Program-made: the position numbers and the translations under genes | Shown: positions 1 to 64,000 of the stretch, in pieces | How the letters are laid out: each line of letters begins with the position of its first letter | How positions within the stretch are numbered: the first letter of the stretch is position 1 | From: Effrenium voratum | Lineage: Eukaryota > Sar > Dinophyceae > Suessiales > Symbiodiniaceae | Direction: 5' to 3' | Assembly (NCBI GenBank): GCA_963377175.1 | Contig: CAUJNA010000451.1 | Span: 123,501-187,500, forward strand | Length of the DNA stretch: 64,000 bases | The notes under the pieces: model-generated | What the model was told of the DNA's origin: nothing | Databases searched by the model: none | The model's input: only the letters and a program-made list of their open reading frames with translations

Positions 1-253
1 TGGGGTTGCCAATTCCAGGCAGAGGAGGCCCTGGCGAGGTGCGGCCTGCCGGAGGCGGCCTCGTCTTTTGGGGGTTGGTTTGAAGGGAAGGGACGCGGTG
101 GCGAAAGAAAATCAGCGGGACCCATTTGGAGGGTCCTGACAGGAATCAACGATGTAAGAGGTCTAGTATCCGTCGGAGCCGGCTTGTTTTGTAGCCACTT
201 GCTGACTCAACAGCCCAGCTGAGCAGAACTTAAAAACTTATTCCAGACGAGCG

Positions 254-1759
254 ATGGTGCGAGCACTCGTGTTCATGGTGCAGGTTTGCCTGTGCTTTGG
301 CCAGTCTTGCTGGAATGGATTTCCGGATGGAAGAGTCTTTACTCCCGGCATGCTGGTCTTGCCTATGGGCCAAGATGAGTGCACCACTACCACAACGGGA
401 ACGATGACGGCCACCACTTCTACGTCATCAACCGCCACCGTCTCTGTGACAAGTGTCACAACGACCAGTATGACGGCTACCGCAACCACAACAACCAGCA
501 TCACGGACACAACTGTAACAAGTACCAGCGTTACAGCAACAACGATTACGACCACAGCGACCACTGTCACGGCCACGACGGTGACAACAACAAGCATTAC
601 AGCCACAACTGTAACAAGTACCAGCGTTACAGCAACATCAGTTACGACCACAGCAACCACTATCACAGCCACAACTGTGACAACAACAAGCATTACAGCC
701 ACAACCGTGACAACGACCAGTGTTACAGCAACAACAACTGTTACCACATCAACCAGTGTCACAGCCACAACTGCAACAACCACGAGCGTCACTGCCACCA
801 CCGTTACTACCACATCCGCCACTGTCACTACGACTACTCTCACTACGACCAGTCTCACTACAACCAGTCTCACTACCACCAGTCTGACGGCGACCACAAT
901 TACCACCACAGCTACCACACAGACAACCACAGCTACCACAAAAACAGAGACCATGACATCATCGACCATCACGGCATCGATGACATCTACCGCGACCACT
1001 ACGACGACCCTCATCTTGGGCTGCAGCACGCCATTCCAGGTGAATGGTACCGGGGAGGAGTTCCAACAGATCGACAGAGCTGCGAGTTCAAGCTGCGATG
1101 GGTTGAGCGAGTCCTCGTTCTGCAATCTTGCCATTGGTGCCGGGGATGCCTCATCATTGTCTGGCTGCCTGGTGGCTGGACAGTATGAGTGGTTCTGTCC
1201 CAAGAATCTGGTCACAACAGATTTGTATGCTGCACAACCCTACATCCAATGCCGTGCTTGCAGCGGCTCATATGTGGACACCGATGACAAACTTGGAGAT
1301 TTCAGCGGCATGTTGACCTTCGGCCCGAACATGAAGAATGGCAGTGTGGATGAGACCATGGTGGACTTCTACGTCGCCTTCGCAGCGGATGATTGTGGTC
1401 ACCTTCATCGCTCCAGTCCGCTTGCGATTGTCTTGAAGTCCTTGCCGAATTCTGAGTGCTGCGAGCACTCGAAGTACTCCGTGGAGCTCAACTTGACCAA
1501 CTTCAGTTTCACGCAGCTCGTGGTGGTCCCCGGCGCGGTGAATGCCGGTGTACCATCTTTTCTTGATGACGGCCTGGTGATCCCCTTGATTGATTTGACC
1601 ACTACAACAACCTCGACCGTCACAGCTACCACGACTGTGACCATGACCCAGACGACAACAAGCACCATCATCGTAGATGATGCTGCACTTTCCGGCTCCT
1701 CGAAGATGGAACTGGGAGCTTTCCTGGGAGCCGCAGTTCTGCTTTCGCTGATGGCATGA
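254..1759 (+). CDS. Secreted Thr-rich mucin-like surface protein
   Basis: A complete 501-aa reading frame without introns. The N-terminus (about residues 1-20, hydrophobic with Cys residues) looks like a signal peptide. Residues ~43-255 are almost entirely Thr with Thr-Ala, Thr-Ser and Thr-Val variants, as in mucin-type O-glycosylated stalks. Residues ~257-455 form a Cys-containing domain with at least ten cysteines and N-glycosylation sequons (NGT, NGS, NLT, NFS). A second short Thr stretch follows, then a hydrophobic C-terminus (about residues 484-501) preceded by Ser-Ser, which fits a GPI-anchor signal or a single membrane anchor. I infer a cell-surface or cell-wall glycoprotein. No catalytic motif is visible and I do not recognise the Cys domain. 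The long valine-rich frame on the opposite strand is a shadow of the Thr codons. Confidence 0.75.
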   Translation: MVRALVFMVQVCLCFGQSCWNGFPDGRVFTPGMLVLPMGQDECTTTTTGTMTATTSTSSTATVSVTSVTTTSMTATATTTTSITDTTVTSTSVTATTITTTATTVTATTVTTTSITATTVTSTSVTATSVTTTATTITATTVTTTSITATTVTTTSVTATTTVTTSTSVTATTATTTSVTATTVTTTSATVTTTTLTTTSLTTTSLTTTSLTATTITTTATTQTTTATTKTETMTSSTITASMTSTATTTTTLILGCSTPFQVNGTGEEFQQIDRAASSSCDGLSESSFCNLAIGAGDASSLSGCLVAGQYEWFCPKNLVTTDLYAAQPYIQCRACSGSYVDTDDKLGDFSGMLTFGPNMKNGSVDETMVDFYVAFAADDCGHLHRSSPLAIVLKSLPNSECCEHSKYSVELNLTNFSFTQLVVVPGAVNAGVPSFLDDGLVIPLIDLTTTTTSTVTATTTVTMTQTTTSTIIVDDAALSGSSKMELGAFLGAAVLLSLMA

Positions 1760-2300
1760 GAGAATGAATTGTCTGTGACCCTTGTGTTTTTGTCTCGAAG
1801 CAGACGCACTACGACTGTCAACCTTGTTCAAAGCACTCTGATCGCATTTTGTCAGTCCTGCAGGCACAGCGGAGATACAATACGTACCCGAGTTATCAGG
1901 CAGGCGATTCATAATGGAAGGTAGCCACGGCCGAAGACCGGCTAGGCTGTCCTACCAAAGAGGCATGGGTGCAGTCAAAAGAGGCCGGAGACGAGGGCTT
2001 CGGAGAAGTTTCTTCATGAGACACAACCAATGTTTGCGGAGGTAGCATACCGATTTAGTACCACGACCAAAAGGCAGCTACCTTCTTGGTCCCTTCCGAT
2101 GCATTTCCACAGCCTGCGAGAGATAGCCCTATGGCACGACGTTCTTGGACCGGTTTGCACGCCAGTGGTGATGTGTATGGGACTGTGGACGAACTTAGAA
2201 TTCCACCAAGGTGGTTTTCAATTCGGCGCAGATGAACCGCTACGACTTCCCGCGGCATACGCTGTGACCTTAGGGCTCACATGCAGTCCAAGACACGGGT
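1760..2300. other. Non-coding stretch downstream of mucin-like gene
   Basis: 3' flank of the preceding gene. I see no supported gene, RNA or repeat here; the open frames run into the adjacent satellite and have no coding character. Confidence 0.5.
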
Positions 2301-3515
2301 GTAACACAGACACACACACACAAACAGACACAGGCACCCACACGCACACAGACACAGAGACACAGGGATACAGAGACACAGAGACACAGAGACGCAGAGA
2401 CACAGAGACACAGAGACACAGAGACACAAAGAGACACAGAGACACCGAGACACAGAGACACAGAGACAATGAGACACAGAGACACACAGCCACACAGCCA
2501 CACACGCAAAGAGACAGAGACACACAGACACAGAGACACAAAGAGACACAGAGACACAGAGACGCAGAGACGCAGAGACGCAGAGACACAGAGAAAGAGA
2601 GACACAGAGACACGCAAGACACAGAGACACAGAGACACACAGCCACACACGCACAGACACAGAGACACAAAGAGACACAGAGAGACAGACACAGAGACAC
2701 AGAGACACAGAGAGACGCAGAGACACAGAGACACAGAGAGACAGAGACACAGAGAGACGCAAAGACACAGAGACACAAAGAGACACAAAGAGACACAGAG
2801 AGACAGAGACAAAGAGACACAGAGAGACAGAGACACAGAGACACACAGCCACACACGCACAGAGACAGAGAGACACAAACACAGAGACACAAAGAGACAC
2901 AGAGACCCAGAGACACGGAGACACAGAGACACAGAGACACAGAGACACCACGGAGACACAGACACACGCCGAGCCACAGAGACACAGAGACACATGGACA
3001 CAGAGACACCGACACGCAGACAGACACAGAGACACAGAGGCATAGAGACACACAGACACACAGAGACAGAGACGCAGACACACAGAGAGACACAGAGACA
3101 CAGAGACACAGAGACACAGAGACACAGAGACGCAGAGACGCAGAGACATAGACACAGAGACACCGACACGCAGCAGACACAGAGACACAGAGGCATAGAG
3201 ACACACAGACACACAGAGACAGAGACGCAGACACACACACACACACAGAGACACAGACACACATGGAGACACAGAGACACAGGGACGCAGAGACACATTG
3301 ACACATGGACACAGAGACACCGACACGCAGCGAGACGCAGAGACACACAGACACACAGAGGCGCAGACACAGCGGCACAGAGACAGAGATACAGATACAG
3401 ACACACACACACAGAGACGCAGAGACGCAGAAGCCGACACACAGAGCCTCAGAGACACAGACACAAAGACACACAGACACAAAGACACGGAAAAAAAGAC
3501 ACACACACACACATC
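2301..3515. repeat. ACAGAGAC octamer satellite, ~1.2 kb
   Basis: Almost perfect tandem ACAGAGAC units with CACACA variants. A longer-period pattern is superimposed: a block containing GACACATGGACACAGAGACA recurs near 2.99 and 3.30 kb, with the related ACACCGACACGCAG near 3.01, 3.16 and 3.32 kb, and a CACACAGCCACACACGCA block recurs near 2.64 and 2.84 kb. Array growth therefore involved segments of 150-300 bp as well as single octamers. Because the array lacks stop codons in several frames it generates long spurious open frames on both strands; none is credible as a gene. Confidence 0.95.
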
Positions 3516-3829
3516 AAGTTGACATGCCTTGGCTTGAAGCGAAATGGAGGGCGAGACAGGCCTTTTTGCGTGCCCGGGTCCAAGCTAAACGGAGGGGCCT
3601 CTGTTGAGGCTGGGAATGCACGCGGACAATGAGCCGGACCTGGATAGAGATGCACCCATCGTATCCGTGTAAACCTCGGGCAAGATTCGATTTTTTCTCG
3701 GATTCGTCGCTTGTTTGCGGAGGTAACATAGCGAGCGCTTTTGGCAAACCCATTCAGGTGAGCTTTGGAGCCACGCGGGACTTTGTGATCCAGGCGCGGG
3801 CGTCAAGCAACTTGGATCAGCATCGTACG

Positions 3830-3861
<32 letters not shown>

Positions 3862-4440
3862 AAGGGCGCATTTGGCCATTCTTTGCATTGCTTACTAAGT
3901 TGCGGGGAGTTGTCAGGACAAGGCCAACGAGAAGCAGAAATGGGCTCGCGGCCTCAGATTTTTTGCCAAAACGGCTTAAACGGATCTCAGGTTGGTCAGT
4001 CCAGTTTTTTGATCGACAGAGAGCGTTGCAAGTTTCTTTGAACCAAGTTCGAGGAGCCAAGTCTGTTTTCAGCTTTGCCTTCCTGAGATCGTGCCCCTAG
4101 CGGACGGCGCCTGGTTTGTGATGGGTGGCCTGGCCGAGCCGGGCGAGAGGTTTCGGCTGGGAACGTCTTCCGTGTTTCACGTGGCATTGCCCCAAAGGTC
4201 CCGAGGGTGGCTGGGGGAATCTTGCGGGGGTACAAGGCAGTGTTGGCTCGCAAGAATGATTTGTGTCTACAGAGAAAAAAGGCGCTTGAGAAGTCCCACC
4301 TCCGTTTTTCACTTAAAAACAAATTAGCATTCTCACCGCTAGAAAATTCTCACATACTCTCAATATGGTCATCACCCCCCCCATTTCTCATCCCACTCCC
4401 CCACTCCCCACTGCCTCTGGCCGTGCGGAAAGGTGGCGCC
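3516..4440. other. Non-coding stretch with short (CA)n tract
   Basis: Contains a short (AC)n/ACGC tract at ~3831-3861. No supported gene. The sequence has the T-rich and C-rich character of dinoflagellate introns or intergenic DNA. Confidence 0.4.
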
Positions 4441-4616
4441 ATGCAGCAGCAGTACCTCCATGGGGTGCCAGCGGCCCAAGACATTTGCGGTGCTGGGTTG
4501 CGGGTCGGCGATTCGGTCAGCCCATTTTTTTTTCCTGTTCTTATCCCTTGGATTGTTTTCCTTCTTTTTTTTCCTTCTTTTTTTTCTTTCTCAGGTCTGG
4601 TTCCCTGGCTAGCCGG

Positions 4617-4695
4617 CCGGTTGGTTGGTTGTTTGGTTGGTCTGGTTGGTTGGTCTGGTTGGTTGGTTGTGGTTGGTTGGTTGGTTGGTTGGCCG
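4617..4695. repeat. (GGTT)n minisatellite
   Basis: TTGG/GGTT tetramers with a few TCTGG interruptions, directly after a strong polypyrimidine tract ending in CAG at ~4592. It may lie at an intron 3' end. Confidence 0.85.
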
Positions 4696-4740
4696 CCTTG
4701 CTTCTCACCTCCTGGGTTTCCGAATATTTTCGGTTCATAA

Positions 4741-6500
4741 ATTGATTGATGCATGGGATGGACCATGTGACCTTCTTAGCTCATGGAGTCAGTCAGAAGT
4801 CAACAACCATGATCCTTGCATTTCAGGTCAGTTTGCTTAGAAATAGATGCTACTGGTTTCGGTTTGATCCTTGTCTTTTACCAGTGCAATCCATTTCCCG
4901 AGAGGACTCCTCCAACATTGCTGGTATCTTCATTATTTCTAGGCTTGCTTTTCCATCCATTTCAACATTATTTGCTTCAATATTATTACCACTATGTTGT
5001 TCTCGCTTTGACTCACATGTGTCGCAGGTATCTCTATCACTATCCATATCCATTTTACATTCGACACATTTATTCGCTGTTTCGGTTGAGAACGGCAAGG
5101 CCCCATGGTGGAATGGCTGGCACCCGCATCAACCTCACCTTCCGAGTGCCAGCCTCGGTGCCGGCGGCTCCGTGATGATGGCCCATTTGACTCATGAGCT
5201 TTCGGGCAATCTACTGTGGATGGTTGCTAAGTCCATGTCGCACCGCCTAAGAAACTATGGTTGAAACCAAAACGTTTGTTGGTGTTTAGGGTTTCTTAGG
5301 TGTGCGAAATGGATTTCGAAACCATCCACACCATGCACTCCATGGTCAGTTTGGGGAGCGGGGCTTGCCAGAATTCCCCCACACGACCAGGCACGTGCTA
5401 GAGCTTCCCAGCTTTATTGACGGATCTCGACCAGTTCGAAGTTGGTCTCAAAAGTCGCTATGGCCCTTTGCCACAGTTCCGTGAATCCTGCCAGTAAAAG
5501 TTGGATCTCGAGAAGGTCACCCCCTCGAACCAGCAAGACGTATTCCTCGCGAAATGATGCTTCCCAGAGTTTAGGCCACGTGTAAATGTGCCTTTTTTTG
5601 GAGAGTACCCTTCTTTCCTTTTGTTTTTTCAAAACACAGGGACACAAACCCATTTCGGGGGTCCATTTGGAGAGAAATGCACATCTGGCTATGTGTCCGA
5701 TTGAGGTGTGTCGGCCGAGGGCATGACGTGGCTCTCCGCAGGCCGGGCTGGTCCAATCTGCCGCTTGAGCCAACCATTTGTCAAAGTCGTTGCCATTGAG
5801 TCTTGTTGATTGCGGGTTGACTGTTTCTGGAAGGGCATGTTTAAGACCTTGCAGGAAGAATCGGAGCTGTTGGGAGTGACGATAGGATGATATGTTTTTT
5901 GGCATCCGGTTTAACAGACTGCCATGGTATGATCCCCGCTTTTGGCTAGGTGTCATAAGGGCAGTATGCATCGAGCACTGGTTGAATGCAGCCTTGCGGG
6001 CTCAAGCAACATGGTCCATCGCATGTGTCATGCGCAATTCCCGGCAAGATACGACTTGCAAATTGGGTAGGCTTCTTCGACTTAATGTAAGCCTTTGGTT
6101 TTGGGACTTAAGCCACATCATAGTTGGCGAGAACCCTTCGAGGTGGTCAAAGCCGCGCTGAAGAAGGATTCCCGAAGTATCAATTGTTGTTCCATGAACA
6201 AATCTGCAATGTCAGTGAAGACGAGGCTCATGTGAGACAGGTGCCGATGGACCCAAATGCGGGTGTCCTGGACTTGCAGAGAAGTGAGTCTCTGCAGGCT
6301 TTGGTGCGGTGGCATGAGCAGGGCCAGAAGCGGCTTTCTGTTGGTCTGGAGTTGGAACCTCGGACACGTGGGCCATTTTTGTTTTCCCGCGGCAGCTAAG
6401 GTCTAAGTGGCGCTGGAGAAATAGATTTTGGCCGCCATTGACATGCTTGGCTTGTCTTCCCAGCTGAAAGCTATGGGGTCTCTGGATTCGGGGATCTGAT
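4741..6500. other. Unassigned region, no convincing gene
   Basis: Moderately AT-rich. Several open frames of 60-185 codons exist on both strands, but none has a recognisable domain, consistent codon use or a credible start. A coding-like patch lies at ~6170-6330 but I cannot assign it. Confidence 0.35.
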
Positions 6501-6525
6501 CCAGAGGGTTCTGCGTCGGATTTCG

Positions 6526-6700
6526 GTGCCTTCCTTCGCCGGCCGCTTCCGCCTCGGCGAGGAATGCTTCCTGCCGGACCTGGGGGCCCTGAGCCCGGAG
6601 CGCCTGGTGCCCGCGCGGGAGCCCAAGGAGCTCTTCGCGCTGGTGGCCAAGGTGCTGTCGGACCGCATGGGCGAGCGAGTGCGGGTGGGCCAGGCCAGAG
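6526..6700 (+). CDS. Candidate upstream exon of the amidoligase gene
   Basis: A GC-rich patch in one frame that contrasts sharply with its flanks. It encodes a segment with FRLGEECFLPDLG followed by a helix containing KELFALVAKVLSDRMGERV. Its base composition and codon use match the large exon at 7.5-9.5 kb on the same strand. Amidoligase-family proteins begin with a short strand followed by a helix of this sort before the W...DGS segment, and that segment is the first recognisable element of the downstream exon. I infer, without transcript support, that this is the N-terminal exon and that ~0.8 kb of repeat-rich intron separates the two. Confidence 0.4.
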
Positions 6701-6904
6701 ATCCGTTTTTGTTCAACCGAGACATGTTTGTCATGTCCTTTTCCAGCAAGGGCGCCCAGGCTTTTTTTGTTTGTTTTTACAGGCCTTGCTTTGTTTGGCC
6801 CTGAAGAACCCTGTTTCGAAGCACAGACATGTTGGACGGATTGTTTCAGAAGATATCGGGACCCAGATCCACAGCACGATGTTCGGGAAATCTCTCGGCG
6901 CCGC

Positions 6905-7235
6905 GCAGTAGAAAACCCACAGCCAAAATGTGAAGCACCCAACACCACAATGTTAAGCACCCCTGACAAAGAGAATGCCCGCCCAAAGAGAACACCCAAC
7001 ACCAAAATGTAAAGCACATCTTTCAAAAAGAACACCCCCCGGGAGGACACCCAGTGGCACAGTGTGAAGCACACCTGACAAAGAGAACACCCACCCCAGG
7101 AGTACAACATGCGAAGCGCACCTGACAAAAGGGACACCCGCCCCAGAAGAACTCCCACAGCCACAGTGTCAAGCACCCCTCACAAAGAGGACACAAGCCG
7201 CAAGAGAACACCGCACCCACCGCGAACGCAGGAAA
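6905..7235. repeat. Degenerate ~55-60 bp minisatellite
   Basis: About six imperfect copies of a unit built on GTGAAGCACACCTGACAAAG followed by AGAACACCC. It lies in the presumed intron between the candidate 6.5-kb exon and the amidoligase exon. Confidence 0.75.
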
Positions 7236-7296
7236 GTCATTTGTCAAACTCAGCCCCAGCAGAACACCCACCACAAAAGTGTCCATCTGACCAAGC

Positions 7297-7500
7297 GGAA
7301 GCAGTGTTTGAAGCCAATGTAGTTTCCGAACCAGAGTAGTTTCCGAGCCATGGTTTCCGAATAAAGGTAGCTTCCGAAACGAGACCGCGTGGTGGTGGAA
7401 GCAACACGAGTTTCCGCAACAGTAGTTGAACCATTTCTTCGATCCGGCTTGGCTTCCAAAACGATGAATGTCCAAACCATGGTTTCCGAGCCAAGTCTCC
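7297..7500. repeat. TTTCCGAGCCATGG degenerate tandem repeat
   Basis: Multiple partial copies of (G)TTTCCGAACC/GAGCCATGG. This tract runs into the 5' end of the amidoligase open frame, so the first ~10-15 codons of that frame are probably intronic. Confidence 0.6.
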
Positions 7501-9510
7501 GGGCAGGCAGTGTCGGCGGAGGCTTGTGACTGGGGCCGCTTGTGGACGGCAACGGCGGATGGGTCCATCCAGCCAGAGGGGAAGAACCCCTTCCCGGTGG
7601 AGTTGGTGTCCAAGCGCATGGGCTTCCAGGACTTTGACGTGAACCTCTTCTGCGACCTCACGGCCGCGTTGCGCCAGGCGCCCCTGCGGGCCGCCACCAA
7701 TGAGTCCACGGGCCTGCACGTGCACGTGGGCCGGTATCCGGGCTTCTTTTCGGTGGAGGAGCTGGGGGCGATACTCAAGGCGTACTTGCGCTTCGAGCCC
7801 GCCATCAACGCGCTGCTGCTGCCGGTGACCAGGCAGCGGAACCGCTTCTGCCGCGACTTCCGGGAGGTCTTGGGCCGCGCGCAGGGCCTGGGCCCCGCTG
7901 CCTCGGATGCGGCGCTCTTTGAGGTCATCGACCGCGCGGTGGCCATGGTGAAGAACCTGAGCCCCGAGGTGCGCGCGGCTTGCGTTGAGGGCTGCCGGGT
8001 GACTGTGACCAAGGGCGACTTGATGTTGGCGCTGCTGGGGGAGGCGGGGCTGTGGCGCCTGAAGCGACCTCTGCAGGCCACGTGTGAGGGCCGCCAGCTG
8101 CTGCTGCCCGCAGGCACCACGTTGACGGAGCTGGCCGCCAGAGGCCGCCGCCTCTGGTGGCCGCCCACCTGCAAAGACCTGCAAGCCCTGTGGGGAGAGG
8201 ACGGGGACGCCTCTCCGCTGAACGCCAGCGAAGTGCCGACGCCCTGGACGGCCATGGAGGCTTTGGATGACCAGGATCTGGTGCAGTGCGTCTTTCAAAA
8301 ACCGGAGGAGGTGCCGGAGGCCAGCGTGGATCACTGGCTACTGAGGGATGCCCTGATCATGGAGCGGCACGGCGCAAGGTATTGCAAGCTGAACATCATG
8401 CGAATTGCGCAGGCTAGCGAACGTGCGACCATCGAATTCCGGCAGTTTCCCGGCGGCGACTTCAATCAGCCTTTGCTCATCTGGGGTTGGGTGAAGTTTC
8501 TGGGGCTTTTGGTGACTCACGCCTGCGCCTGCATGGGAGGCGTCACAGGAGCTGAGCTTCCGAAAGAGGCGTCTGCAGAGGAGCTGAAGCGGTTTCTGCA
8601 GCTGTCCACAGACAGCTTGCTGCTGGCCTGGTTCAGAGACCTGCGCAATCGTCTGCCCAAGCCGGAAGTCGCCCTGGCCAGCATGCGGAGCAACTGGGAG
8701 CGCCTCTGGTCCCAGTGGGCCCAGCAGGCGGAGCAGATCACAGAGGCGGACGTGATCAGCTTACAGGCAGGGCGCTTGACCGCCGCAGGCCGGCGCTGGC
8801 GCCAGATCTTCCAAGCGGCCTCGGGCATGAAGGCCATCTTCAACGCCTCGGACCCCGTGTGGGAGCCGCTGAGCTCTCGCCGGGCCACCTGCGAGGCCTT
8901 CATGCAGCACTTGTACCGGGCCATCTTGGTGCGCTTCGAGCGCCACGTGAAGCTGCTGAGCGCCGCGGAGGAGATCTCCCGTCGCTGCTCGCTGGCGACG
9001 CTGGTCAGCGCCTGCGTCTTGGACCGCCGGCTCCGCCGCAGCGGCGCGGAGCTCCGGGAGCTCCAGGCCACGGTGGCCGAGACCCTGGGCTGGGAGGCCT
9101 GCGACCCGCAGCTGGGGGCCGCCATCGCGGAGAAGGGCCGCCGCGGCGCCGAGCTCACCGTGGACTACGCCCGGAACTTGTTGGACCACTGCGAGAAAGC
9201 CGCCCAAAGCTTCGCCCACGTTGGCCATGGCGCTTCGGGCCCTGGCGAGACCCAGGAGTTGGAACGAGCGCGCACTGCGCGGGCCTGGGCATCCCCGGCA
9301 CTCGTGTGGCGGACCTACTACGAGCTTTGCGAGCTGCTCGTGCCACGTGTGGATGAGGCGGTGCACGTGTGGACCGCTCTGGCGCAGCGGGGCTGGGACA
9401 CGGAGAGGGTTAACTCTCTTTGGCCCCGCGTTTGGAGCTGCGGACAGGCGGCGGCGTTTTCCCTGGCTGCGGCATGGTTTGCGAGTGCCAAGGAAAAGAT
9501 TCGGTTCTGA
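7468..9510 (+). CDS. Putative amidoligase (PF12224-like), large terminal exon
   Basis: A 680-codon open frame, very GC-rich, ending in TGA. Three blocks fit the putative amidoligase family, a GCS-like branch of carboxylate-amine ligases. Near residues 25-40 is W...T.DGSI followed by PVELVSKRM, matching the family pattern DGSI...ELVS. At residues 82-87 is GLHVHV, the family's His-x-His signature. At residues 304-325 is RYCKLN followed by TIEFRQFPGG, where the Glu-Phe-Arg (E323-R325) is the conserved acidic strand. The remaining ~340 residues are a helical extension of unknown role. By family such enzymes form peptide-like amide bonds with ATP; the substrates here are unknown. The N-terminus is incomplete because the first codons lie in repeat sequence, and an upstream exon near 6.5 kb is likely. 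Shadow frames overlap on both strands. Confidence 0.7.
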   Translation: MSKPWFPSQVSGQAVSAEACDWGRLWTATADGSIQPEGKNPFPVELVSKRMGFQDFDVNLFCDLTAALRQAPLRAATNESTGLHVHVGRYPGFFSVEELGAILKAYLRFEPAINALLLPVTRQRNRFCRDFREVLGRAQGLGPAASDAALFEVIDRAVAMVKNLSPEVRAACVEGCRVTVTKGDLMLALLGEAGLWRLKRPLQATCEGRQLLLPAGTTLTELAARGRRLWWPPTCKDLQALWGEDGDASPLNASEVPTPWTAMEALDDQDLVQCVFQKPEEVPEASVDHWLLRDALIMERHGARYCKLNIMRIAQASERATIEFRQFPGGDFNQPLLIWGWVKFLGLLVTHACACMGGVTGAELPKEASAEELKRFLQLSTDSLLLAWFRDLRNRLPKPEVALASMRSNWERLWSQWAQQAEQITEADVISLQAGRLTAAGRRWRQIFQAASGMKAIFNASDPVWEPLSSRRATCEAFMQHLYRAILVRFERHVKLLSAAEEISRRCSLATLVSACVLDRRLRRSGAELRELQATVAETLGWEACDPQLGAAIAEKGRRGAELTVDYARNLLDHCEKAAQSFAHVGHGASGPGETQELERARTARAWASPALVWRTYYELCELLVPRVDEAVHVWTALAQRGWDTERVNSLWPRVWSCGQAAAFSLAAAWFASAKEKIRF

Positions 9511-10463
9511 TCGCAAGAGTTTCTGCTGTTCGATGTCGAAGGGTGCTTTTGGCGGCTTGATCGGAGCAGTGACGTATTCCAGTGGGGGCTGTTTCACCTG
9601 ATCCCTAGCACAGCTTGCGAAGCTAAAGCATTATCCATTGTGCAAGTAGTTCGTTGCAAGCACACAACTTACCATTGTTTGATCCGACGCCACCCTGCAG
9701 GCCAATCTGAAATGCGGATTGCGCGGGGGCTTCTGAGTAGTTACATAACTGGCCGCCAATGTTCCAGCCGAAACAGGTGCTTGTTGACACGCCGGGTGGG
9801 ATTCGTGCTGCAGGGTTCATGTGTTCTACAGCATGTATCTCTTCGCAGCTTGCTTTTGGATAGTTACAGTCTTGAATCAGTTGGTTGCCTCTTGTTCAAA
9901 TGATATCTTGCGCATTGAGTCTGAGTGGACCAAGCCAAAGCACATGGTAGAGACAGACGGGGGCGTACTCAACAAGTATTTTGCGTTCACACGCACACAC
10001 AAACCGCAGAGATGTCAAAAAGTCACGAAGCAAACTGGCGATGCAGTTCCAAGCAGATGGTGACATGGTACTGCATTGTCTCTGCAGAGGGTCCAGCAAC
10101 CTTTAAAAGCAGCCACAACAGCTTGTATTTTACCCCCCCCCCCCCCCGATGGCTGCCTGACGTGGCGCAGGCTTAGCCGTGCGGTAGATGCTTTAGCGGC
10201 CCTTCAGCCCAACTTGCTTGATGGACCGCGACCAGAACGAGGCACGAAAGACTTTTCCAGCCGCATTTGGCTGCCGCTTCTGTCGCTTTTTGGAGGTGCC
10301 AGCATCGAGGGCTGTCTGAATGAGCAGCATAAGTACACGAGCACTTTTTACCGCGCCGAAGCTAGGCCCGCTGTGTCTTTAGCCCGGTTGAACCAAGAGA
10401 GCATGGTCATGCTGACAGTCTGCAGTTTTGTATGCCGAGCGAAGTTGAAGCAGACAAGTGAGT
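9511..10463. other. Non-coding stretch after amidoligase
   Basis: 3' flank and intergenic sequence with a short poly-C run at ~10131-10147. No supported gene. Confidence 0.4.
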
Positions 10464-10558
10464 GTGGCTCAAAATTACACAGGAGGGGTTACGCAGGTTT
10501 TGGTCCATGTTTCCACTTACCAGGGTTACCAGGGTTTGGTACCGGTTTTTTGAGCCAC
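10464..10558 (+). mobile_element. Introner-like short inverted-end element, family A
   Basis: Begins GTGGCTCAAAA and ends TTTTTTGAGCCAC, perfect inverted ends. The interior carries the family core GCAGGTTTTGGTCCATG...ACCAGGGTT shared with copies near 16.0, 53.0, 59.0, 62.1 and 63.7 kb. Confidence 0.7.
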
Positions 10559-10859
10559 AGCCAAGTAAGCAAGCAAGTATGTGCGCATGTCTGTTTGTTC
10601 GTTTGTTCGTTTGTTCGTTCGTGTTTGTGTGTGTTTTGTGTCCAACAAGGCAACTTGAGATTTTAACCAGGTGACAGCGGCTGACGTATTGGTATGACGC
10701 CTGCCCTGAGGGTATTCCTCTATCTCCAAACTATTATACATATCATATGGGGTGTTTTTTTCTTTTGCGGCTACCGCCATTTTGGTCATAAAGGACACCA
10801 ACAGAAAAATCCACATTTCTTGGTCCCCTAAAACCAGACCCCGCCCTTTCGCCAACATG

Positions 10860-13800
10860 GCTTCCCAGCTGGGGGCACCCGGACCTATACGCGTACGCGA
10901 CTTGAGGCGCGGGCCACGGAGCAAGCGATCTTGAATGACCTGGAGCGGACCTTTGCCGATATGCCCATGGCCGAGCTCTCAGATGCCCGGTATTCCAAAT
11001 GGACTCACCAAATCAATAGGTTTTCCTTTCTTTTTTTCTTCTTTTTTCTTCTCCGTATGTCCAAGGTGTAAGCCGACCTTGGACAGTGCCCCATCCTGAT
11101 TTTCTTTTCGACTTCCAGTGTTTTTTTTGGCCGACCTCCACCTCAACTGGGGAAACACATTTGCCATGTACATGATGGCCAACGGGTGCCCCGTTCGGTC
11201 GGCTTGTGGGCCGCAGGTGGCGCCACGGAAGCCCCAGATCTTCCGGATCCTGCAGGCCACCTACGGTTTCACAGGTCCACCGGCAAATTGGGGGTTGTGG
11301 GTCCCTTTTGTTCCGGGGGAAAGGAAAAAGACATGCTGGAACCAATGGAAACCCCTTAAGACTTCGACAGTTGTTGCGGTGTTTCCATCATCTTCTGGCG
11401 GATTTGAAGGCCCTTTGCCCACCCCCAACTCCCCAACCGGTGAGTTCATTCAGGACTTCGCGAGCGGCAACCCGGACATCGGCTACACCCAGGGTATGCC
11501 TCCGCCTCAGCTGGTGTCTGGCGTTTTCCGACGGCAGCGCCTGACGCGTGACTCAAAGTAGGGCCCCATTTTCTGTTGGAATCTGATGGTCTTGCAATGT
11601 CGAACTTGGAAGCTGTGCTGAAATGGCTCTGGCAGAAGTAAGTTTCAACGGCTCTGTCGTCCCCTGTTCCAAGCATGGAGAATTCGACCTATGCCTGTCC
11701 AACCAAGCAACGAAGGAGCCAACAAATCAACAAACCACAGAAGCCAACAGGAACTACGTGGCCGCTACTCTGGTCCTGAAGTTCCACCCTCGCGAGGACA
11801 CCGCGCCGCAACCCCAGGTGTTCGACGGGTCGACCTCAGTAGAACTTTAGATGTGGAATGCATTTGCTTTTGCGCGTGTCTTCTCATCTTGTCGAAATCA
11901 CATCATCAAACTTGCAGAGGGATGCAATGACTTGCAATGTCAATTGCAAACGGCCCGGGGACAGGAGCCCAGAAGCCTTAGCCCCCCCCACCCCAGGATG
12001 CAGAATCCAATATTTCTTTGCTTTTTACTTGGAGCCCACCTTATTCGATCTTCTTACCCTAAGGGGCTCTAAGATTCACTTGGGGCTCTATTTTTGTTGA
12101 AACTATTTCCACCTTATTACCTGGGGCCCGAAATTCCAGATTCGACTTCGAGCCAAAACATCCTCAGGCGGAAGAAGTTCAACGAGGTGCTTCTGCAGTT
12201 CAGCGGCTTTTGGCCTCGCACCCGGCTGGCTTTGGGTTTGGCTTTGAGCATCGAGGTGTTCCTCGGCTTTGTGATTCCTTTGGATCGGTATGTTCTTGGG
12301 GTTTTTGGTCGTTAAAGGTTGGTTTGTTCGGGGTTTTGGGTATGTTCTTTGGTTTTTTTGGTAAGTCCTTTGGATCTTGGAGTTTTCGATGATGACTTAG
12401 GTCGTTCCAAAAGTGGCAGCACACCCCCTCCCGCCCCTGTGAGCATCACGACCCAATTGCGTGCCGGCTTGTGCGATGGATGGCGACCACGTTTTGAACA
12501 TAACAAAGCAAGAAGTGCATTTCAGCTTATGCCCCTGTCGAAATCATAACTCACCTTTGTGTGTGGCCTTCGCGGCACAAACCAGCACCAGCAGATCAGC
12601 TTTTTTTCCCGTTGAGAAGCCGTCCAAGCAGCTGAAACAAGTTATTTCCAGACTTGTTTTGCCAGACTTATTGAAAGCACGATCCATACAGCTGGGGAGG
12701 AATGCCCCGACTTTTCCGAGCTCTTGGCACAACATTTGATGCATGTGCCTCGACATGCAATCATTCACACGAATCCCACCGCGTACGGATGTGCGAATGC
12801 CTGTCGCTCTGCGGGTCCTTGGCCCGGAAACATGTGCACTTTCGCTTCTACTAAGCTGGCGAATGGCGGTCCCAAGTGACAGTGCAGAGGGCGCTGCCTG
12901 GCAAAAGCATGCAAAAGCGGGTGTAGGCCTGGCGGTGCGTCGCAAGTGCGCTCAGCAGCACAAGCAAGGTGGACTGAGTTTCTACCTTGCGGGTGGGTGG
13001 GTGAGTTGCACAAGGCTTTGAGCCAATAGCGGCGGGATTGGATTGTGGATGGATTTGTCGGAATCAACAGCCGGCAGAAGCCAGAAGCCCCCCCCCCCAG
13101 GCTGCTGAAGAAACACACTTCAAGCCACCTGCGCGACAAAGCGTTGTAAAAGCAACTATTTTCAGCTACGTGATTTTCACTGGGTTCGTGGCGAGATTGA
13201 ATTTGTTAGGGGCAGTGCTCCGAGGTCTGATGGCTTCCCGTTGCTTGGAGTCGGAGTTCAACTCTTCGAAAGGCCTGAGTCTACAGTAAGTTACTGCCTA
13301 GCAAAGCTTCTTTGCACCCATGAACCTCTAGAATGCAGCACTTGTCCTGTGAGCAGTGTTCCGGTGTTGGGGTTGCCCCAAAATCCATTGCCGCTCCGAG
13401 CTTTCGGCTTGAGAAGCCCAGTGGGATCCGGCGAGGCTGGCAGAGCGGCATTTGCCCAACCTGTCCAGCCACTTCAACAGCCGGGGTGCCAAGTCTAGCG
13501 CTCCACTTGAAGACTCGAGTTGGCACCGGAAGGCTCCAGGCCCAGGACGGCTCCAATTCGGGGACTCCGTGGTTGATGAGTACGAGATTTGAGCACCACT
13601 TCTTTCCACCCATGTGGGTCGTTTGCTGGGAACATGTGCCAGAACCTGAAAAATGCCGCTGACCGATCATCCACATACGTGCAAGTTTGCTGAGGCACTA
13701 GGTGCTGCGGCCATGTCAGCCTTGCAATCAAATGATATTTTTTCGGCTCCGTGGCCTCCTGAAGTCCAAGTCAACCCCGTGGCTACCTTCCAAATGATCG

Positions 13801-15214
13801 GCCTGTCGGTTTCCCAACTTCCCAAGGGAACCACCCACCAAACATAACTTCGGGGCATCTACGCCTCAAACATTGACCGGGGCGCTGAAGATGAATGGAA
13901 CTGGGAGCTTCGCAACGGGAGGATCCAATTGCTCTTGGGCTGCAAATTGCCCGGACCGGAGGTTGCGGGGTGGAGCCCCTGAGCTACCTACCCAATGGCC
14001 CGGAGCCAAGGGTGGCTATTGGGATGGCGCCGGTTGCATGGCATATTGCCCGTGACCTGCCGCAGAAGCGGGGAAAGTCCTGCAAATTCATGGAACCACG
14101 CCATTGCTTTGAAGAGAGAGTGAGCGCGAATGCTCCCCTCGGCCAGGCTGGCTGTCTTTGTTTGGCACGCCTGACGCACTTACGCTTGCAGCACGCTTGG
14201 TACCTCCAGCGTCCTTTTTTTCTCGGGGAAATCATTGTTGGTCCAGGACTGACAGGAGCTCTATTCTCCGCCAATTTTAACGTTGCATGACCTGTGCCGA
14301 GGTTTACACAGTTCCCTTCCGACGGGTCTTAATGCTTGCAGGGCTTTCACGCGTGAGCTTTCGGGGGCATGCCACAGTCTTGGCTGACGCCAGGCAAGTG
14401 GTTGCCGCTGCCTGCTGTAATAGAGGTCAGCAAATGCCTCGTTTCCGAGGGGGATGTCTAGTGCGTCAATTCAAATTAATGAACCTGGCTTGGTCATTTT
14501 GGCACATCCTTGGTTATCCCCCAACTTGTCAGTGACTGCTTTGGACCTGCTCCCGCATCCGTGTTTAACGGCCAGACGCGAACTCAGTGGCACTTTCGGA
14601 CTTTGGACTCTAGAAGACACACACCCATTTTGCAAACCACGGTCAGGATAATTGCAAATGTGTCTGTCTCTTTTCGAGGGTACCTATTTTTTGTGGGTTC
14701 ACAGGCAAGCCAACAGGAAACCCCGCCTCATGTTCTTCCTTCTTCTATTCTTTTTCAGGGGGAGCCAAGAAAAGACAGGCTCCAAAAAACCCGCCGCTTT
14801 TCGCACCAATGGCACTCCCTCGAAACACGAGTGCGACACCTGCAGGCCATGGATTTGTGCCTGGAGTCTGGGCTTCGAGGGGTCCTGGTGCCTGAGCTTC
14901 GACAGGGTCCCACGACCCGTGGGATCCGTGGGGTGGGGGGGGGTTTGGTTGGGTTTGGGTTGAGGGTACCGTTTTGGGGCTCAGTTTTTTTTTGGGGGGG
15001 GCGTTGGTGGGCTCATAGGAAACCACCAGGAACACCGAAGCCCATGTTGAAAAGGTGTCTCATTTAAGAGGGACTCAGGGCTTTGGAGGAAACGGTCGCC
15101 ATGAAGCGTATCCAACTCGTCACTCGTTGAGGCAGTGACGCTGGCCTTGTTCCAGATGCAGCAGCGGCGACTGGTGGCCGCTCGGGGCATGGAACATGTG
15201 CCCGGGAGCCTACC
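10860..15214 (+). CDS. Multi-exon TBC-domain Rab GTPase-activating protein (exons approximate)
   Basis: Small exons spread over more than 4 kb spell a TBC domain in order. ~10865-10990 encodes AILNDLERTFADMP, the ER(D/T) start of TBC. ~11190-11269 encodes PQIFRILQATY. 11453-11496 encodes DFASGNPDIGYTQGM, the family's NP-[DE]-[IV]-GY-x-QGM signature. 11751-~11805 continues directly with NYVAATLVLKFHPREDTA, the EEDAF-type helix. ~13422-13478 encodes WDPARLAERHLPNLSSHF, the P-x-L-x-x-HF helix. ~15133-15214 encodes VTLALFQMQQRRLVAARGME, the terminal helix. The split Met codon between exons at 11496 and 11751 fits a GC-AG intron. TBC proteins accelerate GTP hydrolysis by Rab GTPases in membrane traffic. 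The catalytic Arg (IxxDxxR) would be the R of ERTF, and the Gln of the YxQ motif is present. Several exons remain unplaced, so a complete product cannot be given. Confidence 0.6.
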
Positions 15215-16015
15215 GCGCGGCGCTCTCATCGGAAACCATCCAAAAGGCTCCACGACTTAACGGCTTGAGTTGGTTTCTTGGAAGCTGTGGACAAATGCTT
15301 TGCTTTGCGACAGGCTTGTGATATTGTTATCTTCTACCCGGGAATACATGGTTAGCTATTCCGGTACATGTATGTGGGTCAAGTCTGGCTTGGCCAATGT
15401 GTGGTGGACTTTTTTGCCGGATGGTAATCTGGACCAAGGCAGCGCCGCATTTTCGCATTGCCAACATTCACATTTTGTCCTGAACATAGGGGGGCTGCAT
15501 GATCTCGTTCTCTCTTTCTCTCTCTCTCTCTCTAGCTCTCTCTAGCTCTCTCTGCTCGACACAGGTTTTCTGTCAAGCAAAATCCGGGGCTTGCCAAGAC
15601 GCCTGCCCAAGCGAGGTTGTGGCCTTTCCCCACTCATGGCGCCGTGCTGCTTTGAGTCAGTGCTTGAGCACCTTTACCCCAAGGCCGAAGACAGTGAGCC
15701 CACCATGTATCAGTGTCTTGTTCACAGGCTCGGCGACACCCGCTTCGCTGCCCTCGCCGGCAGTCATGAAAATCTGTCCGACAAGATGGTGACACCCAAC
15801 CCATACGACATGGACTTTGAAGATATTCGTTTCCCGGCGGATGGAGTGCAGACAGCGGGTGCACTGCGGCAAAGTCCTCAATGCTTGCCATCGGAAAGCC
15901 GTCATGGTCCTGTGCGAACAAGTCTGGAACTCCGCCCCATGGCTGAGTCCGGGTTGATCCATCGACTATCCTGAAGCTGCAACAAGGTCGTGCATGATGC
16001 CGGCTTCCGTGTGGC

Positions 16016-16106
16016 TGTGGGTCAAACAGGGGTACCCAAAATGGAACCCTGGTAAATGGAAACGTGGACTAAAGCCTGCGGTCCCCTGGTTTAATTTTGA
16101 CCCATA
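16016..16106 (-). mobile_element. Introner-like short inverted-end element, family A
   Basis: Ends TGTGGGTCAAA and TTTTGACCCATA. The interior is the reverse complement of the copy at 59.0 kb (GGTTCCATTTACCAGGG-type core), so this copy is inserted in the opposite orientation. Confidence 0.7.
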
Positions 16107-16149
16107 CCCATGTCGTGGCGTATGATTTGAACAATGGACGGACGGCCTT

Positions 16150-16350
16150 GCTTTCCTTGTGCGTTTCCGGGGTGTACTTGAAGTGGAGAAGTTCGAGAAC
16201 GTTGCTGCGTGGGCCACCACCAACATCTTTGATGGACCTAGAATGCTGGCCAATTGGCCATACATGTTTGCAGGCAATGTGAAGCTTGTGACTGAAGCTC
16301 AAGAGAAAGCGGGGCTTCTGAAGAATCAGCAAGGTGTTGCTGGACTTTGA
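16150..16350 (+). CDS. Unidentified terminal exon candidate
   Basis: An open segment just after the short element above, including EVEKFENVAAWATTNIFDG and ending in TGA. Codon use is plausible but no family is recognised. It may share a gene with the GC-richer segment at ~16690-16815. Confidence 0.25.
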   Translation, partial: AFLVRFRGVLEVEKFENVAAWATTNIFDGPRMLANWPYMFAGNVKLVTEAQEKAGLLKNQQGVAGL

Positions 16351-16689
16351 TGGCAAGTACTGCCCTTGATGACTCTGATTGCTTTGCACAGACATCCTGG
16401 AAGTCAAGAAGAGGTAGTTTTCATGCAGCGGTAGAAATCCGCAGCAGCAGGCACGATAGTTTCTCTTCATGTACAGGCGAAAGAGAACAAAAAGGTCGCA
16501 TTTCAATTGAATCCTCATTGCAATCAACAGGAGGCTCGCCTTTCTGGGGATTCAAACTTCAACATTTTTACCAAAACGGTTACATGGGGGTTGATCAATA
16601 TCCGTGGCCCCAAAATGAGCATAGGTAACTTTTCCCCAGGTAAAGGCCCTTTTGATCAATCTTATGGACGAAGGGCCCAGGCGTTTCTC

Positions 16690-16815
16690 TCGAGCCAAAA
16701 GCAGATAGCTCATCAACCCCGGCGAAGGCTGGAGCTCATCAACCAGGACATGCGCACCTCGCCCATTGACGGGGAACTGCTGGTGAAATGCGCCCGCCAG
16801 TGGCAGGGAGCCGAG
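16690..16815 (+). CDS. Unidentified internal exon candidate
   Basis: Coding-like segment containing RRRLELINQDMRTSPIDGEL and ending near a T-rich intron. No recognisable domain. Confidence 0.3.
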
Positions 16816-18698
16816 CTTGGGTATGGTCGTGTGTTCTTTAGATGGTGTGGATGTTCTATATGGTACCCATGTGGGTGTGTATTTGTTTCATGTTTCCCGT
16901 TTCTTTTTTTTTCAGGGACGGCGAAGGAACACCCCCCCCCCCCCAGGATCCTTGAAAACAAAGACACAAAAAAACCGGTTCCTTGACTTGCGGTTAACGG
17001 GGATGGTCGTTTACCTGGGAGTAAGGACCCTTGACCATCACAATGATTCCTATCAAGCGCACCATGACCCAATCGGTCACAGAAACGGAGCTTTGACCAT
17101 GGCTCATATGCATGTATCATTGCTATCTCCAAAATTCAAAGGTGCGAACTGGAGGCTTCGTTTTAAGGGGTCGCCTTTGTTTTAAAGGGTTTTAGCCCTA
17201 TTCCGGAGTTTTTGGGGATTTGCCTGGTGCCGAGGCTCTCTGTGGTCAACGATGCGGTTGCTGAGAGCTGCGGCATAGACGATGAAATGCCGGAGATGCC
17301 GTGGGACATGCCATGAGCGCTGAGCGCTGTGCGAGAGGGGCAGTAGCGTAGCTTTGTCTTGCCTGTTGTTGATGCATGTTCATTGTTACTGGTTTTGATG
17401 TACGTATTGTATATACATACACATCAATATCGATGTACACAGACACGTAAATGTACACGTTGAAGTTGCCAAATGTTGCCAGGCCAAGACACGGCTAGGC
17501 CAATGCACAGGTAGTGAAAGCGGAGCGCTGTTGGTTGGTGTGGCAGGCTCTATCAATCAAGTCGTCAACAACATCATGTTGCGCCTTTCGGATCAAATGC
17601 GAGATTCAACAAGCAGTTGCTTTGCATTTGGGTCCAATTTTTGGCAACGTGGTTTGCACCCCAGCTGGATCCGAGACGACTCTTGCCAAGCGGACCGCAG
17701 AGCTCACTTCCGGACACCGGACGTCTCGCCGTCTCGCGGGTTTGGCGTCCAAAGCACGGGATGTGTTGCAGACTTGCGCCTGGTCGGATGGGACATAGCA
17801 TTGAGGTGGTTGCCCTCCGTGGAAGGTTTTCCGACAAAAGAACCCCAAATAAACCAAAACAACCAACCAGCGCTGGACACGTCCAGTCTGCTGCCCTCTC
17901 AACTAGCTTGATGAGGGGGGGGGGAGGGTGGTTGCTTCAAAACCCTAGGTCCAACCCATGTCAACGTGCAAAACCCTTGGCCCCGGTACAGCACATACAG
18001 GAACATTGATGCAAGACCACGCCTCGGACTAAGCCAACCGCATGTCCTCATGATTGAGTACATTTACATTCTAGACCGCCTTTGAGTGACTGAAGACAGG
18101 CGCTCGGCTCTCACTGCTCTAGGGGATAGGTTTCAACACGTAACAAGCTGTCGCAGATCTGTATATTGTTCTACCATTTGATGTGCTAGGGTAGAACATG
18201 CCGGACACAAAGACCTTCTTGCAGAAGAATCCGCCATATCTTGCAGCAGCTAGAAGCCAATTCTGCAGAGACCTTCTCTCGGAAAGCGACTTTTTCCTTT
18301 CCTGCGCCATCGAAGCAACATGGTCGGGTTGAATGTGCCTATGGTGCAGTTTTAAGTTCCGCACAAAACAGCACCTCTTTGGCGGTGTGGATTTGTTTGT
18401 TAGGTGTTAGTCACTGTTGTTGAAGGAAAGCACGCACTCAAAGCCAGCATCAATTCCATTCGGGTCCTTGCGATAGACGGGCTCAACAGGCCACTCAAAT
18501 CCAGCCAAGTTCACACATTCACCGCTTGGAAGAATTGCCATGGAGCCAGAGACGAAGATTTGAGGCACTTCGTCCTGCGACGAGCGTTGCAGTGAGTTGC
18601 AGCCAGCATGGGCTGAGGGTCAAAGGGGGTCGAGGGGACGTCTAAAGGGTTGTCAACATGATGTCACGGCCCATGCCTTCTTTGGCGTTCCGTTGCAG

Positions 18699-18859
18699 AG
18701 CCCAACCTGGAAACCAAGTTAGCGAAGTTCCAGTTTGCTCTGATTTGTGACATGCACGGGATGAAGGACAAAGGCCAGGAGCGGACTGCGAAAGTGGCCT
18801 CTGTGAAGCACATCTTTTTGGCTTTTGGGTTCAGCAGAGGAGGCTCAGTGATCCCTTGA
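18699..18859 (+). CDS. Unidentified terminal exon
   Basis: Follows a clean CGTTGCAG acceptor. One frame encodes ETKLAKFQFALICDMHGMKD and continues to a TGA. The amino-acid mix looks genuine, but no family is recognised and upstream exons were not found. Confidence 0.35.
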
Positions 18860-20375
18860 GTTGCATGACCATCCTCAATGGCGATGATGGGGCGTGCCCA
18901 TTTGGGGTACGTGGTTGGAAGGCGAAAGACGCTTAAAGACGTCAAGAGAGGAGACAGGCCATCGCTCCACACCGAACGTTCATTCTGTTATGTGAGTTTG
19001 GCCTCCCAGACACGACCCAAAGCCAGATTGGGTTGAACACGGCTGGCGAACACCACGAACAGCAGCTTTTCTGTTAGCAGACTTGTGGAAGCATCGCGAG
19101 CAATTCCACCTGGACGCCATAAGGCAAATTCTGGCATGACTTTGTTAGCAAATAAAGAAACAAACGGAAGACCACAATCAGGATGTCCTTGTTGCCGGCC
19201 ATACGTTTTTTCATGTTTGTGATCATGTCATAGAGAGCACCCCTTGAGGATATGCATGGCCCTCTGGTTCAAGCGAGGTGATGGGAGAGAGTTTCCACCA
19301 TTAATTTCCGACAGGGCCCATGTGGGCCTTCAAATCAAACCTTTTGGCATTCACAAATAAACATAGTATTGGTCTGATGTTTGAGCTTTTTAGCTCTAAG
19401 CTGACAGTTTCCCCTAGAAGGTCCAAAAGCTTTCGGCAGGATGGCAGAAGCTCCCGAAGCTCCCGAAGCTCCCGAGGCGCTGAGTCGAGCTGAGGTTGGG
19501 GCTGGGTTTCCTGACTTGACGCACCTGGGCCAAATGAAGTTGAGAAGTTGAATAGAAGCCCAATAGCAGCGATCTCGATCTCAGAATGAGAAGCCCATCT
19601 TCACATGATCGAATTGGGTGATCTCAGCGTCTCAGTCGAATATCGCCGAGCCTTACTAGCTAAGCGCGGGATTGGCTGAATGGGCGTGGGATTGGCTGAA
19701 GGTGCGCCCTGAGCTCAACAATATGGTGCTTCAACCCTATTCTGAATCTGAAAAGGGTTTGCACCCATTCTCTGCCTTCCATCTGCTTGTTTGAGTAGGA
19801 ATGTTAAGCGCCAATCAGCGCCCGGAACAGGCCCGTCATTTTTTTATTTATTTGTTTTAACCACATCTCCGTTCGAAAATCTCAGTAACAAATCAGAGAG
19901 CCATTTAACTGTTGCCATTTATTTTTATTTTTTTGGGGGGGGCAATGCACCACAAAGACACCCATTGGGCTAGCCTGCTGACATGCATGTTTGACAGGTG
20001 GCCATGGTTCCTTTCAGATTTTCAGAAAATGCCAATCTCCTGGCGACACAATCTATCCACAAGCCTGATCAGTTGAGAGGAGAATCACTAGTTCATATCG
20101 AATTCTAGGATCAGGTCTAAGTATGGCCTTCCCCAATACGACGACCTGAGGCTGAGGATTCGAACACAACTATGGCTGTCAATGCATTTCACAGTGATAT
20201 TCCGACTGTTCAGGAAAGGATGGGTGTCAGTTGAGCATTGTTTCACCCTAGCCCTAGGGTTTGTACCTCAGGCAAACACCGACTCGGGCCTCGGTTTGGC
20301 TCCATAAACCAAGCGTTAGGCCATGGAGACCTCCGAGCAGTCCGTGGAGGAGCTGTTGAAGGACGCTGAGTGGAC
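18860..20375. other. Non-coding stretch with minor tandem repeats
   Basis: AT-richer DNA. Contains four GCTCCCGAA 9-mers at ~19449-19480 and a duplicated GGGATTGGCTGAA at ~19669-19700. No supported gene. Confidence 0.45.
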
Positions 20376-20474
20376 GTGTCTTTTTTTGGAGTTGGTGCCC
20401 TCTTTTGGTTGGTTTTACAGGGAGGCCAAGAGGAAAACCGAAGCCCTTTGGGGGTCCCCTTGAAAAAGACACAC
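20376..20474 (+). mobile_element. Introner-like short inverted-end element, family B
   Basis: Begins GTGTCTTTTTTTGG and ends TGAAAAAGACACAC, so the ends are inverted repeats of each other. It lies directly after a short coding-like segment (SEQSVEELLKDAEW), as expected if it serves as an intron or part of one. Confidence 0.6.
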
Positions 20475-20507
20475 TCATACAACTAAGTGAATACACGAAA
20501 CATAGAT

Positions 20508-20600
20508 ATAAATACATATATACACATATATATATATGCATATATATGGTACCCCCCCCCCCAAAAAAAAAAAAGAAAAAAAAGAAGAAGAACAACAACA
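20508..20600. repeat. (TA)n, poly-C and poly-A low-complexity tract
   Basis: ATATATA repeats followed by runs of C, then A-rich sequence with GAA. Confidence 0.85.
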
Positions 20601-20735
20601 ACGCCACCGCAAGATAATTTGACAGTATTTACAGTACTTTTGCGTGTTTGCCCCCCCCTTGTCAGGCACCTCAATTTTGACCATCGAACTATGCCTGCAT
20701 TTGTGCATTTGACTGCAACTGTATCCACCTAACAC

Positions 20736-20953
20736 ACTTTAAAGCGCTTTAAAGCATTTTTGGATCTAAGATTCAAGATTCAAGATCCCCAGGACTCTTG
20801 CTTTTGAATCCTGAATCCATGAGCCAACTGGATAAAAGCGCTTTAAAGCGTTTGGGGAGACCCATACTGGATTCAAGATTCAAGAACCATAGTCCTGGGA
20901 ATCTTGAATCTTGAGTATAAGATCCAAAAGTGCTTTAAAGCGCTTTGAAGCGT
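20736..20953. mobile_element. ~218-bp fold-back (MITE-like) element
   Basis: Two ~61-63 bp arms (20736-20796 and 20891-20953) are imperfect inverted repeats of each other. Both carry CTTTAAAGCGCTTT palindromes, a TTGGATC block, an AAGATTCAAGATTC block and a CCAGGACT block at the inner end. The central ~95 bp contains further partial copies of the same words. There is no coding capacity. This is consistent with a non-autonomous fold-back transposon. Confidence 0.7.
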
Positions 20954-22080
20954 TTGCTTGCTGTCATTCCTGCTTGATTGTGCACCTTAGTAATATTTTG
21001 AACTTGTGTGCGGGAAATACAGTTGATAGTTCAGCTGGACATTGGACAATTATTTATTTTGATCATGTTTTCGAAATCCACGCCAACCCTTGGGTGTTGA
21101 AAAACACACTGTAAATACCAGTATGTTGCATGCGTTTTAGCAGGTTTTGTGCGGCACAGATTTCGTTTTTGAGAAATTAGTCATTTTAGCAGACAGCGTG
21201 GCATTGGTCAATGCATATAAGATGTGAGCAGCGTGGCATTGGTATTGGCCAAGGTTTGTGAGCTGAAGGGGATTTGCAGATGAGTTGGGATGAGAGATGG
21301 ATGCGTAGCGGGTATTGGCACAGAGTTGCAAGTTGACAGACGAAGAGGACTTGCACATCAAGGGAGATGAGAAATCGAAGATGAGTAGGCGAAGCAGAAG
21401 AGGCATTGTTTGCTTTACTGTTGATACCCTTGCGCCGGTACTCTCACAGAGATGTTTTGCAGTCAATTAAAGGAGGATAAAGCGAGTGATGAACACTATG
21501 AAGAAGCAACATTGGTATGGACACATTTTAAACAGTAAAACACGAGAGAGCATCACGATTTTTGTGAAAGCAGCTTAGACCCTGTGTATTGTGACGCTTT
21601 ACCTAGCTTCGCTTCACACTACCTCTGATGCTATGTTCAATTCACTTGTGTTGAAATAAGTTTAGTTTTTGACCAAGCGATGTATGACATGATTGAACAC
21701 CAATCTAAAGGAGGAAAGCCACAAGCACGCTTCAGAGAGTAGAAGCAAATACTATTCAAATGGGTGGCAAAGGCTTAATGAATCATTTGCGCAAGTCTGC
21801 CATCTGCCAACATTGTACAATGAGGCCACTTTTTGTCACATCCATCTAAACTGACCTGACTTCCCTTACATAAGCAACGGGCGCGGGTTGGGGGGGGGGG
21901 GGGGGGGCGGGGTTTGCATATATAAGAATATATTTTTGTTTACATATGTTTATACATGATGCAGGGATCTCCTTTGTAACGCACCATTATGTACTGATGT
22001 TCTTTGTTGAGGGTACCTACCATTGGGACAATCAGAGCGACTCCCAAGCTGCGAGCTGGCAGGATGTTTATGGGTGCACC
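20954..22080. other. Non-coding AT-rich stretch with poly-G run
   Basis: No supported gene. An almost pure G run occupies ~21888-21908, followed by ATATAAGAATATA. Confidence 0.45.
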
Positions 22081-22097
22081 GTAGGAGCTACTGGTGA

Positions 22098-22235
22098 TTG
22101 TCAGCAACAGGGCTTAAGATGCTGGTGATGCTGCTTTTGCCTCCAGCAAGGTCAGCAATAGGGCGGTGCCGGTGTGTCAGCCATAGGGCTGAAGATGCTG
22201 GTGAAGCTGCTTCTGCCTGCCAAGCAAGGCCAGTT
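22098..22235. repeat. Tandem duplication, ~65-bp unit
   Basis: Two imperfect copies of a unit containing AGGGCTGAAGATGCTGGTGA followed by GCTGCTTCTGCCT, the second starting near 22165. Confidence 0.65.
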
Positions 22236-24296
22236 GGGGCTTTGGTGTTAGGTTTCATGGAGATGTCCAAATCGTTTTGCTCCGCCAGAAGAGTTGCTCC
22301 ACTGTTTTTTGGTTGACCCTGAGAAGAGGAGCGCGAGCAATGGATGGAAGAGCGCAGCCGATTGCGCCCGGCGCTTGTCTGCGAGTGGTCTGAATTCTCC
22401 GAGGCTGGTGGCATCTCCAGGAACCTAAACCTCCATTCTCCATCATGATTCATGATGCAGTGGCCTGGATCCTGACGTTTCATGTTCCTTCATCCTTCAA
22501 GGGAGGGACCTCAGATGTCTCCATGTTGGAGGGGCCTCAACTTAGGTGAAGAGGTGGAACTGTTGAAGAACCGCGTCGCAAAGCTTTCCAGAGGGGAGGC
22601 GCCGTGCGGAGGGCCTCGGCATAAGACCAAGAGTGGCAGATGTCAGAGGTGGAGCCCCACCATCCGTTTTCGGCGCTTTGCCTGAACAGTACGTTGGCTT
22701 TTGGCAGGGCAATTTCCGGGCCGGCGGATCTTGCTGTTTGCTCGATCCTGGCCAGTCGAAGAATCTGGTCGATGCGCAGACACAGACTGAGAAGGCTGGG
22801 ATGCGAGGCAATGGTGGCACAATTCAAGCACTGCCACTTCAGCTACTGATCGACACTCCTGGGAACTCCAAGGGATGGCCATCAAACAAGTTTTTTCTTC
22901 CAGCTGCCGAAACCCAGGGTCCGTTTGCAGCCACTGCCCCCAAAGTTGGTATTGCACAAGTGGCCTGCCACTTTGCCAGGAGGGCGAGCCTACGGGCGGC
23001 TACTCTGCCGCACCCGAGGCAGGGAGGATGCCCCACGTTGACCGGGAAGTTTGTTGGTGGGTGTTCCTCGCAAAAAATAAGAAGGTAGTCAACCAGGAGT
23101 TCCATTATTTAGTAGTCAGTTAAAATAAATCGGGGATGCCAGATAGTCAACCAGAGTTAGTCAACTGGTTGACATGCGGATTCTGTCCTTTTGAGTGCTT
23201 CCGGCCAGGATGGGCTACGCGGAGTCCTGACCAGGATGTTGCAATCGCCACAGGACGCTTATGGAAGATGTGCCAAACAGGGTCGGGTCGGATTCGCGTT
23301 AAACAAGCAGCTCGTGGCCCACTTTCGTGGAAACACAAGGAGGTAGCTTGAACACATAGTGGTCTAAACATGCGTTTGCTTCAAATAAACATGCGCCTGC
23401 TTCAAAGGGAAAGCCGACATGACATGACACAATTCATTTGCAGGGGCCACATTCCAAGATGGCACAATGAAGCTTGCATGCCATAATCTGGAGGAGTGTT
23501 TTGCACAACTCAGCCAGTTCATTTCCAACTCTTGTCCCGAATATCCACCTTGTGGCAGCTTGTGTGCACAAGCGTTCTTGTGGCCGTAACGCTACCACAT
23601 GGGCGTGCCCTTTTGGGATTGTCCCGGGAAGCCAAACCAACAACCCAATTTTGCTCTTTGGTCGCACCTTTAACCTCATAGGAGACATATGTTGTTTGCC
23701 GCTGAACAGCAAACATGGAGGTCCCTTTTCGAGACACCTTACGCTTTCGGGGCTGAAAGCATAGCCAACAGGACGAGGCGCTGCAGCTTTCGGGCATCGA
23801 GCAGCTCTTTGCGCAGCAAACGCAGGCAAGGTGTGCAGGAAACCCAGTTGATGCACAGAGCGCTTGAAAAGGGAATCCACTTTTTGAGCGAAGCTTCAAC
23901 TTTTGCCATGTTGAGTTTTATTCGCGGGATCAACATGTAGGCTAACCTGAGGTACGCATTCACCGAGATTTGGTCGGGTGCCATTCCGCGTCGCAGGCAG
24001 GGGCAGCGCAGATGGAGTCGTCCCCACAGCTGCACCAGAGCCTGGAGGTGCGAGCTTGATTTACTTCGCATAGGAAAAACGAATCTTAGAATTGGCGAGC
24101 CCTTGAAATGCAAATGGCATCCTTTTGCTGCTTTGGGTGCGTTTCCTAGCAGGCATGGAGAAAGGCAAACAGGCGTTGGGTATAGGTGACAGCAACAGAA
24201 AGGGGTGCCACAGGTAGCCATTGCCATCTTCGTGCACCACCAGAGCAATTGGACCCTGCTTCTGAAGGCCGGGCACGGCGAGTTTTGGTCGAATGT

Positions 24297-24493
24297 TTTC
24301 TGCAGCGGCCGCGGATCGAGCTTCAGCGAATGAGTTTCTTCAAGGCCCCGGTGACCGAGTGCGCTTCGAAGAGTGTGCCGCATTCAGAGAGAGGGTCAGC
24401 ACTTCTCGTGATCTGGGAGGCCTCACAATTCCTGTCAGTCTTGCTCGCTGTGCCTGCCCTAGTTTGAGCGTTCCCCCGGTCATAGTTTGCTGA
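24297..24493 (+). CDS. Terminal exon, weak protein-kinase C-lobe resemblance
   Basis: After a TTTTCTGCAG acceptor the frame reads AADRASANEFLQGPGDRV and continues ~65 codons to a TGA. The DRASANEFL segment resembles the end of a protein kinase catalytic domain (subdomain XI, R-x-S-A-x-E-x-L followed by P). No upstream kinase motifs were located, so this is a weak suggestion. Confidence 0.25.
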
Positions 24494-25500
24494 CGTATGT
24501 TGGTAGGGGGAGCCGCAGAGGTCTTCTTTGAGGGTTTGAGAAGTTTGCCATGGATCTTAGTGGATTGGTCATCACGATGAACTGCCCCGATTCGGAACAC
24601 CTGAATTCAGGGGGAGGCATTCGTTGATCCACTCAGTTTCAAGAGGGATCTTCCTGTGGTCTGGTTGAACATGTTGCTAGCCGTTATCACGCGCTTGCAG
24701 AACCCGCATCTTGTTGAACAGGAAAACTATCTCGGCATATCTCGGCGTCTAATGAGTCTGACGAAGGTCAAGGGAGAATCCCAACCAATGGGTGCCTTTG
24801 CCGCCTTGCTGCTTCTTCTTTACAATGAGTTCGGGTACACCGAAAATCAATACCATGCTGAAACTGACTCAAGTGCTGCGGGCTTGTAAGATTTTGCCAA
24901 GACACTAGACACATGTCCAGTCCGCAACCAGGAGAATCATTTGCATTGCCAAAGGTCAATGAGGGGTTTGGCACATTGGAGCACTCATGGAATGTCGGGT
25001 GCAAAAACGAGGGGCAAAAGTATTTTCCGGCCACTTTGGACCCCCTGTCAAGGCGGTCCCCACATTCCCCCGGTTTTTTCGTGTCAACATCTCGTCTTGG
25101 GGATTGAACTCACCGGGAACATCTAGACCAACCGAATGGCTGTTGATTAAATGTCTGAACTGTCCTTTGAGCATTGAACACAGGGGAACGCTGATTGCTA
25201 GATATTTGAGCTCTCCTTTCAGTGAATAGGGGAACCGTCTAGACCAGGTGACAACGTGAGCTGGGCAGTCCGGTCGCCTGAGGAGCCTGCGGCCCAGCAG
25301 CTGCTGCCGCAGGCCCAGCTGCAGCAGGCCGCCCAGGCGCTCGGGTTGGGGAAGGCTCCGATTGTGGTGGGGAAATGGCTGGGGGGGGGAGCGGGGGGAG
25401 GGGGAAGTTGGTCCAGCTTTTCGTTTTTCCCCAACAGCTGAAAGCTTCGGGGTCTCAGCCCAGATAGGCTCCGGGGTGGTCCGGGGCGGCACTGAGATAA

Positions 25501-25572
25501 GGTTCCACCAGGGTTCCACGAGGGTTCCACGAGGGTTCCACCAGGGTTCCACCAGGGTTCCATGAGGTTCTG
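25501..25572. repeat. 11-bp tandem repeat GTTCCAC[CG]AGG
   Basis: Six consecutive 11-bp units differing only at the C/G position, the last partly degenerate. Confidence 0.9.
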
Positions 25573-26033
25573 CGCGGGCGGGGTGGTGCGAGCACTAGAA
25601 AGAGCACCGCATGCTGTTGGGGATATCACCTGAGCTTAGTTCTTTTGGGGTTCCGGGGGCGGGGGGGGGGGGGAAGTTGGTGCGGCCCTTTGGTTCCTTT
25701 GGGGTCCCAGCAATGAAATCGATGGAGCCTGAGGTTTGGGGAGTTGTCTGGTTTGGACCCGTTTGCTGTGAAAGGGACCGGGTCCCGAACGTCGAACGGT
25801 TCCATGTGAATTGGGAGGGTACCATCCAAAAGAGTCAACATCAAAACCCAGGTAAGTGGAGGGTCCCCTTGCCATTTATATGGGTGTCGCCTTTTCGGTT
25901 CAGCCATTTGGAGAGAGACTGATCCAAAAGTCCGATAGGTTGCGTTCAGACCCATGTGAACTTGTGACTCAAGTGTCCCGGGCATTATTCTGCATAGTTT
26001 GTGGTCATCAATTGCCGGCATCGGAGTGCTGCC

Positions 26034-26429
26034 ATGATGATGGCTTGCTGCTGCGCCAAGGAAGGTGGGGAGATTGAGGAGGTGCAAGCTCTTCCCCTCT
26101 TGCCAGAGGAGGCACCACAGAAGCCGGAGGAGGCATCCGCGCCAGCGACACCGGCAGAGGCACCAAAGGAGGTGAAAGCTGGCTTCACTTTCAGGCTCCC
26201 TGACGACTCCACGAAAGAGGTGATCTTTGCTTCAAAACCACTGGGCTTGGACTTCAGCAAATCCATCCCCTTGACCGTAAAGTCGGTGAAGAAGGATTCC
26301 GCCGCCGAGTCTGCTGGAATTGAAGCCAAGTGGGTGCTCACCCACGTCGCCGGAGACGAACTCCCTTCCGATCTGAAAGAAGTGATGCGAAGGATCCTGG
26401 CGACAGTTCGCGAGCTGCCAACAAAGTGA
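26034..26429 (+). CDS. Small PDZ-like domain protein with Cys-rich N-terminus
   Basis: A complete, intronless frame of 131 codons. The start is one of three consecutive ATGs (26034, 26037, 26040) followed by Ala-Cys-Cys-Cys, a good candidate for palmitoylation and membrane attachment. Residues ~12-45 are Glu/Pro/Ala-rich and probably disordered. Residues ~50-125 read as a PDZ-like fold: KPLGLDF in place of the carboxylate-binding loop, then VKSVKKDSAAESAGIE and WVLTHVAGDEL, a standard spacing of the GLxF loop, the A-E-x-x-G-I turn and the following strand. PDZ modules bind C-terminal peptides, so a small membrane-tethered adaptor is plausible. Such stand-alone PDZ-like proteins are common in dinoflagellates (from memory). 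Lack of introns beside intron-rich neighbours suggests a retrocopied gene. Confidence 0.65.
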   Translation: MMMACCCAKEGGEIEEVQALPLLPEEAPQKPEEASAPATPAEAPKEVKAGFTFRLPDDSTKEVIFASKPLGLDFSKSIPLTVKSVKKDSAAESAGIEAKWVLTHVAGDELPSDLKEVMRRILATVRELPTK

Positions 26430-26924
26430 GCAGGCCTCACTAAGTGAGGCCTCACTCGCTCTGCAAAAGCAGAGACATGTTTTCCCGCTCCAAGCACTGA
26501 GCCGACTGATAGAAAAAGACCCATGTTTCCTGGACAGGCAACGCAAAGGCGAATTGTATCCGCTTTTGCTTGTTAAAATTGGGCAACTTCACATCGCGGT
26601 CTCGATGTCAAGTTGTGGAAACCTCGTTTCTACACGGGCTGAGAAGTATTGGCAGATGCCAGTCTCTAGTTCCCGTGGGCCCAAAGTCCACCCCAAAACT
26701 CGACCATTTCCGATGTCCTGCTGCGGATGGGCGACATCCCCCCACTTTGAAACCATGGTTGAATCCACGGTTCGCTATTTACAGGGAATGGACTCATTTT
26801 TCCGTCCATCACTATGTAAAAGAACGCACACACACACACACATTAATCATCGGATCTCCTCCATCGCTATGAAGCACATGTGGTTTGCCGCTTGCAGGGG
26901 AATGGATTTTTTGGAGCCATTTCC

Positions 26925-27965
26925 GTCCAGTATGTAAAGCAACGCACCCAGATCTTCGAACTTTCGGAGCCGAGCGCAGAGGCGGTGTTGGCCGCCAGCG
27001 TCGCCTTGCTGGAGAAGACCGCGGGCCTGAGCTCGGCGCAGGCCGGCGAAGGATGGCCGATGGCGTCATGGGGTGGTGGAACCTCCGAGTACACCTCTCT
27101 TAAAAATATATATATTAAAATAACATAAAAAACAGAAACAACAAAAATAGAAACAAAAGAAGACCCAGACTTTAAACATGGTTTCCTGTTGTTTGGACAC
27201 TGGAAGTTTTGTATTATGAGTTTGGGGTCCGGCACAGTGGGGCACCTACGAATTGGATGTCTATGGGAGCCACATCTTCAATATGCTCAATGGTTCAGTT
27301 TGCATGTCTGTTGAAGCCATGGACCCGGATTCCCGATGCCGCCTTCTTTGCGAAGGCCACGCCCAACCCCACGAAGCTCTTCACGTGGCTCCTGTCTCTG
27401 CTGTCGCTCCTGCTGCCGCGCCCTTGGAAAGGGGTTCAACTAGGCGGATCCCTGGGCGCAGGGGGTCCTGAGGCTCTTTACAGGCGATGCTTCGGTCTAT
27501 TCCAACCCGTGACTCCCTGAAATGACCGTCGGCGTGTGATCAAAAAGACCACCTCACCTCGATTCCCAACCCGTGATTCCCTGAAAAAGCATCGGTTTGT
27601 GAGCAAGCCCAAAACGAGAGCCTCGCCTCGCCAAGTTGGGGCGGGCGAGTCGGCGAGACTCGGCCCAGGCCCAACCTGGAATCCTGGCTGCGGCAGCGGA
27701 AGCAGAGCGAGGCCTCGCGGATGCGGTCTGCGAATCCTCTCGAAGCTATGGCACATTATGGGGATGGTCTGGTTTGCTCTGGGCCCACAGGTTCCGCTGC
27801 GGCAGAAATCGAGGGCAAAGTGCGCCACGCCCTGGTTTGTTCTTCAGGAGTTTGTGCAGAGCTTGCTGCATGCCGCGCCCCCAGAACGCTTACATGCCAA
27901 TGCCTGCAGCCTTTTTGAAGATTTGAATGCGCGCAATTGGAAGCTACGAAGCTGGGCAAGTAGGA
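26925..27965 (+). CDS. Fragmentary multi-exon gene, unidentified
   Basis: Several GC-rich same-strand coding patches separated by AT-rich introns. ~26925-27075 includes SEPSAEAVLAASVALLEKTA. ~27235-27470 includes TYELDVYGSHIFNMLNG. ~27645-27770 includes ILAAAAEAERGLADAV. ~27795-27830 includes AEIEGKVRHAL. ~27845-27960 includes EFVQSLLHAAPPERLHANAC and LFEDLNARNWKLRSW. The patches read as Ala/Glu-rich helices. I do not recognise the family, and they may belong to more than one gene. Confidence 0.35.
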
Positions 27966-28502
27966 ATAATTATGCCGGCACAAAAGCATGGAATTGCTGG
28001 GTGTCTCCCCAACTCCATCAGTTTCATTTCCCTTTTGGGTTGTGAAAAGCACATTTTAGATCTTCACCTGAGCCCCACCCTCTAGGGAGGATCAAAGCTC
28101 GTCCAAGGGAGTGGTGAGCCGACTCCTGGCGGCCTCAGAGCTGCCGCCGGAGGCGGGGGTCGTTCGCATTTGTTTCCGCGGCTAAGAGGGCCGGGGGAGC
28201 CCCGGAAGAAATGGCCATGGGTCAAGACCCATGGCCAATGGTCTCAACATTGGCCGCAAATCCGGGGATCCCCCGCACACGATTGAATCTCAATCTGGCT
28301 CAATGCGCGTAATTCTCACTTGTGGGGTTGACATTGGTGCATTCTATGGGTTTCAAGCACCCACCCCCTCATGAGGGGACGCTCTCCCCAAAAGAGGGAT
28401 CGAGCTTCTTTCGGGTTTACTGCAAACCAACAAAGACATGCCCATGTCGCCCCAAGCCCAAGCGCATACGGTCCGAGCGGCATGCGCCATCTCTGGTTTA
28501 CT

Positions 28503-28628
28503 CGGTGGTTCCCAGCCTGCCGGTTCCTTAGGAGGTTTGCAATTGGTTGTTTTCAACTGGTTTAGTGGGGGGTTTCCATGTAACCCACCAAAAGTTAAAC
28601 ACTAGCAGAAAATCTGAGGACAGCCCAG
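28503..28628 (+). repeat. Dispersed repeat C, copy 1
   Basis: Shares an ordered set of blocks with 57441-57553: GGTGGTTCCCAGCC, CCGGTTCCTTAG, TTTCCAT-TAACCCAC, AAAGTTAAAC, CTAGCAG and ATCTGAGG-CAGCCCAG. Confidence 0.65.
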
Positions 28629-28729
28629 TGTACCAACAAAGGAGTCGACCAGAAAGATATGCACAAAAAGAACCACGAATCAGCTTGCTCCATTGGGCCA
28701 TAGGCGCTGATCCTGAAGGGCGTGCAGCT

Positions 28730-28922
28730 TCTACCGCTTCTGCCTATGGAGACATGGATCCAGCAGGCTGGGAGTAAGCCCAATGGTGCCACTCCGGCGC
28801 AGGCACCCCTGATGCCAAGAGTTGCTATTTTGCAGACAAACCGAATGCCGAGGATGCAACATAGACCCAGCTTCAAAGCGTCCAAGTCGAAAAAAGAAGA
28901 TCCAGCCGCTTGGGTTCACTAA
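28730..28922 (+). CDS. Unidentified terminal exon candidate
   Basis: Open segment including LLPLLPMETWIQQAG and a basic tail with KASKSKKEDPAAW, ending in TAA. No family recognised. Confidence 0.25.
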
Positions 28923-29305
28923 ACGTGGACCGTTTTTTTGTTGATCCAGTGAGCTTGCATTGCAGCAAATTACGGGGTTTCCAACTTGTTCCCCACTTGC
29001 TTCATATTCAACCCCAGCCACAAAGCTCGCCCCCCCCCCACTTCCGGCAAAGAGTTTGTGCTTGCTCTCGTAAGGGGGGGCTCTTCCACCCTTGAGGCAC
29101 ATTGGTCTCGCTTCACGCCAAGAAATTTGATTTTAACACGGCGGACGATCCCCCAACTGTCCACCAAAGCGGTCAATATGTAGTCTCATTCACATCCGCG
29201 CACCAAATATTTGTGTTTTTGTGGGAGTCCCCCAACCTGGATCTCTCGGTCCTCGAACGGTTTCCCCGAAAGCAACTCCCACAAGGCGGCTCCAACTCCG
29301 ACCCA

Positions 29306-29450
29306 AAAGCAAATTCCACGGCGAAGCGCCGGATGAGATCTGCCTGGACAGCGGCGCCATCCACTCCTTCGCGCTGGTGAAGCAGCGCTTGGCCAAACGG
29401 GGAGGCCTGAGCCCCGCGAGCCGCGCCGAAGGGGGGCGCTGGGGTGGTTG
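29306..29450 (+). CDS. Unidentified internal exon candidate
   Basis: GC-rich patch encoding GEAPDEICLDSGAIHSFALV followed by KQRLAKRGGLSPASRA. The composition is clearly exon-like compared with its T-rich flanks. No family recognised. Confidence 0.35.
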
Positions 29451-30100
29451 GAGGCCTGGGCGAAGGTTGGCGAGTCTTGCAATATGGTTTGGTGAGTGTT
29501 TGGTGAGTATTGTCTACTTGCAGTATTTGGAGGTGTTTTTGTGGATACTCTTCTTGGGCTTGAAAGGGAAGCCAAATGGAAAGCCCCGTCAGTTTGGGGG
29601 GCCCTATTTTGGACACATATACACTCCCCTCAGGCTAACAGCCGGAAGCTGCCAGAACGTGTCACCAAGTCTTCCATTTCGGGGTCCGTTCGGCAAAACG
29701 TGGGAAGACCCAAAGCCATTTTGGGGCTCCGCAAAAACAACCACACACACACATACACCTGCTGGGAATGCAGGGGGCTGGCGCCTTTGAACCAAATCCT
29801 AATAAATCATTTGAACCAAAGGATAGATGATGGTCTGTTTCATATCCGTAACCCCCCCGGAAGCCAAACTCTGGTACTTTGGTGGCCTGCCACTCTCCCT
29901 CGAGGTGCGATTTTTGTGTCAGGCTTGTCTTCAAATGGTGTAACCTGCCCATGGGTGTCCTCCCCCTTTGGTTCCCTTCGCTGGGCACATGACATGACCT
30001 CGCGGCCTCACCAAACCGTCGGCGACTCGCGACCGATTTCTCCCGAGAGAGCCGCTTCAAGCGGCATGGTGCCAGCTCCAAGGAAATCACCACTTGCAAA

Positions 30101-30175
30101 ATGGGTGTGTCTTTTTTGGTGCGAAGCTAGAGGACAACCGCCATTTTGGGAGCTTCCCTAAAAAGGCACACCCAT
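30101..30175 (+). mobile_element. Introner-like short inverted-end element, family B
   Basis: 75 bp beginning ATGGGTGTGTCTTTTTT and ending AAAAAGGCACACCCAT, near-perfect inverted ends of ~16 bp. A good short reference copy of the family. Confidence 0.7.
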
Positions 30176-31337
30176 ATGTCAATGGATGTCAATGGTTGAT
30201 GGATTTCAATGCTTGGAATTCCGTCAATGGACACATTTCCAACAAAGGAATCCCCAAATTGGTGGCTTTTCTCGTGGTGTCCGCATCCGACATAGCCAAG
30301 TGATCAAGGGTTTTGGTGGCAATTACTCAGCTGCGCTGACGGGTGCACAGCATTGCGAGGGGGTTGGAACATGGCCATTGCAGCTTCTGTCCTCGCCCCA
30401 AGCCAAGCTCAATTCGTCAGCCAGTCTTCGGAGGGCTAGGACAACTTTGCCGAACCGAAGAATCAGCGTTTGGCACAACTTGAAACCAAGGGATCCGAGT
30501 GAGGGCATGGTTTTAGGTTTGCTTCCTTGCTTTACTGACAATTTTGCTTGATTGCGCATCGGAGTGATTTGAGTCTTGCATGATTTCCAGATTATTCTAT
30601 GCGAGCTGATTGAGAGACATGGGCTCTGAAGCCTTCCACACACATATGTTGAAGCAGGCATGAAATAGCATGAGCCGGAGCAACCATTACACTTGTTCAG
30701 GATTTGAAACTGCTTTCTGTATGACGGGTTGTGGCAGACGCAGCGGAGTAGACTGTGATCCATCACTCTCTTTACAGCAAGGCCAGCCACATCATTCCAT
30801 CATTTGAGGGTCAATGTTGTGCATTGCAAGTCCATCTCTTTCAGAAATGTATTGTTTGCTTCAACCTCAAATCCAAGATCTTAACTCTGTCCATTACGGA
30901 TTCGAAGATGCTTGGGCGGTTCATGTTGCTGGTTTTAATCTCAGGCCCAGTCTCAGGTACTGAGTCGGGCGAGGATTTCACACTGTCGAAGGCTGGCGCT
31001 TTGATGCCGGAGCCAATGGCATGCCTTGCTCGCGAACGTGCGAAAGATCTTTCCGGGTTGGGATTCAATTTCCTCATGTGACTCATATGTTTCTTGCCTT
31101 TGTCGCACTACTTGGCATGTCTTGATTTCTTGCATGTAATTTGCATGCAACAAAGGGCTTTTTTGTCCACGCCGCCAGATTGCCGCAGGCGGTTCAGAGC
31201 GCGATACGGGGCGTGCCTGGCGGCCGAGCAGTGCGACACTGCGAGTGTAGATGTGGCAATGCGGGTGTCACAATGGCGCAGTTTTGGGACTCTCAAAGAG
31301 TTCCGGTCGAAAACATACATTTTGTCAACATGTGTGT

Positions 31338-31679
31338 GTGTGTGTGCGGAGTGACAGAATGCCCTGTCACCACCCTTTCGGTTTCGCAGCAGGGGGCACA
31401 GGCCCATGGTGGTGACCTGTGCCAACGAAGCTAACCACCATGGGGGAAACGCGGACTGATCATCCGCGTGTACCTGCTTTTGTGAAGTGATGTTGCTGAA
31501 GGTCCTTTTGGTCCCCTCCCTGAACCGCCGTTGCTTTGTGTGCCCCTGTTCAAGTAACTAGAGTGAAGCTGAGTGATGTGCGAGTCGAAGCTCACCATAC
31601 TCGAGACTCATCAGTTGTACTCGAAACTCATCAGTTGTACTCGAAAGATTAGCACTCTCCATCTGGAGTTCAAGTGTGT
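31338..31679 (+). repeat. Left terminal direct repeat (LTR-like) of the retroelement
   Basis: 342 bp, matching 43149-43492 with one substitution noticed plus a short changed patch that adds 2 bp to the right copy. It starts in a (TG)n run and ends AAGTGTGT. Several perfect stems are visible: GTGACAG/CTGTCAC at 31351-31370; GGCACAGG/CCTGTGCC at 31395-31423 interleaved with CCCATGGTGGT/ACCACCATGGG at 31403-31444 (pseudoknot order); and CGCGGA/TCCGCG at 31450-31468. A 20-bp direct tandem repeat (core ACTCATCAGTTGTACTCGA) lies at 31601-31640. It probably carries the promoter and processing signals of the element. Confidence 0.9.
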
Positions 31680-31711
31680 ACACCCCATTCGTGGGGAATC
31701 CTCGGGTGTAC
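31678..31711. promoter_or_regulatory. Inverted repeat just inside the left terminal repeat
   Basis: GTACACCC (31678-31685) and GGGTGTAC (31704-31711) are perfect inverted repeats, with a nested CCCC/GGGG stem (31683-31686/31693-31696). It could be an RNA hairpin or protein-binding site in the element leader. The role is inferred. Confidence 0.45.
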
Positions 31712-32075
31712 CCATTGTGTGACCCCGGGCCGGCTCTGTCGGAAAATTTGACCTCAACGTGCTTATCATAGAACAGCGGAATTTCACATTTAATCAGGAA
31801 CGAGGTTTCACTAAAGGGAAGAAAGCCGTCAGTTCATAGAGACGTCTCACCACAGCGGATAGCTGCCGATTTTCATTGCATTTCTTGACCATTGGTTGAA
31901 CTCGTTGCTCGTATCACTGCGGTTGGTGATTGCTGACTTGTATTTGCTTCCCTTGTGCATGTCGAGTGACCATTGCAGTTGAGGGCTGCTAACTTGCATT
32001 TGCATTGATTTGAACGTTTTCAAGTCTGAGTATCTCAAGGAGGAAGTGCGCAAATTCAGAGTCGGTTGCGTCACC

Positions 32076-33542
32076 ATGTCTCGACGGGATGATCGTGATA
32101 GATCCAGGACTCGACGCAGACGTGATCGGAGTCCGTCCCCTCAAGCTCACAAAGCACGCCGACGTGAGCACAATGACAACCAGGTCGCGGAGAACATGGA
32201 TTGGAACAACTTGGTCTCATGGCAGCACAACTCCGGCTACAACGCTGCTAACAACTTTCCGATGATGCCCACCAATTTTCAATCGACTCACAACCCCACA
32301 CAACAATTCCAATACCCGGCGATCAACTACATGATGCCGATCCCTCCTGATCCCACGCCATCCAAGTTCATGCCACCAGTGATGCCACCACCGGTCACTA
32401 CTTCCCAACCTACACCATCACCTGCACCTCCTGCGGCTCTACCGGTTCGTCCTCAGAAAGCCTGGCTTACTCCATCGCCTGACTGGACACCAGGAGACGG
32501 CATGTTTGATGTCAACCAGCTCTACAACTTCAGCCTGCCCATGACTGTTGCCAACACTCCGCATGGCAACCTTCGCGACATGTCCGGCATGGATATTAGA
32601 GACGTTCGCCTGGTTCAGGTTATCCACGGGGGCCTCACCAACTGGCTCCTCCGGCCGTTTGCACACGGCCGCTTCGTGACGTGGGAAGGCTTTCGCACCC
32701 GCACCGAGGCCTTGCTTTGGAGTACCTGCTCCAAATTACTGCGAAGATCGCAGTCACTTAACCTGCTCACCCTGGAGAAGGACCTTGCCAACACGATGGG
32801 TCTCAACATTGATGACTTCAATCAGCGCATCAAGGTCCACGACCATTTGGCCAACTTGGTACTTCAATTTCTTCAACAACATCACACCTCTCTCGCACCC
32901 GCTGCCCAGACCGATGACATTGTCAAAAAGTTCAATGATTTGAATCGTGCTCACGAACTTCTCCAGGCTCAGTATTCCGCATCACTTCGTGCATCGACTT
33001 CTCCCACGATGACAAACCAGAAGGATGATGCAGAGTTGGTTACACCACCACCGGTCAACCACACACCATCCTCGTCACCTGCCAGCTCCCTTCCCACAGC
33101 CAGCGCGGCCGCCCTGGATGGCAAGTCGTTTGATAGCGTGGTGCAACCTCGGATCATGCAGTCTCTTCACGGAATGTCGTCACCGCCGTCCAAACCGGCG
33201 GCGTCACAATTGCTCACCATGCACAGCACGCCGGAGGAAGTTGTCAAGTACTACACATGGACCAGCGACCAACCACGCCTTTTCCTCAAGCAAGCACCCA
33301 CAACAACCACTTTGGCATCGCTGGTTAAGTGGGCCAATCACCCGTCCCGGCTCAACGGCAACAAGTCATTAGATTCTATGGCGACGCAACTTCTTCAGGC
33401 GAAGCAACGCATGCCGAAAGGCGATGCCCCCACTCTCGGGGCAATGGCGGCTTCATGGGGATTGGAGCCCGGCTATCTTACCAAACTCACTGAGAAGGCA
33501 TTGAGTCACCTCATCGTGACCGCTCGCCTGCTCTGTGGATGA
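32076..33542 (+). CDS. Element ORF1: Arg/Ser-rich, Pro-rich, putative RNA-binding protein
   Basis: 488 codons from the ATG at 32076; an in-frame ATG at 32010 is possible, but an AG at 32023-32024 would remove it from a trans-spliced message. Residues 1-35 are strongly basic with SRRDD and RTRRRRDRSPSP, like SR proteins. Residues ~90-145 are Pro-rich. Residues ~150-300 and ~390-488 are two folded, mostly helical segments (for example DVRLVQVIHGGLTNWLLRPF and STPEEVVKYYTWTSDQPRLF). No CCHC knuckle or known gag domain is visible. By position, as the first frame after the left repeat, and by its basic N-terminus, I infer an ORF1/Gag-like nucleic-acid-binding protein. The domain is unfamiliar. Confidence 0.65.
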   Translation: MSRRDDRDRSRTRRRRDRSPSPQAHKARRREHNDNQVAENMDWNNLVSWQHNSGYNAANNFPMMPTNFQSTHNPTQQFQYPAINYMMPIPPDPTPSKFMPPVMPPPVTTSQPTPSPAPPAALPVRPQKAWLTPSPDWTPGDGMFDVNQLYNFSLPMTVANTPHGNLRDMSGMDIRDVRLVQVIHGGLTNWLLRPFAHGRFVTWEGFRTRTEALLWSTCSKLLRRSQSLNLLTLEKDLANTMGLNIDDFNQRIKVHDHLANLVLQFLQQHHTSLAPAAQTDDIVKKFNDLNRAHELLQAQYSASLRASTSPTMTNQKDDAELVTPPPVNHTPSSSPASSLPTASAAALDGKSFDSVVQPRIMQSLHGMSSPPSKPAASQLLTMHSTPEEVVKYYTWTSDQPRLFLKQAPTTTTLASLVKWANHPSRLNGNKSLDSMATQLLQAKQRMPKGDAPTLGAMAASWGLEPGYLTKLTEKALSHLIVTARLLCG

Positions 33543-33696
33543 GAAAGCATCATGATGCTCTTCGTTCTCATATGAGCCCGGAGCGGCAACATCACGGATG
33601 AGTCCAGGTGAAAACTCGTCCGTCATGTGTCTGCGTTGCGCCTGATTGATCTTGTACTTGCTTGTTCTTGCATTGCTTCTTGTGTGATTGGCTGAG

Positions 33697-35106
33697 ATGC
33701 TTGTATTCATGTCGCCGCCTTGTGGTAGATTTCGTTGGTTGCATCTCATCATGTTGGATGAACTTCGTCACTGCGGAATCTATGATGATGTAGCACAATG
33801 GCAGTCGCTGGACGACCTTCTGCACTCGTTGACCATATTCTCTACGTGCTGGCATTACTGTTTTCCTGGACTACCACCACCGTCGATTCCAATTGAGGAG
33901 CACGAATCCATCACACAATTACCGTGGCTGGGTCTCATCCTCGAGGTCTTAGTTGTGGTCCGGATAGCCCTTCAGATTCCGAATCGTGCTATGTCCAGCT
34001 CTAATCACACCGTGGCTAACAGATATGAGCTTCACAGATGTCGGTGCGCAGCCTATTTATTGATCAGTTTCTTACAACGTCTTATTTCACAAGATCACGG
34101 CTACTTCCCGCCGTTCTTTGAAGTCCTCCACTTCTACAAGACTTCTCTCTTGTGTGAAATCATGCACTCGACTTTCGCTGACACGCGACATCTACGCTCA
34201 TTGCGGGCGCGATTTCCTGACCTCTATGACTTCATATATGATCCAGGTCATCACCAACAACCGTGCGTCTACATTCGCCTTTCCCCATGGCACACACCAT
34301 ACTATGTTGGGGCGACTGATCAGGATGTGCTACGTCGTGAACACTCACGCAGTCGCAAATTTCTACAACTGCTTCGTGGACGACATGCCTTCTTTGAACC
34401 GGCGCTTCACTACTGGAAACGATCCAACACCTACTGGCTCTACTGTGCTGTACCAGTGGAAATCAAACTTCCAGTTTCCTCGGTGTGGGTCCAAGAAAGC
34501 AAATGGCAATACCTGCTACGCCCGCATTTAAATGCGCCCTGGGTACACAGAATCTTGCGCAAGGTGGGCTTCCGGGAACACCTTGTAGACTTTCGACGCC
34601 ACTCGTTGTCATCCCCCACTTCCCTCGGCTTGCACAAGCGCTTTCGACGACGACTGCATCCGGATCTCCAACGACAACTACGACCTGACGCACTGGATGA
34701 CATTCAAGCCCACTACTCGATTCTCTATCAGCTGGGATCGAATACAGGAGCGTCGTTCCAAGTCATGCGTGACCTACTGTCGGCCGCCTTCCCTCCCACT
34801 CAGCTGTACTACTTATTGCGGCTCGCAGTTTTCGTCAACGAACCCTTCCCAGAAGCTCCTCGCCCAGGTACTGCGCAAACGACGGCTACAACCACCCTCC
34901 ACTTTGACACAGCTATTTCTGCCGCCGCTACATGTCCAAAATTGGAAAGCTCTACTTGGCACATGGTTACAAAGCTGGATTGCTTCCCATCGGGATCTGT
35001 TCCCTTCTCTTTTCATTCCAAAGATCCGGGTTGTGGAAACCCGCAGCGCCACATTGGGCGACAAGATATACAACTATCGCACATGGCAGCGCAAATGGAC
35101 GCCTGA
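33697..35106 (+). CDS. Element ORF2a: GIY-YIG endonuclease frame
   Basis: 469 codons from the ATG at 33697; an alternative in-frame ATG lies at 33751. Residue numbers are from 33697. The GIY-YIG motif is V191-Y192-I193 ... Y203-V204-G205, followed by R213/R214-E-H-S-R218, supplying the catalytic Arg, and E267 in QESKWQYLLRPHLNAPW, the metal-binding Glu that normally precedes the L-x-P-x-x-N strand. The N-terminal ~185 residues are helical and unfamiliar. GIY-YIG nucleases nick target DNA in Penelope-like elements. Here the domain lies before the polymerase, the permuted arrangement. Coding character is lost after ~34860, where the reverse-transcriptase frame (+1 relative) takes over, so ORF2a and ORF2b are probably one protein split by a frameshift. 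Confidence 0.8.
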   Translation: MLVFMSPPCGRFRWLHLIMLDELRHCGIYDDVAQWQSLDDLLHSLTIFSTCWHYCFPGLPPPSIPIEEHESITQLPWLGLILEVLVVVRIALQIPNRAMSSSNHTVANRYELHRCRCAAYLLISFLQRLISQDHGYFPPFFEVLHFYKTSLLCEIMHSTFADTRHLRSLRARFPDLYDFIYDPGHHQQPCVYIRLSPWHTPYYVGATDQDVLRREHSRSRKFLQLLRGRHAFFEPALHYWKRSNTYWLYCAVPVEIKLPVSSVWVQESKWQYLLRPHLNAPWVHRILRKVGFREHLVDFRRHSLSSPTSLGLHKRFRRRLHPDLQRQLRPDALDDIQAHYSILYQLGSNTGASFQVMRDLLSAAFPPTQLYYLLRLAVFVNEPFPEAPRPGTAQTTATTTLHFDTAISAAATCPKLESSTWHMVTKLDCFPSGSVPFSFHSKDPGCGNPQRHIGRQDIQLSHMAAQMDA

Positions 35107-37084
35107 CACATCCTTTCCGTGTCGCTGTTTGGACATCGATGATCACCATCTACTCCGTGCACATGGTCACGCAGTAATGGTGGATGACTTTTCTCGCATC
35201 AATGCGGACATTAACGTGGAAATCATGGCCGCCTCAATGAAGGATCAGTTTTTCGGTGATGTCGACTTATTGCATCAACGTTTCACCACGCAACTTCGCA
35301 AACTTGCTCGACGCTGGCATGTACATGGTTCCGATCTACTTTCAGATCTACAACCGGTCGTGGCTCAGTTAATGGAGACCCATCGGATCAACCTCCAAGA
35401 TCGGGCTTATTGGTCATCGACATCGTTGCAACGCACTGTGGCCTCTTTGTCTTCATGGGTAGTTATACCAGCGGATCATTTTCCCTCCCGTGCACATGTA
35501 GTGTGCCCGTCCCTGTTTGCCATACTGATGCGGAAGACATTCTGCGCGGGGGATGTTTTCTCACTTTGCCGCGAATCCGCAGCATCGTTTCGCTCTGAAG
35601 TGGTAACCACGGTACCTTCTCTCCTACGTCAACGATACGCATGGGGACTTCGACTTCAAGCACCGTTGCCCACAGCGCGCATCCTTCCAAAGCCGACCAA
35701 GGACTGGCAGAAAGCTCGACCCATCATTTCATTCTTTCGCACATGGGCAGCTCCCTTCCTCACGGTCTTCGGTGCGCTCATATTTGAACTCACCAAGGCG
35801 GCTTTCCCCGACATTGCAGGTCAACTCCCGGTACAAGAACTTATCCAGCAGCTGTGGGAAGCACTGTCAAAAGCAGATCCTGATGAGTACATCCACCTGG
35901 TGTCGCAAGACTTGTCAGGCTTCTTCACGTCCATTCCTACGGAACGATTCCATCAGGCGCTTCAAGTGCTTCTCCATCGATATGATCAAGTTGTTGGCCT
36001 TCGCAGTTCCTCGCAATGGTCCGTGTACGAAGTCAAGTCAGATCATCGACGCCGTATGTTCAAAGGAAAGTGGCGCCGTCAAACCAAGATCCCTCGAATC
36101 TTTCGTGAACAAGATCTCCGGCACCTCCTCGACTTTGTCATTGACAACAGTCACTTCGAGATCAACGGATACTTGTTCCGCCAAGAACGAGGAGTCGCTA
36201 TGGGATCACCAGCCGCGCCACCGTTGTGCAATTTGGTTGCTACGGTTGAGGATTTCTTTTGGCACCAAACCATGATTTCTCTGCGGTTTTGCATGCCCGA
36301 CATTGGTGTAATTTGGCATGAGCGCTACGTCGACAATCGTTTCATTCTCCTTCGTGACTCGGCCCCACACTCACCCGTGCTCATGAACTTTCTTTCCCTG
36401 GAATTTTATCGCCCACCAGTGATGCTTGAAGTTCAACATGACGACAAAGTGCTGGGTTACCGATGTGATTCTTCCTCCAGAACTATTACTCCGCAGCTAC
36501 CTGATCATCCCTCCCAAATCAAAGGAATTCGGAGTGCCAATGATCGGATGTTCACTTATTCTTCTTGGTCTTCTCGCTCATGGCTCATCATACGTGGTGC
36601 ACAACCGGCGGTTCAACAACAACATGGGCTCGACGCTCTCAAACGCCTTTATGAGGCCAAAGGTTTCGAATCTCACCTTCTGCGGGATGTTCGCCGTAGA
36701 CTTGGGACAAAATCCGCATGTGTGCTTGTCATTCTGTCCCTTCTTATGCATGCTTGGGACTGCCACTTTGCTTGCGTGTTGTTGCATTGCGCTTTGTTTG
36801 CATGTAGCTGGCTCAGAACCATGGCGGAATATATGGTCACTAGCCTTCTGCGTTCTGACGGTTCAGTACAAACCACGAGCCGCGTGACACTCGAGCACCT
36901 CCCCAACTTCATCAACGGCAATGAGATCCAAATGTTCATTCGGACTCACGGCATAGCGCACCAGCAAAGTGTGCAATCCCACGGCTCGTCACGTGACGTG
37001 CCAGCGCTCACTGGGCAGTCCCGATCGCGTTCACCTCGGTCACGAATTCCAGCTTACACCGGGCCCGCAAGGGCACTCGGATGA
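34697..37084 (+). CDS. Element ORF2b: Penelope-type reverse transcriptase frame
   Basis: Frame open for 795 codons. Protein-like sequence begins near 34860, where it picks up from the GIY-YIG frame. Residue numbers are from 34697. Fingers: ILPKPTKDWQKARPIIS (~335-351). Motif A: SQDLSGFFTSIP with D405. Motif B: GVAMGSPAAPPLCNL starting G499. Motif C: ERYVDN with D546 and N547. The thumb-like region LDALKRLYEAKGF (~654-666) fits the Penelope pattern. The AMGSP motif and the D-x-x-x-x-(F/Y)-T-x-IP pattern separate it from LINE and LTR polymerases. The second Asp of YVDD is replaced by Asn. From ~36720 the frame reads through a T-rich spacer with an AG at 36807, so the genuine polymerase probably ends near 36.7 kb. 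A second start (ATG 36821) then opens the same frame to 37084, where the next protein appears in the +1 frame. Confidence 0.85.
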   Translation: MTFKPTTRFSISWDRIQERRSKSCVTYCRPPSLPLSCTTYCGSQFSSTNPSQKLLAQVLRKRRLQPPSTLTQLFLPPLHVQNWKALLGTWLQSWIASHRDLFPSLFIPKIRVVETRSATLGDKIYNYRTWQRKWTPDTSFPCRCLDIDDHHLLRAHGHAVMVDDFSRINADINVEIMAASMKDQFFGDVDLLHQRFTTQLRKLARRWHVHGSDLLSDLQPVVAQLMETHRINLQDRAYWSSTSLQRTVASLSSWVVIPADHFPSRAHVVCPSLFAILMRKTFCAGDVFSLCRESAASFRSEVVTTVPSLLRQRYAWGLRLQAPLPTARILPKPTKDWQKARPIISFFRTWAAPFLTVFGALIFELTKAAFPDIAGQLPVQELIQQLWEALSKADPDEYIHLVSQDLSGFFTSIPTERFHQALQVLLHRYDQVVGLRSSSQWSVYEVKSDHRRRMFKGKWRRQTKIPRIFREQDLRHLLDFVIDNSHFEINGYLFRQERGVAMGSPAAPPLCNLVATVEDFFWHQTMISLRFCMPDIGVIWHERYVDNRFILLRDSAPHSPVLMNFLSLEFYRPPVMLEVQHDDKVLGYRCDSSSRTITPQLPDHPSQIKGIRSANDRMFTYSSWSSRSWLIIRGAQPAVQQQHGLDALKRLYEAKGFESHLLRDVRRRLGTKSACVLVILSLLMHAWDCHFACVLLHCALFACSWLRTMAEYMVTSLLRSDGSVQTTSRVTLEHLPNFINGNEIQMFIRTHGIAHQQSVQSHGSSRDVPALTGQSRSRSPRSRIPAYTGPARALG

Positions 37085-38150
37085 GGAAGAGGATTGGGGT
37101 GAATGGAGGATTGATGGCAGACGCGCTCATAGTGATCAAAGGAGACCACGCTCGCCTCCGTTTCCTCCTGCTCGTGGCAGTCCTTCTGAGAACCGCATCG
37201 CGCTGGTGCCTCTCTCAGTTCGTCGGCAGGTACCTGACTTGGGGGTTCATCGCTTCAAGCTACGCACTGGGTGCCGGATTGAGGAGATCGCCATCGAAGT
37301 AAACGATGTCCTCTACTACACCTTGCCGTCGATTGCCGCCTTGGAATTTCCTGAGCCGGAGCTGTTGAAGAAATCTTGGGAGTCGGTCTACAGGAGCCTC
37401 ATGCCGCACCGCCGCAGCATCATCGAAGATGAACAGAGGGTCAAGTCAATTTCAGAGTTTCCGTTTGCTCAGCCACCACATGGAGTTCCGGGACGCTGGA
37501 CGGAGCAAGTGCTCAAAGACATTTCGGACTACTTCCAGATCTCGCGGCGCTCACTACCTCAGCAACTCATCGTCCAGCTCGGCATTTGCGAGGAGAAGTG
37601 GCCATATATCAGCAGAACCACGCGGACCTTTCACCACTTCTCCGCGGACAAAAAGAACTCGCAGAAGAACCTCTTTGGTATCATCTTCTCATTTGAGCCA
37701 CGCCGATTGTTGCCCGACAAGCAACGGACTCAATCGCAGTCCACCTTTTTCTGGTCCCACAACACCAACGTACAGGCTGCCATGCAAATCCTGCGTGATG
37801 AGGAACTGATCCGACCTTCGAAGTGGCAAGAACACCCTTCCCCCAATCGTGAGTGCTCCAACTGGAACGAAGTCTGGTTGCCGCCGATGGGATTCTACTG
37901 CAGAGGCAGCCTCCAGTCTCAAGAAGCGGCAATCCAATCAGCTGCGCAGTTCGGTGGAATCCGGACGGACCGCCCGGTGTGCATTGGTGGCTCTGCTCGT
38001 CTCCGACAACAGCATTGCACTATACCCCGCGGCGGCGTGTACGCGGACATAGCAGCCTCCCACTACTATGACTGCATTCATGCCAAGGATGGCAGGTGGA
38101 AACTAAGATCTTCGATCGCAGTGCCCAGCTACATGGGCATCTTCTGGTGA
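36969..38150 (+). CDS. Element ORF3: ~390-aa accessory protein, unknown
   Basis: The open frame starts at a GTG and overlaps the end of ORF2b by 116 bp in the +1 frame. The natural start may be the ATG at 36821, 14 bp after an AG acceptor, entering this frame by a +1 shift near 37040-37080, because the frame has no ATG before its conserved part. The N-terminal ~70 residues are acidic then Arg/Pro/Ser-rich. The middle (~75-230) is helical with RTGCRIEEIAIEVNDVLYYT. The C-terminal part contains FFWSHNTNVQAAMQILRDEE followed by GFYCRGS and a Gly/Arg strand region. This faintly resembles the H-x-T...IL...G start of ADP-ribosyltransferase-like or Tpt1-like folds, but the resemblance is too weak for a call. 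Confidence 0.55.
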   Translation: MCNPTARHVTCQRSLGSPDRVHLGHEFQLTPGPQGHSDEEEDWGEWRIDGRRAHSDQRRPRSPPFPPARGSPSENRIALVPLSVRRQVPDLGVHRFKLRTGCRIEEIAIEVNDVLYYTLPSIAALEFPEPELLKKSWESVYRSLMPHRRSIIEDEQRVKSISEFPFAQPPHGVPGRWTEQVLKDISDYFQISRRSLPQQLIVQLGICEEKWPYISRTTRTFHHFSADKKNSQKNLFGIIFSFEPRRLLPDKQRTQSQSTFFWSHNTNVQAAMQILRDEELIRPSKWQEHPSPNRECSNWNEVWLPPMGFYCRGSLQSQEAAIQSAAQFGGIRTDRPVCIGGSARLRQQHCTIPRGGVYADIAASHYYDCIHAKDGRWKLRSSIAVPSYMGIFW

Positions 38151-38409
38151 ACCATGGTGGCTTGCCAGTACAAGATCGTTGCTACTGACCCGATGTGGTG
38201 AGTGCTATGTTTGTTTTTCATGATGTACATCATGACGCTCCTCTTCCGGAAAAACGCATTGTGTTGTCCGCGGCTCATGGTTGTCTTTGATGGTTCCTTT
38301 TATGGTCTTGCTTGCATGATTGGTTGTGTGCCTTCTGTTGCTTGCCGTCGCCGCTTTCAGTCATCTCTGGTGGATTTGACCCTGGTTGTCTCGTCTTTCC
38401 GGGATTGTG

Positions 38410-38913
38410 ATGGATCATGGAGATCTGCTACGCGATTGTCGACACATGCTACTCGCTATGTCATCGCAGATCAGTTTACTTCTGGCGGGACTCCAGCGTC
38501 TTGAGGGACAGCAGCGACATCCACAGCCGCCCCCACCACCACCGATTCCGGAAGTTCATCCCCCGCCGCTGCCGCCGCCGTCCACGGCGCCTCCGCACTT
38601 GCCAGCAACATCGGTCAGACCTGACCACATGGCAACGCCGGTCACTCTCGTGGCCACCACGGATAGCCGTGCGGAGCACCCTGCTCACGCACGCACGGTG
38701 AGTGTCAGCACTTCCTGGGAACACAGGCGACGGCGAAGATCTAGGCATCGAGAGCCGCACCGAAGACGATCCCGCAGCCATCATCGACGGCTCCCAGACC
38801 GTCCTGTTGATGCAGTTCCTGTGGTCCGCCGTCATTCTTATACTCCTAAGTATCCACCGGCAGTTAAAGCCATGCCAGCTTGCAGACCGTCTGGTCTGCC
38901 CTATGAACGATGA
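38410..38913 (+). CDS. Element ORF4: helix plus Pro/Arg/Ser-rich disordered protein
   Basis: 167 codons from the ATG at 38410, 50 bp after a CCGCTTTCAG acceptor. Residues ~1-37 form an amphipathic helix (DCRHMLLAMSSQISLLLAGL). A Pro-rich segment with poly-Pro runs follows, then a basic tail with RRRRRSRHREPHRRRSRSHH. The same plan, a short coiled helix and then disorder, recurs in the next frame. The basic tail suggests nucleic-acid binding or nuclear targeting. No enzyme motif. Confidence 0.5.
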   Translation: MDHGDLLRDCRHMLLAMSSQISLLLAGLQRLEGQQRHPQPPPPPPIPEVHPPPLPPPSTAPPHLPATSVRPDHMATPVTLVATTDSRAEHPAHARTVSVSTSWEHRRRRRSRHREPHRRRSRSHHRRLPDRPVDAVPVVRRHSYTPKYPPAVKAMPACRPSGLPYER

Positions 38914-39043
38914 CGGAGCAACCGCGACAAAAGTACGTCAGCGTTTGCTACATTCATGCTTGCATTTACCTTATCTCTGTCATGCCGCAGCATTATCGCT
39001 TTGCAGCTTTGCTTGAGTTGACCTTGTGGTTTGATCGGTTGCC

Positions 39044-39772
39044 ATGCAGTTGTCAGCTGAGTTTGTGAATAACCTGGTGGCTGTGCTCAATGTCCTTGCA
39101 TCCCAAGTGGCGACAGCTTTGGACACCCTGAACTTTGCCTTGATGACGGAGCGTGGTCGTCCGACTGACACGGTGGTGACCCCAAGAGCACCACGAAACT
39201 CCAGACATGGGTTGCGGCCCCGCATCATCACGGAGCACCCCTCATCTGACAGATCTCGATCCCCCACACATATTCGAATTCGACCGCTGGACACGTCATC
39301 TACCTGGTACATACCGGCTTTGTCCCCGCCTCGAGCGACACATCGTGATGCCAGTGACCACAATCCGGGAGCTCGGCCCGAATCGATGTTGGATCGACTA
39401 CCACCTCCTCGTCCCCTTGCTCCTTTCGCGACACGCGGTGGACGAGAGCCAGGACAAACGACGCCTACGACACCTGATTCGGATTCTGATGGTTCGATAC
39501 GTCCGCATCCAGGTGCCTCGTCGTTCCGGCCGTCGCCGACGGTGGTCCATGGTCCTCGAGAACTTCTACAAGAATTTACCATTGCACTTCGAAATGCGTA
39601 CCGTGAACCTTTCACGGCACGGACACAGGGTGAGCTGGATGAAATGGTGAGACGGAAGAAGGATAAAGATTCCAGGCCCACCTATAAGACCATTGCGCGG
39701 TTTCTTCAGAAGCCGATTGAGGAAGTCAAGCAGGCATGGAAGGTCTATCAACAACTTGAAGCTCGCGGCTAG
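39044..39772 (+). CDS. Element ORF5: helix, disordered linker, basic helical C-terminus
   Basis: 242 codons. The N-terminal ~34 residues are a hydrophobic heptad-like helix (NNLVAVLNVLASQVATALDT), probably for oligomerisation. Residues ~45-170 are Arg/Ser/Pro/Thr-rich and likely disordered. Residues ~172-242 form a charged helical domain with ELLQEFTIALRNAY and ELDEMVRRKKDKDSRPTYKT. It lies 54 bp after a CATGCCGCAG acceptor. No family recognised. Its plan parallels ORF4, and the two may be diverged relatives or partners. Confidence 0.55.
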   Translation: MQLSAEFVNNLVAVLNVLASQVATALDTLNFALMTERGRPTDTVVTPRAPRNSRHGLRPRIITEHPSSDRSRSPTHIRIRPLDTSSTWYIPALSPPRATHRDASDHNPGARPESMLDRLPPPRPLAPFATRGGREPGQTTPTTPDSDSDGSIRPHPGASSFRPSPTVVHGPRELLQEFTIALRNAYREPFTARTQGELDEMVRRKKDKDSRPTYKTIARFLQKPIEEVKQAWKVYQQLEARG

Positions 39773-39952
39773 CAACATGCCCGACAAATGCAGCAACGAC
39801 CATTGATGGACCAAATGATAAGCAGCGGCGGTGTGTCCGATTCGAGTTGTTGATCACATGATATTTGCTTGCTCGCATGTGACTCACTCTTGCTTGTCGT
39901 GTTGTGAGATGTCGTTGACATGCAGTGATGTCTTGCCTGAGTTGCTCAAATC

Positions 39953-40522
39953 ATGTCGGAACAAGTTGTACAGACGTACATTACCTGGACCCATGGAGCG
40001 CAGCCGACGTGGTTACAATTTCATGGACCCGGGGCTCTACTCGACAGACCCATTCGGCTGACTACGTCACCTCCGCCCCCGCCAAGTTTGCCATTGCTTC
40101 TTCCACCTCCTCCTCCACCACCACCACCACCACCGGTGATTCTTCACCCACAGTTTATGCCCTCGGTACGCAGCCCCTCGATCTCAGCCCCTCGCGGACA
40201 ATCCTGCCCTACCTCTTCGAAATCGCAGCGCACACGCCGCTCGATCCACAGCAGTGACCCCTCCCGTGATGAAGAACCACGCAGTCCAGGGCGCTCGTCC
40301 AAACGATCTCGGACAGCATCAGCTTCAGCGCCGCGGCGATCTCGACGGCCCTTTACAGTGTTTTATTCCAAACGTGCTGGCCGTCCATCGCAATCCCCCT
40401 CGGCGGCGTGCAAGCATTACTGTCACGCCATCCTGCGCCATGGACGGAAATGTCTTTCCCCTTGTGCTCGTAGACGGCCAGGTCACTATCATTGCAGGTG
40501 TGCGCGACATCAACGACAGTGA
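39953..40522 (+). CDS. Element ORF6: Pro-rich protein with C-terminal Cys/His zinc-like cluster
   Basis: 189 codons from the ATG at 39953, 28 bp after a GACATGCAG acceptor. A poly-Pro segment lies at ~residues 40-62 and an Arg/Ser-rich segment at ~85-130. The C-terminal ~37 residues contain CKHYCHAILRHGRKC, then LSPCARRRPGHYHC and RCARH, with spacing C-x3-C-x9-C-x3-C-x9-C-x-C-x2-H. The C-x-A...G-x-x-C...C-x-x-H pattern resembles small zinc-binding motifs seen in mobile-element proteins. I infer nucleic-acid binding. An overlapping shorter frame (40254-40529) lacks comparable features and is taken as a shadow. Confidence 0.5.
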   Translation: MSEQVVQTYITWTHGAQPTWLQFHGPGALLDRPIRLTTSPPPPPSLPLLLPPPPPPPPPPPVILHPQFMPSVRSPSISAPRGQSCPTSSKSQRTRRSIHSSDPSRDEEPRSPGRSSKRSRTASASAPRRSRRPFTVFYSKRAGRPSQSPSAACKHYCHAILRHGRKCLSPCARRRPGHYHCRCARHQRQ

Positions 40523-40681
40523 AAGATAGGAGTCTGACATTTCCGACCTCGTTGCTGCGTTTCACCTTGTGTTTGAAAAGTTGCCTCACTCTTCAGCGTA
40601 TATGTGCGGTTGGCAATGCATGTGTTTCCTTGCCGCAGACCTTCGATTGGTTCAACAGTCGTGCAAGCCCGTATTGCTGCT

Positions 40682-41104
40682 ATGAACCCCCAGTATTTCG
40701 AGTACCAGATCGATAGAGGAGTTGAATGGATTCGAATTTACTCTCCGGGCATTTGGAGGCCCGTTCCCGATGAGGCGCCTGTTCCTGACCCACTGTACGC
40801 TTCCACGTATCGGGAGTGGCGCAGATCATATCACTTCCAAGTGTACTGGTCTGAAGACAGCACCGGTGGAACCACAATGGATCCTATAGCCACGCCCAGT
40901 TCCTATGTGTCCTACCACGTGTGGGAGTACCGAGACTGGCAAACACGAGGTTACCAACGACTTGGACCTCCTGTACAATCCATCGGATTCGCGATGCTCG
41001 TCAATGCAGACGTCGAGTCCTCGGTGGGCTCGTCGGTACCGGATGGGGCGTGGCGGGAACCGTCACCGCCGCCATTCCATGATCCTTGGAATGAGTCGGA
41101 TTGA
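40682..41104 (+). CDS. Element ORF7: WIRIY-REWR-RDW family protein, paralog 1
   Basis: 140 codons from the ATG at 40682, 44 bp after a CCTTGCCGCAG acceptor; codons upstream of that ATG lie in the spacer. Core motifs: EWIRIYSPG (~residues 15-23), STYREWRR (~41-48), HFQVYWSEDSTGGTT (~51-65) and YRDWQTRGYQRLG (~82-94). The C-terminal ~45 residues are acidic, Ser/Pro-rich and variable. The Trp/Tyr/Arg-rich core suggests one compact beta domain of ~95 residues. No known family is recognised. It is the first of four consecutive paralogs and closest to ORF8. Confidence 0.7.
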   Translation: MNPQYFEYQIDRGVEWIRIYSPGIWRPVPDEAPVPDPLYASTYREWRRSYHFQVYWSEDSTGGTTMDPIATPSSYVSYHVWEYRDWQTRGYQRLGPPVQSIGFAMLVNADVESSVGSSVPDGAWREPSPPPFHDPWNESD

Positions 41105-41249
41105 CTCTTGAGTAGCATGTTGGACAAAGATGCGGTTGTGCTTGCTTTGTATGTGTGCTCACATTGGGTTGTCTTGCTTGGTGCTGTGCATGTCGTTTCA
41201 GTGTGTCCGCCGCTTTCCGTGTTAACTTTGAGCAGCTTGTTGGGTTGAA

Positions 41250-41693
41250 ATGTTCAATAGTACAGTGCAGGGTGCAGCACGATGGGTCCTACCTCGTTAT
41301 TTTGACTATGACATCGTTAATGGTCGAGCAGGAACGAGTGTGGAATGGATTCGAATCTATGTTCCGGGTCAGTGGCATCCAGTAGCCCCAGACACCCTGG
41401 GACCGGCCCCGGATGACTCGACCACCTATCGGGAATGGCGCAAGGTCCACCACTTCGAAGTGTACTGGCCCAGGGAAAGCACGGGCGGCACAACCACAGG
41501 CACGGTTCTGCAACCGGTATCTTACGCCACCTTCTACACTTGGTATTACAGGGACTGGGTCACCAGGGGGTATCAACGCCTGGGTCGTCCACATCCTAGC
41601 ATAGCGAGGCCAGTTTTCGCTTCGGGTGCACCGGACCTCATGTATGCTGGAATGACTTCCTCCTCGGCATCATCTAATTCGCTTGATAGCTGA
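41250..41693 (+). CDS. Element ORF8: WIRIY-REWR-RDW family protein, paralog 2
   Basis: 147 codons, 49 bp after a GTCGTTTCAG acceptor. Core motifs: EWIRIYVPGQW, TTYREWRK, HFEVYWPRESTGGTT and YYRDWVTRGYQRLGRP. It shares with ORF7 a ~15-residue HF.VYW...STGGTT insert absent from ORF9 and ORF10, so these two are the most recent duplicates. The tail is short and Ser-rich. Confidence 0.7.
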   Translation: MFNSTVQGAARWVLPRYFDYDIVNGRAGTSVEWIRIYVPGQWHPVAPDTLGPAPDDSTTYREWRKVHHFEVYWPRESTGGTTTGTVLQPVSYATFYTWYYRDWVTRGYQRLGRPHPSIARPVFASGAPDLMYAGMTSSSASSNSLDS

Positions 41694-41848
41694 TGCCCGT
41701 CCTCGCCTCCCTGGAGAGTCAGACTATGATGCTGGCGACGCACAGTGTTACAAAAGTGGTCTTTTGCATTATGATTGTTGACTTGCTTGCACTTGTTGTT
41801 GTCTGCAGCCGTACACCTATCAACTTGTCTTTCCGTGGTTGTGTTGTC

Positions 41849-42430
41849 ATGGCGTGGCTGGAATGGTGTCCGGACCCTCAACAACCAGATGCCCAGTGGG
41901 TCAAGATCTTTCATCCGGGACCGTGGGCGCCGCAAGAAGAACATGATGATCCACCTCCTCCGCATACTTTTAGAGAATGGAGGGAGTTCTATGCACCCAA
42001 CCAGGCCTCAGTCGGAGAGCAGGCCCAAGTCACTATGTGGTACAAACGAGACTGGGCCACAGAGGGCTATCGGAGAATCGCTGCCCCTCACGCTGGTCAT
42101 GAATTTGATTCAGGGTATCCCTCCGATCATCACAGTGTGGCCACGCAGTCTGCGGCATTGAGTATGTCGCCAGAACTGTTAGACGCGATTCTCAGGTCCT
42201 CAGATGCAGCTGATTTCTCTACTGAAGAACTGACTCGTCTCCAGGAAGGGATTTCTCAACAACTGACAGCTCGCGCACGCCTAGCTTCCCATCCTCATCA
42301 ACCAGTACGTGCGTCGCGTGGAAGCACATCATTGGAGACGATTGGGGTCTCCGACCCCTACCGGCCCGTTAATCCTTCCGACAGTGGCCGAGACAAGATG
42401 AGTCCCGTCTTCGAGCTCACTGAAGACTAG
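41849..42430 (+). CDS. Element ORF9: WIRIY-REWR-RDW family protein, paralog 3
   Basis: 193 codons from the ATG at 41849, 41 bp after TTGTCTGCAG; the frame is open upstream to 41693, but that part is spacer. Core motifs: QWVKIFHPGPW, HTFREWREFY and MWYKRDWATEGYRRIAAP. The C-terminal ~110 residues differ from the other paralogs. They include a helical stretch (SPELLDAILRSSDAADFSTE, then LQEGISQQLTARA) that might be an interaction domain. Confidence 0.65.
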   Translation: MAWLEWCPDPQQPDAQWVKIFHPGPWAPQEEHDDPPPPHTFREWREFYAPNQASVGEQAQVTMWYKRDWATEGYRRIAAPHAGHEFDSGYPSDHHSVATQSAALSMSPELLDAILRSSDAADFSTEELTRLQEGISQQLTARARLASHPHQPVRASRGSTSLETIGVSDPYRPVNPSDSGRDKMSPVFELTED

Positions 42431-42580
42431 ACTCGCATGAGCAGCGCAGCGTACAAAATAAGGGTGGTCTTTACACTTGCATGATCTTGCTTGGCTGTTG
42501 GTTGAACATGGTTGTGCATTGTGCTTGTTCATCTACTAGCCGGATCGGAGCCCGCGACAATTCTTGCCTCTTGCCTCGAC

Positions 42581-43081
42581 ATGGACATCGATGATTCGAA
42601 GCAGCACCCATGGCTTGAATATTCAGTCTGGCATGATCAGGAGTGGGTGCGGATATACACTCCAGGACATCCTCAACGATGGCACCGCGGGGACGCCTTG
42701 CCTGATGTCCCTGAAAATTCGTTTCGTGAATGGAGGCGGGTGACTGAGCCCGATGCGCCAGTCCAAGCATGGGACATCCGTGACTGGCAACACCAAGGGT
42801 ACCAGCGCATCTTGTCTCGGATTGAGTCCTTCACGACTCGCGATCCACATGATCAGGCGCTTGGTCGAGTTCGAAACTCCGATGCCGTTCCAGTTGAGGA
42901 GACATTCACCTATGCCACTCCGTTTTCTCAAGGTGATCGCCCGGCTGCTTCGCAAATCGCTTCAGTCCTCTATGGCGACACTCGCAATGCTCAACGTGGT
43001 GATCTTTCGTTCCCGTCTTCTGAGCGGTTCAGGGCGGTGTCTCGCTCCCCTCGCCGTGGAGGATTTTTTGGTCAACGATAG
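42581..43081 (+). CDS. Element ORF10: WIRIY-REWR-RDW family protein, paralog 4
   Basis: 166 codons from the ATG at 42581, 42 bp after a TCTACTAG acceptor. Core motifs: EWVRIYTPGH, NSFREWRRV and WDIRDWQHQGYQRI. The tail is different and ends in a basic SRSPRRGGFFGQR stretch. It is the last frame before the right terminal repeat, which starts 68 bp further on. Confidence 0.65.
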   Translation: MDIDDSKQHPWLEYSVWHDQEWVRIYTPGHPQRWHRGDALPDVPENSFREWRRVTEPDAPVQAWDIRDWQHQGYQRILSRIESFTTRDPHDQALGRVRNSDAVPVEETFTYATPFSQGDRPAASQIASVLYGDTRNAQRGDLSFPSSERFRAVSRSPRRGGFFGQR

Positions 43082-43130
43082 AGAATTGAGTGTGAGCATT
43101 TGATCTTCCTGCAGGAGAAAAGAGAAACTT

Positions 43131-43149
43131 CGCCCCTCGTAGAGGGGCG
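43131..43149. terminator. Perfect 8-bp hairpin abutting the right terminal repeat
   Basis: CGCCCCTC-GTA-GAGGGGCG, ending exactly at the first base of the right direct repeat. It could mark an RNA 3'-processing or integration boundary. The label terminator is a guess at its role. Confidence 0.4.
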
Positions 43150-43492
43150 TGTGTGTGCGGAGTGACAGAATGCCCTGTCACCACCCTTTCGGTTTCGCAG
43201 CAGGGGGCACAGGCCCATGGTGGTGACCTGTGCCAACGAAGCTAACCACCATGGGGGAAACGCGGACTGATCATCCGCGTGCTGGACTGCTTTTGTGAAG
43301 TGATGTTTCTGAAGGTCCTTTTGGTCCCCTCCCTGAACCGCCGTTGCTTTGTGTGCCCCTGTTCAAGTAACTAGAGTGAAGCTGAGTGATGTGCGAGTCG
43401 AAGCTCACCATACTCGAGACTCATCAGTTGTACTCGAAACTCATCAGTTGTACTCGAAAGATTAGCACTCTCCATCTGGAGTTCAAGTGTGT
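43149..43492 (+). repeat. Right terminal direct repeat (LTR-like) of the retroelement
   Basis: 344 bp, nearly identical to 31338-31679. The differences I see are the patch CGTGCTGGACTGC versus CGTGTACCTGC and one T/G change nearby (GATGTTTCTG versus GATGTTGCTG). All stems of the left copy are retained. It is followed by GTCGGTG, so the right end is also within a short (GT)n tract. Confidence 0.9.
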
Positions 43493-44270
43493 GTCGGTGA
43501 TTGTCCCTCTCTAATCCTGTGGCTGCTTGCGAGAACCGTCCCGCTTACTGCGAGGGTTCGGTGTGGGTGGAGCTCGAGGAAGCAGGGAACTTCTCTTCGC
43601 TATATCTCGGTAGTGAGAGCATGTTGACCTGTAAATAGCAACCAACGTTAAGGTTTCAATGGTTTCATTTCGTGGTGCAAATGATTTTTTGTCCATCCAC
43701 AGTCTCCACCGCTTCTGAGGTTCAGCGGGAACTTGGAGCTCTGCTCCTGGGCACTGAGCGATGCTTTCGTGGGGGACACCTTCGTCTGCATCGAGGCGAA
43801 AGCGACCCTTTTTTGGGGCTACCTGGTTTGGGGCTTCCCCTATGTTGGACACATGCCCATTTGTCTGGGGGAGATTGAAGACTGGGGACCACAGGTTTCC
43901 TGTTGGATCAGTTTGGCAATGAGCAGAAATTGGGCCCAGTGGTTGCCCGAACAAGGGAATCACAGTTCTTTGCAACTTTTCCCGTATGAAATTGCAGGCT
44001 TTTCGTGGTTTGTGTTTGCTTCACTTGCAATATGTAGGGATTCCACGGCAGCCGCGCTAGGTGCTGGACGAGCTCCAAAGCCTTGAGCAGCAGAGGACAG
44101 AGCCAATGATCCCACAGACGTGTCGGTAGCGAGATGCTTTGGCACATGTTTTGTCTTTGTGTGGGTTCCATGTAAGGACATGTGATGGAACGAAATCTGA
44201 TGGCCAATGGCTTTTCGAGTGAAGCTCATTCAAAGAAGTTCAACTGCGCTCCTCATTTCAAGTAACCCAG
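43493..44270. other. Flank of the retroelement, no supported gene
   Basis: Contains a coding-like patch at ~43703-43800 (RELGALLLGTERCF in one frame) next to a TTTTTTGGGG tract. I cannot assign a gene. Confidence 0.35.
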
Positions 44271-44396
44271 ACATGTGGGCATGGGTCAAAATCTCGTACC
44301 CCCAGTGAACATCCCAATCCCCACTAAAATAGGTTCTAAATTGGGTGGTGCACCTACCCCAAAATGGTACCATTGGTTTTGACCCACAGCCATGTG
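44271..44396. mobile_element. Introner-like inverted-end element, family A ends
   Basis: Begins GTGGGCATGGGTCAAAA and ends TTTTGACCCACAGCCATGTG, inverted ends of ~20 bp with few mismatches. The interior differs from the common family A core. Confidence 0.65.
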
Positions 44397-45149
44397 TTTT
44401 TTTGTGACAGGAGAGGCACCTTCCGGCGGCTGGAGTCAGAGTTTGACGTGATCAGCAAGGTGCGTTTTTTTTTTTGCACGAGGCTTGAGACCGGTGCCAT
44501 CTCTGAATGACACTTGGGATCCATTTGACCCGGAGGTTTGATGATATTTTGCCGCGCTCGACCCAATTGGCTCAAGAGACTGCGACCTATCTCGAAGCTC
44601 GGCATTTTCCGTTTGCCCCATGGAGCCAGCGGGAGTTGCCATTTCGGCATTTCTTTGCATCCACTTCGGACATGTTGACCACCAGCCCGCTGTAGCAGAA
44701 GCTACGCACCCAGACCTCTTCGGTTCAGTGCCAGGTTGAAGAGGCATGAACACGACGTCCGGCGTGAGATGTCCTTCGTGGTGGCATATTGGGAGTGCAC
44801 ATTGTCGCCGTATGCCTGGCAATAGTTTTGGATATGTCTCGCCTTTTCCCGGTCTGATTATTATCGCTGGTCATTATGGTTTTCACCGTATGTCTGCATC
44901 CCATCGGCATGGTTTTTGGCCTATCCGCTGAGAAAGGCATCATGGCTGTGAACACGAGGCTGACCGCGCCCACCCAAGTGCATGACTCCGCGATCGCTAT
45001 CTCACAGCGGAGCAACATAGACTTCGTCTCCGAAGCCGTTCAGTTGGCAATTGTGGTCTCAGTGTCTATCTTTCTGGAATCTAGTATCAGCTCTCAGATC
45101 GAGTGCACATGCTGACTCCATCTTGGCTGGTTTCCGCAGGCTGCTCCCG

Positions 45150-45296
45150 GGTGTGTGTGTGTGTGCGCGTGATGGCGAGCTCTTATTGGACAGCCACTTG
45201 AGTATTCAGGGAGAGCCTCAGAGCCTGAAGCACCTGGTGAGCACCTCTCTGAATGATAAATCCTTCGAGTCGGATCCCGAAGCCACGATTGGCTGA
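45150..45296 (+). CDS. Unidentified terminal exon candidate
   Basis: After a TTTCCGCAG acceptor and a short GT-rich tract, the frame reads DGELLLDSHLSIQGEPQSLK and ends in TGA. No family recognised. Confidence 0.25.
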   Translation, partial: GVCVCARDGELLLDSHLSIQGEPQSLKHLVSTSLNDKSFESDPEATIG

Positions 45297-46472
45297 GCTG
45301 ATTTCAACGGAGATTTGAAGGAGGCAACTATCCTACCGTGCATGCGTGCTGCCTTTCGAGAAGATGCAGAGTCAAGAATTCCCGATGCCACATCCGAGCT
45401 GCCGCACTTTTCAAGGAAAGGCAGGACTCGTTCTGTCCGGTCCCAACAGTCCGTGAGGTCATCCTCTTTGGCGTGGAGCTGCGCTTCAGAAAAGACCTAC
45501 CCAGCAGTGGAAGCCTTTTTGCTGATTGATACCTGCAGCAAGACGTTGGACATCTGCCAGGCCCATCTGCGCTATGGTGAGCTGAACCTTCCATCTATTT
45601 CCCCCCCCAAGCAGACTGCAGACTGGTCCATGGTCAGAGGAATAGAGCAGGCCTATGCTCGAGGCCAGCACAGGGAGTTCAATTTGGCCCTTTATACATC
45701 CTGGCAATTGCTGGCTGAGAACGTGATACTCTCAAGGGCAGCTTCAGGTTTGGATTCGCCTCCGGAAACGAAGCTGTGGTTGCGGTTGCGGAGCTTGCAG
45801 TCCGTGCCCATACTCCATCTCTTGATGGCCACAATATATAAGATAAGAGTCTCACATCGATCGATGTCCTAGCAAAGTGCTTGACCCAAAGGAGAATCCG
45901 AGTGCCTGGTTTCAACCACATGGGTTGCCAACCTGGACTGCTTCAAACTTTGGGACCCCGGCGACACAACATGATAGGGTTCCAGAAGGGTCTCTCTCTC
46001 TCTCTCATTTTTGCCCACGCTCGCTGCCAGGTGATGTCGCTCTGGGCTTTCCACCAGCGCCAGACCCTGGAGGATCGAGAAGACTTTGACTCGAGGTGGA
46101 CTTTGACTCGGGGATATTTTTCGATCCCCTTCGCAAAAGAAGCGGCATGGGGTTCCCTCGAATCCATGGGACCTCCCCGAAATACATCAGGGTGGACTCC
46201 TCGAATCCGAGTGACCCATTTCGTCTTCGGCGCTTCGGACCTCGACAGCTTTTCTCAAAGAGCCATGCGGCATCTGAGTTCTCCCACCTTTTCTACCGAA
46301 CCGTTCGACGTTCGGGGGTCGGTCCTGGTGTGGGCCATTTTCCTCGAGGGTCTTTATGTCGAACGGTTCCGGCTGTGAAAGAGGACCCGGAACCCGGCAA
46401 GTGCAGCTCGCTGGCGGTGCTGAAGAAGGCCTTGGCCCGAGTGGTTTTTTTGGGATCTTCTTTTTTTTTTGC

Positions 46473-46538
46473 ACATGGGTGTGGCTCAATTGTTTTCAGA
46501 GCTGCGCAGGTTCCACATTTTGGAGCCACAGCCACATG
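46473..46538. mobile_element. Introner-like 66-bp inverted-end element
   Basis: Begins ACATGGGTGTGGCTC and ends GAGCCACAGCCACATG. The inverted ends are nearly the whole element. It follows a T-rich tract and a coding-like patch (SSLAVLKKALARVV). Confidence 0.65.
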
Positions 46539-47556
46539 GAATCTCTTGCGGGGAACCCGCTTTTTGGGTCCATGTTAGTCTACAGGGGAGTATGTTGGGA
46601 ATTGCCCATTGAGTGCTAAGAGACTTGGCAACCCCCTTTTGGTATTGTGTCACAAAGCGGTTTACTTGGTTGAGTTGGACGGATTAACAAGCCCCGATTG
46701 ATTAGTATCTGCCAGGCCGGGTCAAAGCTACTCCTTGGTTCGTCCTTCAATGCGTTCAAGTTTGGAACAACGACTGTTTGCCGACTATGTCGCAAGAACA
46801 TCAAGTCTTTGCAGGGCTTCAAAGGCCCACGCACAGAATTTGAAAATGGGAGATGGCGATTTCGCCCCAATTTCCAACAAGTGTTGCTTTTCTGTCTTGC
46901 AGTATTCGTGTTGAGGAGATCCACTGTAATTTCCACAATGCCTTGTCCTTCTCCAGGAAGGATAACACATGCTCCGTGCTCAAGGCACAACGGTGTTGCT
47001 TGGGTAAACCATTCTGGTTGGCAGAAGCCTTTTGTTACATAGTTCCATCCGGTTTCTTTCTCACTGGACATGGCTTAGCAGAGAATTTGTGGGCGAGATA
47101 GTTCCACGAGACATGACGTTTTGCCCGATCAGTGTGCCAATGGTGGCAAGAAATGGCTTGAGCCCAAAGACCATTCCAAGAAGGCTTCGCTTCGGATTTG
47201 CTGCTCGAGACGGGTAGTGCTTTTTCCCGTCCAAGCATTCGGCGAGTCGTCCGTCGAAGAATCTTCCCGGGGGGGGAGACATCCTCTTTGGGAGTCTTAG
47301 GCAAGCCAAAGGGAGACCACGCATTTTGAGCCTCATTTAAGGAGTATGGACTTTTATTTAATGGACGCCTCTTCAATGATCCGACCTCAGCCATTGGCCT
47401 TGCGTCCTCCAAACAATGGCCAACGTGTTTTGAGCATAGGATTGGTCATGGACCTCCAAGGGCGCTATGGGGAGGGGCCGGGGGGCGATCCCCTAAACCT
47501 TGGGTTTCCTTTGGGCAACTTCCTTCGGGCGAGTCTCTCGCGCTCGCGAGGCTGCC

Positions 47557-47709
47557 TTCCTGCTGCAGGGGGTGATGCTGCGCCTGCCGCCGCAGAAGCT
47601 GCTGGCGCGGATCGAGGACACCTTTTTGTCCATGTTCGGAGGTTGGAAGATCGGTGGCTCGAAAGATGAGCGCTTGGGACCCAGGTTAGGGACCGGAAGC
47701 CCTACCTGA
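47557..47709 (+). CDS. Unidentified terminal exon candidate
   Basis: GC-rich patch encoding LQGVMLRLPPQKLLARIEDT and FLSMFGGWKIGGSKDE, ending in TGA. Strong exon-like composition; no family recognised. Confidence 0.35.
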   Translation, partial: FLLQGVMLRLPPQKLLARIEDTFLSMFGGWKIGGSKDERLGPRLGTGSPT

Positions 47710-48509
47710 AGGGGAGGCTGCCGGAAATACTGCAACCAGCACCGTTTGACGTCATTGTCCAGTCCCGCAGCCCAGGAACCACAAGGCAGGTCGCCCCCCA
47801 TTGCACGATTCCATGTGAGGGGAACCGCGGGAATAGGTGGTGTTCCCCTTGAATTCACTGAGCAGAATACTGAATACTCTCCACTGCTCCGAGACTGCCA
47901 AGTAATCGGCCACAACCTCGACGCTCCTTCAGGGCGACCTTTAGCATCATTGAGGGTTTTACACCGGTACCTGCAAAACAATGTTGGATTTCGAGTCATA
48001 CTGTTTGCACGCAGTTTGTGTCAACACGTGAAGCGGCCCATGAATAGATCCTAGTGACTTGAGGATTCATAGGTCCCTGGTGGGGATCCTTTGGTTGCAC
48101 TCCCCCCATGGGCTCAGGATGGTTCAGACTGACATATGTGCCAATGTCAAAACGAGTTTATAGGGATGGTCCACCTGGTAATCATTGGAATCATCCAGAA
48201 CCAGAACAAAACTTAGCATATGCACCATTATGCGCTCATGGATACTATCATCAGGATGCTGAACTACAATCCATAATTCTTAATATCATGGTTGCTAATT
48301 GCCTTTGGGGACATTACTTTGGGTTGTTAATATGGTTGTTGTTCCCATGAGCTACGAGTAATGATCCCAAAACGGAGCTTTGACCTGGCTCAGACAAAAG
48401 ACCCCCCGTTCACCCGCGGCAAGGAGTTCCAGGAGTCCGAGGTCTTAGTGCGCATTGCCCGGTGCCAAGTTTGGAGTCCGAGTCAATGAATGATTGATAC
48501 TATATGTCT

Positions 48510-48525
48510 ATCATATATATATACG

Positions 48526-48574
<49 letters not shown>

Positions 48575-48680
48575 GTAGGTATATATCGATACATGGATAT
48601 GTGTATATGCATATATCCCGCTCTCGATATATGGCTACATATGTACACGTGGACACATGGATATACACAGACAGTGTCCA
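48510..48680. repeat. (TA)n/(TATG)n microsatellite
   Basis: TATATATA with GTATAT and CATGG interruptions. Confidence 0.9.
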
Positions 48681-49181
48681 ATTTGATAAACCTTTTAACT
48701 GGTTGTTTGTTTATTTTGTTGGGGCGGTTTCCTCCAAAAGGGTCCCTAGTGTAGGCACAGGGCCGTATAAACTGAGGCCATATTCACTGGACCTGTTCGC
48801 ACACCATGCCATTTCGTGAAGCTCGAAAACGGCATCCTTTCGATTTCCCTCCATGCAACATGAGCATGCTCTTTGCAGTCGATTGAGATGTAGCAGTGAC
48901 AAAGGAGCAGGATAGACAGCTTGGAGTGGCAGGCACATAGTGGCTGCAGTTGCTTCTGTGGAGTTCTCACCGAGGTGCAGCTGTCACCAAGGGTTGCATC
49001 ACAACTTGTTTTGCAAGAGCACCCCTGTGCTCTCGCATTGGTGTCAACCTCCAAATGAAGCCTAGCCACATGCCAACATATGTCTTTCATTCTCAGTCCA
49101 TGGCCTTCAGTGAGATCCAAGGCTCAGTCGAAGCACCGCCTTTTGAGCTAGGTGTTGGGGAACAGCGAGGATTCCTTCGAC

Positions 49182-50339
49182 ATGTGCGACGGCTGCTTCG
49201 CCTTTCTCGGAGCCTTTCTCCCACGAGAGAGGCTTGTTTACATTGATAGACCGGTATACGTTGAGGTTGAGAAGCTGGTCGATAGAATAGTGCACGTTGA
49301 GAAGCCGGTTGACAGAATAGTGTACGTTGAGAAGCCAGCACAGATGTCAGAGCAGAAGATCCCTGCATGGACAAAGAAGGCTACGCAGTACGAGCCGTGG
49401 AAGTTTGCTTTCTTGTCGGATGCCTTTGCCAATCTGGCATGCAAGGGCAAGCCCAACGAAAGCTTCAATTTAAATTTCCACCTGGATGGCTTTTACGCCT
49501 TTGATGAGATTGAGGCCATGGCTTCAGACTGGACATTGGACTTGCGTGAGGTACTTTTGCTTGGGTACATGGATCATGACAACCAATGTGATTTCAGGCA
49601 TCGACGAGTGCTTGACGAGAACAGTTGCAGAGGCATCAGACTGATGGTGAAGTTGGGAGTTCCTTTGCACGAAGGCTTGCGACACCTTTTGAGAGAAGCT
49701 CAACTGTTTCGAACCGGGTCTGACCGGGATCTACAGCAAGACTACCGCAACGCCATGCTGAAGCTGACAGCTTTTTGCGATGCGATCAAGGCCGCAGGGC
49801 GGGCTGCTGAACTCGCCGAGATTCTGAACAGCGATTGTCAGCAGGAGTTGTTGGAAGCCATCAGTGGACAGGACAATTTGGATCCTGAGCTCCTGGGAGA
49901 AACCCAGGCCTTCTTCATTTTGGCGATTCTGCGTGAAGCTAGAGCTTGCGGCTTGCAAATCAGAAGCTTCGACGTTTGCAGGCCAGATGGGTCAGTCTGC
50001 AGAAACAGTTTGCTTTGCAGCATATATTATACGGTAAGAGAGCACATCAGTGAGCCGGATTACTGGAGCAGAGACATCCAAAAGCGTGCCGACGTGTATC
50101 GTCAGATGTTTGAGGTTCTTCAAGCATGGCGCATGGCCGATAGCATGGAACTTGCATTGATTGTCAAGAGGCTCTACCAAAGTGGGCTGCCCCGATCGGC
50201 ATGTCTGACGGTCCTGCATTTTCTCGTGGGCTGTGAGCGTGATGGACGTCCTGCAAGGCCTCCAATGTGTGGGAGCTTCCGCCCAAACTGGAAATGGAAG
50301 TATTGTGAGGAATCTCAAAGTAGCGCTGAAGATTTTTGA
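49182..50339 (+). CDS. Unknown 385-aa protein with VEKPVDRIVYVEKP repeats
   Basis: A complete intronless frame of 385 codons; the ATG at 49182 is the first true ATG (a GTG at 49152 precedes it). Residues ~15-55 contain three to four repeats of [IV]-x-[RV]-P-V-[DY]-x-[IV]-V-Y-V-E-K, a charged beta-prone motif that I recall from other dinoflagellate proteins. Residues ~60-385 are mostly helical with good hydrophobic spacing (for example EAQLFRTGSDRDLQQDYRNA and GLQIRSFDVCRPDGSVCRNS). The start MCDGCFAFLGAF might be a short hydrophobic or lipid-modified anchor. No catalytic motif is recognised. Lack of introns suggests a retroposed gene. Confidence 0.65.
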   Translation: MCDGCFAFLGAFLPRERLVYIDRPVYVEVEKLVDRIVHVEKPVDRIVYVEKPAQMSEQKIPAWTKKATQYEPWKFAFLSDAFANLACKGKPNESFNLNFHLDGFYAFDEIEAMASDWTLDLREVLLLGYMDHDNQCDFRHRRVLDENSCRGIRLMVKLGVPLHEGLRHLLREAQLFRTGSDRDLQQDYRNAMLKLTAFCDAIKAAGRAAELAEILNSDCQQELLEAISGQDNLDPELLGETQAFFILAILREARACGLQIRSFDVCRPDGSVCRNSLLCSIYYTVREHISEPDYWSRDIQKRADVYRQMFEVLQAWRMADSMELALIVKRLYQSGLPRSACLTVLHFLVGCERDGRPARPPMCGSFRPNWKWKYCEESQSSAEDF

Positions 50340-50750
50340 GCCGGGAACGTGAGTGGGAAAACGGCCGCGCTTGGCACTTTTGGATGGCATGGAGGTTGGG
50401 TGAACTGATGTCAATCACGGTACAAACCACTCGGCCTGGGATGAGTGGCACAAGTTCCAGCATGTGAACCTGCCTCCTGAATGCCAACTATACGTTATGG
50501 CGGACACCTGGCAAAAAGCGGGTAATTATTCGAACGGAATGCAGGAAGAGTCAGCTTGGCTCAGTTCTCAGCTTAGGCCTTGGCCACGATTCACAGCAAT
50601 GCGCAGCTCAGGCGTGGGCACCTAACCCAAGCTCTCGCTGGCAGGGTTCGGGTTCGTTGCGGCCTTCCTCTGTAGAAAATATGTGTGTGTGTTTTTTGCC
50701 GTGCTATGTTTCTGAAGAATTTAACTCAACTTGGGTTGAGACAGAGGATT
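50340..50750. other. 3' flank of the unknown gene
   Basis: No gene seen. Confidence 0.4.
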
Positions 50751-50756
50751 TGCATA

Positions 50757-50905
50757 AAGCTCAAAGTGGAGCCGCTTCTAATCATAGAATCAAGCCTCTC
50801 GCGATGGTGGCAATCCGACAGCAGAAAGCAGCCAGGCTGCAGATGGCTGTGAACTATGCAGAGAACAACGTCATTCCTGTCATGGTGGCGTGCTTGCAGG
50901 CAGGG
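50757..50905 (+). CDS. Unidentified internal exon candidate
   Basis: One frame encodes KPLAMVAIRQQKAARLQMAV and NYAENNVIPVMVACLQAG, helix-like and coding-like. Probably in the same gene as the terminal exon at 51034. Confidence 0.35.
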
Positions 50906-51033
50906 AGGATTTACAGAAGGCGAAGCTTTTGGTGTGCGAACTGCAACTTGAGGCTTTTTCCCCTCGGCTGGTACCCCTCTAAAGGACCATACGACTCCCG
51001 CAAGCACTCCTATAAACTATATCCATCCCAGCA

Positions 51034-51171
51034 GATAGTCCGGCATTTGCTCTGGATTGCGCTCGCCCGCAGTTGCTGCTCCGCGGTTATGAGATCGAGG
51101 GAGGGGCGCCTACAACTCCCGAGGTGGAGGCCGGATTGGCTTTCTGTCTTGCTTTCAGGAAGCAGCCGTAG
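51034..51171 (+). CDS. Unidentified terminal exon
   Basis: 46 codons reading DSPAFALDCARPQLLLRGYE and TPEVEAGLAFCLAF, ending in TAG. Composition is exon-like. No family recognised. Confidence 0.35.
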   Translation, partial: DSPAFALDCARPQLLLRGYEIEGGAPTTPEVEAGLAFCLAFRKQP

Positions 51172-51558
51172 CTTCTCCCAGTTTTCGGTTCAGGAAGCCT
51201 AGGAAGTCCTTGATGAAACTGTAAACAACATCTGCTTTCGATATGTTTCCACCTAATTGAGCCCGGCATGTGCCGGGCCTCCACAGCAGAGCCGGCTGCA
51301 GGTGGCATTTGAGCTATTCGGGGACGACCGACTGCCAGTGGATGGCTGGCGTCCTGCTCAGGGCGTGAAGCGCAGACTCTCACGCTTGACTCTGTGGGAT
51401 TCTTGTGGCCATCTGCCATATGGCATGGATGTGAGCTTGAATCGTCGATCATGACTTGGAGTCAGCACACCCCAGTCTTCAAGCCAGCAACAGAGAGTAC
51501 ATCCCCCATGGGGCCTCACACACACGGCCAGGCTGCTTCATGTGTGGGGCGCAGAATG

Positions 51559-51584
51559 TCACAGAGAGAGAGAGAGAGAGAGCG

Positions 51585-51674
<90 letters not shown>

Positions 51675-51767
51675 GAAGAAAGGAAGGAACGGAAGGAAGG
51701 AAGGAAGGAAGGAAGGAAAGGAAGGAAGGAAGGAAGGAAGAAGGAAAGAAAGAAAGAAGAGAAAATA

Positions 51768-51806
<39 letters not shown>

Positions 51807-52454
51807 AAATAAAGAAAGAAAGAAAGAAAGGAAGGAAACGGAAGGAAGGAAGGAAGGAAGGAAGGAAGGAAGAAAGAAAGAAAGAAGAGAAAAGAAAGCA
51901 AGCAAGCAAGCAAGAAAGAAAGAAAGACAGAAAGACAGAAAGAAAGAAAGAAAGAAAGGAAGGAAAGGAAGGAAGGAAGGAAAGGAAGGAAGGAAGGAAG
52001 GAAGGAAGGAAGAAAGAAAGAAAGAAGAGAAATTAAAGCAAGCGCAAGCAAGCAAGCAAGAAAGAAGAAAGAAAGAAGGAAAGAAGGAGGAAGGAGGAAG
52101 GAGGAAGGAAGGAAGGAAGGAAGGAAGGAAGGAAGGAAGGAAGGAAGGAAGGAAGAAAGGAAGGAAGGAAGGAAGGAAGGAAGGAAGGAAGGAAGGAAGG
52201 AAGGACATAAAGAAAGAAAGAAAGAAGAGAAAAGAAACCAAGCAAGCAAGCAAGAAAGAAAGAAAGGAAGGAAAGAAATAAAGGAACGGAAGGAAGGAAG
52301 GAAGGAAGGAAGGAAGGAAGGAAGGAAGGAAGGAAGGAAGGAAATAAAGAAAGAAAGCAAGCAAGCAAGCAAGCAAGAAAGAAAGAAAGAAAGAAAGGAA
52401 GGAAAGAAAGGAAGGAAGGAAGGAAAGAAGGAAAGAAAGAAAGAAGAGAAAAGA

Positions 52455-52533
<79 letters not shown>

Positions 52534-52675
52534 AAAGAAAGAAAGAAAGAAAGAAAGAAGAGAAAGAAGAGAAAGAAGAGAAAAGAAAGCAAGCAAGCAA
52601 GCAAGAAAGAAAACAATAAAGAAAGGAAGGAAGGAAGGAAAGAAAGAAAGAAAGAAAGAAAGAGAGAAAGAAATA
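51559..52675. repeat. 1.1-kb purine tetranucleotide array (AAAG/AAGG/AAGC)
   Basis: Blocks of (AGAA)n, (AGGA)n and (AGCA)n alternate in a recurring order (AAAG, AAGG, AGAAGAGAAA, AAGC, then AAAG again) about six to seven times, giving a higher-order period of ~90-180 bp. One strand is almost purely purine. It opens long spurious Lys/Glu/Arg and Phe/Leu/Ser frames. Confidence 0.95.
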
Positions 52676-52902
52676 GGAACGATCTAACTGCTTGTGATCA
52701 CTCTGAGCGCACACCGGAATGTTAGAGGCACGACCAGCGAAGAGCAGCAGATGAGAATCCAGCTGGCCTAGGTCATACATCGCCTACTGCTTGGAGGCAT
52801 GCGCCCGGATGGGAGAGCTCGAGCTCGACTGTTTGCAAAGAATGGGCGGTTGCATCAGGTTTTGTTGTGTGGGTCCATATGGCTGTGTGCCAAAAATCAC
52901 AA

Positions 52903-53023
52903 AGCCATGGTTTTGAGGAAGCCAACCCCGGTCCAGCGTACCCCAGCGGCTTAAGCATTCAATCAAAGACCTTTTCTCAGGACACCCCAAAGACACCTCT
53001 TCCCCCCCCCCAAACACACCTCA
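52903..53023 (+). repeat. Dispersed repeat D, copy 1
   Basis: Matches 54393-54510 over ~120 bp at roughly 90% identity, including AACCCCGGTCCAGCGTACCC, GCGGCTTAAGCATTCAATCA and the poly-C end. Confidence 0.8.
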
Positions 53024-53029
53024 AAAGGC

Positions 53030-53100
53030 TGTAGGTCAAAAACATGTACCCAAAATGGAACCCTGGTAAATGGAAACATGGACCAAAACCCGCTTCAGAG
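53030..53100 (-). mobile_element. Truncated family A introner-like element
   Basis: Starts GTAGGTCAAAAACATGTACC and contains the reversed family core (CCCTGGTAAATGGAAACATG), but the matching inverted end is missing. Confidence 0.55.
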
Positions 53101-54286
53101 GGAGCTCGGTCGATATCCAGCCGTCCATGCTCATTTTGGGAGGGACATAGGGGGCTCGCTAGATTCCACATTCCATGTAACTCTGGAGGAACTCTCGTGC
53201 CAGCCCAAGGTGTGCTTGCATGTGCTGCGGGCGCCTCAGACTTATCGATGAACCACCAGGTGCGATCCACGAAAGGGAGCATACATCATGGGCTTTGATC
53301 GGGAGCGCACTATAAATGTACCTACTCCCAGCGTTTCGTTTTCCATTCTGGGGGCCACCCTGCCCGCCCGCTTGTTCAAGATTGTGCCCTGCAGTCCAAC
53401 TCCCAAAGAGTTTCATGGTCTCAGCTTGGAGCTGTCCAACCGGGGGCGCCTATGTGGGTGGTTTTTGTAAGGTTGGACCTCCCAACGGAGTGGTTTCCTT
53501 TTGCTTCGCCTTGCACAACACCCAAAAAGGGATACCCTCAAAGCAAGACACACCTCCATTTCCAGCAAAGAGGGGGCACGCTTAAGACACTACCTGAAAA
53601 AAAGCAAAACAAAAACAAATCAACCGCAACAGGGCGGAAGGGGGTGGCCTCAAACCAAAGACGAGGCACCCATTCCATGCCCGGCCGCCGCCCGGAGGTC
53701 CCACTGGTCCTGCACCAAGCTGGCCGCCCCGAAGGCCTCGGCTTGCGGTCAGTGGCTTACGTTTTTTTTCTTTCTCCGTTTGGGGTAGCCTTTTAAACAA
53801 GAGGCGTTTGGTGTTTTTTTGTTTCGGGTTGAGGGGAGAAAGAGAAGCCACTTCTTTGGGTCTTTGCGTCTTTGGGTCTTTGGGGGGGGAGGTCGATTTC
53901 TTTTTGAGCCAACCAGGTGCTTTTCCCAAGAGAACGGCCTCGGAGACATATCGTCCTTGTTCCAGGTGGCGGGAACAATGGGTTTTTCCCACTTTGTCTT
54001 GACTCAGACTCTTAAGACTTCCTGGAAAGATCACAGCCGTAACACTGGCCAGGCCTGTTCGGTAGGTGGCATGAACGACTTGCTGCAACAGCCATGCCAA
54101 TTCATGATGTGAAGGCCCCATTGCTGCAAAGCGAGGGGGAACCTAATTTTTGGAGGGTTCGGGTTTCCCCGTTTTGGGTTCTTCGCAGGAACCGGTGTCC
54201 CTTTCCCACTGGTCCGGAACGAGTCGCTTGTTGTACCTGAATCTGAAACTCAACGCGGAGGTTCGAAATGGACAGACACTGCTGCT

Positions 54287-54392
54287 GGGTGTGTCCTTTT
54301 TTTGGGCACCATTTTTTTGGTGGTGTTTTGCAGAAAACCAAACGAAGCACCGAAAACTCCACCTTGGAGGGACCCCCCAAAATAAGACACAT
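54287..54392 (+). mobile_element. Introner-like short inverted-end element, family B
   Basis: Begins GGGTGTGTCCTTTTTTTGG and ends CCCCCCAAAATAAGACACA, inverted relative to each other. It abuts the second copy of repeat D. Confidence 0.6.
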
Positions 54393-54510
54393 AGCCACGG
54401 TTTGAGGAAACCAACCCCGGTCCAGTGTACCCCAGCGGCTTAAGCATTCAATCATAGACCTGTTCTCAGGACCCCCCAAAGACACCTCCCCCCCCCAAAC
54501 ACACCCCTCA
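54393..54510 (+). repeat. Dispersed repeat D, copy 2
   Basis: Second copy of the ~120-bp sequence at 52903-53023, same orientation, 1.5 kb downstream. Confidence 0.8.
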
Positions 54511-54552
54511 ATTCATCTAGTTGAGTTTTTTTTCAAGGGTTTAAGGGGGTGT

Positions 54553-54676
54553 GATCCTATAGGTCTGAGAAATATTCAGCTAGAGGTGTCAGAAAGGTTA
54601 CCACGGGGATAACTGGCTTGTGGCAGCCAAAGCGTTCATAGCGACGTAGCTTTTTGATCCTTCGATGTCGGCTCTT
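54553..54676 (+). rRNA. 28S rRNA fragment (domain V), probable pseudogene
   Basis: The segment from GCTAGAGGTGTCAGAAAG (54579) to GATGTCGGCTCTT (54676) matches the eukaryotic nuclear large-subunit rRNA peptidyl-transferase region, with landmarks GGGATAACTGGCTTGTGGC, GCGTTCATAGCGACG and TTTTTGATCCTTCGATG. Compared with the canonical eukaryotic sequence from memory there are only a few differences in ~98 bp, including one extra A. A weaker match extends back to GATCCT at 54553. Sequence on both sides is unrelated to rRNA, so this is an inserted fragment rather than a functional gene. Confidence 0.85.
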
Positions 54677-54840
54677 GGGTGTTTGGGGACGAAGCTGGGG
54701 CCCCAGATCTGACCTTTGATAGGCGCCCGAAGTGCTGGACCCGGGCGCGGCGCCGGTGCGGCTGGCCTCTGCAGGCGGGAAAGCTCGGGCGGAAACCTGT
54801 AAAAACAGGGGCTCCTTAAATGAGCCACTGAAGATGTGTA

Positions 54841-54842
54841 AA

Positions 54843-54886
<44 letters not shown>

Positions 54887-54912
54887 ATATATATATATAT
54901 AATGTGTATATA
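54841..54912. repeat. (AT)n microsatellite
   Basis: TATATA with short GTATAT and ACACAT interruptions. Confidence 0.9.
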
Positions 54913-55169
54913 TGTTCCAGTCTTCCTTGACCCCCCCCCCCCTCCAATGCAGTCACAAAGGTAGCACAGTGCGAGAGTACGAGCCCCCCGCCTGTGGGAT
55001 GGGTGGGGGAGGTTGGGGTCCAGAGCAACAGTACAAGCCCGCCCTCTGTATGGGTGGGGCCACGGTTCCCCCGCCCTTGGAGCTCACATGGGCAATTACT
55101 TGTTCGTGATCCCTGCCATTTGTTTGGGGACGTTGGGCCGGGTCCACGGTGTCGTCAGAGCACGTCCCC

Positions 55170-55290
55170 GTCGCTCCCTCGAGGTGTGGTGGATGTCTTA
55201 GCTGAGCTGATTGACGCGCCTGCCGCTGGCGTGGAGCTGCCGGGGCACAAAGATGGGCGGGCCCCTTCATGGCTATGCACCTTAAGATGT
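55170..55290 (+). CDS. Unidentified exon candidate
   Basis: Encodes VDVLAELIDAPAAGVELPGH followed by KDGRAP, then runs into a T-rich intron-like tract. No family recognised. Confidence 0.3.
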
Positions 55291-56202
55291 GCCTTTGTTT
55301 TGGACCCCTTTTTCTTTTTTCTTCTTCTTTTTTTCGTGAGGAAGCCCACCATTGTGGGGGAGCCAGGTTTTGATTCTGACTCACGTGGGGGGTTCATCCA
55401 TCTTGCAGAAAACTTTTCCCATGCGGGAAAGATCAGGCTTTTTTTTTTTCTGGAAAAGCCCCCAGTGGTCATTTCATGTTTACCGGACCCACCCCTCGGA
55501 GATCAGCGCTGAAGGCGGGGGCAGCCTCCTACGGCCTTGGTGCAGAAGGCGGGCCCCAACGGGATGGGGCAATGAATTTTTGATGCTCCAAGAAGATGCT
55601 GAACTCAACGATGGGCGGCTCAGTGATGACTCTGCATATATCGTTGCGAATACTGCTTAGTTGCCCTTTCCAACACGAGACAAATTGGGCACCCTCTAGA
55701 TCCTGCTGTGAATCGAGGCTTGCGAGACGCTCCAAGCGCTGTTCGAGCGCAACGGGCACATTTGCCTCTTCTGCATGAAGCACTATGCGGAGGCGCGATT
55801 TCGCGGCTTCGAGCCTGGGATTTTGTTGATGTAGCCCATGGAATGAGCTGATGTCCACCATTCACTCCAGAATGGTGGACATCGGTACCCACCAGAGACT
55901 TCAAGCGATGCAGGTGAAGCAGATCCTTCTCGTGGGTTGCGACAGCCAGCGTCTCGTTGGGCCTGCGCAGCCTCTCCCAGCGCTTGCCACGCCATTCATG
56001 GCTCTTCATCCCCGAAAGCTCAGGTATTGTGGCAGATCCTCTGAGTAATCATCCCGAGATGCAGCAGGAGGCAAGCACTCAAGTCCCGAGGCTTGACGGC
56101 CATTTGGGGTTTTTGAGTATTGAGGCGATCACGGCTGATGGGAAGTCACCAAACACATCACCTACGGACGGAGTGAGTTGGGTTTCGCGAAGATGTTGAG
56201 CC

Positions 56203-56295
56203 AGTGGAGGCCATCGACCTGTTCACCAGCGCCTTCGAGAAGTTTGCAATGAAGGCAGCCGGTCACCGGGAGGGCGAGGGCGTGCTGAGCGGTTT
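56203..56295 (+). CDS. Unidentified exon candidate
   Basis: One frame encodes EPVEAIDLFTSAFEKFAMKA and AGHREGEGVLSG, with clear helical, exon-like composition. No family recognised. Confidence 0.35.
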
Positions 56296-56725
56296 ACGGG
56301 GCTGGCGATTTTTGGTCTAGTCGCTTCATCCAACATTTCGAGACCCTGGGCGACCGACAAGCTTGATTTTAGTCGGTTTTGACTTGACACAGGCTGGAAT
56401 TGCGCTGGATTGCACTGGAGAAGCTTAAGGGCTTGAGGCCAGTCCCAAGACGAAAGAAGTTTTCAAGCGCAAGTTTCCCTACGATTCACCAGCGCAACTG
56501 GAAGAGCGTAGCATCTTTGTCTCCTTGTCGGAACGTCTGCTAAAACACTTCACGCGGCAAGCGATACACTTGTGGTATGGAGCGCCCCGGACCCGGACAT
56601 TGCCCTGAACAAATCGGTGGATTGTATCCGAGGAAAGCAATCATGGGTCCGATTCTGTCGCAGGATGAGCGGCTGAGCCGGAAACTGCTGAAGGCGGGGC
56701 GGCCATGGGCCCACTTGAGGAGATG

Positions 56726-56808
56726 ATATGGGTGGCCGTTGTTGTGGTTTTGCAGACTACAGCCGAAATCCATTTTGGGGGTCCCCCTGAAAAAGACAGA
56801 CCCATATA
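56726..56808 (+). mobile_element. Introner-like short inverted-end element, family B
   Basis: Begins ATATGGGTGG and ends AAAAAGACAGACCCATAT. The interior word ATTTTGGGGGTCCCC is shared in spirit with other family B copies. Confidence 0.5.
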
Positions 56809-57440
56809 CATCGCTGGTAAGGGGCACCGTATGCTGCATGACGCGATATACTATGAGCTTGCATGCTTGCGTGCGTGTTGCCTGAGTTCTCAACTGGCAT
56901 GAAGGCAGAAAGGAGATGAACTGGTCGAGGGCGAACAAATCTTACAGTACAAAGACTCGTGAGAGTGGCACCAGAAGAAGCCTCAAAGCTCAATCTCATC
57001 ATTTTGTTTGCTTTCGCAACTCTGAACTTGTTTCCACGCTGATCTCTGACTCGCGAACTCTGCATGTGAAAGCGAATGACCCATGCCGGGTCGAGAAACC
57101 ACGACTTACTGCTTGAACGATTTGTTCTGGTGGAGGTGTTTGCGCTGAGTTTGCTGTGAATATAAGCCATTCAGCGGCGAGAGTCCAAGCACAACACATG
57201 CTTTCGTTGACTAAACCTACTTGGTCGGTTCACCCTTTGGACCATGTTCTTTGTTTCTTCCTCAGTATAAACAGTTCAGCTTGCAGGGTGTCATAGGCCA
57301 AGCTAGGTGACATGTTGCGCCAGTTGAATCCAGTCGAAGGGGCTCCCGGTGCAGGCCTTGACGGTCCTCTTCGAGTCCTCCTACCAGCTGGTTGTCTGGT
57401 GACGCCCTCGGCGATCTCTTTGAGGAGCCTCAGAAAACTT

Positions 57441-57553
57441 GGTGGTTCCCAGCCATCCGGTTCCTTAGCGTTTTAGCTTTTCAGGAATTCGTGGGGATTT
57501 CCATTTAACCCACTAAAGTTAAACTTCTAGCAGGGGATCTGAGGGCAGCCCAG
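57441..57553 (+). repeat. Dispersed repeat C, copy 2
   Basis: Second copy of the sequence at 28503-28628, same orientation. Block order is conserved; an internal segment differs. Confidence 0.65.
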
Positions 57554-58859
57554 AAAAGACATGCGAGCAGACATTTCAGGATGCGAGGGCACTGAATGGC
57601 GCATGAGATGTGGCTTGCCCCCGGTTAGCTGCAAGACCGCTGAGAGGCACAAGTTGGAGCGGTGAAAGGTTAAGGAGTTGGCACTTTTAAAGGCAGAGTC
57701 AATCACCAAAATCGTGCCGCTTGGCCCACCATTTTGTCACCAATATCTTCCTTTCTGAAACCTATGCACTTTCTCTCCTGCTGCTTTATGCTCATCAGTC
57801 AAGCTTTTCCCAGCACGATCCCTGGTGCATTTGCATCCGCTTGCGTACAAATCCCGTATCAACCAGATGCTACAAAGTTTAGGCCTCGCCTTGCCTTCGG
57901 CAGCATGTGCGGCCAGATGTGCCCGTTGTCCGCGTTGGCGAAGCTAGGGGCTACCTGAGTATGAACCTGCATGGAGGCTGCACACTCTGGAGGCCCACAG
58001 GGTTGATGTTTCCTCCCAGTGAACCAGTTGATGCATTCAGGGGGCATCAGGTTGCCCATTGAAACCACTGGAATTCTTTCTGCTAGCTTTCCAGTGGACT
58101 AGAACAAAAGGAAGACGAGATATGTTCCATAGATTTTTGCCCCCTTCAAAACGGCCATCTTTGTTTCATCCAACACCCGTTCAGCGGGGTTGTGGGTGCC
58201 AACAGACCCCCGCCAAATAATTTGTTTTTTTCCCCTTTGGTTTCCCTTTAAACAACACCACGAAAAAGGGCTATCCTCCTTCCAAGCATGGAAGCCGACA
58301 ACTCCGCGTGTTGGAAGGGGCTACTTTCCGTTTGGGGAACCCCCCCCAAAAAAAAAGAAGAGCGAACGTCCGCTTCCACGGTTCCAACCGAGGGAGGTTA
58401 CCCTCAAAGACGCACATCGCCGCGCGGCCAAAACGCGCTGAGACCCAAGGTTTCTGCAGCAGCACCCGCTCAGGGCCCTGGCAGAGCTCCAGAGCCCGGC
58501 AACCCGATCCGATTGGAGGGGGACATGGGGCGACAGCTGGCTCCGGTTTTGGTCGAAAGCCCAACCGTGTGTGTGACCATGGTGTGTTGTGTTTATTCTT
58601 GAATGAAGAGAGTTTGCCGTTCTTTCACCCTTTAATCAATATCATGTTTTTGGTACGTTGTATTTAGACTAATCTTCTTTCGGGTTGTTTTCAAGGGGTT
58701 ACCAAAGACAAATTCAAATCGAGGTGGTCTCCTATCACCGGGGGATCTAGTGGGGAAAGCCAGGATTTGGCAAGGTGGCTCCAAAGCAAGAATCTTTGGT
58801 GAGCGACCTTTTTGTTTGAAGCTTTGCCGGTCCAAGTTCGGCCCCGGCCTCCCTCGCTC

Positions 58860-58998
58860 CGAGGCCTTGACGCCCACATCGAGGCCGTGCGCGTCCCGCG
58901 CTGAAAGTTCGGCTCCGCGTGCGAATCGGAGCGATGGAATCTCATCGAGGCCGTGGCCAGGGCCGGCTACTGGAGCGCAGAGGACCTGGCTTTGCCTT
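58860..58998 (+). CDS. Unidentified exon ending at a family A element
   Basis: Exon-like GC-rich patch whose 3' part reads EAVARAGYWSAEDLALPC and stops at the inverted end of the family A element at 58999. This placement fits the element acting as an intron. Confidence 0.35.
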
Positions 58999-59100
58999 GT
59001 GGGCATGGGTCAAAATAAACCCAGGGGACCGCAGGTTTTAGTCTTTGGTTCCATTTATCAGGGTTCTATTTTGGGTACGCATATTTGACCCACAGCCATG
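58999..59100 (+). mobile_element. Introner-like short inverted-end element, family A
   Basis: Begins TTGTGGGCATGGGTCAAAA and ends TTTGACCCACAGCCATG. The interior has the full family core (ACCGCAGGTTTTAGTC and ATTTATCAGGG). Best-preserved forward copy. Confidence 0.75.
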
Positions 59101-59583
59101 CTTCCCCGGTGCGAACTACTCGTACTATGCTTACTCTCCCACCTAACATGGAATTCTCCAGAAGGCCCCTTGAAGAGGACAAATTCAAGGAGCTCCAGTT
59201 AGGTTCCATGTTGGAAATGTTGGGAGGGTAAATGAAAGCGTATCGAAGATTTCTGCGGATCGGGTTGTGAGAAGGCCGAGTGCCTCAGGATGCGCCCCTG
59301 TTGCCGGACTGCGTCGCAACGGGCTCGGACAGTGACGGATCCCCACCAATGAGGATGCGAAATATGGCAAATGCCTAAGCCAGCAGATCACGTGTGCTTG
59401 TTCTAAAGCGAGAACGAAGCCGTGCTTCAAGTATGAAGCTATGTTCATTCATTGAGGCAAATCATCTGCCCAGATACCAGAGTCACAAGCAGAGACTTGG
59501 AGAAAAGTCGAAGAGTGAGGCTAGTGAAACGTGCGGGCAATATTCATTGTATCCTCTGACATGTCCGGTGTGGGATCAGTGCA

Positions 59584-59690
59584 ATGAGCAATGATTCCAA
59601 GTTCCAAGCACTCCGCTGCGGTACGTGCAAGGCTGCGCTGACTGGCACCATGCTGGACGCGGTGGAGGAGATTTTGTTTGGGTACGACTC
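59584..59690 (+). CDS. Candidate first exon, C-x-x-C containing
   Basis: The ATG at 59584 begins MSNDSKFQALRCGTCKAALT followed by a helix (MLDAVEEILFG). The C-G-T-C pair could be half of a zinc ribbon. No downstream exon identified. Confidence 0.3.
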
Positions 59691-60430
59691 GACTCCCACA
59701 CCCCACCAAACACCGAGGTGCTTTGCCCATGGCGTGTCAGAAAGGAATAAGTTGAACATCGTCCATAGCTTGGCCTCGTTTTTTTGTTGGAGCAGGTTGC
59801 GTCGTTGATCTTGCACGGGGTGAGTGTAACAGAAAGTCCGAGCCAAGACAGGGCCCAGGAAAAAAACAAAGAATCATAACTTGGCATTCACGGGCTATAT
59901 GTGCTTTGCCTTGAGACTGGTCTGGCCGTTCCTATGAAATTAGACATGGTGCTGCCAGCCCAAAAGCAGAATGGTGGCGGGTTTTTTCCGCTGCCTTTGC
60001 CGCCCACTTGCCCAAAGCTTCGGCAGATCGACACCCATGAAAAGCATTCCAAAGACCCAAGGCTTCTCCAGTGCGAATCCCGTTTGCCATGGTGGTAGAA
60101 TAGAACGAAGGGACAAAACCAAATGGGAAATCAACCATTTGGGTGTTTCAACTGGGTCCTTTGGAGAAATCCCCCGTGCCAGGGGCACTTGGACTTCTCG
60201 AAGCCGCCCAGCGGCTCCGGGCGCAGGGCCGTAGCCCTCAGCTCGTGAGAGCGCATAGCACTGCTTGGCTACTCAGCACCTCAAGAGAGGGCCTTCTTGT
60301 TTTGAGAGTAAGAAAATGTTTTGCTAGTGGATTGACTCCACTGTGGGCCAGATGTCATGGTGAAGACATCCAAGCAATTCTGGGATACCCCTTCCATGCA
60401 CCACATCAGCAACTCACCTCTGACTTGCAG

Positions 60431-60622
60431 CTCAAACCCGAGGTCGTCGACTTGACCGAGGCGGAAGAGGCGCAAATTGAGCGCTCAACTGAAGACGGGC
60501 AGAACGTGCACTGGTTGGAGAAGCTGGTGCAGTGCTTTCCTGTCAAGATGACCTGTATGGATCTCGCAACAGGTCTGCCTTGGAGCAAGCAACCCAACAG
60601 CTGGATTGAGGGCCTTGAGTAG
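60431..60622 (+). CDS. Unidentified terminal exon
   Basis: Clean ACTTGCAG acceptor, then KPEVVDLTEAEEAQIERSTE, a Trp/Leu helix and LPWSKQPNSWIEGLE before TAG. Strong coding character. An upstream exon with GLLEAAQRLRAQGRSPQL at ~60180-60240 is likely part of the same gene. No family recognised. Confidence 0.4.
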   Translation, partial: LKPEVVDLTEAEEAQIERSTEDGQNVHWLEKLVQCFPVKMTCMDLATGLPWSKQPNSWIEGLE

Positions 60623-61550
60623 CATTGGCTAGAGGGCCTTTGCGGTTGCGTTCTGCGCGAAGAATCTTGGGCTTCTCTTGGAGGGCCCTGGCTTTCTCTT
60701 TTTGTTTCCCGTTTCCGTTGTTTTCAGTTTGCCTTTTCTATTTGACGATTAGTTGCCGGGAACGGCTGTAATTTTCATGTACTGTATGCACCGGATGCCC
60801 AGGGCTGGTGCCTCACATGATCGAAGGGTCCTTTACATAGGATGACCATTGGGGGAAACCACTGAAAACATGAGGTTTCACTCATGGGGAAGTCACCCCT
60901 GATCAAAACCGGGGGCGGAACGGAACATTGATCAACCGCTTCGATCCGCAAAGCGCGCAGATTGCCGCGAGCTGCACAGCCTCGGTGCTGCATTTGATGC
61001 TGCGACTCTGGCGGGCTTCTGGCCTTCGGTTGTGTTTCCAGCTCCGAGTTGTCCTGTGGTCCAGAGATTGGGCACTTTTGTGGCGGGCCTAGAAAACAAG
61101 AATGACTTGATTCGAGTCAGAACAGGGTCCACCGGAAGTCTATGCTAGCCTTGCGAAGGGGAGTATGCCCTTGATATTTCTTGAACATTTGCAGGGGATC
61201 CTTTCAAAACCAGCCTTGTAAAACCTCCGTTACGCTGATTGCACAGCCAGTTGCGCTGTTGCCTTGCGCCTATCTGTCACAACCCACCATACGCGTTTGC
61301 CACAACCATTCTGGGAAATGGCCAAGGCAAGCCCCAACTTGAGATCCCAAGCACACCAAGTCAGGCAAGGCATACGTTCTCATTCATTCATACGACGGGC
61401 TGCTAGGTGCAACCATCATTCTGTGGTTGCCACTTCTTCCTGAGATGCCAACAAAGTATGTTTGCTTGCAAGGAGAGCGGCCTTTGATGGTTCCATGCTT
61501 GCCCGCTCCTTTTTGGCGTGCAGCCTTCCTTTGTCATTTTCGCCGATTTT
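60623..61550. other. Non-coding stretch
   Basis: No supported gene. Confidence 0.4.
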
Positions 61551-61609
61551 GGTGAATGAACGATGCTGAAGATCACAATCATGATCTTGACGATGAGCTT
61601 AGCACCACC

Positions 61610-61611
61610 AG

Positions 61612-61642
<31 letters not shown>

Positions 61643-61650
61643 ACCACCTG
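61610..61650. repeat. (CCG/CCA)n trinucleotide tract
   Basis: CCACCACCGCCGCCGCC-type repeat. Would encode poly-Pro or poly-Ala, but no convincing gene surrounds it. Confidence 0.7.
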
Positions 61651-62120
61651 TCGGCGAGCGCCAGCTGTCGCCAGGATCGACCCTTCGCCCCCCACGGTTC
61701 AGCAGTGCCTGGCTCGAAGCCTCGGCCTGGGCCATAGCTCCGGTTCTCGGGCTCCTGGTCGGATGTCTTGGACCCAATTGTTCCATCCGTGCATAGGTCG
61801 TAGGTCCTTGGAAATATGGGGGACCGCAGTTGACATCCAAGGATTCAAGTATTGTTTTCAGAGTGACCCTTTTGGGGCTGGCCACCATTCCAATCACCGA
61901 GCACCAGAGGTGCATTGGCGCTGGTGCTTTGGCAACCAAGGCAAGCGGCCCAGAGATGGCGCCGGGAGCTTGGGCATACCCATCCCAACCTGCTCCCTAG
62001 ACATGTTTCACAGCCGACTGCTAGTCTTAGAATAGCCCAGAAGCTGCGCAGTGGGAGTGGCCGTCTGGCTGAGGATGACCTGCCGCCGCTGGAAGAGGCT
62101 ATGAGTTAGCGACTGCTATA

Positions 62121-62215
62121 TGGGTGTGGCTCAAAATTGAAGAGCTAGGGTTATGCAGGTTTTAGTCTTTGGTTCCATGTACCAAGGTGCCATTTTTAGT
62201 ACATGTTTTTTGTTT
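62121..62215 (+). mobile_element. Degenerate family A introner-like element
   Basis: Begins GGGTGTGGCTCAAAATTGA and contains the family core GCAGGTTTTAGTCTTTGG followed by TTCCATGTACCAAGG. The right inverted end is eroded. Confidence 0.6.
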
Positions 62216-63670
62216 CCACACCAAACCGTTGAGGGAATTAAGGCGAACTCGCCCTGACACCCTATACGCTGTCTAGTGTGTATATGCAAACGGGAAATAT
62301 GAAGCCAAGAGAAATCGAGAAGGGCCGCCAACCGTTGGGAGAAGTCTGACAGGCAGTGAGTGTTTCTGGCTTGTCTCCACCTCAGGGGTAAACGGTAAGC
62401 TTTCGTTTTCGTAGGGAAGTGATCCACTGGAGGGGAACGAGCAGGGTCCTCCGGATGAATCCAAGTTGACATTGATTTGAAAGGCTTACTTTTTGCCTGC
62501 GTGTGCTTTGGGGAAGAATGTTCTGGCTTCCCCAAGAACGACTAGCCATACATGGCTCCAATGATGGGATCCACTTTCCTGGGATATCTAGCCACAAGAA
62601 GACAGGCTGTAAATGGCTTGACCTTCCCGTAGGGACACTTATGGCCAACCTTTCTCTTGTTGCTTTTCCTTTGCAGGGCTCAACGTTGGTCCTGAAAACT
62701 TGCAGTAGGGACTTGTTGTTGCCATTGCAGTTCTGCCCGGGTGTTTGGGAAGGACATGTAGGATGTAAGGCAACTTGTAAGATGCAAAGTTTTCCACTGG
62801 AGATTTGATGTCTTTTGCCCTCTGCTTCGCACCGTGCTGCACTCCTTCAGGCGGAGGGATCCTCCTCTGAAGAAGCCGTGAATACCTTGATGAAGATCAT
62901 GCAGGCACCGCGTTTTGCTGGGTGTCTTTGCAGCTGTTCAGTTGGGTTTCGGCCCGTTGGCGTTAGGAGGTCTTCAGTCGATCCAGAAACCCGCTCGCGC
63001 GCCAGGTGTTTCCCTCGTCGGATCGGCTCCAGATGAACTGCCAGCATATTCTCACGTCACTCCCTTGGGGAGTGAGATTCGCCGAGAGCGTTCCATCACA
63101 AGTGGACGAATTTCGCATTTGTGAGTGGCAGGTTAGTGCACACACACGCTGGCCGGCGAGTTTCACGATCAGCTCATGCGACAAATGGCGTCTTCGGCTT
63201 TAAGCGTCGCGCCATCGTTTCCGGTGCTGCGATGTGCCTTGTGAAGCAGTCAAATGCCTCAGCTTTATTTCTCAAGGTCAACCATGTTTCCCGGACAGGT
63301 CAACCATGTTTCGTTGAGACAGTTGCCCAGGCAGACATGTGTGGTTTGCCCACATGAATCGATCTTTTTGCCGTTCCTCGTTCTTGTGTGGCACTCCTGT
63401 CTCACGCATTCAATAATCCCAGGGCATGCTTTGATGCTGGATATCTGCTGGATCCATTGAATCTTTTTCCGACGGTCGACACAGGACCCCCAGTCAGTCA
63501 CAGGTCCACTTGTCGCACTCGGACCAACCCAACCACCACCCACCACCCACCCAGCCACCACCACGGCCGAAGCCTCGCCGGTGCCTTTTCGTCCCATTGG
63601 CCTTGCGCTGAAGATCAGCGCGGCAAGTCCGTAGGGGCGCCTTGGCAAGGAGTGTACTCGTGAAGCCTAA

Positions 63671-63784
63671 TGGCTGTGGCGGTCAACAATAGGCACCCCA
63701 AATGGGAACCCAGGTAACTGTGGAAACGTGGACTGAAACCAGGGGTCCATTCTGGTGGTTTAGTTTGGGACCCATACCCACATG
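63671..63784 (-). mobile_element. Introner-like element, family A, reverse orientation
   Basis: Begins TGGCTGTGGCGGTCAA and ends TTTGGGACCCATACCCACAT. The interior is the reversed family core (GGGAACCCAGGTAAC, GGAAACGTGGACTGAAACC). Confidence 0.6.
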
Positions 63785-64000
63785 AGGAGAGGCTGACTCT
63801 TGTCTTGAGAAACAACTCCTTATGCCAGTAGCAGCGAGTCGACCCTAGCAGTATTTCCACTAGCTGGTCTTGGGAGAAGCATTTGGGACTTTTGTGGCTG
63901 TTGCCTCTCCACCAAGAATCCTGACACGTCCTTTAGCATGGACCCTGCATTGATCTCATGCTTCTCTGCAAGGAGTCCAAAACGTTGAGATGGCAAGAAT

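Follow-up and report, generated by a model that had tools for sequence, protein, structure and literature searches.

The 64,000-nucleotide window analysed here (Effrenium voratum assembly GCA_963377175.1, contig CAUJNA010000451.1, positions 123,501 to 187,500) contains, at positions 31338-43492, a copy of a 12-kb retroelement whose genes all lie on the plus strand and are enclosed by direct repeats. We hold with good confidence that this is a multi-copy retroelement, most likely of the Penelope-like type with an N-terminal nuclease, which carries ten conserved genes, occupies GT-microsatellite sites and likely inserts by target-primed reverse transcription.

A search of the assembly (1.156 Gb) with the repeat returned at least 43 matches and 1479 first-look candidates, 40 of which were scored, and a same-strand repeat pair is present on at least 16 contigs, that of the window included. 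Eleven copies were compared, namely the window copy and ten others fetched whole, all chosen for their repeat pairs; C589, with a short pair, was read separately, and C680, C3625, C3692 and C355 lie outside the comparison. Boundaries, gene order and direct repeats are common to the compared copies. Identity to the window copy is ~97-98% in six of them, 82-90% by block in three, and 72-77% in long blocks inside the repeats of C129, a shorter copy. No 5'-truncated copy was seen among those found via the repeats and leader, in searches that favoured intact ends. The preliminary description of this DNA had proposed a giant multi-gene Penelope-like element in a dinoflagellate, which the analysis supports. 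Other copies share its gene order and repeats, and nothing indicated that the repeats belong to a separate element with host genes captured once. As regards the host, a sequence that we take to be the dinoflagellate spliced leader was counted at 251 places, and its reversed control at none.

The 5' direct repeat, or pseudo-LTR (31338..31679, plus strand), starts with GTGTGTGTG and ends with AAGTGTGT; the 3' repeat occupies 43149..43492 on the same strand. These had been described as near-identical repeats of 342 and 344 bp enclosing plus-strand genes, and indeed 338 of 342 aligned bases are identical, with one 2-base gap in addition, and every gene is on the plus strand. Both repeats are present in 11/11 copies (selected, it should be remembered, for pairs), and their termini are fixed. 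Within a copy they differ by 0-5 mismatches in nine of the eleven and by 27 and 11 in the remaining two, while gaps also separate the repeats of C129, C746, C3516 and C1057. In several copies the two repeats are mutual nearest neighbours.

Directly behind the 5' repeat lies a conserved, nearly invariant non-coding leader of 171 nt (31680..31850, plus strand), a candidate cis-acting RNA signal. It differs from that of the window at 3-7 of 171 positions in seven copies, at 23 of 170 in C129 and at 0 of 126 in C2976, where part of it is missing; its folding is no more stable than that of shuffled sequences (z +1.7). A hairpin, GCCCCTC-GTA-GAGGGGC (43132..43148, plus strand), abuts the 3' repeat. 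Leader, hairpin and repeats are all that is kept in C589, a 1.85-kb non-autonomous copy that hints at the minimal signals needed in cis. An Rfam scan with E values up to 5 gave one chance match, which is not a ribozyme, and hence no canonical hammerhead ribozyme.

In the window, a GT microsatellite made up of the target and the first GTs of the element spans the 5' junction (31332..31346). GT tracts were found at 24/24 distinct 5' junctions examined; at 22 of these ends the run is longer than the 9 nt that belong to the element, and the other two are interrupted tracts. At the 3' end, the run exceeds the element's own six at 15/17 ends, the junctions of C3145 and C1057 having no GT beyond the element. 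One full copy directly follows the 3' repeat of another element and begins within its GT tail.

The central gene, G2 (33697..36715, plus strand; about 1010 aa), is predicted to encode, in this order, a GIY-YIG nuclease, a CxC linker and a reverse transcriptase; its end was placed where coding selection is lost. G2 of the giant element itself matches no Pfam or NCBIfam model, and both domains were assigned via relatives at 23-32% identity. Under a permissive threshold, 11 of the 15 family members are recognised by PF00078 (best E 4.5e-5) and 12 by TIGR04416 (best E 2.4e-6), and a profile search of solved structures returned a group II maturase (E 0.017) and another reverse transcriptase (E 1.7). 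For the nuclease, the residues Y, YxG, R, E and N are invariant in 12/12 members; GIY_YIG_2 matches three of the twelve, weakly (best E 0.07). The two best solved structures are SLX1 (E 0.03) and I-TevI (E 0.075), each weak alone, and the third, polybromo-1 (E 0.32), is no nuclease. Both cysteines of the linker are invariant in 15/15 members. The activity of the reverse transcriptase is not certain because its catalytic motif is YVDN instead of YVDD in 15/15. Structure models were poor.

Could the repeats be real LTRs, formed by strand transfer in an LTR-type or DIRS-type retrotransposon? Their near-fixed length at both ends, their near identity within most copies and the mutual nearest neighbours all speak for this, but we consider it very unlikely. 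A Pfam scan of ten frames of the window and of G2, with G10 outside its coverage, matched no integrase, tyrosine recombinase, protease or RNase H, none of eight unpaired repeats examined was solo, and the repeat ends do not run TG...CA. The GT-tract junctions, and the fusion of the reverse transcriptase to a GIY-YIG-like domain and CxC linker, likewise argue against it.

Codon analysis resolves ten genes with nine T-rich spacers between them, all on the plus strand. Ahead of G2 is G1 (32076..33542), which encodes 488 aa rich in RS and proline. Behind it follow G3 (36821..38150; about 445 aa, no known family), the proline/arginine-rich G4 (38410..38913; 167 aa), G5 (39044..39772; 242 aa), whose C-terminal segment resembles the Myb/SANT-like tail of relatives, and G6 (39953..40522; 189 aa), again proline/arginine-rich. 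The last four, G7 (40682..41104; 140 aa), G8 (41250..41693; 147 aa), G9 (41849..42430; 193 aa) and G10 (42581..43081; 166 aa), form a single paralogue family. The stretch between the reverse transcriptase and the next protein is non-coding spacer, and so is the open frame at 41693-41848 ahead of G9. The window copy is damaged, with G2 and G3 split by frame changes (near 34850 and near 37050, respectively); five of the ten copies fetched remain open in a single frame where this one is split. Of the frames first described, the total of about ten held good, and the separate GIY-YIG and reverse transcriptase frames proved to be one gene with a frame change.

All ten genes are under purifying selection. 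The dN/dS ratio lies at 0.05-0.25 for all genes in all divergent copies that allowed a calculation, which were three or four for each gene, as against 0.9-2.3 in two chance-open stretches and mostly >1 out of frame. In the comparison with C129, dS is near saturation or undefined, and isolated stops occur in some divergent copies.

A multi-gene layout, with four paralogues in one family and several small conserved proteins that match no known family, would also suit an endogenised dinoflagellate virus with a Penelope-type reverse transcriptase, in which G1 or G7-G10 would be particle proteins. We regard this as a shade less probable still than the LTR-type origin: the 24 GT-tract 5' junctions and near-identical paired repeats fit a retroelement, and one scan of viral contigs confirmed no relative.

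Relatives of the giant element are plentiful in this genome, with 1803 candidates at first look, and in those found, too, the nuclease is N-terminal. One family among them is represented by two copies, C3325 and C3246, of about 7.9 kb with about four ORFs, counted as open frames read from the sequence. Like the giant element, they have the repeat termini GTGTGTGTG...AAGTGTGT, GT-tract insertion, a similar hairpin (here placed three bases before the 3' repeat), a G1 homologue (E 9e-9), a GIY-RT gene and a Myb-like tail; homology to G3 is suggestive only (E 0.07). Least probable of all is an ordinary Penelope-like element in which host genes were trapped once as passive cargo. In its favour, a comparison of frames found no counterparts of G4 and G6-G10 in these two relatives, but passive cargo is contradicted by the selection on every gene in the divergent copies and by the distribution of G3-like and G7-G10-like proteins, which, among the matches listed and with contigs told apart by size alone, share contigs with close reverse transcriptases and with each other and are on 0/79 contigs of distant ones.

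For the Penelope-like retroelement that we favour, the following cycle may be proposed. One RNA would span repeat, leader, genes, hairpin and repeat, and the G2 protein would bind it via the leader. The predicted GIY-YIG domain would then nick a (GT/AC)n tract, the RNA end, ...AAGUGUGU, would pair with the AC strand and prime cDNA synthesis, and GTGTGTGTG just past the hairpin would fix the other end through microhomology. G1 and G5 may be nucleic-acid-binding helpers, and the G7-G10 family may have an accessory function. Dinoflagellates trans-splice their mRNAs. The ten genes would be translated from separate mRNAs, probably via spliced-leader trans-splicing at the T-rich spacers, a proposal drawn from spacer composition.

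A broader reading, which we offer tentatively and rate slightly below an even balance, is that dinoflagellates have their own Penelope-like branch built as operons: a core of G1, GIY-RT and Myb-like genes, whose candidate copies number in the thousands, and a giant lineage in which six further genes were gained, with separate trans-spliced mRNAs made from one genomic RNA. If true, a retroelement would be borrowing host trans-splicing for a virus-like multi-gene programme.

Before terminons, Penelope-like elements were regarded as compact, with a typical size of 4-6 kb and one or two ORFs (PMC6431247). A 2025 study (PMC12477816) places Chlamys elements in Ectocarpus and describes Penelope-like elements as unreported, before those, in telonemids, stramenopiles, alveolates and rhizaria. 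The terminons (Athena) of bdelloid rotifers are another example of giant Penelope-like elements and also have several accessory ORFs; unlike ours, they are deficient in endonuclease, are attached to telomeric repeats and have a 3'-end hammerhead ribozyme, and they carry a different set of accessory genes, those named being exonuclease, esterase/lipase, GIY-YIG-like, Rep and coiled-coil (PMC6431247). With its fused GIY-YIG-like domain, GT tracts and no hammerhead found, the giant element departs from that pattern, and the terminon, once named as nearest precedent, gives way to the N-terminal-nuclease relatives in the same genome. Poseidon of Anolis shares the pseudo-LTR organisation, and its insertion RNA requirement includes the first 172 nt past the pLTR-ORF junction; it differs in its C-terminal nuclease, one ORF, hammerhead ribozyme and AT-rich targets (PMC11167929).

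An N-terminal nuclease, earlier put forward as a novelty, is not new, either in this genome or beyond it. Naiad/Chlamys are reportedly N-terminal-endonuclease Penelope-like elements (Craig et al. in 2021), with GIY-YIG N-terminal to the reverse transcriptase, a CxC linker, pseudo-LTRs, a microsatellite insertion bias and no canonical hammerhead ribozyme. The giant element shares all of these and differs in its ten genes, its 12 kb, its full repeats with constant termini at both ends, its YVDN motif, its dinoflagellate host and the six genes for which no counterpart was found in the two relatives. Calling it an undescribed class went too far: most likely it represents an extreme variant of the Naiad/Chlamys type, which is already known. 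New are its ten-gene size, those six genes and, apparently, the host group. A dinoflagellate here holds a seemingly abundant group of such elements in which a ten-gene form has evolved with selection on each gene, so that two questions become testable: what use a target-primed retroelement makes of many proteins, and how ten genes are expressed in a trans-splicing host.

The direct repeats of the giant element in the window (31338-43492) are pseudo-LTRs of 342 bp (31338-31679) and 344 bp (43149-43492), spaced 11.8 kb and identical at 338 of 342 aligned bases plus a 2-base gap. In the assembly that holds the window (1.156 Gb, 3699 contigs), a repeat search with 40 of 1479 first-look candidates scored found at least 43 matches, and same-strand pairs lie on at least 16 contigs including the window's, 13 of them with a spacing of about 8.5-14 kb. 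None of the eight unpaired repeats is solo; all eight proved to be element ends. Ten paired-repeat loci were fetched as whole copies for comparison with the window, and all ten align along the element and share its outer boundaries, so that the further full-length copies sought in the preliminary description do exist. Identity to the window copy is about 97-98% in six and 82-90% by block in three; in a shorter copy on contig C129 it is 72-77%, measured over the long blocks that lie between the repeats. The copy on C125 (L011-L012) has about G4-G6 duplicated internally and reaches 14.5 kb. We also observed a rearranged copy (L042, C3558:31000-33000) in which the leader is followed by G2 pieces out of order, and two widely spaced pairs, C3692:331167-363686 (32 kb) and C355:215187-244605 (29 kb), which are perhaps elements with nested insertions.

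The preliminary description placed GIY-YIG and reverse transcriptase (RT) in separate frames. Both are present, but they are not two genes: the region is one open frame of 1466-1518 codons in five of the ten fetched copies, and the frames are separate in the window because its copy is damaged. Codon analysis was run on the window copy against divergent copies. Within the long G2-G3 frame, dN/dS is 0.05-0.20 both for the GIY-RT part and for the protein after it; the frame was split in two because the 34 codons between them give 0.9-2.3 (three copies covering the stretch), and on these values the stretch reads as a spacer free of stops by chance, not as coding. The 52 codons that open the frame ahead of G9 (1.0-2.3, four copies) likewise show spacer-type behaviour. 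This leaves ten genes. Their dN/dS lies at 0.05-0.25 in every computable comparison: all ten against C440, C1057, and C2955, and eight against C129, where G7 is unaligned, the dS of G8 is undefined, and the values rest on a dS of 1.1-2.8. Out-of-frame readings mostly exceed 1. All frames are open in at least one copy, some of the divergent copies are interrupted by isolated stops, and the nine spacers between the genes measure 105-259 nt with 29-39% T.

The G2 protein itself matches no Pfam or NCBIfam model and was therefore assigned through relatives aligning over its length. Among 15 family members at a loose cut-off, PF00078 is found in 11 (best E 4.5e-5) and TIGR04416 in 12 (best E 2.4e-6); the catalytic motif YVDN and a CxC pair between nuclease and RT are present in all 15. 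N-terminal to the RT is a GIY-YIG-like domain in which all 12 members compared keep the Y, YxG, R, E, and N residues unchanged. A profile search of solved structures with this domain gave three weak matches: the GIY-YIG enzymes SLX1 (E 0.03) and I-TevI (E 0.075), and polybromo-1 (E 0.32), which is not one. G1 is rich in RS and proline. The end segment of G5 resembles Myb/SANT-like tails in relatives, with E from 3.5e-8 to 4e-5 in single comparisons, and one of them bears PF13921, the Pfam label for Myb. The four proteins G7-G10 are paralogous, and 15 columns of their alignment do not vary across 16 sequences; G3, G4, and G6 were assigned to no known family, and confidence in the structure models of the element proteins was too low for any fold claim.

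A protein search with G2 listed 101 matches among 7669 candidates: 16 close ones at 70-97%, P0017 at 32%, and the remainder at 23-32%. Of 102 rows, 74 entered a tree (28 were left out for coverage, including 12 of the 16 close matches). In it, rooted at midpoint only and with long branches flagged, the five giant rows group together and P0017 adjoins them, with support of 100/100 each. The distant RT P0036 yielded 1803 first-look candidates in the Effrenium voratum genome; the 46 scored show 31-35% identity, 44 lack stops, and most fall within an open frame that is 968 codons long. Unusually long frames surround some distant matches, at C202:15119-17557 (4280 codons), C122 (2543), and C857 (2517). 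Two P0036-type copies, L051+L053 (C3325) and L052+L054 (C3246), read out as about 7.9 kb with about four predicted open frames. Their repeats (298 and 289 bp) begin GTGTGTGTG and finish AAGTGTGT as in the giant element, the sequence between these termini matches the giant repeat no better than E 0.03, a hairpin stands three bases ahead of the 3' repeat, and one G1 homologue was detected (E 9e-9). With contigs told apart by their length and the best 120 of 156 G7-G10 matches considered, G3-type or G7-G10-type proteins occur on 7 of 16 close-RT contigs and on none of 79 distant-RT contigs; on the same basis, G7-G10-type proteins occur on 26 of 68 G3-type contigs. Some contigs in these counts may belong to the window's own assembly, one length (92263) being shared.

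Of 16 internal repeats, 15 have a GT run of 9 nt. The run is longer in 22 of 24 distinct 5' junctions, and the remaining two fall within GT tracts that are interrupted. At 3' junctions it exceeds the element's own 6 nt in 15 of 17, once by a single base; in C3145 and C1057 it does not. The C440 copy starts within the GT tail at the 3' repeat of a second element. Of the 17 3' repeats seen, 16 have the hairpin GCCCCTC-NNN-GAGGGGC (43132-43148) in front of them; in C1057 it is shortened. In the 171-nt leader (31680-31850), seven copies show 3-7 differences and C129 shows 23 in 170; the genes of C440, C1057, and C2955 have a synonymous divergence of 0.25-1.1. Folding of the leader revealed nothing unusual. 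A leader search gave 803 candidates; 40 were scored, every one at 98% or higher. Eight matches, fetched as 2-3-kb pieces and read at their 5' ends only, all represent 5' ends of the giant element within GT tracts; seven continue into G1 and one is rearranged.

A 1.85-kb non-autonomous element on C589 (L031, C589:142700-145600, oriented 546-2394) carries both repeats of the giant type together with its leader and hairpin, enclosing about 1 kb of DNA that is unrelated and rich in pyrimidines. Since this short copy retains only these parts, they are likely the cis signals. Insertion would proceed by target-primed reverse transcription: the GIY-YIG domain would nick a (GT/AC)n tract, the GU end of the element RNA would pair there, and GTGTGTGTG after the hairpin would close the other end. 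Spacer make-up suggests that separate mRNAs may arise by trans-splicing.

The 21-nt dinoflagellate spliced leader has exact matches at 251 places in the assembly (reversed control, 0), which marks the host as a dinoflagellate. Copies stand in array at C722:109307-122977, perhaps an SL RNA gene cluster. Elsewhere in the window are a 680-codon frame with an amidoligase-like domain (7468-9510; PF12224, E 1.9e-13) and long simple arrays of ACACAGAG (2304-3513) and AGAA (51585-52673).

An LTR element is unlikely, as the tested LTR features fail. Rotifer terminons, the giant Athena elements of bdelloids, had been named as the nearest precedent; their tested features are likewise absent from the giant element, and they are not its closest match. 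The giant element behaves as, and by most of the features tested is, an N-terminal-nuclease Penelope-like element, the type represented by Naiad/Chlamys, an assignment made on the defining features of that type other than RT clade. Relative to the known type, its novelty lies in its size, its gene set, and apparently its host.
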